A DNA stretch of 45,901 nucleotides from Nitrospira sp. (GTDB lineage: Bacteria; Nitrospirota; Nitrospiria; Nitrospirales; Nitrospiraceae): NCBI GenBank assembly GCA_023248215.1, contig JAHFEW010000029.1:1-45901 (forward strand). Direction: 5' to 3'. The notes under the pieces were generated by a model. That model had not been told where the DNA came from, searched no databases, and saw only the letters and a program-made list of their open reading frames with translations. Within the stretch, counting starts at the first letter, position 1. Each line of letters starts with the position of its first letter. The translations under genes and the position numbers were made by a program. Below are positions 1-45,901 of this stretch, one piece after another.

Positions 1-877
1 ATTCGACGTGGCGGAAGCCGAGGGCGAGGCCTTCCTCTTTCAAGGCGGCAAATTCGTCGGGGTGGTAGAAGCGCGCCACAGAGAGGTGTTCTTTCGTCGG
101 CTGCAAGTATTGTCCGATGGTCATGATGTCGCAATCGACCGACCGCAAGTCGCGCATGACTTCACGCGCCTCGTCCGTCGTTTCACCCATGCCGACGATC
201 AAGCCGGACTTGGTCGTCATCCCCATCTGCTTCGCTCGTCCGAGTAGTTCGATCGACCGTTGATATTTTCCCTGCGGCCGGATCGAGGGAAACAGTCGCC
301 TCACCGTCTCGATGTTGTGATTGAGGATGTCCGGCTTCTCGGCTGCGACTAGGGCTAATGCCGCTTCGTTTCCTTCAAAATCCGGAATCAGCACTTCGAT
401 CGTGCAGGCTGGAATCAGCCGCCGGATGTGGCGGATCGTGTCGGCAAAAATCGACGCGCCGCCATCTTCCAATTCATCCCGATTCACCGACGTGATGACG
501 GCATGTCTCAGGCTGAGTGCCTGGATGGCCTCCGCGACACGCAAGGGCTCCTCACGATCCACCTCCAGCGGTCTACCTGTGCTGACGGAACAGTAGTGGC
601 ACCGCCTGGTGCAGATGTCGCCGAGAATGAGAAACGTGGCCGTCCGCGCATTCCAACATTCCCACACATTCGGACAGCGCGCTTCCTCACAAATCGTGTG
701 GAGCTTGAGCCGGTCCATGGTCTTGCGGATATCCTGATAGTCCGGACCGGTCTGAAGCCGGACCTTGAACCATGGCGGCAGTCGGCGCGGCGCGCCTTCG
801 GCTGATGGCTGGTGGCTGGAAGCACCCGGCAGCGACTCGCCTGCCTTCCGCAGCCCTGCTATGGGGATGAAGCTCAT
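1..877 (-). CDS. lipA: Lipoyl synthase LipA (3' end outside window)
   Basis: Radical-SAM enzyme that inserts two sulfurs into protein-bound octanoyl groups, making the lipoyl cofactor needed by the PDH E2 encoded just upstream. Translating the minus strand from the ATG at 877-875 gives about 292 codons without a stop to the window edge; the family is usually about 290-330 residues, so only a short tail is missing. Both iron-sulfur motifs are visible: the auxiliary-cluster CX4CX5C at about C63/C68/C74 and the radical-SAM CX3CX2C at about C89/C93/C96. The ATG overlaps the stop of the E2 gene (ATGA), implying translational coupling. There is no clear Shine-Dalgarno (SD) sequence of its own, as expected for a coupled start. 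Confidence 0.93.
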   Translation of the reverse strand, partial: MSFIPIAGLRKAGESLPGASSHQPSAEGAPRRLPPWFKVRLQTGPDYQDIRKTMDRLKLHTICEEARCPNVWECWNARTATFLILGDICTRRCHYCSVSTGRPLEVDREEPLRVAEAIQALSLRHAVITSVNRDELEDGGASIFADTIRHIRRLIPACTIEVLIPDFEGNEAALALVAAEKPDILNHNIETVRRLFPSIRPQGKYQRSIELLGRAKQMGMTTKSGLIVGMGETTDEAREVMRDLRSVDCDIMTIGQYLQPTKEHLSVARFYHPDEFAALKEEGLALGFRHVE

Positions 878-2076
878 GGGTTCACCACGGGAGCAACAAG
901 TTCCTGCGGATGTTCCAGGACCCGCTTAAACTCCTTGAGAAACTGCGCACCCATCAATCCATCGAGCGCTCGATGATCGCAGGACATCGTGACCTTCATC
1001 CGCCGCCCGATCGTCACGCTTCCCTTCGTGACCACCGGCACCTCGCGGATGGCTCCGACGGCGATCGAAGCCGCCTGCGGCGGCATGAGCACGGCGATAA
1101 AGTTGTCCACCTCGAACATTCCCAGGTTGGAAATGGAAAACGTGGCCCCTGTATATTCCTGCGGCTGCAGGCGTTTCTGTCTGGCTCGTTCGATGAGCCC
1201 TCTGGTTTCCGCCGAGATGTCCGCCAAGGTCTTCGCGCCGCAATCACGAATTACGGGCGTGATCAAACCGTCCTCCATGCCGACGGCCACGCCGATATCG
1301 ATGTGCTCATACCGCCTGATCGCATCCCCGGCAAAGGACACATTGATCTCCGGATGCTTGATGAGCGCCAGCGCCGAGGCCTTGATCAAGAGGTCAGTGA
1401 TGGAAGGATGGGTTTGACGGCTCTGCTTGAACTGATCGCGTAACCGCTCCGCCTGTTCCATATCGATCTCGGTCGTCAGATAGAAGTGCGGTACCGGCGC
1501 TTTGCTCTGGACCGTCGACCTGGCGATGGCCTTCCGCATCTGGCTCAACGGCTGATCGATTCCGGCAGGCAGTGCCTGCGCGGTGGGAGCTGACACCTTC
1601 ATGACATCTTCTTCGACAATCCGTCCGCCTGGACCGGTACCGGTCACGGTGGAAAGGTCGATGCCCCGTTCAGCGGCCAGGGCTTTCGCCCGCGGAGATG
1701 CGAACGAACGGGCTCCCTCTGCACGTGTAGATGGAGCAGTTGCCGAATCCGCCGGCGACGTCGCGACGGGCTTCGTGCCGGCTCCGATCGATGGGGCGGC
1801 CACAACGCCATCGGTCAAGGCCGGCGTGATATCCTCATCGGCCTCGGCGATGACCGCGATCAACGTTCCGGACTCCACGGTTTCTCCGTCATGCACGAGA
1901 ATCTTGCGCAAGATCCCGGGAGCAAAGGCTTCCAGATCCATGACGGCTTTGTCGGTTTCGATCTCAGCGAGAACTTCGCCCGCATGCACCTCGTCGCCCT
2001 CGTGTTTCTTCCAGGCCAGCAGGACGCCCTCCTCCATCGTATCTGTCAGTTTGGGCATGACGACGCGACTAGCCAT
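874..2076 (-). CDS. pdhC: Pyruvate dehydrogenase E2, dihydrolipoamide acetyltransferase
   Basis: 400-residue 2-oxoacid dehydrogenase acyltransferase that moves the acetyl group from the E1-bound intermediate to CoA. Order of domains: one N-terminal lipoyl domain (about 1-80, lipoylated lysine K43 in ETDKAVMD), an Ala/Pro/Thr-rich linker, a peripheral-subunit-binding domain (about 125-162, with the GTGPGGRI motif), and the C-terminal catalytic domain with the DHRALDG active-site motif near the end. A strong SD (GAGGAGGAG) lies four bases before the ATG. It follows the E1 beta gene by 63 bases and overlaps lipA by four. No E3 gene is present in the window, so dihydrolipoamide dehydrogenase must be encoded elsewhere. 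Specificity for pyruvate is inferred from the E1 genes. Confidence 0.93.
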   Translation of the reverse strand: MASRVVMPKLTDTMEEGVLLAWKKHEGDEVHAGEVLAEIETDKAVMDLEAFAPGILRKILVHDGETVESGTLIAVIAEADEDITPALTDGVVAAPSIGAGTKPVATSPADSATAPSTRAEGARSFASPRAKALAAERGIDLSTVTGTGPGGRIVEEDVMKVSAPTAQALPAGIDQPLSQMRKAIARSTVQSKAPVPHFYLTTEIDMEQAERLRDQFKQSRQTHPSITDLLIKASALALIKHPEINVSFAGDAIRRYEHIDIGVAVGMEDGLITPVIRDCGAKTLADISAETRGLIERARQKRLQPQEYTGATFSISNLGMFEVDNFIAVLMPPQAASIAVGAIREVPVVTKGSVTIGRRMKVTMSCDHRALDGLMGAQFLKEFKRVLEHPQELVAPVVNP

Positions 2077-2139
2077 GGCTCCTCCTCACCGATGCCGACG
2101 ACCACCGACTGCCTGCGGGAACCATTCTGCTCATCTCAA

Positions 2140-3117
2140 TCACGCTACACCACAGACCGACCGGACAGCGGCGACCACACGAGGCACGTCCGGAATCGCG
2201 GCATCTTCCAGCGGGCGGCTGTAGGGCATCGGTACATCTTCGCCGGTCACTCGAACGATGGGCGCATCCAGATAGTCGAACGCGGCCGTATAAACACTCT
2301 CGGCAATCTGAGCGCCCAGCCCGCAAAATCGCCAGCCTTCCTCAACGACTACGAGTCGTCCGGTTTTCTTGACCGAATTTACGATCGCCGGAAGATCCAA
2401 AGGTTTGAGCGTGCGCGGATCAATCACCTCGACATCAATATCCTCGTGGCTCAGCTGTTCGGCAGCCTCCAACGCCACGAGCAGCATCTTCGAATAGGCC
2501 ACAATCGTGACATCGCGCCCTTCGCGCTTCACCTCGGCCACACCAAGCGGGATCGTATAGTCCCCCTCTTTCACCTCGCCCTTGGTTCCGTACAGCAATT
2601 GCGCCTCGATGAAGATGACGGGATTCTGGTCGCGAATCGCACTCTTCAACAGACCCTTCGCATCCTGCGGCGTCGCCGGCGCCACGACTCTTAGACCCGG
2701 CACGTGACAGAACCAGGATTCCAGACTTTGTGAATGTTGTGCGCCGAGTTGATGCGCCGCGCTGCCGGGACCACGAATCACAAGCGGAACGGAAAGTTGT
2801 CCTCCCGACATGTAGCGGATTTTGGCGGCGTTATTGACGATCTGATCGAGGGCCACGATGCCGAAGTTCATGGTCATAAGCTCGACGATCGGCTGCAGTC
2901 CTGCCATGGCGGCGCCGATGGCCAGGCCGGTGAACCCGGCTTCGGTAATCGGCGTATCGACCACCCGTTGCGGACCGAACTCCTCGACGAACCCCTTGCT
3001 GACCTTGAAGGCGCCCTGGTAATAGCCCACTTCTTCACCGATCAGAAAAATCTTCTCGTCTCGGCGCATCTCTTCGCGCATGGCCTGATTGAGGGCATCT
3101 CGATACGACAACACCAT
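2140..3117 (-). CDS. pdhB: Pyruvate dehydrogenase E1 component, beta subunit
   Basis: 325-residue transketolase-like subunit (pyrimidine-binding plus C-terminal transketolase domains) that forms the thiamine diphosphate-dependent decarboxylase with the alpha subunit. It shows the family features GEEVG near the start, DTPITEAGFTGLAIGAA around 80-100 and the IDPRTLKPLD segment in the C-terminal half. Length is normal. The ATG is preceded by GGAGGAG, which lies in the last codons and the 8-base gap after the alpha-subunit gene, so the two are one transcription unit. A branched-chain 2-oxoacid dehydrogenase cannot be excluded from sequence alone, but the set alpha-beta-E2-lipA fits pyruvate dehydrogenase. 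Confidence 0.93.
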   Translation of the reverse strand: MVLSYRDALNQAMREEMRRDEKIFLIGEEVGYYQGAFKVSKGFVEEFGPQRVVDTPITEAGFTGLAIGAAMAGLQPIVELMTMNFGIVALDQIVNNAAKIRYMSGGQLSVPLVIRGPGSAAHQLGAQHSQSLESWFCHVPGLRVVAPATPQDAKGLLKSAIRDQNPVIFIEAQLLYGTKGEVKEGDYTIPLGVAEVKREGRDVTIVAYSKMLLVALEAAEQLSHEDIDVEVIDPRTLKPLDLPAIVNSVKKTGRLVVVEEGWRFCGLGAQIAESVYTAAFDYLDAPIVRVTGEDVPMPYSRPLEDAAIPDVPRVVAAVRSVCGVA

Positions 3118-3125
3118 AGGTGATC

Positions 3126-4103
3126 TTACTCCTCCGCCATCACATCGTGATGCAGCGTCGCCAGATCCGGAAAGGGACTCTCGTCCGCAAATTTCACGGC
3201 GGACGCGACCACGTCCGTCACATCCTGCTCCACCTGTTTGAAGTCTGATTCCACACAGAGCTCGTTGTTCAGGATCGTCTCCTTCAACACCAACAATGGA
3301 TCGCGCTTGCGATGCTCCTCCACTTCGTCCTTGGTTCGGTAATGGCCATGTGACGGATCGGCCATCGAGTGGCCCATAAATCGGTACGTCATCGCCTCGA
3401 TGAAAAATGGCCCCTGGCCCGCACGGGCTTGATCCACCACGGTGCGCATCAACCCACGGACTGCAAGTACGTCCATCCCATCCACTCGTTCTGCCTTGAT
3501 ACCGTACGAGCGGGCGGCCTCTGCCACGTTTTCATACAGCGCCACGGCCCGCTGCACCGGCGTTCCCATTCCATACCGGTTGTTCTCGCAGATGAAGATC
3601 ACGGGTAGTTTCCACAGGGCCGCGAGATTGAACGCTTCATGCGCCTGCCCGCTCGGCACGGCGCCTTCGCCGAAGAAACAGGCGGTCACCAAGTCGAGCT
3701 TCTGATATTTCGTCGCAAAGGCCAACCCTGCAGCCAGCGGGATGTGGCCGCCGACGATGGCGTACCCACCCATGAACCGATGCGGCAGATCCACCAGGTG
3801 CATGGAACCACCTTTGCCTTTACAGAGGCCCGTGGCCTTGCCGAACAGCTCGGCCATGACCTTGCCCGGGTCGGAACCTCGGGCCAGACAATGTCCATGG
3901 TCACGGTAAGCACTGATCACATAGTCATCCGGTCGAAGCGCGGCGATGGCCCCCACGGCAATCGCTTCCTCGCCGATATAGAGATGGAGAAACCCCGCGA
4001 TCTTGGCGAGGGCATACATCTCCGCCGACTTTTCTTCAAACCGGCGGATCAGTAACATCTGGCGATAGAGCGAGAGGAAATCAGCTTTGTCCATGTCGGG
4101 CAT
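3126..4103 (-). CDS. pdhA: Pyruvate dehydrogenase E1 component, alpha subunit
   Basis: About 325-residue thiamine-diphosphate-binding subunit. The cofactor/Mg motif appears as FFGEGAVPSG about 30 residues before ENNRYGMGT, the usual GDG/GEG...NN pattern, and the phosphorylation-loop-like segment TYRFMGHSMADPS is present. The reading frame stays open up to 4163, but the family normally begins close to MDKADFLSLYRQM, so an ATG at 4103 or 4094 is preferred; neither has a good SD, so the exact start is uncertain. First gene of the pdhA-pdhB-pdhC-lipA operon. In an organism expected to use the reductive TCA cycle, this enzyme would serve oxidative pyruvate use alongside ferredoxin-linked enzymes; that is inference. 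Confidence 0.92.
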   Translation of the reverse strand: MPDMDKADFLSLYRQMLLIRRFEEKSAEMYALAKIAGFLHLYIGEEAIAVGAIAALRPDDYVISAYRDHGHCLARGSDPGKVMAELFGKATGLCKGKGGSMHLVDLPHRFMGGYAIVGGHIPLAAGLAFATKYQKLDLVTACFFGEGAVPSGQAHEAFNLAALWKLPVIFICENNRYGMGTPVQRAVALYENVAEAARSYGIKAERVDGMDVLAVRGLMRTVVDQARAGQGPFFIEAMTYRFMGHSMADPSHGHYRTKDEVEEHRKRDPLLVLKETILNNELCVESDFKQVEQDVTDVVASAVKFADESPFPDLATLHHDVMAEE

Positions 4104-4263
4104 TATGCATGGCAGGACAGGTCGACTCAACCCTGATGTTCCGGGAAGATCACACGCACACATGACTCATGACGGTTGGCGGAGACACAGCAGCGTCTCA
4201 GCGCGAGAGGGACGCAGGAATTCCTCGTGGGCCGGATTTACTCAGCAGACAAGAGTCAGGGGG

Positions 4264-4269
4264 ATTATC
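4264..4269 (-). promoter_or_regulatory. Candidate extended -10 for the pdh operon
   Basis: On the minus strand the sequence reads TGTGATAAT, an extended -10 (TGn plus GATAAT, five of six to consensus), about 160 bases upstream of the pdhA start. No good -35 is visible at the normal distance, which is tolerable for an extended -10. Read by eye only. Confidence 0.35.
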
Positions 4270-4457
4270 ACACAGCGGGAGCACCACACGGTGGACCAAC
4301 GCATGAGGGGCCAGGTCTCCAGCTCTCTCTGTGCGTCACCGCACGCCTCGTGCGCCTGCGCACTGACCATTGACTACCTCAACCAACTCGCTCTCAGTAC
4401 GGGCTAGCTTCTGGCCGAAAATTTTACTATCCTTCCAGAAGCTTACGCCTGTTTCAG

Positions 4458-4476
4458 GACCTGCAGCCTGCAGGTC
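4458..4476. promoter_or_regulatory. Perfect 19-nt palindrome upstream of dabB
   Basis: GACCTGCAG-C-CTGCAGGTC: nine-base arms around one central base, 53 bases before the dabB ATG. The symmetry suits a dimeric repressor or activator site. As RNA it could also fold as a 7-bp stem with a 5-base loop followed by a T-rich but interrupted stretch, so an attenuator is the alternative. No regulator gene of the LysR or CbbR type lies beside it. Confidence 0.45.
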
Positions 4477-4529
4477 TTGTTCTTGCTGAGGAGTTGTCAA
4501 CGCTCTGCATCCACCCTGCTAGGAAACCT

Positions 4530-6209
4530 ATGGACATTATTCTGCCGATCATCGCAGTCATAGCGCCTCTCTTGGCGAGCGGCCTCATCGCTCTGTTTGG
4601 GGCGAGACTCGGCGAAAGAAGCTCCTCCATCGGAGTCAGCGCCCTGTGGCTATCAACCCTTGCGGCCTTGGGATCGCTCTATCATGTCGTGCAGAATGAA
4701 CCTGTACTCCTGACGTTTTCGGCCTGGCTCCCTCAGCCTCTCTCTTACACGTTGCTGATCGATCGGCTGACTGCCGTCATGATGGTCCTCATCACCGGAG
4801 TGAGCCTGATCATTCATGTGTACTCACAGCGCTACATGCAAGGGGACCAGGGGTATGTCCGATTCTTCCGTCTGCTCGGTCTTCTGACTTTCGTGCTGTT
4901 GAGTCTGGTCACCAGTGGAAGTGCCTTCTGGCTCTTCGTCTATTGGCATCTCGTCACGTGGGCATTGTTCTTCCTGCTCTCCTTCAATGCGGCCAGTCCG
5001 GCAGCACGCGCAGCTGCGCGAACTACGTGGCGGGTGCAGGGGCTCGGCGATAGCGCCTTTCTGGTCGGAACGGTGCTGATGTACACCCAGTTCGGGACCT
5101 TCGATCTCACCGGGTTGTTCCGTGCGATCCGCGCCTCCGACGCGCCTGCTCTCTGGACTGGTACCATCCTTGAAATCAATTCCGTCACGGCAATTACGCT
5201 GTTGATCTTGATCGCGATCATGACGAAATCCGCCCAATTCCCCTTCCACGTATGGCTGCCGGGGACCATCGAGGCGCCCACACCCGTCTCGGCAATGCTC
5301 CACGCAGGGATCGTCAATGCCGGAGGCTTTCTGGTCAACCGGCTGGCTCCGCTCTACGGCGCCGCTCCGATGTCGCTCCACCTGATGTTTCTTATCGGAG
5401 GGCTGACCGCCTTGATCGGAGCCACCACGATGCTCACCCAATCCAGCATCAAGCGGACGCTCGTCTATTCCACGATGGGACAGATGGGATATATGATCAT
5501 GGAATGCGGGCTTGGGGCCTTCGCTCTCGCCGTGTTCCACCTCTGCGCACATGGGCTGTTCAAGGCCACGCTGTTTCTCAATTCGGGAGCCAGCATTCAG
5601 AAAGCGCGGAGCGAGTTCAAGCTTCCAGGGCAGAATCATGTAGAAGAAGCAGCCAGCTTCTCGCTGGTGACCTGGGCGACCGGCTTGGGAGTCACGCTGC
5701 TGCTGCCATTGATCATCCTGCTCGCCGCCCACGGCCTCGTCCGTATCCCCTTGCTTGAGACGCAGGGCACCGTGATCTTCCTGTTCTTTGCCTGGGTCAC
5801 CTCAGCTCAAGCGATCTTCAGCCTGTATCGCCTCGACGCGGTGGCCTCGTGGAAGGTGTCCTTGACGATGGTGGCGACGCTCGCCTTGATCGGCCTGACC
5901 TACTTGTGGGCCGGCGAATCCTTCACCCATTTTCTCTATCCAGACACGGAGCAGGTGGCAACCTATTTTCAGGCAGCATTCTGGCCCAGAGGCATCTTTG
6001 ACGCCGTGGTCACCCTCGCAGCGGTCCTCGTCTTTGCGGTCTGGATACTCCTGTACGGCAGAGCTCATGGAATGCGGTTTTTGGTTCCCAACTGGCTGGG
6101 CACCCTCCAGACCCACGCCTATGTCGCATTCCTCAACGGCCTCTACGTGGAGGATGCCCTGCGAGCCTGGGGAAGACGTTCGAGGCGGATGAAGGTTCGA
6201 ATACCCTAG
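4530..6209 (+). CDS. dabB: DabB, proton-channel-like membrane subunit of the bicarbonate transporter
   Basis: 559-residue polytopic membrane protein of the NuoL/MrpA antiporter-like family, with many hydrophobic helices and the family segment around KSAQFPFHVWLPGTIEAPTP and TALIGATTMLTQSSIKRTL. Because it sits directly before a DUF2309 (DabA) gene and no other complex I genes are near, it is assigned as DabB, which couples ion flow to DabA, and not as NADH dehydrogenase subunit 5. The frame is open back to a TTG at 4494, but that TTG touches its purine-rich stretch with no spacing; the ATG at 4530 has AGGA at 4521-4524 with a five-base spacer and starts a hydrophobic helix, so it is preferred. 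Confidence 0.88.
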   Translation: MDIILPIIAVIAPLLASGLIALFGARLGERSSSIGVSALWLSTLAALGSLYHVVQNEPVLLTFSAWLPQPLSYTLLIDRLTAVMMVLITGVSLIIHVYSQRYMQGDQGYVRFFRLLGLLTFVLLSLVTSGSAFWLFVYWHLVTWALFFLLSFNAASPAARAAARTTWRVQGLGDSAFLVGTVLMYTQFGTFDLTGLFRAIRASDAPALWTGTILEINSVTAITLLILIAIMTKSAQFPFHVWLPGTIEAPTPVSAMLHAGIVNAGGFLVNRLAPLYGAAPMSLHLMFLIGGLTALIGATTMLTQSSIKRTLVYSTMGQMGYMIMECGLGAFALAVFHLCAHGLFKATLFLNSGASIQKARSEFKLPGQNHVEEAASFSLVTWATGLGVTLLLPLIILLAAHGLVRIPLLETQGTVIFLFFAWVTSAQAIFSLYRLDAVASWKVSLTMVATLALIGLTYLWAGESFTHFLYPDTEQVATYFQAAFWPRGIFDAVVTLAAVLVFAVWILLYGRAHGMRFLVPNWLGTLQTHAYVAFLNGLYVEDALRAWGRRSRRMKVRIP

Positions 6210-6235
6210 GGAAACACGGCTGAATTGGAGTCTTG

Positions 6236-9200
6236 GTGACGACACTCAAGAGACAGACTTTCACCGATGCGCAGCGCATGGAAGTGCGCTCCTACGTCCA
6301 ATTGGCGAGAGAGGTCATCGCCCAGTATTGGCCGATGCGGACCTTCATCCATCACAATCCACTGCATGGTCTGGAAGGCCTGCATTTCGAAGCAGCTGTC
6401 AAGCGAGGGGCACAGCTGTTCGGTGGCCGTGGTTATCTGAGCAACGAGACCTTTCGCCGCTACTTCAAGAGCGGGCGCATTTCCCCGGAAGACCTGCAGG
6501 CCACCATCGAGCCTCTTGCCGCTGCGAAACAGGTGACCTTTTCGGGTCGCGCCACATCACACTTTGATGTGCTCATGGCTTCGATCGTGCATGGCATCTC
6601 TGAACGTCGCGCGCATCAATCCGATCCGCCGCACCCTGAGGAGCACCAGGCCGTCCGTAGGACTGAGTCCTGGCTCAAAGCAGTGGATGCCGCCATTACG
6701 CCCGCCACCGTTCCGTTAATGCCATGGGAGTCGGCGGAACTCCCTCTCCGCGAAACCTGCGCCGCCTGGTGTGATCGGACGATTGGCACGACGCTCGTCG
6801 ACACGATCAACCGTGAAATGGTCAAGTGGTGCAGCGCGTTCCTGGATGAGGGTGAAGCCTCCTGGGGCATGCCGGACCGGGGAAAGAGGTTTTACCAAGC
6901 TTGGAAATCTCTCGCCCAGCACGATATGAGCCTCCGCCTCATCGGCATCCGGAAAGCGGCACAGAAAGTCGCCGCGCTCTCCGATCGGTCGGAAGACGCC
7001 CTCTTGGAAAGTTTGACGATCTTAAAGATTCCCAAGGCCGCGTGGGAAGAGTATCTGGCACACCATTTAGCGGCCCTGCCGGGCTGGGCCGGTTACATCA
7101 AGTGGCGTGTCGACCAAGACAATTATCCCTGGCAGCAACAGCAGCCGATCGATTTGGTGAAATACTTGGCGGTCCGCTTGTTTTACGAACGCGAACTGGT
7201 CGATCGAAGCTGCCGGGAGGAGCTCGGAATCCCGGGAGACGGCGACGCCATCCGCGCATACATGGACAGCCATCCACACGCCTACTGGTTCCGCCGGGAA
7301 TGGGTGGCAGGCTGTGTGGCGACGCCGGCCGCAAACCAGGCACGCCAGCTGACGAGGACCGGACGAGGGCCAGACGCTGACGCCTGGGATGATCTGGGCC
7401 GTGAGCAGTTCCGGGAGGCGAACGACCGCCGAGCGGAGGAGGCCGTGACCTTGGCAGCGCGGCGACTTCTCGATCTCGCGCGAGTCCTGGAGATCGATCT
7501 CCCCGCCATCGAATCGACCACTCCGTCCGATGTCCCCATCCTGCTCAACTGGATCGAAGGATTCCCGGCCTCGCAGCATGGACCGCGGTGGCTCGAGGCG
7601 TTCGAGGCCGGCCACCGTCGACAGGTGCTGGCCGAACTGGCGACCGGAGTTCGCCAGGCTGCAGTCGATCCCCATGCAGGAGACCAGGCCTCCCCTGCAC
7701 GACCGCTCGCTCAGGTGGTGTTCTGCATCGATGTACGCTCGGAGGTCTTTCGTCGCCATCTCGAACATCGGGGCGGATATGAAACGTTGGGCCTCGCCGG
7801 ATTTTTCGGTGTGCCGCTGGACTATCAGCCGTTCAATGCACAGCACACGGTGGCCCACTGTCCGGTGCTCTTGAGGCCGAAGAACCAGGTTCGAGAAGTG
7901 CCTCGAAGCTATCATGTGGTGGAGGCCGAGCGGCACAAGACGGCGGCGCAACTCAGTAAAGCGGCGCACACGCTCCTGCATGACTTGAAGGAAAACGTCG
8001 TCACGCCCTATGTCATGGTGGAGGCGGTCGGCTGGTTGTTCGGTCTGCCCCTGTTCGGGAAGACGCTGTTTCCGAGCCGGTACCACGCGATCGCCCGGTG
8101 GCTGAGGGCGCGCCTCATGCCCTCCATCGCCACCACGTTGACGGTCGAGAAGATCACGCGGGAAGAAGGCGAGGACATGGTCGCGGCGGAACAGCAGGCG
8201 CAGATCCGCGAAATTGTGCGAGAGCGGTTCGGCTTGCACGGCGCCGCGCTTTCTCCCGCTCTCCTGGAACACATTCGGAAGCAGGCCATTGGAACGGCGG
8301 AAGGAACCAACGGCGAGGCGGCCCGAGCCTTGGCCTTGTCGCCCCAGGATGAGGAACGATTCTATGAACAGCTGCGTCAGGAGCACGGCATCAGCCCTCG
8401 CGGCGTCTCGGACCGGCTGCATCGCATCACGCACACCGGCTTTACCACGACCGAGCAGGCCTATTTCGTCGAAGCCGCGCTGCGGCTGATGGGGTTGACC
8501 TCCAACTTTTCCCGCGTGGTCTTCTTTTGCGCGCATGGCAGCACATCTCAGAACAACCCCTATGAATCGGCCCTCGACTGCGGCGCCTGCGGAGGCAACC
8601 AGGGTCTGCCGAATGCGCGTACCATCGCGGCTATGGCCAACAAGCCTGCCGTGCGCGAACTGTTGCAGGCCCGCGGCATCAAGATCCCCGGCGATACGCA
8701 CTTTTTCGCAGGACAACATGACACCACGAGCGATCGAGTGCGCATCGTGGACTTAGAGGACGTGCCCGCCACGCACCGGAAAGATCTCCAGCGTCTCGCC
8801 GCAGATTTGGCGGAAGCCGGCATGCAGGCCGCCCGTGAGCGGGGCGCCTTCCTCGATGCAGCGACCGACAGGCTTACCCCATCCATTGCCCAGCAGGAGG
8901 CGCAGCATCGGAGTGAAGACTGGGCGCAAGTCCGCCCCGAATGGGGGCTTTCCAAGAATAGCCTCATGGTGATCGGGCGTCGTGATTTCACCAAAACAGT
9001 CGATCTGCGCGGGCGCTCATTTCTTCATTCGTACGACCATCGGCAGGATGGCTCCGGGAAACTTCTCGAAACCATCATGACCGCCCCGCTCGTGGTGGCG
9101 CAGTGGATCAACATGGAGCATTACTTTTCCACGGTTGACAACGAGGTGTATGGCAGCGCCAGCAAGGTCTATCACAACGTGGTCGGACGCATCGGTGTGA

Positions 9201-9502
9201 TGACCGGTGCGTGGAGCGATCTGCGCATCGGGCTGCCTGCCCAAACAGTCTGGAACGGGCGCGAGCCCTATCACGAACCCATGCGGTTGCTGACCGTCAT
9301 CGAAGCGCCAAGAGAACGCATCGGCGCCATCATCAATCGGCAGCCGCTGCTCGAACAGCTATTCGATCGGGAGTGGGTGACGCTCGTGGCGCTGGAACCC
9401 CAGGACGGCGCGTTCTATCAATACGACGGCCTGAACGGATGGACATGTATCGAAGGAGGGTCGCATGATCAGCTTAACACTGCATACCATGAAAGAAATT
9501 AA
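6236..9502 (+). CDS. dabA: DabA, zinc-dependent DUF2309 subunit of the bicarbonate transporter
   Basis: 1088-residue DUF2309 protein, the cytoplasmic beta-carbonic-anhydrase-like subunit that with DabB accumulates bicarbonate. The expected zinc-site residues can be read: Cys497 and Asp499 in VFCIDVRSE, His767 in FFCAHGST and Cys782 in DCGACGG. The partner arginine of the carbonic-anhydrase-like dyad would be R501 in the first motif. A TTG at 6233 is immediately followed by GTG at 6236; GGAG at 6227-6230 gives five bases of spacing to the GTG, so GTG is preferred. It lies 26 bases after dabB and its 3' end overlaps the PII-like gene by 38 bases. In an autotroph the complex would supply inorganic carbon to carboxylating enzymes. 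Confidence 0.93.
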   Translation: MTTLKRQTFTDAQRMEVRSYVQLAREVIAQYWPMRTFIHHNPLHGLEGLHFEAAVKRGAQLFGGRGYLSNETFRRYFKSGRISPEDLQATIEPLAAAKQVTFSGRATSHFDVLMASIVHGISERRAHQSDPPHPEEHQAVRRTESWLKAVDAAITPATVPLMPWESAELPLRETCAAWCDRTIGTTLVDTINREMVKWCSAFLDEGEASWGMPDRGKRFYQAWKSLAQHDMSLRLIGIRKAAQKVAALSDRSEDALLESLTILKIPKAAWEEYLAHHLAALPGWAGYIKWRVDQDNYPWQQQQPIDLVKYLAVRLFYERELVDRSCREELGIPGDGDAIRAYMDSHPHAYWFRREWVAGCVATPAANQARQLTRTGRGPDADAWDDLGREQFREANDRRAEEAVTLAARRLLDLARVLEIDLPAIESTTPSDVPILLNWIEGFPASQHGPRWLEAFEAGHRRQVLAELATGVRQAAVDPHAGDQASPARPLAQVVFCIDVRSEVFRRHLEHRGGYETLGLAGFFGVPLDYQPFNAQHTVAHCPVLLRPKNQVREVPRSYHVVEAERHKTAAQLSKAAHTLLHDLKENVVTPYVMVEAVGWLFGLPLFGKTLFPSRYHAIARWLRARLMPSIATTLTVEKITREEGEDMVAAEQQAQIREIVRERFGLHGAALSPALLEHIRKQAIGTAEGTNGEAARALALSPQDEERFYEQLRQEHGISPRGVSDRLHRITHTGFTTTEQAYFVEAALRLMGLTSNFSRVVFFCAHGSTSQNNPYESALDCGACGGNQGLPNARTIAAMANKPAVRELLQARGIKIPGDTHFFAGQHDTTSDRVRIVDLEDVPATHRKDLQRLAADLAEAGMQAARERGAFLDAATDRLTPSIAQQEAQHRSEDWAQVRPEWGLSKNSLMVIGRRDFTKTVDLRGRSFLHSYDHRQDGSGKLLETIMTAPLVVAQWINMEHYFSTVDNEVYGSASKVYHNVVGRIGVMTGAWSDLRIGLPAQTVWNGREPYHEPMRLLTVIEAPRERIGAIINRQPLLEQLFDREWVTLVALEPQDGAFYQYDGLNGWTCIEGGSHDQLNTAYHERN

Positions 9503-9794
9503 AATCGTGGTCCAGGGCGAACACGTGAAGTTTGTCACGGACCTTCTGGATCGGGTCGGCGCCACCGGCTATACGATCATCAACAGTGTGTCCGGCAAAG
9601 GCCACCATGGATTTCATGAGGGGCATTTGCTGTTTAACGACACCAGCAGTCAGGTGATCGTCTTCACGGTGGTGCCGGAAGAGCGGGTCGAGCCGATTCT
9701 GGCGGGTCTGGGTCCGCTCTTCAATAAACATTCAGGCGCGATGTTTGTGACTGACGTGGCAGTCAGCCGTCGTGACCACTTTCTCGCCAAATAA
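9465..9794 (+). CDS. PII-like signalling protein of the dab operon
   Basis: 109-residue protein with the PII/GlnB ferredoxin-like fold pattern: a beta strand KEIKIVVQG, a helix with FVTDLLDRVGATGYTIIN, a T-loop-like stretch SGKGHHGFHEGHLLFND and a C-terminal HSGAMFVTDVAVSR. The canonical uridylylated Tyr51 and the ATP-loop signature of GlnB are not evident, so it is a PII-like protein, as found beside SbtA and Dab bicarbonate transporters, and not a nitrogen-regulatory PII. It probably gates DabAB in response to a nucleotide or bicarbonate; this is inference from context. A strong SD (GGAGGG at 9454-9459) selects the ATG at 9465 although it lies inside the end of dabA; a later in-frame ATG at 9489 is less likely. 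Confidence 0.8.
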   Translation: MISLTLHTMKEIKIVVQGEHVKFVTDLLDRVGATGYTIINSVSGKGHHGFHEGHLLFNDTSSQVIVFTVVPEERVEPILAGLGPLFNKHSGAMFVTDVAVSRRDHFLAK

Positions 9795-9833
9795 GAAGGA
9801 CGGTCGTTTTGTCTACTCGCACCGATTCCTCCC

Positions 9834-9863
9834 TCGACGGTCTGCACCAGGACTGCATATACT
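9834..9863 (+). promoter_or_regulatory. Candidate sigma-70 promoter before the histidine kinase
   Basis: TCGACG (9834-9839, four of six to the -35 consensus) and TATACT (9858-9863, five of six to the -10) separated by 18 bases, ending about 57 bases before the kinase ATG. Suggests the two-component pair is transcribed apart from the dab operon. Confidence 0.35.
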
Positions 9864-9920
9864 GACCGTGCAACGACGAAAAATGTTTCGCCCCTGTACG
9901 TTGCGTAACTGAGTGATGCC

Positions 9921-11885
9921 ATGCGTTCCTCCCGTCGATCACGCCCCAAGCCATCCGCCCAGGCGCAATCGGAAGTCGCCGCCGGGGAAGTCTTGGTCTG
10001 GCTCAGTGACTGCATCCGAGGCGGCCTCTGTTTTGTGTCCCACAGCATCGTGATCTTCGAAAACGCGCAGTTTGGAGAACTGGTCGAAGCGCCACATCCA
10101 GGGTCGGGGCTTCCGCTGCGAACGCGTCTTCTCGATGAGGGAATGGCCTGGCATCACGAACCGCTCGGAGCCCGTGACACAAAGGAATATCGCCTGGCTG
10201 ATCGACAGGGCGATCCGCTCATCTACGAATGCCGATTCAACGTCGTTCCCTATCGCGGCGACACGGGCGTGCTCATGGTGCTGGAAAACGTCACGGAGCG
10301 GACCTTGCTGTCGCAGGAAGCCTCCCAGGTGGCCCGATTTCAGTCGGTCCTGGCGCGCATCGGGACGCTCGCGGTGAGTGGAACCCCGGTCCAAGAGATC
10401 ATGAACGAGGCCGCGCGCCTGACGGCCGAGGCCTTAAACGTGGAGCTCTGTAAAATCCTCATCCCTCGGGAATCGGATGAACATCTGTATCTCGTCGCCG
10501 GTGTCGGCTGGCGCGAGGGTCTCATCGGCACCTTGACGGTGGAGGGAGGCATCCATTCTCAGGCGGGTTTTGCGATCCGCGAACGGCAGTCGGTGGTCGT
10601 GCGGGACTTGCGAACAGAAACGCGCTTCGTGCCCTCGAGGCTCCTATCTGAGCATAGCGGAATCGCCGGCATGAGCGTGCCCATGATGGTGCAGGATCGG
10701 GTGTACGGGGTCATGGGGGCGCACTGCAAGACCGTACGGGATTTTGCACCGAAGGAGTTAGAATTTCTCCACTCGGTCGCCAACTCGGTGGCCACCGTGC
10801 TCGAACGATGGCGGCGAGAGGAAACGCAGCTGCAGCTCTACCACCGGATGTTTGAGCTGGTACAGGACGGCGTCATGTTGACCGATACGCACGGGGCGCT
10901 CCTGGAATGGAATCCGGCGATGGAACGCCTATCGGGCTGGACGCGACACGAGGTCATCGGCCGAACACCGTCCTTGCTGAAATCCGGGAAACATCCGCCT
11001 GAATTCTTCGAGCGCATGTGGCAGACGATCCGGTCCGGTTCGGCCTTCGTCGATCGTGTCGTGAACCGTCGCAAGGACGGCTCCGAGTTTCTGGTGTGGG
11101 AGAGCGTGAGCCCGGTCAAAGATCCAGATGGGACGATCCGCTACTATCTCGCCATCCTGACCGACCTCAGCGAGCGAGAACAAATGCTGGAAGCCCTGCG
11201 TCATACGGAACAGGTGAAACTCGTCGGGCAACTCGCCGGCGGCATCCTCCACGAAGTCCGCAATCCGCTCATCGGACTCGGGAGCCTGGCTACCCATTTG
11301 GCTGATCAGGACACCCTTCCTCAAGACGCGCGCGACCGGTGCCGTTTGATCGCGCGCGAAGCGGCGCGGATCGACGACTTGCTTGAATCTCACCTTGGAC
11401 AGTTGCGGCCACGACCCTTCGAGATCGCTCCCTGTGACCTTCCTGCGCTGCTCGACGATACCCTGACCTTGCTGCACCCGAACTTGTTGAAGCATCGCGT
11501 GGCTGTGAAGAAAAACGTTGCCGCGGATCTTCCATTGGCGGAGGCGTCGCGAGCCCATATTCTCCAGGTCTGTCTGAACATCGTCATGAATGCAATCGAC
11601 GCGATGCCGAACGGCGGCGAATTGGCGATCACCATCAGGCCGGAGACCAGACGAGGCATGGGGCTGCTCCTGACCTTCGCCGATTCCGGGAAGGGCATCT
11701 CCCCCGAAAACCTGCAACGCGTCTACGAACCGTTCTTTACGAATGGAAAAGCCAAGGGTGTCGGTCTTGGGCTGACCATTACCCGCGACATAATCGAACG
11801 GCACGGCGGCCAATTGCTGATTCACAGTCCGCCTGGGAGCGGGGCTGCCGTGGATATCTGGCTTCCACTGAAACGCGAGGGCTAG
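9921..11885 (+). CDS. Cytoplasmic PAS/GAF/PAS sensor histidine kinase
   Basis: 654 residues without a membrane segment. Order: N-terminal PAS-like region (about 25-128), GAF domain (about 140-300), PAS domain with PAC tail (about 305-420, motif LEWNPAMERLSGW), HisKA with phospho-accepting His444 in GGILHEVRNPLIGL, and HATPase_c with the N box (NIVMNAIDAMPNGG), G1 box (FADSGKGIS) and GVGLGLTITRDIIERHGG. All catalytic boxes look intact. It stops one base before the NtrC-type regulator, so the two are an NtrB/NtrC-like pair. The signal is unknown; GAF and PAS domains point to a cytoplasmic small molecule or redox cue. Its position just after the dab operon allows, but does not prove, a role in carbon supply. 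Confidence 0.9.
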   Translation: MRSSRRSRPKPSAQAQSEVAAGEVLVWLSDCIRGGLCFVSHSIVIFENAQFGELVEAPHPGSGLPLRTRLLDEGMAWHHEPLGARDTKEYRLADRQGDPLIYECRFNVVPYRGDTGVLMVLENVTERTLLSQEASQVARFQSVLARIGTLAVSGTPVQEIMNEAARLTAEALNVELCKILIPRESDEHLYLVAGVGWREGLIGTLTVEGGIHSQAGFAIRERQSVVVRDLRTETRFVPSRLLSEHSGIAGMSVPMMVQDRVYGVMGAHCKTVRDFAPKELEFLHSVANSVATVLERWRREETQLQLYHRMFELVQDGVMLTDTHGALLEWNPAMERLSGWTRHEVIGRTPSLLKSGKHPPEFFERMWQTIRSGSAFVDRVVNRRKDGSEFLVWESVSPVKDPDGTIRYYLAILTDLSEREQMLEALRHTEQVKLVGQLAGGILHEVRNPLIGLGSLATHLADQDTLPQDARDRCRLIAREAARIDDLLESHLGQLRPRPFEIAPCDLPALLDDTLTLLHPNLLKHRVAVKKNVAADLPLAEASRAHILQVCLNIVMNAIDAMPNGGELAITIRPETRRGMGLLLTFADSGKGISPENLQRVYEPFFTNGKAKGVGLGLTITRDIIERHGGQLLIHSPPGSGAAVDIWLPLKREG

Positions 11886-11886
11886 C

Positions 11887-13287
11887 GTGGCATGGCAACT
11901 TCTACTGGTCGAGGATGAAGCGTCCGTTCGGGAGGCCTTCGCCCTGCGTCTCACCGGCCAAGGCTACCTCGTCCAAACGGCGGCGTCGGGAGAAGACGCC
12001 TTCACCCTCCTTCGCTCCTTCGAGCCGGATATCCTGGTGTTAGATCTCGTCATGCCGAACCTCTCGGGCCTGGATGTCCTGGCCCGAGTGAAACAAACCA
12101 CACCAGAGCTTCTCGTAATCGTACTGACCGCCAGAGGTACGGTAAAGGACGCCGTGGAAGCGATGCGGCTCGGGGCCTTCGATTTCGTCGCCAAGTCCAT
12201 CGACATGGACGATCTCCACCATACCCTGAACCGCGCGACGGATCTGCTCACACTGCGCCGGCAGGTCCAGCTGCACAGCGGTCAGGATGCGAAACGCTAT
12301 GCGATCGATCGCCTCATCGCGAACAGTCCTGCCATGCAGACGTTCATGCAGCAGGTTCGAGAACTGGTCAAGAGCGATCGCGTGACGGTCCTGCTCCAAG
12401 GCGAGACCGGGACGGGTAAGCAGTACATGGGGCGCGTGATCCATTTCAACAGTCCCCGGGCAGACAGGCCCTGCATGGAAGTGGATTGCCCCTCCATCCC
12501 GCGCGAATTGTTCGAGAGCGAATTGTTCGGCCATGAGAAAGGGTCGTTTACGGGGGCTGCAGGGCGGAAATGCGGGCTGATCGAACTGGCCGAAGGTGGG
12601 ACCGTCTTTTTCGACGAGATCGGCGACTTGCCGCTCCCTCTTCAGGCGAAGCTCTTACGGGTGCTCGAAGAACGGACGTTGCGTCGCGTCGGAGGATCGG
12701 CCACCATTCCTGTGGACGTCCGATTCATGGCTGCGACCAATCGCGATCTCAAGGAGGCGGTCACGAAGGGCGAGTTTCGCGAAGACCTCTACTATCGGCT
12801 CAACGTGGTAACTCTCACCGTCCCGCCGCTCCGCGAACGAGGCGACGAGATCATTCCCCTCGCCGAACAATTTCTCATTCGTTCTGCGGTTGCGCTCAAG
12901 AAACCGGTGCGTACGTTGGGTGAGAGCGCAATGAACCTCTTGCGCCAGTACCACTTCCCCGGCAATATCCGTGAGTTGAGCAATCTCATGGAACGGGCCG
13001 TCCTGTTCTGCCAAGGCCCAACCCTCGAAGCCGCCAACTTCCCTTCCGATGTCCATGGTGGGAACCGGCCATCGGCCACAGCCTCACCACAACATCCGAT
13101 TCCTGCACCAGATGGGTCCGATCCCACCGCCGTCCAGATCTCCTTCCGAGTCGGAGAACAATCGCTGAACGACCTCGATGATCGGATCATTGCCGAGGTG
13201 CTGTGGCGGTCAGACGGCAATAAGACCCTGGCCGCCAAACATCTCGGCATCACGCGCTGGATGCTCGACAGACGGCGCAAGTCTTAA
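11887..13287 (+). CDS. NtrC-family sigma-54-dependent response regulator
   Basis: 466 residues: receiver domain (phospho-acceptor D53, K103), AAA+ domain (Walker A GETGTGKQ at 172-179, sigma-54 contact loop GSFTGA at 219-224, Walker B FFDEIG at 241-246, arginine-finger region [10 protein letters not shown]) and a short C-terminal Fis-type helix-turn-helix ([19 protein letters not shown]). Starts at GTG 11887, one base after the kinase stop. Two departures from the family: Walker A has Gln after the lysine where Glu is usual, and GAFTGA is GSFTGA. The second is a known natural variant; the first is unusual. No convincing -24/-12 promoter was found in the window, so its target genes are unknown. 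Confidence 0.92.
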
Positions 13288-13374
13288 TCCTCCACAGGCG
13301 CCGTCCTCTTCTCTCCTGTCTGGCGTCCCAGCCCTTGCTCCCTGCCGCGCTCCAGTCATCTGCGCTGCAACTCT

Positions 13375-13418
13375 GTGTGCGGTCTCGCACGATCGCTGTG
13401 CGCACCGTGCAGGCACAC
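13375..13418 (+). ncRNA. Nested inverted repeats, candidate RNA hairpin
   Basis: Three nested arm pairs can be read: GTGTGC (13375-13380) with GCACAC (13413-13418), GGT with ACC, and GCAC with GTGC around a seven-base loop. The 3' side carries a few unpaired bases. Only structural evidence; strand and function are unproven. Confidence 0.25.
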
Positions 13419-13471
13419 ACGCTTTTCGCCGGGAGCACACGACATAGTGCCCCCGCTCCGTTCAGTGCGTG

Positions 13472-13501
13472 GGAGGCCCACGGCCAGATTGGTGGGTCTC
13501 C
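13472..13501 (+). ncRNA. Ten-base-pair hairpin in the same intergenic region
   Basis: GGAGGCCCAC (13472-13481) pairs with GTGGGTCTCC (13492-13501) over a ten-base loop, nine Watson-Crick pairs and one G-U. No T-run follows, so it is not a standard terminator. It lies about 100 bases before the 34-codon ORF and could be part of its leader. Confidence 0.3.
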
Positions 13502-13599
13502 ACGCGGAGTTGCGCCGCTCTCTGCATGGGGAACATCGCGCAGAAGTGTGGAACTCTATTTGCACTGTCTTCAGGAGACAACCACGGAGAGAGTGCCCC

Positions 13600-13704
13600 A
13601 TGAAGACTGTGTCCTTGCTTATGGCCCTGCTTCTGACAGGTGTGCCAGCCTGGGCGGCGACGGCCCGAGCCGTTCCCGCGACACGTTCAACGTCGGCTGA
13701 ATAG
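13600..13704 (+). CDS. 34-residue putative exported peptide
   Basis: Short ORF starting at the ATG at 13600 with a purine-rich GGAGAGAG stretch about eight bases upstream. The product is almost entirely a signal peptide: MKTVSLLMALLLTGVPAWA with a good AWA cleavage motif, then about 15 polar residues. Either a genuine tiny secreted or periplasmic peptide or the 5' stump of a lost exported protein; decay in the neighbouring larB favours the stump. Confidence 0.35.
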   Translation: MKTVSLLMALLLTGVPAWAATARAVPATRSTSAE

Positions 13705-13772
13705 ACGGTTCCTGAGCATGTGATTTTTGTTTGTGTTGGGGTCAAAGAAACCGTGCTCGTAATGGCGATGAC

Positions 13773-14363
13773 ATGTCGCGGGGCGGGCTACGATCGGCTC
13801 GGCAAGGGTTACCGTTCGTCGTCTTCTGTGACGGCAAAACCCAACAGGAGATCGTGAGGCGCGCGCGCAAGCTGCTGGCCCGGCATCGGCATCTATTGGT
13901 GCCTCGGGTTTCACCCGAGGTCGCGCGCGCCCTGCTGCCATTGGATCGCCGCGCCGCGTATCACGAGTTGGCCAGAGCCGTCACGGCTCATGATCCAAAG
14001 CGAAGGCTGAAGGGTGATGTACTGATCGTGACGGCGGGAACAGCCGATATCTCCGTGGCGGAAGAGGCACGGGTCATCGCCGAAGTGCTGGGGGATCGGG
14101 CGGAGGCGGTCTATGACGTCGGCGTGACCGGCCTGCATCGAGTCCTCACCCATCATAGCAGGCTCTTGCAGGCCCGTGTCGTGGTGGTGGTCGCCGGCAT
14201 GGATGAGGTGCTGCCCAGCGTGGTCGGCGGATTCGTCGACTGTCCGGTGATCGCCGTCCCCACGAGCATCGGCTACAGCCCAACTTTGGCGGCATGGGGG
14301 TGGTGAGCATCAACAACGGATTCAGCGCCGGATGTCTGGCGCACCGCATCAATATGGTAGCCA
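13773..14363 (+). pseudogene. larB: larB remnant (AIR-carboxylase-like, nickel-pincer cofactor biosynthesis)
   Basis: LarB carboxylates nicotinic acid adenine dinucleotide in making the nickel-pincer cofactor of lactate racemase-type enzymes. Conserved LarB segments are visible (VVFCDGKTQQEIVRRARKL, YDVGVTGLHRVL, VVVVAGMDEVLPSVVGG, VIAVPTSIGY), but the roughly 60-residue N-terminal part is absent, and after SIGY the frame is broken: the original frame stops at 14304-14306, while FGGMGVVSINNGFSAGCLA continues in another frame from about 14282. About 15 residues normally lying between the glycine pair and the VVxIxNGF motif are also missing. No larC or larE is nearby. Non-functional as LarB. 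Confidence 0.75.
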
Positions 14364-14458
14364 ATGAATCGGGAAGTCTGTTGCAGCCTCTGTCGCAGGC
14401 ACGGCACGCTCTCATCCGGACCGCAAGGACACGAGTCGGAACAGAGAAGGAGTTTACT

Positions 14459-14857
14459 ATGGCGAGCCGATCCTCAAGACGTAAGCGGCGCATTCTGATC
14501 GTCGACGATGACCCCGATATTCGGGAATCTATGTGCGACGCGATTGCCTCGTGGCATTGTGTGCCACTCGGGGCGTCGTCGGGCTCGGAAGCCCTGGACA
14601 TCCTCGATCACCGGCATGTGGATGTGGTGTTGTGTGATGTGGTGATGCCGGGGATGGATGGAGCGGACACCTTGCGCGAAATCAGGCACCGGGTGCCCGC
14701 TCTCCCGGTCATCATGATGAGCGCGATGATGACGCCCGATCTCAGGCGGCATTTGTGTGACATTGGTGCGCAGTCCTGCCTGGCTAAACCGATGGATCGG
14801 AAGGACCTCGCGTTGATTCTGTTTCCGTGGTGCTTTCCCGCCACGCCGGAATCGTGA
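14459..14857 (+). CDS. Single-domain response regulator
   Basis: 132 residues consisting of a basic N-terminal stretch (SRSSRRKRR) and one receiver domain: acidic pair in ILIVDDDPD, phospho-acceptor Asp in VVLCDVVMPGMDG, Ser in MMSAMM and Lys in CLAKPMD. No output domain. AAGGAG at 14447-14452 with a seven-base spacer fixes the ATG at 14459. The frame is open upstream through the larB remnant (from 14294), so a read-through or fused product is possible, but the strong SD argues for a separate protein. The partner kinase is not obvious; the kinase at 9921 is the nearest on this strand. Confidence 0.85.
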   Translation: MASRSSRRKRRILIVDDDPDIRESMCDAIASWHCVPLGASSGSEALDILDHRHVDVVLCDVVMPGMDGADTLREIRHRVPALPVIMMSAMMTPDLRRHLCDIGAQSCLAKPMDRKDLALILFPWCFPATPES

Positions 14858-15303
14858 CGAGGCACTGACGGCTCACCGTTGTCGTACATGCGCGATGGCT
14901 GGAATCGAGGGCGAGCGGACTCGTTTTGCCTATTAGCTCTGGTCCTTTGGATTGTGCTTCTGGTTGTCGATAGCGAGACCGCCGGCAAAGCAGTCTTCCC
15001 CCACTCCCCAACCCCGCACAACCTTCCCGTCGGACCAAGCACTACTGGATCTGGCATCCGAGCATCGACGCACAGGTCAGGTGCAGCCCGTGTGTCGATG
15101 CACGAGGGGTTCGCCACGTTGAGAAACGCGCGTCTTCGCCAGGATCTCCGAGTCGCAACTTTCCTTGAATTTGCTGGGACATTTCGATTGTCCGTGCGCA
15201 GCGTAGTCTTCAAACCGTCTGGAACCTGACTTGCAAATAGAAATGGCGAGTTGAGGGAGCGGATGGTCCGATCCCCCTTGCTGCTTAAGGGAGGTTGTTC
15301 ACT
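14858..15303. other. Intergenic region upstream of isocitrate dehydrogenase
   Basis: 446 bases. An open frame at 14879-15229 begins with a hydrophobic stretch but has no SD and reads as random afterwards, so it is not called. The main feature is the long inverted repeat at 15062-15101. The end carries the SD for the next gene (AGGGAGG, 15288-15294). Confidence 0.5.
15062..15101 (+). promoter_or_regulatory. Long inverted repeat (12-base arms)
   Basis: GCATCGACGCAC (15062-15073) and GTGTGTCGATGC (15090-15101) pair over 12 positions with one G-U, around a 16-base spacer. No T-run follows. It lies about 200 bases upstream of the isocitrate dehydrogenase gene and 200 after the response regulator, so it may be a terminator-like structure, an operator or part of a leader RNA. 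Confidence 0.4.
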
Positions 15304-16320
15304 ATGGGTACACAACATGTCGTCACGATGCTTCCCGGGGAAGGCACCGGTCCGGAGATCTGCGAAGCGGTGCGGATGGTCATCGATGCAAGCGGTGTCG
15401 ATATCAAATGGGAGTACGAAGAAATCGGACTGGACTGTCTGGAGAAGCACGGCACGTTGCTGCCGGACAAGACGATCCAAACCATCGCCAGAAATAAGAT
15501 CGCGTTGAAAGGACCCACGACTACGCCGATCGGGACCGGTCACAAGAGCGCGAACGTGACACTGCGGAAGGTGTTCGATCTCTATGCGAATGTGCGGCCG
15601 GCGAAGTTGATTCCGGTGCTCAAGCGGCCCTGGGACAAGATCGATATCCTGAACTTTCGGGAGAACACCGAAGACTGCTACGCCGCCATCGAACACATGG
15701 TGTCCGATGAAGTGGCGCAATGTTTGAAAGTCATCACCTGGCCAGGCTCCTACCGTATCGCCGAGTTTGCCTTCAAGTGGGCAAGAGCCAATGGGCGCAA
15801 GAAGATCTACTGCGTCCATAAGGCCAACATCATGAAGATGACCGACGGACTCTTTCTCGACGCCTTCAGAGAGGTCGCCAAGAAATATCCGGAGTTCGAG
15901 ACCGGCGACATCATCGTGGACAATTGCTGCATGCAGCTCGTGAGAAATCCGGCGCAGTTCGATTGCTTGGTGCTCCCGAATCTGTACGGCGACATTCTGA
16001 CAGACCTCTGCGCCGGTCTCGTGGGAGGTCTCGGGTTCGCACCGGGCGCCAATATGGGCGACAACTGCGCGATCTTTGAAGCCGTGCACGGATCTGCGCC
16101 GAAGTATGCGGGGATGAAGAAGGTCAATCCCTCGGCCGTGCTGGTCTCCGGCATCATGATGCTACGGTGGTTGCACGAAACGGCAGCAGCGGATCGGATC
16201 GAAAAGGCCATGTTCGCCGTACTCGACGAGCGGAAGCATGTGACGTACGACGTCGGCGGGACGGCAACAACGGACGAATATGCGCAAGCCATCGTGGACA
16301 AAATGCAGGCGAAGGCCTGA
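15304..16320 (+). CDS. icd: Isocitrate dehydrogenase, catalytic subunit (Thermus-type, without C-terminal domain)
   Basis: 338-residue beta-decarboxylating dehydrogenase that interconverts isocitrate and 2-oxoglutarate in the (reductive or oxidative) TCA cycle. Visible: GEGTGPEI near the start, substrate-binding LRKVFDLYANVRPAK, the FRENTEDCYAAIEH loop (the Tyr helix), KANIMKMTDGLF with the catalytic lysine, VDNCCMQLVRNP, and GSAPKYAGMKKVNP. The adenosine-binding region after VTYDVGG does not decide cleanly between NAD and NADP. ATG 15304 is selected by AGGGAGG nine bases upstream. The protein ends just where the Thermus thermophilus enzyme continues into an extra C-terminal domain; that domain appears as the next gene, 38 bases on. 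Confidence 0.92.
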   Translation: MGTQHVVTMLPGEGTGPEICEAVRMVIDASGVDIKWEYEEIGLDCLEKHGTLLPDKTIQTIARNKIALKGPTTTPIGTGHKSANVTLRKVFDLYANVRPAKLIPVLKRPWDKIDILNFRENTEDCYAAIEHMVSDEVAQCLKVITWPGSYRIAEFAFKWARANGRKKIYCVHKANIMKMTDGLFLDAFREVAKKYPEFETGDIIVDNCCMQLVRNPAQFDCLVLPNLYGDILTDLCAGLVGGLGFAPGANMGDNCAIFEAVHGSAPKYAGMKKVNPSAVLVSGIMMLRWLHETAAADRIEKAMFAVLDERKHVTYDVGGTATTDEYAQAIVDKMQAKA

Positions 16321-16358
16321 GCTCAAGACTACTGGCTGAAAGGAAAAGGAGAACAGCA

Positions 16359-16709
16359 ATGCCAACACTCACTGAAATTGCCAAAGCGACGAAGAAGAAG
16401 CGCGAGATCAAATTGGTCGGGATTGACATGTACCTCATCACCGAGAAGGGGATCCCGAAGTTCGACGAGATCGGGCCGTTCAAGTGCGAGTTCATCTCGA
16501 ACCGCGGCACGAAGGTGTGGCCGGGGTTCGTGAGCCCTGATCTGCTCATGGTGAATTGGTACCGTTGCCGGTTTATGGCGACGAAAGACGTGCAAGACGC
16601 CGACGTCAATACCTTTCTGGATGCTTTGACCAAGAAGGGTTGGTGGTGGTCTGCCGCCCAGAAGTTGTGGACCTACGATGGCGAAGCAGGATTCAGCAAG
16701 GCGTACTAG
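16359..16709 (+). CDS. Stand-alone homologue of the Thermus-type isocitrate dehydrogenase C-terminal domain
   Basis: 116-residue protein, ATG with AAAAGGAG about eight bases upstream, in an operon with the preceding isocitrate dehydrogenase. From memory of the Thermus thermophilus enzyme, whose roughly 140-residue C-terminal extension follows the catalytic domain, several segments match in the same order: a VxGxD strand near the start, ISNRGTxVxP in the middle, then YRCRF, then a Trp-containing helix and finally DGExGFxKA at the end. This indicates that the enzyme is split in this genome and that the protein is a partner or regulatory subunit of the dehydrogenase. Without that match it would be a hypothetical protein. 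Role inferred, not shown. Confidence 0.7.
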   Translation: MPTLTEIAKATKKKREIKLVGIDMYLITEKGIPKFDEIGPFKCEFISNRGTKVWPGFVSPDLLMVNWYRCRFMATKDVQDADVNTFLDALTKKGWWWSAAQKLWTYDGEAGFSKAY

Positions 16710-16880
16710 CGCCACACGCGCCTGTCGTCTCCAATGGCGACCTCATGCGCTGTCCAGTGTTCGAATATGAACTGGCGAGAGTGATGCGTGCCTTGGGAAT
16801 TGCGAGGCACGTATCGACTCCCATCTGACCAGGCTGATCATCAAAGGGGGTCGCTGATTCCAGTACAAGGAGAATCATCC

Positions 16881-17084
16881 ATGACGGACCCACACTGTGA
16901 CGTAGTACCGACACCAGAGTCCCTCGAACGCGCTGAAGCAGCCGTGGAAAGGAACCTCGTCGGTGTGCTGCCTTCTGAGCACGGTGAGACCAGCGATTCC
17001 CTCCCTGAGTCGATCGAGGAATTCCTCCGGGACCGTTTCAACACGAAACTCGAAGATCCTCACACTGGCCGCAGGATTCGTTGA
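16881..17084 (+). CDS. Small acidic hypothetical protein
   Basis: 67 residues, starting at the ATG at 16881 preceded by AAGGAG at a good distance. Hydrophilic and acidic, with one predicted helix (ESLERAEAAVERNLVG) and a second (PESIEEFLRDRFNTK); no cysteine pair, signal peptide or membrane segment. The next gene begins 19 bases later, so the two are probably co-transcribed. Function not recognised. Confidence 0.55.
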   Translation: MTDPHCDVVPTPESLERAEAAVERNLVGVLPSEHGETSDSLPESIEEFLRDRFNTKLEDPHTGRRIR

Positions 17085-17103
17085 ACGATCTCTGGGGGTG
17101 CCC

Positions 17104-17508
17104 ATGACACACACGGCTCGGAACAAGGCTGATGTCGAATATGCGGTTATGTTGGCAGTGCTGAACTTCCAACAGGAATTCATGCAATCCAACTATTCTC
17201 ACGTCCAGGTTCGGCTTCGTGAAAAGCTGCTCGAGGTGGACCTGACCAGAGCTGCCCCGATTCCCGCGGAAGAACGGCTCGCTCAATCTCAGGAGGGGCG
17301 TGCTCAACTCAGGCAGATGAATCAGGCGCTGTTCATGGGGGGACGCGATATGCTAAAGAAGGAACTCGAAGAGATCCTTGGCGGAGCAATCTATGAGATG
17401 AGCACCGACCTAGATCCATTGTCTGGGAAGAAGACGATGGTCATCAGGTTCGATGTGGTCTACAACTCAAGACCTCATCTGACCGACCGTAGGACCTCAT
17501 CGAGTTAA
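17104..17508 (+). CDS. DUF2294 (MpsC-like) family protein
   Basis: 134-residue soluble protein resembling the DUF2294 domain: a helix with FQQEFMQSNYSHVQVRLREKLLEVDL, a helix RQMNQALFMGGRDMLKKELEEILGGAIYEMSTDLDP and a final strand KKTMVIRFDVVY, which matches the pattern of an N-terminal strand-helix unit followed by a helix that ends in a D-x-D-P-like turn. Family members occur alone in many bacteria; the name MpsC comes from a Staphylococcus locus linked to membrane potential and does not establish function here. ATG 17104 has GGGGGTG just upstream. Confidence 0.6.
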   Translation: MTHTARNKADVEYAVMLAVLNFQQEFMQSNYSHVQVRLREKLLEVDLTRAAPIPAEERLAQSQEGRAQLRQMNQALFMGGRDMLKKELEEILGGAIYEMSTDLDPLSGKKTMVIRFDVVYNSRPHLTDRRTSSS

Positions 17509-17613
17509 GCAGACAGGATTTCTTCCTTCGCCCGCGGCACATCAGCACCCAACTTTCTGCCTCAACGCATGACGCCTTCGCATTGTTCCAGCGTCTGTGC
17601 CTAAGCTGGGCAG

Positions 17614-18288
17614 CTATTTCACCTTGGAGAAATCGGCATCGAACTGCAGGAGTTGTCCATCCTGCAATGTCACGATCACGGTTGTCTTGGCATTGGGATC
17701 AAACGTGTCGTATCCGAACCGGGCCGTGAAGCGCGACCGATAGGCGGGGCCCTGTCCTTCATTCTTTCTGCCCCGATCGGCCGGACTAATGTCCACCGGA
17801 CGAATGTTCTTTCCCTTTTGCTGGAAGACCATGTCGGCCTTCTCTGCGAAGTACTCATCGTCGCCGCAGAGCTGCACTTCGATTTCCATATTCGGCATGT
17901 CCACGACTTTCTGGATAAATTCCTCGGGCATGCGCACGTCTTTCTTCTGTTTCTTCGATTCCGCCGCTTCTTGCCTGCCGAACGCTTCGAGTCGATACCG
18001 CTTGGTGCGCAAGATAGCACTCGCGCCGCACTGATCCTTTTCCGGATCTGCCCCCACTCGCGTGACCATCGAGGCCTGTTGCAAGACCTTCTTGACGTCT
18101 TCCGGCGAATTGGCCTTTTCCATCGGCGCTCGCCCGGCCTCTAGGGCTTTCTTGGCTTCTTCAGGGGACAACTTGACGTCGATCGCCCACGCCAACCCGC
18201 TGACTCCCCACACGATCGACCCGACCAGCAACCCGACCAGACCGTGGGACCCCTGACGCCGAACTGCAATCCAACTATTAGCGCGCAT
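17614..18288 (-). CDS. Exported hypothetical protein
   Basis: 224 residues with a strong SD (GGGAGG) five bases before the ATG. N-terminal signal peptide: basic start (MRANSWIAVRRQGSHG), hydrophobic core and cleavage after LAWA. The mature part is charged, has two helical stretches rich in Glu and Lys (about 40-70), two cysteines that could pair (in KDQCGAS and VQLCGDD) and ends in a beta-rich segment (TTVIVTLQDGQLLQFDADF). Periplasmic or secreted. No family recognised. It is convergent with the DUF2294 gene and separated from maf by 86 bases. Confidence 0.75.
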   Translation of the reverse strand: MRANSWIAVRRQGSHGLVGLLVGSIVWGVSGLAWAIDVKLSPEEAKKALEAGRAPMEKANSPEDVKKVLQQASMVTRVGADPEKDQCGASAILRTKRYRLEAFGRQEAAESKKQKKDVRMPEEFIQKVVDMPNMEIEVQLCGDDEYFAEKADMVFQQKGKNIRPVDISPADRGRKNEGQGPAYRSRFTARFGYDTFDPNAKTTVIVTLQDGQLLQFDADFSKVK

Positions 18289-18374
18289 GACTACCTCCCT
18301 GACGCGTCACTGAACAATGGGCCGCATTGTAAAGCGATGGGGAAGATCTTTTCAATCTCGCGGCCCACATCCGG

Positions 18375-19007
18375 TTAGGAGCCGAAGCGAGCCCAGTTTG
18401 GGTAGGGCCTGAGGGCATAGAGTCGATCGACATCCACCGGGCAAGGCATTCCACGCCGACGCAACATGTCGGCGACCATCCGCAGGGGAAGCCCCACAGC
18501 GGCGGTGTAATCGCCCTCAATCCGATCGATCAATGTCCCACCGGCCCCTTGAATGGAATAGGCTCCGGCTTTGCCGAGACTCTCTTCGGTCCGCAGATAG
18601 GCGGCCAGGGCAGCCTCCTCAAATGCGTTCATGACAACACGCACCGTCGCGACCTGCACATCGCAGAACCCACGAGCATGACTCACGAGCGCGACCGCGG
18701 TGAAAATGGTATGCGTCTTTCCGGCCATTCGCCTGAGCATGGCTCTAGCATCGGTCAAGTTAAGAGGCTTTCCCAAGACCTCCGAGCCAAGGCTGATCAA
18801 GGTATCACTGCCGAGGATGAGTGCATCAGGATGCTGAGGCACGCAAGACCGGGCCTTGCACACCGCGAACTCGGACACCTGCTGGTCGGCAGGAAGCTGC
18901 GGCATCACCTGCTCGACGAACGGCGGGGCGACGACTTCAAAGGGTAGCCCCAGGAGAGTCAACAATTCATTCCGCCTCGGCGAGGTGGAGGCAAGGATGA
19001 GGCGCAT
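18375..19007 (-). CDS. maf: Maf-family nucleoside triphosphate pyrophosphatase
   Basis: 210-residue house-cleaning pyrophosphatase that hydrolyses non-canonical or UTP/dTTP-type nucleotides. Family motifs: LILASTSPRR at the start, ILGSDTLIS with the catalytic aspartate in the middle, and EGDYTAAVGLPLR toward the end. The open frame extends further upstream, but the start at ATG 19007 begins exactly at the conserved N-terminus and lies four bases after the dus stop, so the genes are co-transcribed. Normal length for the family (about 190-210). Confidence 0.9.
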   Translation of the reverse strand: MRLILASTSPRRNELLTLLGLPFEVVAPPFVEQVMPQLPADQQVSEFAVCKARSCVPQHPDALILGSDTLISLGSEVLGKPLNLTDARAMLRRMAGKTHTIFTAVALVSHARGFCDVQVATVRVVMNAFEEAALAAYLRTEESLGKAGAYSIQGAGGTLIDRIEGDYTAAVGLPLRMVADMLRRRGMPCPVDVDRLYALRPYPNWARFGS

Positions 19008-19011
19008 GGGG

Positions 19012-20196
19012 TTAGGAGCCACAGAGCTGGGAGGGCTGAGGCTCGAAGGAGGTCGTCTCGGCAAGATCGACATGGGCCATCATGAGATGGCTGCAAAACT
19101 CTGCGACCACACGTTCCACATCCCGTGCGTTGCAGACCTCAAACATCTGAGCCCGCATCGCCGCGGCATGCGGGAATCCTTTACAGTACCAGCCAAGATG
19201 TTTGCGAATGGAACGGAACCGTTCCAGCCCGGCAATGGCTTCATACTGTCGCGCATGGTCCAGCATAACCTGCATCCGCTGGTTCACTGAGACCTGCGGC
19301 TCCCAGGCCGTTGCTGCGAGCGCAGACAGGTCAGTCTGCTCACAGAACGCCCGCCGGGCCTGTTCCTTTTGGCGAAAAAACCAAGGAGCACCCAACGTCC
19401 CTCGTCCGACCAAGACACCCTGCACATGACTCTCGGCAGTACGCCGGATCGCATCCACCAACGAGCTGAGATCCCCGTTTCCAAGAATCAGCGTCTCCGT
19501 GCCACGCGCGAGCTTTGCGGCTTCGGCAATGGCCGACCAATCGGCTGCTCCTCGGTACATCTGCTGCAGCGTCCGCCCATGCAACGTAATCGCTGCCGGA
19601 CCGGCCTCCAGCAAATGTTCTACCCAGCGTTCCACAACGACGCAATCAAACCCCAGTCGCGTTTTGATTGAGAGTGGAAGGAGCCGGCGCGGGACAATCG
19701 GCACACCAGCCCGACCGCGGTTCATCGCCTGAATGAACTCGATGCGAGACGGTTTAAATCCCTGCGTGTTAATCGCTTGACCGGTAGCCCAATCGTCCAG
19801 TCCCTGCTTGGCGGCCCGCAAGATGGCATGGGCCAGATCCGGCGTCTTAATCAACGCCGCCCCCGATCCCGAAGCCGCCACGTTCTTCGAGGGGCAGCCC
19901 ATATTGATATCGAGCCCGTCGAACCCGAGTTCGCAGACCACCTGCGCCGCACGATAAAATTGGTCCGGATCTTTGCCGTACAGCTGCGCCACAATCGGCC
20001 GTTCAGCCTCACTGTAGATCAAGGAAGACAGCAGATGTTCCGGGCCACGACAGATCTCACTGACGTTTGTGAACTCCGTAAAGGTGATGTCGGGACGTCC
20101 CTGAGAGGCCACCACGCGCCGGAAGGTGGCATCGGTCACGCCGTCCATCGGGGCCAACCCAAGAATAGGCTGCGGAAGCCTAGACCAAAAACTCAT
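19012..20196 (-). CDS. dus: tRNA-dihydrouridine synthase
   Basis: 394-residue FMN enzyme that reduces uridines in tRNA. Motifs: LGLAPMDGVTD at the start, catalytic Cys101 in INMGCPSKNV, KTRLGFD, ITLHGRTLQQMYRG, LGNGDLSS and VLVGRGTLGAPW. It is longer than typical DusA/B proteins: about 35-40 residues are inserted around positions 130-175, between the ALIKTPDLA helix and the PLSIKTRLGF strand, which in other Dus proteins are much closer. The subfamily is therefore left open. The ATG has GAGGTG seven bases upstream and overlaps the stop of the preceding DUF692 gene (ATGA). Confidence 0.9.
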   Translation of the reverse strand: MSFWSRLPQPILGLAPMDGVTDATFRRVVASQGRPDITFTEFTNVSEICRGPEHLLSSLIYSEAERPIVAQLYGKDPDQFYRAAQVVCELGFDGLDINMGCPSKNVAASGSGAALIKTPDLAHAILRAAKQGLDDWATGQAINTQGFKPSRIEFIQAMNRGRAGVPIVPRRLLPLSIKTRLGFDCVVVERWVEHLLEAGPAAITLHGRTLQQMYRGAADWSAIAEAAKLARGTETLILGNGDLSSLVDAIRRTAESHVQGVLVGRGTLGAPWFFRQKEQARRAFCEQTDLSALAATAWEPQVSVNQRMQVMLDHARQYEAIAGLERFRSIRKHLGWYCKGFPHAAAMRAQMFEVCNARDVERVVAEFCSHLMMAHVDLAETTSFEPQPSQLCGS

Positions 20197-21707
20197 GCAC
20201 GCACCTCGTCCGATCCGATCGGCTCATTCGCCGCGCGATAGGCTGTCCGCAATTCCTCAGCCTCCACCGTCACGGTCGCACAGGCGGATGGACAGCCGCC
20301 CGCCACGAACTCGACAAACCGATCGATCTTCAGCAAGAAGAAGTCATAGTCTTCCTGTTCCCGCCTCGGCCTATCGAACCAGAACGAGAGGAACTGCTCC
20401 AATGGGATATTCGCCGCTGTCAGCAGGCCACAGGTCCTCGGAAACATATCCGTTAACTCACCACCCCAATGCAGCAGCTCATGGGGAAGGTAGGCGTCGC
20501 GATACCGGTTGAGGTCGTCGAGCGATCCGCCCAGCAATGAAAGTTCTGGGGTCATCGGCATACGCTCAGGAGTCGTGACGAGTTCGACATAACCTTGATA
20601 CTGCCGGCGTAATGTCGCCAGGTCATCCGGCGTCAGGGCATGTCTCACATCAGGGTGTTGAACTGTATCCGGCCCATTCCACTGGGCAGAATCGACGCAA
20701 CTGGCCCGCTCCACGCCGTGGACCGTCTTTTCAAACCGGTCAAGAAACCGGCGAAACTCCGTGACGATCTCTGCAACAGGCTTGGTGTCGACTTCCAGCG
20801 CCACGCCTTTCAGCGACCTCAGGCGGGGATGGGCCAACACCTGAATCAACAGCTCGAACAGGACTTCTGGAATGGGAGCCCCATGGCCATCGATCCAGAA
20901 CGGCAACGCAAGACCACCCGCATTGTCCTTGGGAGCATTGTGCGTGGTGAATTCTGCCAGCCCAGCCACATGAATCTCGATCACCCGCTCCATCGGGAAG
21001 GCATCCAAAAACTCGGAGACAAAGGCCTCCAGCGTCTGCCCGCGCCAGGCTCCCGTATAGCGATAGACGGTCCACAAGTGACCGATATCCAATACCAAGC
21101 CACAGGCCACTCGGTCCGTCACCGCTCGGAAAAATGCTGGAATCCCGAGAGAACCGCAGGCGAAATAGGTCAGCGGCGGCATTTCCAGCAATACCAGCGT
21201 GGGACCGCCCTCATGGTGACGCGCCTGCGCGTCGAGCCGTCCCTGCAAGTAGTCAAGGTTCTCGGCCGTCATCCTGGCCGACAATTCCGTATACAACGGC
21301 GGCAAGTAGGTTCCGAATGCATACCCCGCCATCTGCTTGGTCGCACCCTCATGATTCAGCCAGGCACTCCCCAGAGCGGCGATCTGAGCACAGGCTTCCG
21401 CCACACCGTACCGTCCTGAGCAGCTCTGGGGAAAATCCGGCTGCGTAACCCATAGGCCTTCGCCATGGTAGGTCAGCTTGATCTCCGGAAGCCGTTGTCG
21501 CACCCACTGCATGGCGGAGGTCGTCGCCTTGAAGATCTCCAAATACCCTGGTCGTAGTCGCTCCTCGCGGAGGGTGTCGACGAGATGCATCACGTCCGGA
21601 GCATACACATCCACCGACAACCCCAGACCATGCGCGGGAATCTGACTCGCACGTTGTGTGAATTCGCTTTCCATCATGTCGCGTTTGGCATATTTTGAAG
21701 CGAGCAT
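20193..21707 (-). CDS. DUF692/MNIO-superfamily enzyme with C-terminal extension
   Basis: 504 residues. The first about 330 have the TIM-barrel pattern of DUF692, now called multinuclear non-heme iron-dependent oxidative enzymes (MbnB, TglH and relatives that modify cysteines in peptides). Candidate metal ligands appear in order: His81 (YHGEG), His119/Glu120 (LNHEG), Glu175, Asp207/His210 (VLDIGH), His246 (IHVAG), Asp273/His275 (IDGHG) and Glu305/Asp307 (LEVD). The last about 170 residues are not recognised; they include CPSAC near the end. No obvious precursor peptide is adjacent. The gene is the first of a minus-strand unit with dus and maf. The start is uncertain: ATG 21707, or ATGs at 21677 and 21674, none with a good SD. 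Confidence 0.7.
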   Translation of the reverse strand: MLASKYAKRDMMESEFTQRASQIPAHGLGLSVDVYAPDVMHLVDTLREERLRPGYLEIFKATTSAMQWVRQRLPEIKLTYHGEGLWVTQPDFPQSCSGRYGVAEACAQIAALGSAWLNHEGATKQMAGYAFGTYLPPLYTELSARMTAENLDYLQGRLDAQARHHEGGPTLVLLEMPPLTYFACGSLGIPAFFRAVTDRVACGLVLDIGHLWTVYRYTGAWRGQTLEAFVSEFLDAFPMERVIEIHVAGLAEFTTHNAPKDNAGGLALPFWIDGHGAPIPEVLFELLIQVLAHPRLRSLKGVALEVDTKPVAEIVTEFRRFLDRFEKTVHGVERASCVDSAQWNGPDTVQHPDVRHALTPDDLATLRRQYQGYVELVTTPERMPMTPELSLLGGSLDDLNRYRDAYLPHELLHWGGELTDMFPRTCGLLTAANIPLEQFLSFWFDRPRREQEDYDFFLLKIDRFVEFVAGGCPSACATVTVEAEELRTAYRAANEPIGSDEVRA

Positions 21708-21781
21708 AGTGACTATAGTTCTTGTGCAGTTTAAGCGCCTAACCTCTTGGTTGACAAGGGAAGATGGGGAAGCTGATCCAA

Positions 21782-21800
21782 CAGATCGATCTGGTATACT
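21782..21800 (+). promoter_or_regulatory. Palindrome overlapping an extended -10 before the CBS-PilZ gene
   Basis: CAGATCGATCTG (21782-21793) is a perfect 12-base palindrome whose last bases run into TGGTATACT, an extended -10 (TATACT at 21795-21800). A repressor bound there would block the promoter. A consensus TTGACA lies at 21751-21756 but is too far upstream to pair with this -10. Confidence 0.4.
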
Positions 21801-21868
21801 TCCTTTCGACGTGGTGGTCGCCGGGCCGAAACGTCAGCCCCTCTCGCGGCGAGAAACAGGCTTAAGCG

Positions 21869-22645
21869 ATGACAAAGGCCGGCTACATGCTCCGCGACAA
21901 ACCGTCTAACTACTCAACCTCCATGGTGGCTCACATGATGACACCCGGCGTCGTACAAGTTCCCGGGGATGTCTCCGTGAGCGAAGCCGCCTTACTTCTC
22001 GACCGGGAGCGGATCCCCTGCCTGCTGGTGAAAGACAGCGACACCACCTTCGGCATCATGACCTCCGGTGACATCGTCAAAAAAGTCGTCGCCCAGGGAC
22101 TGGAGCCGCACGATGTGGAAGTCCGGACTATTATGTCGAAGCCCGTGCATTCTATCGAATGCGAGCAGATTCTTGACGATGCCACGAGCGTGATGGCCTC
22201 CACCGGAGCCTCCCTCTTAATCGTGACGAAACAAGGCCAGCCGGTGGGTATCCTGACAGCGCGGGACCTGGCGCTGGCCCCGAAGCGATGCGAAACCTGC
22301 CTCCCCGCAACCATACGCGTGACGAATGGTGAGAGCGAAGGGGCGAAGCACACCGCCACAATCCGTCAGCTCAGTCACGTCGGCGCCTTCATCGAAAGTC
22401 GTACCCTGCTCCTCCCCGGCACGACCGTCGTCCTCTCCTTTATCCTTCCGGGAGCAGACTTGAGCTTCTCCGTGCGCGGCACCATCCTCAACAGCAGTTA
22501 TGAACCGGAACTTTCGGAAGACGGTGGAGTGACCGGAGGCAATCCTGGAGTCGATATCCAATTCGCTCCCCTCCCCTCATCCGACGAATCGAAAATTCGC
22601 GCCTGGGTGCTTCAAAATTTGCCGCGACCCTCTGAACTCTCCTAA
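21869..22645 (+). CDS. CBS-pair and PilZ domain signalling protein
   Basis: 258 residues. Two CBS motifs fill about 18-145 (MMTPGVVQVPGDVSVSEAALLL, FGIMTSGDIV, then IMSKPVHSIE and VGILTARDLA), a module that senses adenosine nucleotides. The C-terminal about 100 residues look like a PilZ domain (TATIRQLSHVGAFIES, then a strand-rich part ending GVDIQFAPL). The c-di-GMP-contacting RxxxR motif is not clear and the (D/N)xSxxG motif appears as QLSHVG, so c-di-GMP binding is doubtful. The ATG at 21869 has only a weak SD. Confidence 0.75.
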   Translation: MTKAGYMLRDKPSNYSTSMVAHMMTPGVVQVPGDVSVSEAALLLDRERIPCLLVKDSDTTFGIMTSGDIVKKVVAQGLEPHDVEVRTIMSKPVHSIECEQILDDATSVMASTGASLLIVTKQGQPVGILTARDLALAPKRCETCLPATIRVTNGESEGAKHTATIRQLSHVGAFIESRTLLLPGTTVVLSFILPGADLSFSVRGTILNSSYEPELSEDGGVTGGNPGVDIQFAPLPSSDESKIRAWVLQNLPRPSELS

Positions 22646-22663
22646 GCCTCCTCCGATGAAACT

Positions 22664-22692
22664 TTGCTTCGCCAGACACAGCTTGTTATGAT
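22664..22692 (+). promoter_or_regulatory. Candidate promoter of the LOG-family gene
   Basis: TTGCTT (22664-22669), 17-base spacer, TATGAT (22687-22692) with a TG one base before it (extended -10). Transcription would begin at about 22699, exactly where a hairpin starts (CTCCGACG at 22699-22706 with CGTCGGGAG at 22712-22720, one bulge), so the mRNA may begin with a 5' stem-loop. Confidence 0.45.
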
Positions 22693-22745
22693 TTCTTGCT
22701 CCGACGATATGCGTCGGGAGTACACCGTGCTCTAGGTGACCACTG

Positions 22746-23801
22746 ATGAAAAGCCCTGCCGCCCGCTCAAAACCGGCTCTGACCAAAGACGAGATTCTCA
22801 CGCAACTCACCACACTCCTGGACCGTCAGGACGACGATATCCAGGCGGCGCTCATGAAGGAAATTCTCACCGGTGTGATCCGGTTGTCGGACTCGCAGCT
22901 GGACGTCCTGGATCTGAAGATCGTCAATCGTGCATTGAAAGAACTCCGGCATGCCTTCAGGGTGTTCCAGGGTTATCGGCATCGTCTCAAAATCAGCGTG
23001 TTCGGGTCGGCCCGCACTCCCGCCGACGATCCCAATTACCAGATGGCTTTTCAGTTCGCCCGACGGATGGTGGAAGAAGGCTACATGACCATCACCGGCG
23101 GAGCGGACGGCATCATGCGGGCGTCGCAGGAAGGAGCCGGGCGCGAGCATAGTTTCGGCGTCAATATCATGCTGCCCTTTGAGCAAGGCGCCAATGCCGT
23201 CATCGCCGACGATCCCAAACTCGTGACCTTCAAGTACTTCTTCACGCGGAAGCTCATGTTCCAAAAGGAATCGCACGCCATTGCCCTGTTCCCCGGCGGA
23301 TTCGGCACCCATGACGAAGGGTTTGAGATTCTGACCCTCGTGCAAACCGGGAAGAGCGACCCGAAACCGATCGTGTGCCTCCAAGCTCCGGGATGCGACT
23401 ACTGGAATCACTGGCACTCATTCATCACTGAACAATTGCTGAAACGGCGTTTGATCAATGCCGAGGATCTCGCGCTCTTCACCATCGTCGACAATGTGGA
23501 AGATGCCGTCATCGAAATCCGTTCATTTTACCAGCGGTATCACTCACTCCGATTCGTGGGACGCCAGCTCGCCATCAGACTCAAAACCCCGTTGACCGAG
23601 ACACAAGTCGAGGAAGTTCAGCGGCAATTCAGCGATATGCTGACGGAAGGAACCTTCGAGCAACGCCCCTCCCTCCCCGAGGAGATCGATGAGCCGGGGC
23701 TGAAAGATCTCGCGCGGTTGACCTTCTCGTTCAACCGTCGAAATGCCGGTCGCCTCCGACAACTCATCAACCACCTCAACCGACTTCCTGCGACACCGTA
23801 A
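22746..23801 (+). CDS. LOG-family nucleotide-processing protein
   Basis: 351 residues of the lysine-decarboxylase-like/LOG superfamily. The central Rossmann-like part holds ISVFGSART, ITGGADGIMRASQEGA and the signature PGGFGTHDEGFEILTLVQTGK, which in characterised members forms the phosphoribohydrolase site acting on nucleoside monophosphates (cytokinin activation or nucleotide salvage). About 80 extra residues at each end distinguish it from the short roughly 190-residue LOG proteins. SD AGGTGA lies six bases before the ATG. The substrate in this organism is unknown, and old annotations as lysine decarboxylase are not supported by the motif. Confidence 0.85.
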   Translation: MKSPAARSKPALTKDEILTQLTTLLDRQDDDIQAALMKEILTGVIRLSDSQLDVLDLKIVNRALKELRHAFRVFQGYRHRLKISVFGSARTPADDPNYQMAFQFARRMVEEGYMTITGGADGIMRASQEGAGREHSFGVNIMLPFEQGANAVIADDPKLVTFKYFFTRKLMFQKESHAIALFPGGFGTHDEGFEILTLVQTGKSDPKPIVCLQAPGCDYWNHWHSFITEQLLKRRLINAEDLALFTIVDNVEDAVIEIRSFYQRYHSLRFVGRQLAIRLKTPLTETQVEEVQRQFSDMLTEGTFEQRPSLPEEIDEPGLKDLARLTFSFNRRNAGRLRQLINHLNRLPATP

Positions 23802-23809
23802 CCGTCATC

Positions 23810-23843
23810 CGGGCGATGTCGGAATATCTGCCGCCATCGCCCG
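23810..23843 (+). terminator. Hairpin after the LOG-family gene
   Basis: CGGGCGATG (23810-23818) and CATCGCCCG (23835-23843) are perfect nine-base arms; a further CGG/CCG pair inside them, past one mismatch, closes an eight-base loop. It begins nine bases after the stop codon. There is no T-run, so termination would be of the strong-stem type, or the element may protect the 3' end. Confidence 0.5.
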
Positions 23844-23899
23844 CCTCCCTGAGATAGCCCTTTAGTCTCCATGAACCGACATGCTAAGGTGGGATGCCT

Positions 23900-24757
23900 A
23901 TGAGCGCAGCCTCTATGCGAAGTCGTTCCTCTTCTCCCCCCACACTGATCCTCTATCACGCAGAATGTGCGGATGGCTTCGGTGCCGCCTGGGCCATTTG
24001 GAGGCGCTTCCCAGACGCGCAGTATCGCCCCGTGAAACACGGGGAGGCGCCACCCTCAGGCCTGGCCGGCCAGCATATTGTCATCGTGGATTTCAGTTAC
24101 GCTCGACCAATTCTTGAAGCCATGGCTCAGGGCGCAGCCAGCCTTGTCGTCCTGGATCATCACATCACCGCCGAACAAACACTGGCCGACCTACCCTATG
24201 CGTACTTCGATCAAAAGAAATCAGGAGCTGTCCTCGGGTGGGAATGGGCCCATCATGATGAGCCGGTGCCCTGGTTGTTGCGCTATATTCAGGACAAAGA
24301 TTTATGGCATTGGGCGCTGCCGAATAGCCGGGAAATCAGTGCCGCCCTCGCATCCTACCCATTCGACTTTGCGCTCTGGAACCGCTTCGAGCAGCAGGAA
24401 TTAGAACGGGAAGGCCGCGCCATTCTCCGGTATGAAAACGAACTTGTCACAAAACTCGCTTCGCACGCGACGATGGTGCAGTTCGAAGGCGCCACGGTCC
24501 CGGCCGTTCACAGTGCGCTTCTCACCAGTCAGATCGGCGAACGATTGTCAGCCGGCCACCCGTTCTGTCTCATCTGGCACGATCGCAATGGACGACGATA
24601 CTACAGCATGCGCTCACGCGAGGATGGAACCGACGTGGGTTCGATCGCCGCGTCATTCGGCGGCGGAGGCCATACCCACGCGGCCGGATTTTCGATTCCG
24701 CTGCAAGCCGACGGATCGCTCCCTTCGAATCCCCGGCTCCCTCAACCAGCGCCGTGA
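23900..24757 (+). CDS. DHH/DHHA1 family phosphoesterase
   Basis: 285 residues. The N-terminal DHH domain shows LILYHAECADGFGAAWAIW, IVIVDFSY and VVLDHHIT (the DHH motif); the C-terminal DHHA1 domain ends in SFGGGGHTHAAGF. Such proteins are Mn-dependent phosphodiesterases acting on short oligonucleotides, 3'-phosphoadenosine-5'-phosphate or cyclic dinucleotides; which one cannot be told here. Of the two close ATGs, the one at 23894 directly touches its purine stretch, while the one at 23900 has AAGGTG eight bases upstream and is chosen. The rhomboid gene follows 24 bases later. Confidence 0.85.
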   Translation: MSAASMRSRSSSPPTLILYHAECADGFGAAWAIWRRFPDAQYRPVKHGEAPPSGLAGQHIVIVDFSYARPILEAMAQGAASLVVLDHHITAEQTLADLPYAYFDQKKSGAVLGWEWAHHDEPVPWLLRYIQDKDLWHWALPNSREISAALASYPFDFALWNRFEQQELEREGRAILRYENELVTKLASHATMVQFEGATVPAVHSALLTSQIGERLSAGHPFCLIWHDRNGRRYYSMRSREDGTDVGSIAASFGGGGHTHAAGFSIPLQADGSLPSNPRLPQPAP

Positions 24758-24781
24758 CGGCTCTCGACCATAGGTGGAGCG

Positions 24782-25483
24782 ATGCTGCCCCTTAATGACG
24801 ATAACCCGACCGACAGTACGCCGGTCGTGACCGTCACCTTCATCGTCGCCTGCTCCCTCGTCTTTTTGTATCAAAGCTCCCTTCTCCCGGGCCCAGGGGA
24901 AACCTTCGTCTATCAATACGGAGCGATCCCGGCCGTCGTCTTCGGTCACGCGGCGCTCCCGCCTGAAATCATGGCGATCCCCGCCTTTTCAACCGTGCTG
25001 ACAAGCATGTTCCTGCACGGCAGTTGGATGCATCTCATCGGCAACATGCTGTACCTCTGGGTCTTTGGCAACAACATCGAAGACGTGATGGGCCATGTGA
25101 AGTTTATCGTGTTTTACCTGGCATGCGGCATCGTGGCGGCATTCAGCCATGCCCTCACCGATCCCACATCCACAGTCCCGATGGTCGGTGCCAGCGGCGC
25201 GATCTCGGGAGTTCTGGGTGCCTATCTCCTGTTGTTTCCCCATGCCCGTATCTTGCTGCTGGCTCCCGTAGTGGGCACAACCTATGTGCCGGCCGGCATC
25301 GTGTTGGGATTCTGGTTCGTGATGCAGATCTTGAGCGGCGGAGCGAGCCTAGGATCGCAAGGGGGAGGGGTGGCCTTCTTCGCACACATCGGGGGATTTG
25401 TCGCGGGAATGGTACTGATCGGCTTCTTTAAACGACCGGAGGTGCGGTTCTTTACTCCTGCCCGCACATCGTCATGGCGATAA
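24782..25483 (+). CDS. Rhomboid-family intramembrane serine protease
   Basis: 233-residue membrane protein with about six or seven hydrophobic helices. The catalytic dyad can be read: Ser in GASGAISG and His in FFAHIGGFVAG, with the usual FLHGSWMHLIGNMLYLWVFG in the second region. Length and topology match the short bacterial rhomboids annotated near Nitrospira and delta-proteobacterial genes. SD AGGTGGAG lies about four bases before the ATG. Natural substrate unknown. It is convergent with the hybrid kinase, 19 bases away. Confidence 0.9.
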   Translation: MLPLNDDNPTDSTPVVTVTFIVACSLVFLYQSSLLPGPGETFVYQYGAIPAVVFGHAALPPEIMAIPAFSTVLTSMFLHGSWMHLIGNMLYLWVFGNNIEDVMGHVKFIVFYLACGIVAAFSHALTDPTSTVPMVGASGAISGVLGAYLLLFPHARILLLAPVVGTTYVPAGIVLGFWFVMQILSGGASLGSQGGGVAFFAHIGGFVAGMVLIGFFKRPEVRFFTPARTSSWR

Positions 25484-25502
25484 TAGCTTCTCGTCCAACC
25501 TC

Positions 25503-27368
25503 TCACACATCCAACAATTCGCGGATCTTCCCCGCCAAATCGTGCTGTCGATAGGGTTGCTGCAGAAAATACTTTTTATTGACCCGATGACTCGCAATCG
25601 TCTCGTCTGAAAATCCTGACACGAACAACGCCTTCATCTTGGGATGTTGGAGCACCAGGCGCTTGGCCAATTCCCTTCCGCTGATCTCGGGCATCGAGAG
25701 ATGACTCACCGTGAGATGAATGGGCCCCGCATGCTGCTGAGCCACCAGCAATGCCTCCACGGCAGACCCCGCCTCCAAGACATGGTAGCGATGGCGGTGG
25801 AGAGTCGATAGCGCAAGCTTCCTGACAATTTCATCCTCCTCCACGAACAGCACCGTCTCAGCTCCCTTCGACAGAGCCTCGCTGACGACCGTCGTGTCCC
25901 GCACCACCCCATTCCGCTCGACTAACGGGAAATAGACACGCACCGTCGTCCCCTGCCCCGGCTGACTTTGCACGTCGACCGTACCCCCGAATTGCCTGAC
26001 GATCCCATAGACCAATGTCAGGCCAAGGCCGGCATGGGTTTCCTTCGTTGAGAAAAACGGCTCGAACATTTGCGATTGGACATCCAGGTTCATCCCGCGA
26101 CCGCTATCGCTCACCGCAATCCTTGCCATACGCTTCCGAGGATTCTTTTCCAGTTGCTCGACTGGAAGCGCCTCGCCGGTGACGACCTGAACCGCGATAT
26201 CCACGCGACCACCTTCCGGCATCGCATCCCGCGCATTCGCAACCAGATGCACGAGAACCTGCTCCAACCGGTCGTGACCGATTTCCACCAACGCCGGCAT
26301 CGAGTCGCTCGCCACACACAAGTCGATCCGGCCGGGAAGCAATCCCTGAAGCGTTTCTTGCATCGCCTCAATCGCCGGGCAGAGCGACAGGGTATCCCGA
26401 ATAGTCGTTTCATGAACGCGCAGCGCCAAGAGTTGTGCCGTCAACGCGGCCGCCCGTTCCCCGCTCCTGAAAATCTCTTCCACCGGAACTTGCAGTGGAT
26501 CATCCGGCTTCAGCTTGGACACGATGACGCCGGTCTGCTTGCCGATGACCGCCAGCACCTGATTGAATTCATGCGCCAGCCTGGAAGCCAAGCGGCCAAC
26601 CGCCTCGAACTTCTGGGCTTCGCGCAGCTGTCGTTCCAGCCCCGTCCGCTCCGCCATGCCCTGACGGATTTCCTGATTCGCGCGGGAGAGCCCCTGCTTC
26701 AACCCTTGCACGCGGGTTTCGAGTTGTGTCCGGCGCTCCTCCAGCGCCTGTTCAGACTGCTTCAATCCCTGTACATTTTCTTGCAAGGAGCGATTGCGCC
26801 GGCGTTCGGTGGCGACAGTCTCCAGCGTCAACCCATAGAACACCGCCATGATCAGCAACACGGGAATGCCCAGTAGATGCCCTACGGCGAGGACACCTGA
26901 CTGCATGGCATGTTCGTACACCAAGACGCCATAACCGGCACAGATGATCAGCGAGAGGCCGAGCAGCTGTCTAAGTGAGGGAGCCGAGGAGGCAATCAGC
27001 ACGAGGAGGAAATAGGTGAGATACAATTCAGAACTGGCATTCCCCGAGAGATAAATCGTCCCCGTGACCAGCACCGTGTTGATGCTGATCAGCGCGCCGG
27101 GGAACCAGGCGCTCTCGAGAAGATTCCGCGGCAACAGCATGATCCCGCAACTGATCAGAATCAGGCCGACCGCCACCATTCGGCTCACCGCATGCCCGAA
27201 TATCGTCTCGTTACTGACCAACAGTTCGTACGAGAGAATCCCCGCTACGAGACTCTGCAGAAAAACCGTACGCGATCGGGAATGGTTCAGGAACCGGCCC
27301 AACCCTCGCATGCTTGGGTGTCGCCCGGTTTGGTCGAGTTCGGAAGAGGAAAGTGGAACGCTTACCAC
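25503..27368 (-). CDS. Membrane hybrid histidine kinase with degenerate receiver
   Basis: 621 residues. About six hydrophobic helices (35-185) form a membrane sensor, followed by a coiled coil (about 185-255), HisKA with His266 (RLASRLAHEFNQVLAVIG), HATPase_c (N box HLVANARDAMPEGG; G boxes VSDSGRGM and HAGLGLTLVYGIVRQFGG) and a C-terminal receiver-like domain (about 500-621). In the receiver the phospho-acceptor position reads SHLSMPEISG, so the Asp is His, and the lysine position reads FLQQP, so Lys is Gln. The kinase core looks intact but the receiver should not be phosphorylated. GTG 27368 is accepted because AAGGCAGG lies just upstream; ATG 27311 has no SD. Confidence 0.87.
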   Translation of the reverse strand: MVSVPLSSSELDQTGRHPSMRGLGRFLNHSRSRTVFLQSLVAGILSYELLVSNETIFGHAVSRMVAVGLILISCGIMLLPRNLLESAWFPGALISINTVLVTGTIYLSGNASSELYLTYFLLVLIASSAPSLRQLLGLSLIICAGYGVLVYEHAMQSGVLAVGHLLGIPVLLIMAVFYGLTLETVATERRRNRSLQENVQGLKQSEQALEERRTQLETRVQGLKQGLSRANQEIRQGMAERTGLERQLREAQKFEAVGRLASRLAHEFNQVLAVIGKQTGVIVSKLKPDDPLQVPVEEIFRSGERAAALTAQLLALRVHETTIRDTLSLCPAIEAMQETLQGLLPGRIDLCVASDSMPALVEIGHDRLEQVLVHLVANARDAMPEGGRVDIAVQVVTGEALPVEQLEKNPRKRMARIAVSDSGRGMNLDVQSQMFEPFFSTKETHAGLGLTLVYGIVRQFGGTVDVQSQPGQGTTVRVYFPLVERNGVVRDTTVVSEALSKGAETVLFVEEDEIVRKLALSTLHRHRYHVLEAGSAVEALLVAQQHAGPIHLTVSHLSMPEISGRELAKRLVLQHPKMKALFVSGFSDETIASHRVNKKYFLQQPYRQHDLAGKIRELLDV

Positions 27369-27612
27369 CGCGCCTGCCTTCAGTAGAAGAGTGTGAAGCC
27401 GGGCAGGAGGTCAGCAAGTTTTGTACCCTCTCCGAAATGTGGCAAGTCATCGCATTTTCAAGTGCGCCGACGAAAGGGGGTTGCCGCAAAGGACCAGAAC
27501 GCTCACGTCGTATCACAAAAACGAACAGCCTCCCTTGGCTCGACTGCGCCAACCGGTGCGAATGAGCACTATCGTGACCAGGGACCGTCGAGTATGGGAT
27601 GGGGCAATCCCC

Positions 27613-28779
27613 TTACGGTTGCCGCAGGGCGTGACGCGATCGGAACGCCGACGCTTTCGCGAGAGCCTCCGCGCAGGTCGAGGCGAGAAACGTGATGTGG
27701 CCCATTTTTCGTTTCGGCCGGATCACACGTTTCCCGTAGAGATGGACCACCGCACCCGGCTCGCGCAGTAACTCTTGCGTGGCGGGTGACGCCGTGGCAA
27801 ACGAGACTTCGTCGCCGATGAGATTGAGCATGACTGCGGGACTGAGCAGGCGCACTTCTCCGAGCGGCTGACCACACAGGGCGCGCACCTGCTGTTCGAA
27901 CTGAGACACCGTGCAGGCATCCAATGAATAGTGTCCGGAATTATGCGGCCTGGGCGCCACCTCGTTGACCAACAGTCGACCGTCTCCCATCAGGAACAGT
28001 TCCACGCAAAAGACGCCCACCCCATCCAAGGCCTGCACGGCGCTTCGTGCCATGGTCGCAGCCTGGTCCGCAACCGTTGCCGGCACATCCGCCGGTACCA
28101 TCGTCTGGCGCAGGATGCCGCCTTCATGGATATTCTCGACGAGAGGGTAGGTCCGCATCGACCCGTCTGTGCTTCGCACGACCAGGATCGAGACCTCGCG
28201 CTCAAAGGGAAGATATTCCTCCAAAATCCAGCGCGAACCGGGCCTCATGGTCCGAGCCAAGTCCTGCTGCACCACGGCACAATCCTCCACGCGATCGATT
28301 TTCCATTGCCCTTTGCCGTCGTACCCCGCTGTCGCGGTCTTGCAGATCAGCGGGTATCCGAGCACAGTTTGCCGGCCGAGTTCCTCCGGCCATGAAATCC
28401 CATAAAACGCCGGCACGGCCAATCCATGAGTCTGCAGAAACGTCTTTTGTTCAATCCGATCTTGAATCACGCGCAGCACTCGGCTCGATGGTCGAACCGG
28501 TACCTCGAGCTCCAACTGCTCACAGAGTTCGCTCGGCACGTTTTCCCATTCATAGGTCACGGCACGGACACGCTGCGCAAAATCTTTGCGGGCCGCAACG
28601 TCAGAGAATGGCTTGATGAGCGAATAGTCGGCAAGACGGTGGGCGGGCGCCTCGGCATCGGGATCCCACACCGCAACCTCGTACCCCATTCGGCGGGCCA
28701 CTGTTGCGAACATCGCGCCCAGCTGCCCTCCTCCGAGGACACCCAGGGTTGCTCCCGGATCGATGACCGTGACGTTCAC
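27613..28779 (-). CDS. purK: N5-carboxyaminoimidazole ribonucleotide synthase
   Basis: 388-residue ATP-grasp enzyme of purine synthesis that makes N5-CAIR from AIR, bicarbonate and ATP. Motifs: [14 protein letters not shown] at the start, [18 protein letters not shown] (ATP-grasp glycine loop), [11 protein letters not shown] and [17 protein letters not shown]. It starts at GTG 28779, which overlaps the purE stop (GTGA), so the two are coupled. Length normal. Confidence 0.94.
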
Positions 28780-29330
28780 GATCGACGGCTCGGCCGCGGA
28801 CTTCGTTGCATGAGAAAGGGAGGAGACAATCGGGCGTCGTCTTGTAAATCGAGCACCGACTGTGTTTGGGAGGCGCGAAACTGTTCTACACGTTGCCTGA
28901 TTTTTGCCGACCGCAATCCGAGGATCTGTGCGGCCAGAAGTGCGGCATTTTCTGCGCCGCCGATAGCGACGGTCGCGACTGGAATGCCTCTGGGCATTTG
29001 CACGATGGATAGTAAGGAATCCAATCCCCTGAGATTTTCAGTAGGAATGGGAACCCCGATCACCGGCAACGAGGTCTTCGCCGCCAACATCCCGGGAAGA
29101 TGGGCCGCCCCTCCGGCTCCTGCGATAATGACCTGAATGCCTCGCTCCGATGCCTGTTCCGCATAGGCGAAGAGGCGATCAGGGGTGCGATGGGCTGAGA
29201 CCACCAGCAGCTCGTTGGGAATCCCGAGCTCATTCAGCATGGCGACGGCCTTCTCGAGGATGGGGAAATCCGACTTGCTTCCCCCGAGCACCCCGACCGA
29301 GGCCTGAACTACTCTGTTGTTGATTACCAT
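28776..29330 (-). CDS. purE: N5-carboxyaminoimidazole ribonucleotide mutase
   Basis: 184 residues; converts N5-CAIR to CAIR as the step after PurK. Motifs: [14 protein letters not shown] with the substrate-phosphate loop, [12 protein letters not shown] with the catalytic His, [25 protein letters not shown] and [16 protein letters not shown] 29330 is preferred over a GTG at 29342 since AAGGTG lies about ten bases upstream of it. About 20 extra residues follow the usual C-terminus. Divergent from the hlyD-like gene. Confidence 0.94.
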
Positions 29331-29432
29331 GCGCGCGGTCACCTTTGGCTGAAGGAGAGTGGGGACGGGGCAAACCTTAGCCGTTCTCGAGTCGAAGGGT
29401 CAAGCGGTTCACCGAGGAAACCGCTCATTGAA

Positions 29433-29462
29433 TTGACCAAGTCCTCAACAATCCTCTATGAT
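29433..29462 (+). promoter_or_regulatory. Sigma-70 promoter of the secretion-like operon
   Basis: TTGACC (29433-29438), 18-base spacer, TATGAT (29457-29462): each box five of six to consensus. The -10 covers the first ATGs of the open frame (29458, 29461), so translation must start further in; this supports the GTG at 29506. Confidence 0.55.
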
Positions 29463-29505
29463 GACTGCCAGTTTCATGCAGTCGGTTGTGCCCGGGAGGG
29501 GACAC

Positions 29506-30942
29506 GTGCAGCGCATCCGTGAAGGACTCAAGACAAGGCTTCGCTCCCTCGTCACCCAGCGCACCGGACTGGACGAAATGGCCGTCGATGATCTGGCAAC
29601 ATCGACGAAATTGCTCTCCTGGGAAGCGGTACAAATTCCAGAGCGGCTCCGCTTCTCGTCCCGTCTGGCCATTCTCCTGGTCGGCCTCTTCATGCTGATC
29701 GTCGCCTTCGTCCCCTGGACCCAAACCATTACTGTGACCGGCCAGCTTTCCGCCTACACACCGTTCGACCGACCGCAAGACATCGAGGCGCAGATCACCG
29801 GCCGCATCAAGAAGTGGCACATCTTCGAAGGCGTGCGGGTCAAAGCAGGCGACGTGATTCTCGAACTCGATGACTACGACCCGAACTTCATGGCCCCGGA
29901 TCTCTTGAGCTTGCTGGAACAGCGCAAGAAAGCGCTGGAAGATACCCGAAAGGCCGCGCTGAGTCGCGCCGATCAGCTGGACAAGCGGATCAAAGAGATG
30001 CAAAACCTCGTGAAGGCGGCGGTCCCCTCGGCAGGCGCGCGGGTTCTCGAGGCGGAGAGCAAGGTGCGTGAGGCACGGCAGAAGATCGAAGCTTCCAAAA
30101 TCGCCGTGGCCACCGCCGAACTCAACGTGGATCGTCATCAACAACTCGCCCAACAAGGCCTCGTCTCCCAACGCGAATTGGAACTCACCATTCAATCCGC
30201 CATCGCCAGCAAGGCCGACCTGCAAGGGGCACAGGCCAACCTCAGCGCGGCCGAACAGGGCATGAAGGCGCTGAGCTTCGGGCGAGACCAAGTGAGCGCT
30301 GAAGTGCTCCAACGCCTCCTGGATGCCGAGGCTGCACGGGATGCGTCGATCGGAGAAGCCGCGCGAGCCGCCGATCAAGTGGCGGACGTGTCGCTACGAC
30401 TATCAAATGCCAACCAGCGACGCGTAGCCAGCCGCATTCTTTCACCGATCGACGGAACTGTGGTGAAGATGGCGCAGGCCGGCGCGGGGGAAACGGTGCG
30501 GCCGGGGGATAAACTGGTCAGAATTTCTCCCACCAGCTCGGACAAGGCCATCGAGATGGTCGCCGACGGCATTGATGCGCCGTTGCTCAATGTCGGACGA
30601 AAGGTCAAGATTCTCTTCTATGGCATTCCGGCCATCCCATTGCCGGCATGGCCGGAATTGATGGCCGGTACCTACAATGGCGTGATCAAGGTCGTCGACC
30701 AGGTGGACGATGGGAAAGGCAACTTCCGCTTTTGGGTCGTCCCCGACCTGGAAGAACGTCCTTGGCCTCCGCAAGAACATGTCCGCCAGGGCACCAAAGC
30801 CATGGGGTGGGTCATTCTCAACCGGGTCCCGCTCTGGTATGAGCTGTGGCGCCGATTCAACCTCTTTCCGCCTGACTACCAGGAACGGCCCCCGAGTTTG
30901 ATCGATACGCTCTTGCCGAAAGCCGGGCGAGGGGCCAAGTAA
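29506..30942 (+). CDS. HlyD-family periplasmic adaptor (membrane fusion protein)
   Basis: 478 residues. One membrane helix (about 55-75, LAILLVGLFMLIVAFVPW), a biotinyl-lipoyl half motif (GRIKKWHIFEGVRVKAGDVILELDD), a long alpha hairpin/coiled coil (about 125-330) and the second half motif (SPIDGTVVKMAQAGAGETVRPGDKLVRI), then a beta-barrel. It links an inner-membrane transporter to a TolC-type channel. The frame opens at 29458, but GGGAGGGG (29494-29501) just before GTG 29506 and the promoter -10 over the earlier ATGs decide for GTG. Unusual C-terminus: a conserved-looking tail with VILNRVPLWYELWRRFNLFPPDY. First gene of the cassette with tolC-like, two ABC-like and a sensor-like gene. Confidence 0.87.
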   Translation: MQRIREGLKTRLRSLVTQRTGLDEMAVDDLATSTKLLSWEAVQIPERLRFSSRLAILLVGLFMLIVAFVPWTQTITVTGQLSAYTPFDRPQDIEAQITGRIKKWHIFEGVRVKAGDVILELDDYDPNFMAPDLLSLLEQRKKALEDTRKAALSRADQLDKRIKEMQNLVKAAVPSAGARVLEAESKVREARQKIEASKIAVATAELNVDRHQQLAQQGLVSQRELELTIQSAIASKADLQGAQANLSAAEQGMKALSFGRDQVSAEVLQRLLDAEAARDASIGEAARAADQVADVSLRLSNANQRRVASRILSPIDGTVVKMAQAGAGETVRPGDKLVRISPTSSDKAIEMVADGIDAPLLNVGRKVKILFYGIPAIPLPAWPELMAGTYNGVIKVVDQVDDGKGNFRFWVVPDLEERPWPPQEHVRQGTKAMGWVILNRVPLWYELWRRFNLFPPDYQERPPSLIDTLLPKAGRGAK

Positions 30943-31033
30943 CGCGTTTTCCCCTGACCGGCGTTCATACCGGAGCGCCCCTATCCTTCGACTTTCACAC
31001 TCTCTCAATTGGACTCAGAAAGGAGTGCACCTC

Positions 31034-32524
31034 ATGAAGAAGAATGCCTGGGTGTTTATTATCGCAGCCTGTGCGCTCTGCTGGCTGCCAGAAGGTAGCG
31101 TGGCCGGAGACGACGCAGTCAAATCCAGAACACTTCCGCCGATTCCACTCTCATTGAATGAAGTGCTGGCTTGGATCGATCGATCCCATCCACTGTTGAA
31201 GGGAGCCGGAACCGAAAAGGTCTCGGCCCGCGGCAAAATGCTCAAAGCCCTGGGCGCCTTCGAGCCTGTCTTGGTCAATGATACCGAGATCGAACGATTT
31301 GTCGACAAGGGTAGCACCAAAACGCAAAGCGTGGGATTCAACGATACATTGATCGAAGCGCGTCACCCCTCGGGATTGCGCGGCAGCGCGGGATTTCGCC
31401 AGGCGATCGGCGACGCGACGATCCCCGACCTCTCCTTCGGCAACGGCAATCAGCAGGTCATCCTCGGCGGCTTCATGCCCCTCCTCAAAGGGCTCATGGT
31501 CAACCCGGAAAATGCCGAGCTCCAGCGCTCGGAGTTGGCTGATCCTCGTGCCGAGGTGAAGATTTCCCAAACCAGACAGGACCTGTTCCTGGCGGCAGCC
31601 ACCCAGTTTTGGGATTGGGTGTCCACGGCAAAGTTCGTGGATGTGCAACGCCGGGCACTCGGCGTCGCGGAAGAGCGGTTAAGACAGGTGGAAGGCAGAG
31701 CCAAAGCGGGAGCCGTGGCACCTCTCGACGTGGTCGAGGCCGGCCAGGAAGTCCAGCGCCGGCGCGAAGTTGCCATTGCGGCACAACGATCGGTGGAGCA
31801 AGAGCAGTACAAAATGTCGATGTTCCTCTGGGAAAACCAGACGCCGACTGCGCCGCAACTCGATCGAGCACCTGATTTCCCGCCACCGACTGCCGCCCCG
31901 ACGGCTGACATCGTCAAAGCCGACAAGCTGCAAGCGAAAACCGATCGTCCGGAGATTCGCGAGGTCGATATCGAAGCGAAGGTCAACAATATCGATTTGG
32001 AACTAGCCAAGAACAATCTCCTGCCTAGTCTCGACCTCGAGGCGGCGCCGGCGCGAGCGCCGGAGAAATTCGTCCTCGGGCTGGGCTACCGATTCGGCGT
32101 GGAACTGCGTATGCCGATCCTTCAACGAAGAAGTCGCGGTGAAGTGCTGGAAGCACAGGCACAGGCCGATCGCCTGGTCCTCGTCCAGAAATACCGGGAG
32201 CAGCAGGTGGTCGTGGACGTCGATAATGCCCTGTCGGCGATTGAACGGGCGAAGGAACGCGTCACCGCAGCCACTGAATCCCTCCGTATGGCCAAGACCC
32301 TGGAGGAAGGCGAGCGGTTCCGCTTCAGCCTGGGTGCCACGAGCGTCCTCTTTGTGAATCTGCGCGAACGGAATTCCGTCGATTCGGAAATGCAGCTGGT
32401 GCGGGCAAAGGCCGACTATCAGAAAGCGCTGGCCCTCTATCAATGGGCTACCGGCACCTGGGCGCGGAGTCAGCCATCCGCCGTGCCGGTCAACTACCGC
32501 ATCGGCGCAAGCCTCTCCAAATAG
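31034..32524 (+). CDS. TolC-family outer membrane protein
   Basis: 496 residues with a signal peptide (KKNAWVFIIAACALCWLPEGSVAG) and two long helical OEP repeats. The first half holds heptad-rich stretches (for example RQVEGRAKAGAVAPLDVVEAGQEV with the family pattern GxxxxLDVxxA), the second a matching helix pair (RAKADYQKALALYQWATGTW). ATG 31034 is selected by AAAGGAG at 31019-31025; the frame also opens at 31025. It provides the outer-membrane channel for the HlyD-type adaptor 91 bases upstream. Typical length for the family is 420-500. Confidence 0.85.
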   Translation: MKKNAWVFIIAACALCWLPEGSVAGDDAVKSRTLPPIPLSLNEVLAWIDRSHPLLKGAGTEKVSARGKMLKALGAFEPVLVNDTEIERFVDKGSTKTQSVGFNDTLIEARHPSGLRGSAGFRQAIGDATIPDLSFGNGNQQVILGGFMPLLKGLMVNPENAELQRSELADPRAEVKISQTRQDLFLAAATQFWDWVSTAKFVDVQRRALGVAEERLRQVEGRAKAGAVAPLDVVEAGQEVQRRREVAIAAQRSVEQEQYKMSMFLWENQTPTAPQLDRAPDFPPPTAAPTADIVKADKLQAKTDRPEIREVDIEAKVNNIDLELAKNNLLPSLDLEAAPARAPEKFVLGLGYRFGVELRMPILQRRSRGEVLEAQAQADRLVLVQKYREQQVVVDVDNALSAIERAKERVTAATESLRMAKTLEEGERFRFSLGATSVLFVNLRERNSVDSEMQLVRAKADYQKALALYQWATGTWARSQPSAVPVNYRIGASLSK

Positions 32525-32531
32525 TGGCATT

Positions 32532-32560
32532 TTGAGGACTGCTCTGATAGGGTTTATGAA
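32532..32560 (+). promoter_or_regulatory. Candidate promoter before the first ABC-like gene
   Basis: TTGAGG (32532-32537), 17-base spacer, TATGAA (32555-32560), four of six at each box. It would allow the ABC-like pair to be expressed separately from hlyD-tolC. A hairpin starts six bases after it. Confidence 0.35.
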
Positions 32561-32565
32561 AATAT

Positions 32566-32589
32566 GGGGGCTTGTGCGGACAGGCTCCC
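32566..32589 (+). terminator. Hairpin between the tolC-like and ABC-like genes
   Basis: GGGGGCTTGT (32566-32575) pairs with ACAGGCTCCC (32580-32589), ten pairs including two G-U, around a four-base loop. No T-run follows. Either a partial terminator that lowers expression of the downstream genes or a 5' structure of a transcript from the promoter just before it. Confidence 0.4.
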
Positions 32590-32662
32590 ATCAATGATTT
32601 GAGACTCCTCTCGCCAAGACCCGGCAAGAACGCCGATTGAAGTCTTGGCAGGGGTAGCACCT

Positions 32663-34330
32663 ATGGCCCAAGACCATTCCGACAGCCAGGTCAATTTGTT
32701 TCAAACGGTCGTCGGCCATCTCGGCCTCCTGTTCCGTCTGGAGCGGCGGGTCCTCGGCCTCATTTTTTCCTATTCCATTGCCATCGGCCTGTTCGCCCTG
32801 ATCGTCCCCCTTACAGTCCAAGAACTCGTCAACACCTTTGCCTTCGCCCTCCAGCCCATCACCATCGTCACCCTGGCGGCGGTCATGGTGGCAGCCTTGT
32901 TGTTCGTCGGGGCCTTCCGTGCCTTGCAGTACTACGCAGTGGAAGTGCTGGAACGTCGCATTTTCGCCCGTGTCGCCATTGCGATGGCGCAGCAACTCCC
33001 GCATCTACGCTCCCAGGGATTCAAACCTCGTTTCGCAAATATCTTTATTGAAACCATCCTGATGCAACGGGCGATTTCCGTGCTGCTGGTCGATTTGATC
33101 AACGTGATCGTGGGCGGCGCGGTGGGCATGACCATCCTGGTGTTCTATCACCCCTATTTTCTCCTGTATAACGCCATCCTGCTGGTCGGATTTACCGTCG
33201 TGTTCTTCCTGATGAGCCATGGCGGCCTCAAGGCCGACATGGACCTCTCCCATGCCAAATACGACACATTGCACTGGTTTCAGGAAATTGCCTACAACCT
33301 GCTGCACTTCAAATCGACCGACAGCCAGACGCTGCTGATCAAAAAAACGGACCAGCTCCTGGATACCTACATGGGCGTGCGCCGGACCCGATTTGGGATT
33401 CTCATCCGGCAGTATCTGGGATCACTGGGCTGGCAAGCGATCGCGCACGGCGGTCTCATCGCGACCGCCGGCTGGCTGCTCGGGATCGGACAATTGACGC
33501 TCGGGCAATTTGTCGCCGCCGAAGTGGTGCTCAGCGGCATTCTGTCGAGTTTCGACGGCGTCGTGAAACGGATGGGGCATATCTATTACTTTTTGACCGC
33601 ATTGACTGAACTGAACTTTCTGTTCTCCCTTCCGAAAGATCAGGATACCGCAACCCTGTCCATTCCACTGCCCGATCCGACCGTCCACGGCATTCGAGTC
33701 ACCTGCAAGGATCTGACGTTTGCGCCCACCGGCGGCCCGGCCGCGTTCGAGCGTTTCCATTTAGAAGTCACGCCCGGTGAAAAGATCGGCATTTGCGCCG
33801 AGACCACTCTGGCAAAAACGGTGCTGGCTCGCGTGCTGGCCGGTTTGGAATCGCCCACGTCCGGCGTCATCCGCTACAACGGCGTCGACCTCCGACATCT
33901 CAACCTGGACTCTGTCAACCGGTTCAGAGGATTCATTTTGGATTCACAGCTGTCGCTGTTCGAGGGAACGCTCGAAGAGAACATCGTGCTCGGCCGGGAC
34001 TACATCCCCTACAGCGATGTACGTTGGGCGCTTCGTTTTGCCGAGCTTGAAGAAGAAGTCGATGCATTGCCCCAAGGCCTGAAAACTCACGTCCGGAACA
34101 CCGGAAAGATTTTCGCTCCCACCCACATCATGCGCATCCTGGTCGCGCGGGCGATCCTGGGGCGGCCGCAACTCCTCATTTTCGACGGTATCCTCCACAA
34201 CATGCACCCCGCGATGCGCGAGACGATTCTCCGACGCCTCTGCAGCAAGGAAGAGCCCTGGTCGGTGATCTTCGTCTCGAACGATCCCAACCTGACGCCA
34301 CATGTCGACCGCCGCATCATGCTAAACTAA
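32663..34330 (+). CDS. ABC-exporter-like protein with degenerate ATPase domain (copy 1)
   Basis: 555 residues: transmembrane domain (about 35-310, type-I-secretion style, VPLTVQELVNTFAFA, GQFVAAEVVLSG) and a nucleotide-binding-domain fold. ATP motifs are lost: Walker A reads CAETTLAKT (Lys385 and Thr kept, glycines gone), Q-loop Gln replaced (LDSQLSLF), signature LSGGQ replaced (FAPTH before IMRILVARAI), Walker B LLIFDG keeps Asp but the catalytic Glu is Gly, the D-loop is HNMHP and the switch His is Asn (VSNDP). The aromatic A-loop is also missing. The fold markers VARAI and FEGTLEENI remain. No N-terminal C39 peptidase domain. ATG 32663 has AGGGG upstream; the frame opens at TTG 32645. Confidence 0.85.
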   Translation: MAQDHSDSQVNLFQTVVGHLGLLFRLERRVLGLIFSYSIAIGLFALIVPLTVQELVNTFAFALQPITIVTLAAVMVAALLFVGAFRALQYYAVEVLERRIFARVAIAMAQQLPHLRSQGFKPRFANIFIETILMQRAISVLLVDLINVIVGGAVGMTILVFYHPYFLLYNAILLVGFTVVFFLMSHGGLKADMDLSHAKYDTLHWFQEIAYNLLHFKSTDSQTLLIKKTDQLLDTYMGVRRTRFGILIRQYLGSLGWQAIAHGGLIATAGWLLGIGQLTLGQFVAAEVVLSGILSSFDGVVKRMGHIYYFLTALTELNFLFSLPKDQDTATLSIPLPDPTVHGIRVTCKDLTFAPTGGPAAFERFHLEVTPGEKIGICAETTLAKTVLARVLAGLESPTSGVIRYNGVDLRHLNLDSVNRFRGFILDSQLSLFEGTLEENIVLGRDYIPYSDVRWALRFAELEEEVDALPQGLKTHVRNTGKIFAPTHIMRILVARAILGRPQLLIFDGILHNMHPAMRETILRRLCSKEEPWSVIFVSNDPNLTPHVDRRIMLN

Positions 34331-34489
34331 CCGGACCCCAATCCGTCCCCTGTCCTACACATGAACGATTGCCTGTCACGCCACGCAGCCAGGCCGAATC
34401 TCGCGAATCCCGTTCCGCATCGCACCCAGGATTCTGGAGACAATGGGCCACTCGTCCCTTGTGCGAGCGGGCCGGAGAGAACCGCTATC

Positions 34490-34518
34490 TTGACAGAGAC
34501 CGTGCAATTGCTCAGACT
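34490..34518 (+). promoter_or_regulatory. Candidate promoter before the second ABC-like gene
   Basis: Perfect TTGACA (34490-34495) and a weak CAGACT (34513-34518) at 17 bases. It lies in the 220-base gap between the two ABC-like genes, which otherwise shows nothing. Confidence 0.3.
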
Positions 34519-34550
34519 GCGCTGCACAGCAAGCCGACACGAGCATTCGG

Positions 34551-36227
34551 GTGAACCAGAACGCAACTGAATCGACCCTTTCAACCCCTTCCGCCTGGAC
34601 CATCCTCGCACGCCTGAATCTCCTGGTCGGGCTCGAACACCGCATTCTCGCCATCATCGCCTCCTATGCGGTGGTGATCGGCCTCTTTGCGTTGATCGTC
34701 CCGCTGACCGTGCAGGAGCTCGTCAACACCTTCGCCTTCGCGATCCAACCGATCATGATCGTGACGCTTGTGGCGACCATGCTCGGGGCACTGCTTTTCG
34801 TGGGCGCCTTCCGTGTCCTCCAGGCACGTGCCGTGGAAATCTTAGTCCAGCGTCTTTATACACGCCTGGCTGTCGCCTTTACCGAAGCCCTGCCTCGATT
34901 CCGAGAAAACGTCTTTCTTCCTCAACATACCAACACCTTTATTGAAGCGGAGTTGCTGCCACGCGCCCTGGTCGCCATGCTCGTCGACATCGTCAACGTG
35001 TCGGTATCGGGCATGATCGGCATGACGATCCTGGTCATGTACCACCCCTATTTCCTCGGGTATAACACCTTGGTCATCACGAGTTTCGCCTTCCTGCTGT
35101 CATTTTTCGGTCGAGGAGCGCTCCGCATCACGCAACGCGTGTCCCAGTTGCACTACAAGACCTTTCACTGGCTGCAAGACATCGGCATCAACCGGCTGCA
35201 TTTCAAATCCACCGACAGTCTGCCGCTGCTGCTCAAGAAAACCGATGCCCTCGTCCAGGCCTATGTCATGGCGCGCAAAACCCGTTCCGATATTCTGAGC
35301 GGCGCGCAATACAAGAGCTCGGTCATTTTTCAAGCCTTCGCACACAGTGGCATGATCGGCCTGGGCGGCTGGTTGTTGTCGGTCGGCGATATCACCCTCG
35401 GACAGTTCGTCGCCGCGGAAGTGATTGTGGGGACCCTGCTTCTCAACCTCGATACCGTGGCCCGCCGCATGTATGCCGCAATCTATGTCGTCACATCGCT
35501 CGACGAATTGTCGAAGCTATTCGAGCTGCCGAAGGAAGATGTATCCAGTCCCCTCGCCGCCTCCCTCCCCGATCCCTCGCTGCATGGAGTGCGACTGACC
35601 TGCAAGGATGTCTCGTTCGCCGCGCCGGACGGACCGCTCCTCTTCGAACATTTCAACCTGGAAGTCATGCCGGGCGAGAAGATCAGCGTCCTCTCGGAAA
35701 CCAGCACGGACAAGACGGCTCTTACACTCATCTTGGCCGGACTGTACCCTCCGACCGGCGGCGTGATCCGGTACAACGACGTCGACCTTCGGGACGTCTC
35801 TCTGACTTATGTGAACCGATGCCGGGGATTGATGCTGGATTCACATCCCACCCTGTTCGATGGGACCCTGGAAGAGAACATCACGCTGCAGCGCCCCTCG
35901 ATTGGATTCGACGACCTCAGCTGGGCGATCCGATTCGTGGAATTGGAAGAGGAGATTGACGCACTTCCCCAAGGCTTGGAAGCCCCCGTGTACGGGAACG
36001 GCGCCAACTTTACCCGAAGCCAAATCCTGCGCTTGCTCCTGGCTCGGATGATCGTCACCCGGCCGCAATTGCTCGTCTTTAACGGCAGCCTTCACAATAT
36101 CGAGCCGGCACTCCGGCTGACCTTGCTGCGCCGCCTCTGTTCCAAAGAGGAAGCCTGGTCGGTGATTTTCGTCTCCAATGACCCAGAGATCGCACAGCTG
36201 GTTGAACGGCGCGTCATACTCGGCTGA
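34551..36227 (+). CDS. ABC-exporter-like protein with degenerate ATPase domain (copy 2)
   Basis: 558 residues, a clear tandem paralogue of the preceding protein (shared PLTVQELVNTFAFA, LTCKDxxFA, RLCSKEExWSVIFVSNDP). Its ATP site is broken too, partly by different changes: Walker A reads LSETSTDKT (Lys388 and Thr kept), the signature is FTRSQ, Walker B is LLVFNGSL so even the Mg-binding Asp is Asn, the catalytic Glu is Gly, the Q-loop Gln and switch His are gone (Asn). The transmembrane part is well preserved. Starts at GTG 34551 with little SD. It may form a heterodimer with copy 1. Export energy source is unclear; a scaffold or regulatory role is possible. Confidence 0.85.
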   Translation: MNQNATESTLSTPSAWTILARLNLLVGLEHRILAIIASYAVVIGLFALIVPLTVQELVNTFAFAIQPIMIVTLVATMLGALLFVGAFRVLQARAVEILVQRLYTRLAVAFTEALPRFRENVFLPQHTNTFIEAELLPRALVAMLVDIVNVSVSGMIGMTILVMYHPYFLGYNTLVITSFAFLLSFFGRGALRITQRVSQLHYKTFHWLQDIGINRLHFKSTDSLPLLLKKTDALVQAYVMARKTRSDILSGAQYKSSVIFQAFAHSGMIGLGGWLLSVGDITLGQFVAAEVIVGTLLLNLDTVARRMYAAIYVVTSLDELSKLFELPKEDVSSPLAASLPDPSLHGVRLTCKDVSFAAPDGPLLFEHFNLEVMPGEKISVLSETSTDKTALTLILAGLYPPTGGVIRYNDVDLRDVSLTYVNRCRGLMLDSHPTLFDGTLEENITLQRPSIGFDDLSWAIRFVELEEEIDALPQGLEAPVYGNGANFTRSQILRLLLARMIVTRPQLLVFNGSLHNIEPALRLTLLRRLCSKEEAWSVIFVSNDPEIAQLVERRVILG

Positions 36228-36345
36228 TGCAGGGTCCCTGGCTCAAAACGACCCTCGACTTCTTTCTTCCAGCCCGATCTGCTAGACTGATTCCCGAAGA
36301 CTTTCGAGACTTGCGCTCCGGCTCCGGCCTGACGAAAGGGACCCC

Positions 36346-37128
36346 GTGTCACTGAGATCGCGCCTGAAGTTGTCCTTCCCGAGCACCAATCAATTGATCA
36401 TCAGCATCCTGATCGCAGGATTGGGATGGATCAGTGGCCAGGCCCTCAGCCAGATCGACCAGGATCTGCGCATCATGTATACCGAATATACTCTGGGTGC
36501 TGCCGACCTAGCCCACATCTCAGCTGACGTGATGCGCTATCGCAATACGATCATCCGGTCGTTGGAAGCGGAAAATCAAAAAACATTCGAACGGATTACC
36601 GAGTCCCTGCCGACACAACGGGCGCGGATTCAACATGCCGTGGATCGTTATGCCGCGGCCGGTCTGCGCGTGTCCAGGAGCGGCCGGAGCGAGGAGAAGG
36701 ATATCCAGGCGGTCCGCGACAGCCTCGACCAATATTTCTCTGTGGCGAGCAAAACAACCGATTTGCTCGCCCAAGAATGGAATGCGGGCTCCTCGGCTGA
36801 AGCCGCCGAATTGCGGCGAAAAGCCGAAATTCATGCCGCCGACAACGGGGGACCGAAAGTGATGCAGGTGAGTCTGGCGCTGGACCGACTGCTGGAAACC
36901 GTTGCAGAGGTCGCCAAGGACATGCGTGATGCAGGCACCAAAACGATTCGCACGACGAGTTATTGGATCGTCGGCGGCAGCTTCTTCATCGCTCTGTTGA
37001 ATCTGCTCCTGAGTCGTACGTCTCGATCGCAAGAGGCGTCGTCGGCAAGACCCGAAGAAACCACCCGGCCGGGATCACCCCTGCGCCTGCCGAATGACGG
37101 ACCGAATCCAGCGCTACGGACCGACTGA
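36346..37128 (+). CDS. Orphan four-helix-bundle (4HB_MCP-like) membrane sensor protein
   Basis: 260 residues: a cytoplasmic start, membrane helix (about 17-35), a roughly 165-residue mostly helical periplasmic region resembling the ligand-binding bundle of methyl-accepting chemotaxis proteins (RNTIIRSLEAENQKTFERITESLP, then LRRKAEIHAADNGGPKVMQVSLALDRLLETVAEVAKDM), second membrane helix (about 205-222) and a short Pro/Ser/Arg-rich tail. HAMP, methyl-accepting and kinase domains are all absent. GTG 36346 has GAAAGGGA upstream. It follows the ABC-like genes on the same strand by 118 bases and may be their sensor or accessory; inference from position. Confidence 0.6.
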   Translation: MSLRSRLKLSFPSTNQLIISILIAGLGWISGQALSQIDQDLRIMYTEYTLGAADLAHISADVMRYRNTIIRSLEAENQKTFERITESLPTQRARIQHAVDRYAAAGLRVSRSGRSEEKDIQAVRDSLDQYFSVASKTTDLLAQEWNAGSSAEAAELRRKAEIHAADNGGPKVMQVSLALDRLLETVAEVAKDMRDAGTKTIRTTSYWIVGGSFFIALLNLLLSRTSRSQEASSARPEETTRPGSPLRLPNDGPNPALRTD

Positions 37129-37144
37129 CTAAGCTACCTCCCTT

Positions 37145-37855
37145 TCACCTTGACGACTCAACCGTCCGGCCGAGCGCCTGGAAGAGTCGGCTACGTTCAT
37201 CCGGCGTCAAATCCCTCCACTGGCCGGCATGCAATCCCTCGATGGTGATGTGCATGATCCGCACGCGATGCAGCGAGACGACCCGGTAGCCGAGCGCCTG
37301 ACACATGCGCCGGATCTGACGATTGCGTCCCTCCGTGAGGATGATGCGAAAACGTCGCGGACCGAGTCGCGCCACGGTACAGGGTCGCGTACGGACACCC
37401 AGAATCACCACCCCCTCGGACAGACGCGCGAGAAACGCCTCGTCGAACTCCCGGTCCACCTCCACCCGATATTCCCGTTCATGCCCATGCTCGACCCGCA
37501 AGATTTCATTGACGATATCGCCGTCGTTCGTCAAAAGAATGAGTCCCGACGAATCTTTATCGAGCCGCCCGATTGGAAAAATCCTGGCGGCATGCCCGAT
37601 TTCAGCGATGATGTTCCGCCGCACATGCGATTCACTGGTCGTCGTCACCCCGACCGGCTTGTGGTACTTGATGTAGACGGACCGATTACCTCTCTGCAGC
37701 ACCACGCCGTCGCGCGCGACGAGGTCCTGCGTCGAGACTTGATCGCCGAGCTTGGCCACGCAGCCGTTGATCGTCACCCGGCCCTCAGCGATCAGCCGAT
37801 CGGCTTCTCTCCTTGAACAGAGACCTTGTTCGGTAAAGAATTTGTTGATGCGCAT
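37145..37855 (-). CDS. rluF: RluF/RluB-type 23S rRNA pseudouridine synthase
   Basis: 236 residues: N-terminal S4 RNA-binding domain (MRINKFFTEQGLCSRREADRLI) and the RsuA/RluB-family catalytic domain with the catalytic Asp in GRLDKDSSGLILLTNDGD, and EGRNRQIRRMCQALGY. The segment around the Asp resembles RluF more than RluB, so the target may be U2604, but subfamily is not certain. No SD is obvious before the ATG at 37855. Convergent with the sensor-like gene (16-base gap). Confidence 0.87.
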   Translation of the reverse strand: MRINKFFTEQGLCSRREADRLIAEGRVTINGCVAKLGDQVSTQDLVARDGVVLQRGNRSVYIKYHKPVGVTTTSESHVRRNIIAEIGHAARIFPIGRLDKDSSGLILLTNDGDIVNEILRVEHGHEREYRVEVDREFDEAFLARLSEGVVILGVRTRPCTVARLGPRRFRIILTEGRNRQIRRMCQALGYRVVSLHRVRIMHITIEGLHAGQWRDLTPDERSRLFQALGRTVESSR

Positions 37856-37941
37856 GGTCGTCGTGGGTGCGGAAGCGTCGAGCCTCTCACCTCATCGGAC
37901 AGGGCAAGAAGGCGAGGCCCGAGCAGCGGACAAATTGGACC

Positions 37942-37972
37942 AACGCTGGAGTGTGTTCAAGCATCCTGCTAG
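37942..37972. repeat. Partial copy of the element's right end
   Basis: This stretch has the same order of blocks as the right end at 38315-38344: AACGCTGGAG, then TTCAA, then CATCCTGCTAG. The rest of an element is not recognisable to its left, so it is an isolated or truncated end. Confidence 0.5.
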
Positions 37973-38090
37973 CCCGCATGGACACCGTCAAGATGGTGAG
38001 GCACCGTGTCTTTGTCTTTACGTGCGGAGCCGAGAAGAAGAGAACTGCTTCTTCAGGATGTTCAAAAATGGTCGGCCAGCGAGGTGCACG

Positions 38091-38150
38091 GCGCGATGAA
38101 TAAAGAGCGCCACGTCTGTGCACGCCGGCGAGACGGTGAGCCGGCAGTGT
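38091..38150. repeat. Internal 60-base unit, copy A
   Basis: Matches 38248-38307 at about 51 of 60 positions (hand count). Contains arms GCCGGC (38124-38129) and GCCGGC (38140-38145) around the ten-base loop GAGACGGTGA. Confidence 0.6.
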
Positions 38151-38247
38151 CCGGGAGGCGACGCGTACTCATTCTTACCCGCCCACCCCGAGCCTGCCGA
38201 GACAGGCTCTGTTCCCGTGGCCGTACGTTGAATCCCTGAGGTCCGCG

Positions 38248-38307
38248 ACGCGAAGAATAATGAGCGTCACGTTTGCGGACGCCGCCGAGACGGTGAGGCG
38301 GCAGTGT
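38248..38307. repeat. Internal 60-base unit, copy B
   Basis: Contains arms GCCGCC (38281-38286) and GGCGGC (38297-38302) around the same loop GAGACGGTGA as copy A. The two arm differences from copy A restore pairing (G-C becomes C-G), so the stem is kept. Confidence 0.6.
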
Positions 38308-38340
38308 TTTAGAACGCTGGAGACCTTTTTCAACATCCTG

Positions 38341-39273
38341 CTAGTGAACGCGTCGGCCGGCACGAATCCGCCCCAGCATACGATAGATCAGCCGGGCGAT
38401 GCTGAACTGGGGCGCGACGAACCCTTCGATGGGTGCAATCTCGCTGATGTCCATGCCCACGATTCCCGGACCGTTCGCCAGCGCGGTCACGAGGGCGAGG
38501 GTATCGTACCAACCCAAACCGCCCGGTTCCGGCGTTCCCAGCGCCGGCACGAGCGACGCATCGAGGCCATCACAATCAAACGTGAGATACACCGGCCCGG
38601 TGCAGGCCGCGAGGATGTCGGGAATCCACCGAGCGGCCCGTCCCTCGTAGGGGCCGGAAGGATCCAAGATCGAGGCCGCAAAAAACGTCTTGATCCGCGG
38701 GGTCTTTTCGATCAGCTCGATTTCTTCCGGACTGATCGAACGGACGCCGACTTGTACCAGCGACAGACCGTCTTGAACCACACGTGCCATCACACTGGCA
38801 TGGCTATAGGGATTGTTCTGGTAGGCCTGGCGGAGATCGCCATGGGCATCGATCTGCAGGACACACATCGTCGGATAGGTCCGCGCATGCGCACGGATCG
38901 CGCCCAACGCACCGGTATGCTCACCGGTCAGGGTGACGAGAAACTTTCCGCGGCCGACATGCGGCTGCACGAAGTCTTGAATGGCCTGCACGGCCGGCCC
39001 ATCGACCAGACCATTCAGGTTCAACGTCGCAGCGGTGGCCACCCCGCCCCACTCACGATAGGGCTCGTACCGCAGCGTCTCATCGTACAGCTCGACCTGC
39101 TGAGATGCTTCGATGATGGCGGAAGGACCTCGATCCGACCCGAGGATATAACTCGACGTATGCTCGTAGGGGGCGGGGAGTACGTAGACCCCGGCTTGAT
39201 CGGGATGACACCAGGGCTCGTCGATCCCGAGAAAGTTGTCGCTTTGCCCTAGCCACCCAGATGGGAGCGCCAT
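38341..39273 (-). CDS. speB: Agmatinase/arginase-family ureohydrolase
   Basis: 310 residues. Manganese-binding motifs of the ureohydrolase family are present: LTGEHTGALGA, QIDAHGDLR, SHASVM and TFDCDGLDAS, with the closing EIAPIEG. Upstream adjacency (13 bases) to an arginine decarboxylase gene suggests the substrate is agmatine, giving putrescine and urea. The open frame extends to 39348, but ATG 39273 avoids overlap with the decarboxylase gene and is preferred. The stop codon is supplied at the edge of the intergenic repeat element. Confidence 0.88.
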   Translation of the reverse strand: MALPSGWLGQSDNFLGIDEPWCHPDQAGVYVLPAPYEHTSSYILGSDRGPSAIIEASQQVELYDETLRYEPYREWGGVATAATLNLNGLVDGPAVQAIQDFVQPHVGRGKFLVTLTGEHTGALGAIRAHARTYPTMCVLQIDAHGDLRQAYQNNPYSHASVMARVVQDGLSLVQVGVRSISPEEIELIEKTPRIKTFFAASILDPSGPYEGRAARWIPDILAACTGPVYLTFDCDGLDASLVPALGTPEPGGLGWYDTLALVTALANGPGIVGMDISEIAPIEGFVAPQFSIARLIYRMLGRIRAGRRVH

Positions 39274-39286
39274 AGCCGCCCCGCCG

Positions 39287-39862
39287 TTAGGCCTGGTTCC
39301 GAAGGCTCTTGGGAATGTTTTCCGTGGGAATAAACACCGCAAGAGCAATGACGCAGGTCCACCGATGAGGCCGGCCGACCGCGGATTGCGTGATGTTCAG
39401 CGTCCGCACGATCTTCCCACCCATCTTGAACACCTGCTCGCGCTCTTTCCAGGCTACATCGGGATCGAATTCGATCCCTTGCGTGGTGGCCAGCATCTGA
39501 GCGGCCAGGTCCTCGGTGTATTCACCGGACTCCTCGTCTGTTTCTCCATAGGCATGGTGCTCGGAGAGATAGCCGTAGGTATCGCGGTCGGTTGGAATAG
39601 CCAAGCCGATCGACGCGGAGATCAACCGATTCCGTTCGTTAGTCTCCGACCTGGCCATGACGCAGAACGTGATTTCACCAGGATTCAGTAGTTTCTCACC
39701 GCGCTTGCGCGGAAGGATTTTACAATTGGGGGGGAGAATCGAGGATACGCTGACGAGGTTGCAGTACGCCACGCCAGCGCTACGCAAGGCCTGCTCGAAC
39801 GCGGCTAGCTTTTCCTTGTGTACCCCGACGCCCCTCGTCAAAAACATGTGTGTTGGTACCAT
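39287..39862 (-). CDS. pdaD: Pyruvoyl-dependent arginine decarboxylase
   Basis: 191 residues of the PvlArgDC family, which makes agmatine from arginine using a pyruvoyl group formed by self-cleavage. The cleavage site is visible as VSVSSILPP (between Ser40 and Ser41 in this numbering). The family is best known from Archaea and Chlamydia and is small (about 160-195), matching this length. ATG 39862 has GAGGGAG six bases upstream and is preferred to ATG 39880, which directly touches its purine stretch. A CACTC/GAGTG hairpin (39894-39909) lies just upstream. First step of the polyamine pathway in this cluster. Confidence 0.88.
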
Positions 39863-40033
39863 GTACGTCTCCCTCTCCATCCCTCGTCGAAATCACTCCA
39901 ACATGAGTGTTCGAATGATTGTGACAGACCTTGCCTACGCGCTTCATCACGCGGCAATACGCGCGGAAGTTGTATCAAGTTTGCGGGGCATCCGCAATAC
40001 GGCGGCGCGGTTTTTTTGCGCTGCGTCCCGGCT

Positions 40034-41467
40034 TTATTCGGATCGGCGGAGGTTCATGACCAGCAGCTTGGGCTCCGTCATGTCCTCGATGGCGTAGCGA
40101 ACACCTTCACGACCGATCCCGGAATCCTTCACGCCTCCATACGGCATGTGGTCCGCGCGAAAAGTGGGAATCTCGTTCGCCAAGACTGCGCCGACCTCCA
40201 GCTGCTCGAATGCATGAAAAATGCGCCCTATGTTGTGAGTGAAGATTCCGGCTTGCAGACCGTATGCGGACTCATTCACGGCCTTCAGCACTTGCTCGAA
40301 CTCGCGATACGGAGTGATCGTCACCAGCGGACCAAAGACTTCCTGGCAGGACACCTTCATCGTGGCGGTCACCTGGGACAACACCGTCGGCCGCACGACC
40401 GATCCCAGCCGCGTCCCCCCTGACAGTACCCGAGCCCCTTGCGCCACGGCATCCCCGATCCAGCTTTCAACTCGCTGAGCCGCTCCCGGGTCGATCAGTG
40501 GACCGACCACCGTGCGCTCGTCGCTCGGATCCCCAGTCTCCAACTGTTGCACCCGAGCCACCAGATTCTCGGTGAAAGTTGCTGCGACCGACTCATGCAC
40601 AAAGATCCGCTGCACCGAAATGCAGGTCTGACCCGCATAGCTGAACCCGCCGGTGACGCAGCGCTGCGCCACATAATCCAGATCGGCGTCCGGCTCGACG
40701 ATCACGGCAGCATTGCCGCCCAACTCCAATACGACCTTTTTCTTTCCGCATTTGGCCTTCAACATCCAGCCCACGGGGGCACTCCCTGTAAAGCTGAGCA
40801 GCTTGAACCGGGGATCGACGACCAGTTGTTCGGCCACCGTGTTGTTGCAGGGCACCACATTGAGAGCACCCGGCGGAACTCCGGCCTCCAGGAGCAGCTC
40901 ACCGAGCAAGAGCGCCGTCAAGGGAGTCTGTGGAGCCGGCTTGATTAAGATCGAGTTGCCCGCCGCCAAGGCCGGCGCCACCTTGTGGACGACGAGATTG
41001 AGCGGGAAGTTGAAGGGGGTGATGCCGAGGATCGGCCCGATGGGAAACCGCCGCGTCACTCCCCAGTGCGACTCCATACCGGGCGACCAGTCCAGCGGCA
41101 GCACCTCACCACCGATTCGTTTCGCTTCTTCCGCCGCAATCGAAAAGGTCTGAATGGCGCGGCCCACTTCCCGGCGCGCATCGGTCAGTGGTTTGCCGGC
41201 CTCGGCGGTCATCGTGCGCGCAAACTCCTCCTGCCGTGCCTGAAGCGCGTGGGCCGCCTTCTGGAGAAGGGTGGATCGCGCATAACTCGACAGTCTGCGC
41301 ATCGCCGCAGCTGCTTCGACGGCAGACTGCACGGCCGTCGCCGCCTCCGGCGGACCGGCCTGACAGACATGGGCAATCGTCTCGCCTGTATAGGGATTTC
41401 GTACGGGAGCAGCTGCCGTGGTGTGTGACCAGCGGCCGCCGATCAGAAATGGACGTCCATCTTCCAA
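40034..41467 (-). CDS. NAD(P)-dependent aldehyde dehydrogenase
   Basis: About 477 residues of the ALDH superfamily. Cofactor-binding PFNFPLNLVVHKVAPALAAGNSILIKPAP, the FTGSAPVG turn, catalytic Glu in LELGGNAAVIV and catalytic Cys in SYAGQTCISVQRI are all present; EVFGPLVTI and MPYGGVKDSGIGREG close the domain. Closest by pattern to lactaldehyde/glyceraldehyde-type and semialdehyde enzymes. The frame opens at GTG 41557, which would overlap the next gene by 62 bases and has no SD; TTG 41467 has GGAG eight bases upstream and gives a normal N-terminus (EDGRPFLIGGRW). Being inside a polyamine cluster it might oxidise an amino-aldehyde; speculative. Confidence 0.85.
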   Translation of the reverse strand: MEDGRPFLIGGRWSHTTAAAPVRNPYTGETIAHVCQAGPPEAATAVQSAVEAAAAMRRLSSYARSTLLQKAAHALQARQEEFARTMTAEAGKPLTDARREVGRAIQTFSIAAEEAKRIGGEVLPLDWSPGMESHWGVTRRFPIGPILGITPFNFPLNLVVHKVAPALAAGNSILIKPAPQTPLTALLLGELLLEAGVPPGALNVVPCNNTVAEQLVVDPRFKLLSFTGSAPVGWMLKAKCGKKKVVLELGGNAAVIVEPDADLDYVAQRCVTGGFSYAGQTCISVQRIFVHESVAATFTENLVARVQQLETGDPSDERTVVGPLIDPGAAQRVESWIGDAVAQGARVLSGGTRLGSVVRPTVLSQVTATMKVSCQEVFGPLVTITPYREFEQVLKAVNESAYGLQAGIFTHNIGRIFHAFEQLEVGAVLANEIPTFRADHMPYGGVKDSGIGREGVRYAIEDMTEPKLLVMNLRRSE

Positions 41468-41495
41468 CGGACCAACTCCAGGGGAGGGAGAATCG

Positions 41496-41774
41496 CTATT
41501 GTACTGATTCCATGGGAGGCGAGGCCGAGGCAGCGGCGCGAACCGCCTCCTCACCACGCTGAGCCGCCACAGCCTTGGCGATCAGCTCCTCGGTTCCCCA
41601 ATCCTGAACCGCAGCCAAGCTGAACGCTTCATACGTCGAGACCCCGTGGCACGTCGGACAATCAGGCATGGGAACCTTCTGGCAAAACGCCTCATTCAAA
41701 CAGGACATGCATACCCACAGATCGGGCTCCCCTGCCTTCGCAGGCACAGACCAAAAGGCTTGTTTCAACCCCAT
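41496..41774 (-). CDS. Small zinc-ribbon-like protein
   Basis: 92 residues with two CxxC pairs, CMSC (about 22-25) and CPTC (about 39-42), 13 residues apart, the layout of a zinc ribbon or rubredoxin-like knuckle; an extra Cys lies at about 31. The rest is an Ala/Glu-rich helix. The ATG has GAGGAAA about nine bases upstream. Same strand and close to its neighbours, so co-transcribed. No family assigned; a redox or metal-binding role next to the DsbA-like gene is conjecture. Confidence 0.65.
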   Translation of the reverse strand: MGLKQAFWSVPAKAGEPDLWVCMSCLNEAFCQKVPMPDCPTCHGVSTYEAFSLAAVQDWGTEELIAKAVAAQRGEEAVRAAASASPPMESVQ

Positions 41775-41857
41775 AGTGCGGTTTCCTCTTTTCCTGGCTA
41801 AACGATGATTCTAGTCACGATCCTTGACACGCTGAACTTCCTCTTCGTGAGACGCCC

Positions 41858-42511
41858 TTATTTTTGCTTCAACCCCGGCGGCGAGAGCAGCTTCTCGATT
41901 TCTTCCTCAAAGGCCTCGAACGGGAAGGCGCCGGGAATCGCAATAGCCGGATCTTTGGTGGTCGGCTGCTGCGTCGTGCGCATCAGAACGAAGCCGGGCG
42001 TCCCGCGGAATCCCCATGAGTTCGCTTCCTGCCGGTCTTGAAAAATGGCCTGCACATGCGGAGCATCGCGCAAACATTGCCGGAACTGGGACTGATTGAG
42101 ACCGATCGCCTTGGCATGCTGAGAATAGCTGTCCACATCCAACCGTCCGTCGGCGGAAAACAAGCGGTCGTGCATCGGCCAGTAGGTCCCCTGGTCTCCG
42201 GCACAACGAGCCGCGAGAGCGGCCGTGAGCCCAGGCCCCTGATCGGCGCGAGGATAATCCTTGTAGAGAAACCGCACCTTGCCGGTGTCGACATAGCGTG
42301 CCTGAATCTTGGGCCATGTTTCTTTGAAAAACTTCAGGCAATAGCCGCAGGTGAAGTCTGAATACTCGATCATCGTCACAGGAGCATCCACATTGCCCCG
42401 CATTCGACTATCAACCACCGGCACACTCGCAGCGACCGCCGCACCGGCCACGAGCAGAACAAGGACGAACGGCGCACCTACCCTCAACAACCAGGCGTCC
42501 ACGGTGGTCAT
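41858..42511 (-). CDS. Exported DsbA-family thioredoxin-like protein
   Basis: 217 residues. A hydrophobic N-terminus (LRVGAPFVLVLLVAGAAVA) is a signal peptide or anchor; the thioredoxin fold follows, with the redox pair in DFTCGYCLKFF (CGYC) and the cis-proline in RGTPGFVLM. The pattern YSDFTCGYCLKF plus the long helical insertion matches the DsbA/BdbD-type family (thiol oxidase or disulfide isomerase in the periplasm). ATG 42511 overlaps the stop of the deoxyhypusine-synthase gene by four bases (ATGA), so it is translationally coupled; a longer open frame up to 42661 lies inside that gene. Confidence 0.88.
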   Translation of the reverse strand: MTTVDAWLLRVGAPFVLVLLVAGAAVAASVPVVDSRMRGNVDAPVTMIEYSDFTCGYCLKFFKETWPKIQARYVDTGKVRFLYKDYPRADQGPGLTAALAARCAGDQGTYWPMHDRLFSADGRLDVDSYSQHAKAIGLNQSQFRQCLRDAPHVQAIFQDRQEANSWGFRGTPGFVLMRTTQQPTTKDPAIAIPGAFPFEAFEEEIEKLLSPPGLKQK

Positions 42512-43611
42512 GCCGAGACACTCTTGGCACGGCTTCGTTCCAACAATCCCACCATGAGCAGGGGCCAGACCAGCGTGGCATCGCTGAGGACTTCGGCGAA
42601 ACGCCCACCCTCGGCCGGCGGCACGAACTTGCCCCATGAGATACCTTCTTGATAGGTGCACCCGCTCAACCCTCCCCAGTAGTCTGGTTCGGGACAGATC
42701 CGGACTCCGTAGTGGAAGCGTGGCGGTTGCACGTTGAGCCCCAGACGCGTGTTGCTGATCTCAATGTAGGGCGCCACCTGTTGGGCCCAATTGCGAGGAA
42801 CTCCGCCGCCGATGGTGAAAATGCCGAGCCGCTTGGAGCCCAGTATTTCTTCCGCATAATGATTGAGATCGAGATAGGGATTAAAGACCGGACAAGTCTG
42901 GTGCAGGGCACGCAACACCGCGAGATCTCCGCCCTCCTTGGATTGACTGCGAGCCCGATCGATATGCTTGCTCATAGCCCATGTGCCCACATCGAGTCCC
43001 ATCTCGGAATCAGTGAACGCGGGAATATAGACCGGCACGTTCTTCAGATAGGCACTCTTGAGAATGCCGGGGCCTTCAAACTCCTCCGTCAGCGTCTTGC
43101 CCAGTTCGCGGGTCAAGAGATGCGAGGACAAGGGCTGATCGCTGTTGATGCGTTTCAAGGTCAATGAGACGACATGCTCGACATAGTTGAGATTCGACTC
43201 CATTTCGAGGGTGTCGTAGACGCGATTGTAGCCCTTCCGAAACAACTCTTCGTCGCTATGGGACGCCTCATGACGGTAGTGGAGTTTACCCACCGATTCA
43301 CTCAACCCATGCGCGACCAGCGCGCCGGTTGAGACGATCGCGTGCACCATGCCGCGATCGATCATCGTGCTGATGATCTTGCCCATTTTGGCGATAGTCA
43401 TGGCGCCGGAGAGCGTCAGCACGACCTTGCAGTCAGGATCGTCGATCATCGCGGCGAGCGTTTCATAGGCCTCGCCGAGCCGCCGCCCGCCGAACGCCGT
43501 CTTCCGCATCGCCTCCAGCAGTTCCGAAAAAGAATGAATCTTCTCGGGGTCGAGAGGCTCAAGGGCCTCCAAGCCATCCGTGGCACCGTCGTGAAACTCC
43601 CGTCCCGCCAT
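42508..43611 (-). CDS. Deoxyhypusine synthase homologue, probably a polyamine (homospermidine-type) synthase
   Basis: 367 residues. The NAD-binding STGAxVxH region (about 95-105), TDSEMG, the GGGVPRNWA loop and the catalytic lysine K328 in GISWGKF are all at the expected places. Bacteria lack eIF5A, so it cannot make hypusine; known bacterial homologues use putrescine or agmatine as acceptor. In the loop where the eukaryotic enzyme has the spermidine-binding His, this protein has Asn (PRNW), fitting an altered substrate. Expressed from the promoter at 43658-43687 with SD GGGAGG nine bases before the ATG. First gene of the cluster that also holds arginine decarboxylase and agmatinase. Confidence 0.85.
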   Translation of the reverse strand: MAGREFHDGATDGLEALEPLDPEKIHSFSELLEAMRKTAFGGRRLGEAYETLAAMIDDPDCKVVLTLSGAMTIAKMGKIISTMIDRGMVHAIVSTGALVAHGLSESVGKLHYRHEASHSDEELFRKGYNRVYDTLEMESNLNYVEHVVSLTLKRINSDQPLSSHLLTRELGKTLTEEFEGPGILKSAYLKNVPVYIPAFTDSEMGLDVGTWAMSKHIDRARSQSKEGGDLAVLRALHQTCPVFNPYLDLNHYAEEILGSKRLGIFTIGGGVPRNWAQQVAPYIEISNTRLGLNVQPPRFHYGVRICPEPDYWGGLSGCTYQEGISWGKFVPPAEGGRFAEVLSDATLVWPLLMVGLLERSRAKSVSA

Positions 43612-43657
43612 GATGAAAACCTCCCGAAAAAATCAACCTTCCGACTGGGCAGCTCAT

Positions 43658-43687
43658 TTTATACACAACCGACCGTCGCGGGGTCAA
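43658..43687 (-). promoter_or_regulatory. Sigma-70 promoter of the deoxyhypusine-synthase-homologue operon
   Basis: On the minus strand TTGACC (43682-43687), 18-base spacer, TATAAA (43658-43663): five of six at both boxes. The start of transcription would be near 43651, about 40 bases before the ATG at 43611. Confidence 0.6.
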
Positions 43688-43832
43688 TTCAAGCCCGAGA
43701 GGCCGCCGCGACAAAACCCGTTGTTCGTGAGACCTCGCACGTCGCGAGTGCCCTCCGCAGCCCCTTCACCCCATGATGAACACTCTGCATGGACGGGACG
43801 CGCCGGAGGAAAAACCGGATGAAAGAAATCCG

Positions 43833-44585
43833 TCAGCTTCGAATACCGCTGACAAGCGTGAGTACCATGGCAGTGACATACATAAGGCTGATGCCGACGA
43901 ACATGCCCACGGCCATCTGCAAACGACGCGTCGCCGTGTAGGACATGGCCGTGAGCGAAAGAACCACATAGAGCAGCGAGCCGGCCGCCAGCGCGTAAAA
44001 GCAGATGGAGAAGTAGGGGGATACTCCCTGCCCGCTGAGAAAGGTCCCGACGCAGGTGGGACCGCCGGCAATGAGTCCTAGCAGAAACACATCACGCCAC
44101 GACATCGGCGTTTTTCCGGCAGCGCCCACGATGCCGAATCCTTCGGTGCCGTTGTGGAGGCCAAAGCCGGCCACCAGCAACATACTAAGTGTCCACTGCC
44201 CGCTTGCGTAACTGGCACCAATCGCGAGCCCTTCTCCGAGATTGTGCAACCCCATCCCCACCGCAATCATATAGGGCAGCGACAACACCCGATTTCCTGA
44301 GCGACCTCCGAACAGATGGCTGGATTCCAACGCGACCAAACCGACCAAACTCACGCCGAGGCTGCCTAAAAACAGTATCCACGAGAGTCCATCACGCGCG
44401 CCCGTCAGTTCGACGGCCTCGTGCATCAGATCAAAAAAGAGGTACACCAATACGCCGGTCGCCACACCAATGAGCAGGCCCTCCCAGGTACGCGGCAGCA
44501 CCTTGCCGAGGAACAATGCCGCAAGAATCCCGAGATAGACCGGAGCGACACCGGCCATTGCGCCCAGTCCAACCAACTCCAACAT
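43833..44585 (-). CDS. ZIP-family divalent metal transporter
   Basis: 250-residue membrane protein with about eight helices. The two metal-binding helices show the ZIP signatures GLHNLGEGLAIGASYASG and GFGLHNGTEGFGIVG (H-N-x-x-E-G twice). Such proteins import zinc, iron or manganese by a channel-like mechanism; the metal is not decided by sequence. Length and topology match the ZupT/GufA-like branch. No SD before the ATG at 44585. Upstream are two gene remnants. Confidence 0.88.
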   Translation of the reverse strand: MLELVGLGAMAGVAPVYLGILAALFLGKVLPRTWEGLLIGVATGVLVYLFFDLMHEAVELTGARDGLSWILFLGSLGVSLVGLVALESSHLFGGRSGNRVLSLPYMIAVGMGLHNLGEGLAIGASYASGQWTLSMLLVAGFGLHNGTEGFGIVGAAGKTPMSWRDVFLLGLIAGGPTCVGTFLSGQGVSPYFSICFYALAAGSLLYVVLSLTAMSYTATRRLQMAVGMFVGISLMYVTAMVLTLVSGIRS

Positions 44586-44597
44586 GCAAGAGTTCTA

Positions 44598-44813
44598 TCA
44601 GAACGACCGGCGGGGAAGAAAGATCATTGTGAGGCATTCCGCGCCCGCAACAGGTAGCATGACCCCAAGGATCAGGCTAGAGAGATATTCCGTCGCCGGC
44701 TGAAGTCCCTGCTCACCGTCGGAGGCGACATCCACCGCATAACGTTCTTCGGTGAGCCCTTTGCGGACGAACTGGGCCAGAGCCCAGTCGTCCTCGGTCA
44801 CAGGAATTCGCAT
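44598..44813 (-). pseudogene. Truncated response-regulator remnant
   Basis: 71 codons. The first about 50 (MRIPVTEDDWALAQFVRKGLTEERYAVDVASDGEQGL) are recognisable as the start of an OmpR-type receiver domain, but the acceptor-aspartate position reads LILGVMLP (Asp to Gly) and the reading frame leaves the family soon after, ending in a random tail. No receiver C-terminal half or DNA-binding domain remains. The frame extends upstream to 44969 without family similarity. Confidence 0.65.
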
Positions 44814-44965
44814 ATGAGCGGGGCTCGATACTCCGACGCAGGACTGTTCCCGGCACCGCGACGAGATCGTCATACGGGCGCCGAAAGTCCGGTCCATCAT
44901 CATACAGGGCTCGATCGTAAGGCCATGCCCCCAGAGATCGAACAGGCGAAACCGGCATGAGGGCA

Positions 44966-45610
44966 TCACAGGTGACTCTCCGCGCCTTGGAGAGAATAGA
45001 CAGGCCGAACCGGCCGTCGACGCTCGACTGTCGCCGTCACAATCCGCTCGTATACCGCCGTGTAGGCCATCGCGGTCTCGACGAGAGGGTCCAGCGTCTC
45101 CGCGAATGACCCATCCTGCTGCGGTGGAAGGTGCCAGGGGATGACGGCCTGCCAGTTGAGTTCAGGGCATAGCCGGACCTGCTCCGCTGACGTCGCCACC
45201 AGGGCCAGTTCCTTGAACTCCCGATACAGCTTGACGACCTCAGGCGCATCCAACGGGCCATACACCGTCGCCACAATGGGGAGCGGACTACGGCGCATCA
45301 ACGGAAACGCGGTGAACCCGGCATGCACATGGATGAGGTCGAAGGGAGAGGCCGTGGAGAATGCCTTCTCAAGCGCGAGAAACGTCAGCCCCTCCGAGAG
45401 GTGACGTTTGGGGGCTGGATAGTGCCGGAGCGCCAGCGGGGCGACCGAAACCAGCGTGCCCGACACCCTACTGTCTCCGCTCGCGAATACCGTGACATCA
45501 TGACCGAATCGGGTCAGGCCCCTCGTCAAGAACGCGACGTTGCGTGCTTCCGGACCTCCGCGCTCAATCGACACCTCTTCAAAAAACGGGCTGACATGGG
45601 CAATGCGCAT
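44966..45610 (-). pseudogene. GT4-type glycosyltransferase with large internal deletion
   Basis: 214 codons. The first about 155 residues match the N-terminal donor/acceptor domain of a GT-B (GT4) glycosyltransferase (MRIAHVSPFFEEV, GGPEARNVAFLTRGLTRFGHDVTVFASGDS, HVHAGFTAFPL, VYGPLDAPEVVKLYREF, ELNWQAV). It then jumps straight to what looks like the family's last helix (FAETLDPLVETAMAYTAVYERIV), without the sugar-nucleotide-binding half (no ExxxxG/PEPFGL region, about 180 residues missing). The frame is kept, so a shortened protein could be made, but catalysis is not expected. SD AAGGATG precedes the ATG. Confidence 0.65.
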
Positions 45611-45901
45611 AACATCCTTCCTTTTCTTGTTCGTCGATCACCCGGATCATTCCATTGCTCAGGGCAAGGTCGTCTCCTCACTGCGCGATCTCGATCAGTA
45701 CCGTGGCCACAGGGGCCCACCTCGGCCAAATTGATCGAGTCAGGCCGCCACCGAAGCAATGACGGATGTGGTTGAGGCTCCCTGTGCGCCATCTGCCGGT
45801 TCGCACAACCGTACAGGCATGCAGGGCAGAAAAACCGGCCCCTCACTGCATGAGGAGGATGGTACGTCGGCAACATGAAAATTCGCTGAAGAATGCATGA
45901 A
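45611..45901. other. Right-edge intergenic sequence
   Basis: 291 bases upstream of the glycosyltransferase remnant. A 116-codon frame on the minus strand has no SD or protein character. Nothing recognised. Confidence 0.5.

Follow-up and report, generated by a model that had tools for sequence, protein, structure and literature searches.

Exporter-like ABC proteins with predicted dead ATP sites form a selected family in HlyD-TolC cassettes of Nitrospirota

A contig of 45,901 nucleotides from Nitrospira sp. (GCA_023248215.1, JAHFEW010000029.1), hereafter referred to as the window, encodes two tandem ABC exporter-like proteins, or pseudo-ABCs, in which the exporter fold is predicted to be kept and the ATP sites, as judged from the motifs, are dead. 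They belong to a family, found in nitrite-oxidising Nitrospira and with relatives in more than one phylum, that has lost the hydrolysis motifs and is maintained by purifying selection, and the majority of the surveyed copies are found in operon-like order with genes for an HlyD-type adaptor and a TolC-type channel. Knowledge of ABC exporters is built on ATP hydrolysis, whereas here a selected lineage has dead ATP sites. Among the open-access PMC papers listed by our searches, we found no description of the family in titles or abstract beginnings.

The cassette consists of five ORFs at 29506-37128, all in one direction and located where the original prediction had placed them (Table 1). Their domain assignments were upheld by Pfam and NCBIfam, including those of the two partners that had been proposed, the HlyD-type adaptor (PF13437) and the TolC-type channel (PF02321). 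The adaptor ORF contains an in-frame ATG also at 29458, a possible upstream start, and matches TIGR01843 (4e-21) under the cut-off of that model. Copies 1 and 2 of the pseudo-ABC are 54% identical; copy 1 comprises a membrane domain (residues ~1-340) and a non-hydrolysing nucleotide domain (~345-561). No cytoplasmic signalling domain was recognised in the 4HB_MCP-type protein, and, among the loci surveyed, a 4HB gene adjoins the cassette in family f1 only. No cognate exported protein was recognised among the compared cassette neighbours, for which a fixed reference set was used.

Table 1. Features of the window discussed in the text
Feature	Position	Strand	Basis
DabB	4494-6209	+	NuoL-like matches
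DabA	6233-9502	+	PF10070 match at C10:6299-9379
Small protein after DabA, presumably PII-like	9465-9791	+	part of the dab locus (4494..9791)
GAF/PAS histidine kinase and NtrC-type response regulator, adjoining dabBA	9921..13287	+	locus comparison
HlyD-type periplasmic adaptor, 478 aa	29506..30942	+	PF13437, 38.8 bits; dN/dS 0.027
TolC-type outer-membrane channel (OEP)	31025..32524	+	PF02321, 112 bits; dN/dS 0.046
Pseudo-ABC exporter copy 1, 561 aa	32645..34330	+	Pfam/NCBIfam, motif alignment, structure model
Degenerate Walker A of copy 1, residues 382-394	33788..33826	+	alignment to intact ABCs; position computed from the residue numbers
Pseudo-ABC exporter copy 2, 558 aa	34551..36227	+	Pfam/NCBIfam, motif alignment, structure model
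4HB_MCP-type membrane protein	36346..37128	+	PF12729, 40.7 bits; dN/dS 0.067

Alignment to intact-motif ABC ORFs of the same genome, five in number (406-735 aa), agrees with the predicted loss of the Walker A glycines, Q-loop, LSGGQ signature, catalytic Glu and switch His. In copy 1, the Walker A region reads AETTLAKT, the signature FAPTH, the Walker B-Glu region LLIFDG and the switch His region VSNDP; the respective sequences in copy 2 are SETSTDKT, FTRSQ, LLVFNG and VSNDP, and the Q-loop Gln is replaced by Asp (LDS) in both. The Walker B Asp is present in copy 1, and its claimed loss from copy 2 is real, with Asn in its place. The Walker A Lys and Thr, which the original prediction did not mention, are retained in both copies, and the loss in this motif is therefore limited to the glycines. 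A pattern scan of the five cassette proteins found no Walker A, signature, Walker B-Glu or H-loop patterns at shifted positions.

The same picture extends to 181 long relatives, of which 180 are distinct and which form 159 clusters at 98% identity. The Walker A Lys is present in 154 of these and the catalytic Glu in two, the signature glycines and the switch His are gone nearly throughout, and no sequence retains more than 5 of the 11 scored motif residues. Being family-wide, the motif loss is not due to chance. Intact-motif patterns matched only three times in the 181 sequences; two matches (L096 and L247) are out of register and were rejected as chance, and the third is the true Walker A of a Riemerella relative, which is kept whole in a protein that has lost the signature, the Walker B Asp and the switch His. 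That whole motif, the Walker A Lys and Thr of most sequences, the exporter fold and the HlyD and TolC partners might be taken to indicate ordinary ATP-driven type I secretion with divergent yet working sites. We consider this quite improbable, given that the Walker A Lys, Walker B Asp and catalytic Glu, the minimal catalytic set, are combined in none of the 181 sequences and that natural versions without a nucleotide domain exist. ATP binding may nevertheless be possible, as suggested by the frequent retention of the Walker A Lys and Thr.

The AlphaFold2 models of copies 1 and 2 (mean pLDDT 77.0 and 76.7) superpose on TmrAB, HlyB and PCAT1 over 513-538 residues (VIA Z 26.8-29.2, rmsd 2.8-3.3 Å), and comparison with HlyB and PrtD yielded Z of 26-29. 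Therefore, the type IV exporter fold, with six long membrane helices and a nucleotide domain, is kept, as had been predicted. Two residues conserved in the family, H169 and E293, are absent from eight intact ABCs. However, E293, a titratable membrane residue, is Gln in 36 of the 181 sequences, which counts against a simple proton-coupling model, and H169, by the helix ends of the model, falls in the turn that links helices 3 and 4; accordingly, we do not claim proton coupling through this pair.

The cassette resembles type I secretion systems but, judging by its motifs, lacks their defining ATPase. The exporter fold, HlyD adaptor, TolC channel and operon-like gene order are common to the systems of HlyB, PrtD and LssB/TIGR03375, whereas the Walker A, LSGGQ, Walker B-Glu and switch His required for hydrolysis are lost here, and two cassette genomes dispense with the nucleotide domain. 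The pseudo-ABCs fall under the curated NCBIfam cut-offs of TIGR03375, TIGR01842 and TIGR01846, scoring at most 114 bits against the cut-off of 693 for TIGR03375. Heterodimeric exporters with one degenerate site, such as TmrAB, TM287/288, BmrCD and TAP, have a similar fold, and some of the genomes likewise encode two paralogous subunits. Yet, these exporters consist of two subunits and retain one competent composite site, whereas here most surveyed cassettes encode a single pseudo-ABC, and, where two are present as in the window, the signature and the catalytic Glu are missing from both, leaving both sites dead.

The view that the genes are selected rather than decayed is borne out by the low dN/dS of the two dead nucleotide domains (0.036 and 0.074), which indicates strong purifying selection. 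In addition, conservation reaches at least 93% at 49 positions of the nucleotide domain among 173 sequences of the order that holds the family. Copy 1 was recovered from all 29 same-genus genomes searched, in one of them in pieces, and the family is present in 77 of the 295 sampled genomes of the phylum, with the carriers confined to one order. Against this, pseudogene decay can point to the motif loss, one draft copy with an in-frame stop and one gene split between frames; we regard it as refuted, its probability being next to nil. The HlyD and TolC genes of the window's genus are under selection as strong as that on the pseudo-ABCs.

In a scan of a contig collection, the best 80 of 517 matches, beyond which there are 437 further relatives, were inspected; these 80 carry the labels Nitrospira, Nitrospiraceae, Nitrospirae or Nitrospirota, except for one Nitrosospira and one Acidimicrobiia, which are probably mislabelled or mis-binned. 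The relatives do not fit the original description of a cassette driven by two ABC proteins. A single pseudo-ABC is encoded in 20 of the 27 window-type cassettes, in all 28 main-type cassettes of genus g6 and in all eight of family f3 (grouped by hand). In two f3 genomes, only the membrane domain is left, in frames of 339 and 348 aa, with no detectable remnant of the nucleotide domain nearby and with dN/dS of 0.28 between the two genes. Furthermore, some copies lack HlyD and TolC altogether and lie beside a histidine kinase or glycosyltransferases. The selected lineage with dead ATP sites, its membrane-domain-only members included, represents a natural experiment on the capabilities of an exporter membrane domain and an HlyD-TolC conduit when ATP is not used.

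These variants also bear on whether the pseudo-ABCs serve as structural partners in mixed complexes, where the ATPase would come from an intact ABC exporter encoded elsewhere. The genome does contain the five intact-motif ORFs, and degeneracy of one site is common, being reported for 21 of 29 human non-homodimeric ABCs (PMC7756269) and for TmrAB (PMC8277102). However, none of the 91 loci surveyed contains an ABC ORF with intact motifs, the f3 cassettes have one pseudo-ABC each, and the versions reduced to the membrane domain have nothing on which a nucleotide-domain dimer could form, making such an arrangement unlikely.

Relatives outside Nitrospirota were sought in a plasmid collection (72,556 records). 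Distant relatives from sphingomonads and Bacteroidota have the motif loss and the membrane-domain signature in common with the family, and in the tree a 100/100 branch divides the family and these relatives from the eight intact ABCs. An HlyD-TolC cassette is present at seven of the eight plasmid loci read. Novosphingobium aromaticivorans DSM 12444 has a cassette on its plasmid pNL2 (L188). A query with the Persicobacter HlyD matched 20 of the 72,556 records, all 20 with an adjoining pseudo-ABC; conversely, 2 of the 22 records with a pseudo-ABC yielded no HlyD match.

Dead ABC sites, strong purifying selection and HlyD and TolC partners together make an envelope-spanning machine that is not powered by its own ATPase, one of the options raised originally, the best reading. 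Specifically, we tentatively favour, at somewhat below even probability, a dedicated tripartite conduit in which the adaptor and channel are joined by a pseudo-ABC that retains the exporter fold and presumably cannot hydrolyse ATP. The inner-membrane pseudo-ABC, likely a dimer of copies 1 and 2 in the window and probably a homodimer elsewhere, would act as a non-hydrolysing gate or scaffold, holding the adaptor and opening on ions, a solute or a bound ligand. Uphill transport, if any, would draw on an ion gradient rather than on the pseudo-ABC's own ATP sites, and the likely job would be exchange of small solutes or ions tied to inorganic-carbon, Na+ and pH homeostasis. The lone copies without HlyD and TolC are left unexplained by a pure conduit role.

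Another conceivable energy source is a secondary SecA_DEAD protein, which Kamneva et al. (2015; PMC4452313), whose study includes a Nitrospirae genome, proposed for HlyD modules that lack an ABC. Like the present cassette, the HlyD-SecA_DEAD-M50 module described there has no working ABC and comprises HlyD, in some cases along with TolC-type parts; however, it contains SecA_DEAD in the locus and no ABC homologue. The window's genome has two SecA_DEAD genes, the second with a frame of 679 aa, but both reside on other contigs. Hand counts over the 77 carriers gave two or more matches in 25 (in drafts, some double matches may be pieces of a single gene), one in 51 and none in one, so that 52 have at most one, as do all eight f3 carriers. 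We accordingly disfavour SecA_DEAD as the motor and consider it very improbable.

Alternatively, the pseudo-ABCs could be receptors informing a two-component system or regulator, with the conduit being secondary. A lone pseudo-ABC adjoins a histidine kinase at eight loci, of which seven contain an NtrC-type regulator as well, a sensory-type 4HB protein follows the cassette in family f1, and NhaR-like genes adjoin many other cassettes. The prevalence of the operon-like order with HlyD and TolC, the equal selection on these partners in the window's genus and the tandem TolC genes in g6 point instead to a working conduit, and we regard a primarily sensory role as rather doubtful.

The carbon and pH component of the favoured conduit reading comes from gene neighbourhoods. 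The window's dab locus is separate, about 20 kb upstream of the cassette; based on the context in relatives, it is a candidate functional partner. The dabA gene adjoins three of the eight f3 cassettes, carbonic anhydrase, of the class in the fixed reference set of the neighbourhood survey, adjoins two of these eight and four of the eight second cassettes of g6, and, on a Sphingobium plasmid, dabB-dabA is directly upstream of the cassette. Orthologues of the dabA-associated two-component pair are found beside the cassette and NhaR at two loci (L198 and L209). NhaR, the subject of PMC6307784, is an activator tied to high salt and pH. All six tested LysR genes beside Nitrospirota cassettes score above the NhaR cut-off, whereas the two tested from sphingomonads are OxyR-like, though below the cut-off, rather than NhaR-like. 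In the description of the DAB inorganic-carbon accumulation complex (PMC13144422), a term search of the main text found no TolC, HlyD or ABC transporter, and the cassette does not belong to the complex as described there, in which DabA and DabB are the functional subunits; its genes adjoin some cassettes.

Counting against a carbon or pH role, dabA and carbonic anhydrase are absent at the 55 purEK-site loci, including the window's own, with the exception of one genome (G243), in which both cassette types adjoin. A beta-carbonic anhydrase is present away from the cassette in 5 of the 11 genomes having one, and 5 of 16 genomes have none. Co-occurrence with DabA was discarded as uninformative: hand counts found DabA in 75 of the 77 carriers and, of 20 genomes in the same two families that are not carriers, in 16. 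A bolder proposal, which we consider unlikely as it stands, is that this ABC lineage gave up ATP hydrolysis entirely and became the gradient-gated inner-membrane part of an HlyD-TolC conduit. In two or more phyla, this conduit would work together with DabAB or carbonic anhydrase and carry an inorganic-carbon or pH-related ion or solute, such as bicarbonate, protons or sodium, through both membranes; the membrane-domain-only members would then be the last stage of this evolution. The neighbourhoods make a connection to CO2 acquisition and pH in autotrophs open to testing. Neither they nor the family-wide, multi-phylum nature of the pseudo-ABCs had been noticed in the earlier reading from sequence alone. 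As for annotation, the label 'ABC transporter ATP-binding protein' on pseudo-ABC genes is probably wrong on mechanism.

The cassette consists of five open reading frames encoding an HlyD-like protein, a TolC-like protein, two ABC exporter-like proteins (copies 1 and 2) and a 4HB_MCP-type membrane protein. In the window, it lies between what we take to be purE/purK on one side and an rsuA-like/speB pair on the other, a setting found in 27 surveyed loci of bacterial family f1, some of them truncated at contig ends. Alignment to five ABC ORFs of the same genome with intact motifs confirmed the losses: in each copy, Walker A is without its glycines and the Q-loop without its Gln, and neither the LSGGQ signature, the catalytic Glu nor the switch His survives; copy 2 additionally lacks the Walker B Asp. 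The original prediction of dead ATP sites needs one qualification, namely, that the Walker A Lys and Thr are retained in both copies. Predicted models preserve the entire exporter fold, membrane and nucleotide domains alike, as anticipated, and the top structural matches of both include TmrAB, HlyB (from the HlyB/HlyD complex) and PCAT1.

Motif loss is characteristic of the whole family of pseudo-ABC relatives, which we assessed using 181 rows of at least 500 aa (159 clusters at 98% identity; 180 rows are distinct because copy 1 of the window entered twice), excluding 41 shorter distinct fragments and membrane-domain-only genes. The first Walker A Gly and the catalytic-position Glu are each present in 2 of the 181 rows and the Walker A Lys in 154, and no row combines this Lys with the Walker B Asp and the catalytic Glu. 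The Lys is also lost in the four aligned rows from bacterial family f3 that have a nucleotide domain. ATP hydrolysis by the pseudo-ABCs is very unlikely; judging from their sequences, ATP binding is possible. Within-genus dN/dS (Nei–Gojobori), rough because the median dS is ~1, is 0.039 for the membrane and 0.036 for the nucleotide domain of copy 1 (16 sequences, 120 pairs), 0.070 and 0.074, respectively, for copy 2 (14 sequences, 91 pairs), and 0.027, 0.046 and 0.067 for HlyD (16 sequences), TolC (16) and 4HB (13). The dead nucleotide domain is constrained as much as the membrane domain and has conserved positions of its own, among them LDS in the place of the Q-loop and, where the switch-His region would be, the DP of SNDP. 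These ratios agree with the earlier view that the genes are selected rather than decayed.

Copy 1 was found in all 29 same-genus genomes searched (fragmented in G028), and copy 2 adjoins it in 27. Copy 1 of G010 (L014) contains an in-frame TAG, and a copy-2-like gene of G187 is broken across two frames; each could be an assembly error or a real loss. Across the phylum, 77 of 295 genomes carry the family (E-value of 1e-60 or better), all in f1 and f3, which belong to one order. In f3 genomes G056 and G058, the frames (348 and 339 aa) stop after the membrane domain, with no nucleotide-domain remnant detectable beside them by a query that detects the domain in L037; dN/dS for this pair is 0.28. 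Among the best 80 of 517 matches, Nitrospira-like pseudo-ABCs also occur in L148 (labelled Acidimicrobiia) and L118 (Nitrosospira), contigs that are probably mis-binned or mislabelled.

Outside the phylum, plasmid-borne relatives with 23–28% identity were read at eight loci from sphingomonads and Bacteroidota. Their ATP motifs are dead, barring an intact Walker A in Riemerella and a partly kept one in Persicobacter. HlyD and TolC accompany the ABC gene at seven loci (five identified by annotation, L182 by homology, and L189 by both); L184 showed neither, its ABC gene being followed by an IS3 transposase. The Persicobacter HlyD query matches 20 plasmid records, all of which fall within the 22 pseudo-ABC records, at adjoining coordinates. 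When 29 family members were placed in a tree with 8 intact exporters, a 100/100 branch set the family apart, albeit with few outgroups and long branches. Six membrane-domain residues (Y43, H169, F172, W211, Q256 and E293) are conserved in 28–29 of the 29 members, from three phyla, and were found in none of the 8 intact exporters; in the larger set of 181 rows, W211 is replaced by Phe in 19 and E293 by Gln in 36. Overall, the dead-ABC cassette proposed from one locus is borne out and extends to a conserved multi-phylum family.

The gene neighbourhoods were surveyed in 91 stretches against a fixed reference set and grouped by hand (L197 and L225 represent one locus, as do L199 and L264; L213 and L263 overlap), and none contains an ABC ORF in which Walker A and the signature are both intact. 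The purEK site, the location of the window cassette, carries HlyD-TolC-pseudo-ABC, mostly with 4HB, in 27 stretches, and only 7 of these have two pseudo-ABCs, so that a pair of ABC proteins is not a general feature of the cassette. In 28 distinct stretches of genus g6, this site holds up to three tandem TolC genes, a pseudo-ABC and HlyD, along with an NhaR-like LysR gene in 25, the other three being truncated at contig ends. Further groups include 8 second cassettes of g6 and 8 f3 cassettes. As most loci encode HlyD and TolC partners with the family, the simplest reading is a tripartite envelope conduit in which the pseudo-ABC would act as a scaffold or gate that does not hydrolyse ATP. Transport may be driven by an ion gradient, by a partner ATPase that escaped detection or simply by downhill flux. 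The family resembles ATP-driven type I secretion in its tripartite envelope make-up but does not belong to it, because the defining ATPase features, when tested, were lacking. A sensory role is kept alive by 8 lone pseudo-ABCs, without HlyD/TolC, that adjoin a histidine kinase, in 7 cases also an NtrC-type regulator. Another 8 have genes for a GT2 glycosyltransferase and a mannosyltransferase of the PMT family in their vicinity (opposite strand in one case), and 2 stretches have a pseudo-ABC without a recognised partner. As for the conduit, TolC functions as a trimer, and three tandem TolC genes make a heterotrimeric channel possible. In a quick tree, the three copies are each orthologous by position in the three genomes (species) compared, so the triplication predates these species.

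Coordinates of features in the window, other stretches and contig C68
Feature	Stretch	Coordinates
dabB-dabA-PII, then GAF/PAS kinase and NtrC-type regulator	window	4494-13287
Lone pseudo-ABC with histidine kinase	L031	9284-13822
Lone pseudo-ABC with histidine kinase	L033	5976-10513
Lone pseudo-ABC with histidine kinase	L241, L243, L245, L248, L261, L262	
Lone pseudo-ABC with GT2/PMT	L034	8399-13082
Lone pseudo-ABC with GT2/PMT	L048, L211, L222, L224, L247, L249, L251	
Three tandem TolC (OEP) genes	L196	4464-9324
Three tandem TolC (OEP) genes	L197	4414-9169
Three tandem TolC (OEP) genes	L204	11005-15813
Broken copy-2-like gene (G187)	L193	5382-7269
Second SecA_DEAD protein (G000)	C68	1234-2385

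Gene neighbourhood hints at a carbon/pH role. The CO2-uptake gene dabA adjoins 3 of the 8 f3 cassettes and carbonic anhydrase 2; the order is dabB-dabA-PII in L039 and L040, and dabB of L039, broken across two frames, starts ~50 bases past a membrane-domain-only gene. Carbonic anhydrase also adjoins 4 of the 8 second g6 cassettes. A beta-carbonic anhydrase match was found in 11 of 16 genomes searched, beside the cassette in 6 (G052, G059, G243, G156, G190 and G264), being the sole one in the first three, and away from it in 5 (G057, G060, G228, G249 and G280). On Sphingobium plasmid pHAL16, the only sphingomonad among 11 DabA records at 1e-100 (72,556 plasmid records), dabB-dabA leads directly into pseudo-ABC-HlyD-TolC. 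The dabA and carbonic anhydrase adjacencies perhaps represent four independent lineages. Counting against such a role, the 55 purEK-site cassettes have neither gene beside them, save in G243, in which the two cassette types are neighbours, and DabA occurs in almost all of f1 and f3. Each of the six LysR genes tested from the neighbourhoods of Nitrospirota cassettes exceeds the NCBIfam NhaR cut-off (222–235 bits versus 219), whereas two from sphingomonads fail it and are OxyR-like, under the OxyR cut-off. NhaR regulates the high-salt/high-pH response in E. coli (PMC6307784). Of the 17 further dabA stretches read, 7 have next to dabA the two-component pair that accompanies dabBA in the window, and an eighth has just its regulator; in two g6 genomes, the orthologous pair adjoins both the cassette and NhaR. 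Separately, the window genome (G000) encodes, besides a SecA_DEAD protein of 904 aa, another with a frame of 679 aa that possibly resembles those described in PMC4452313.
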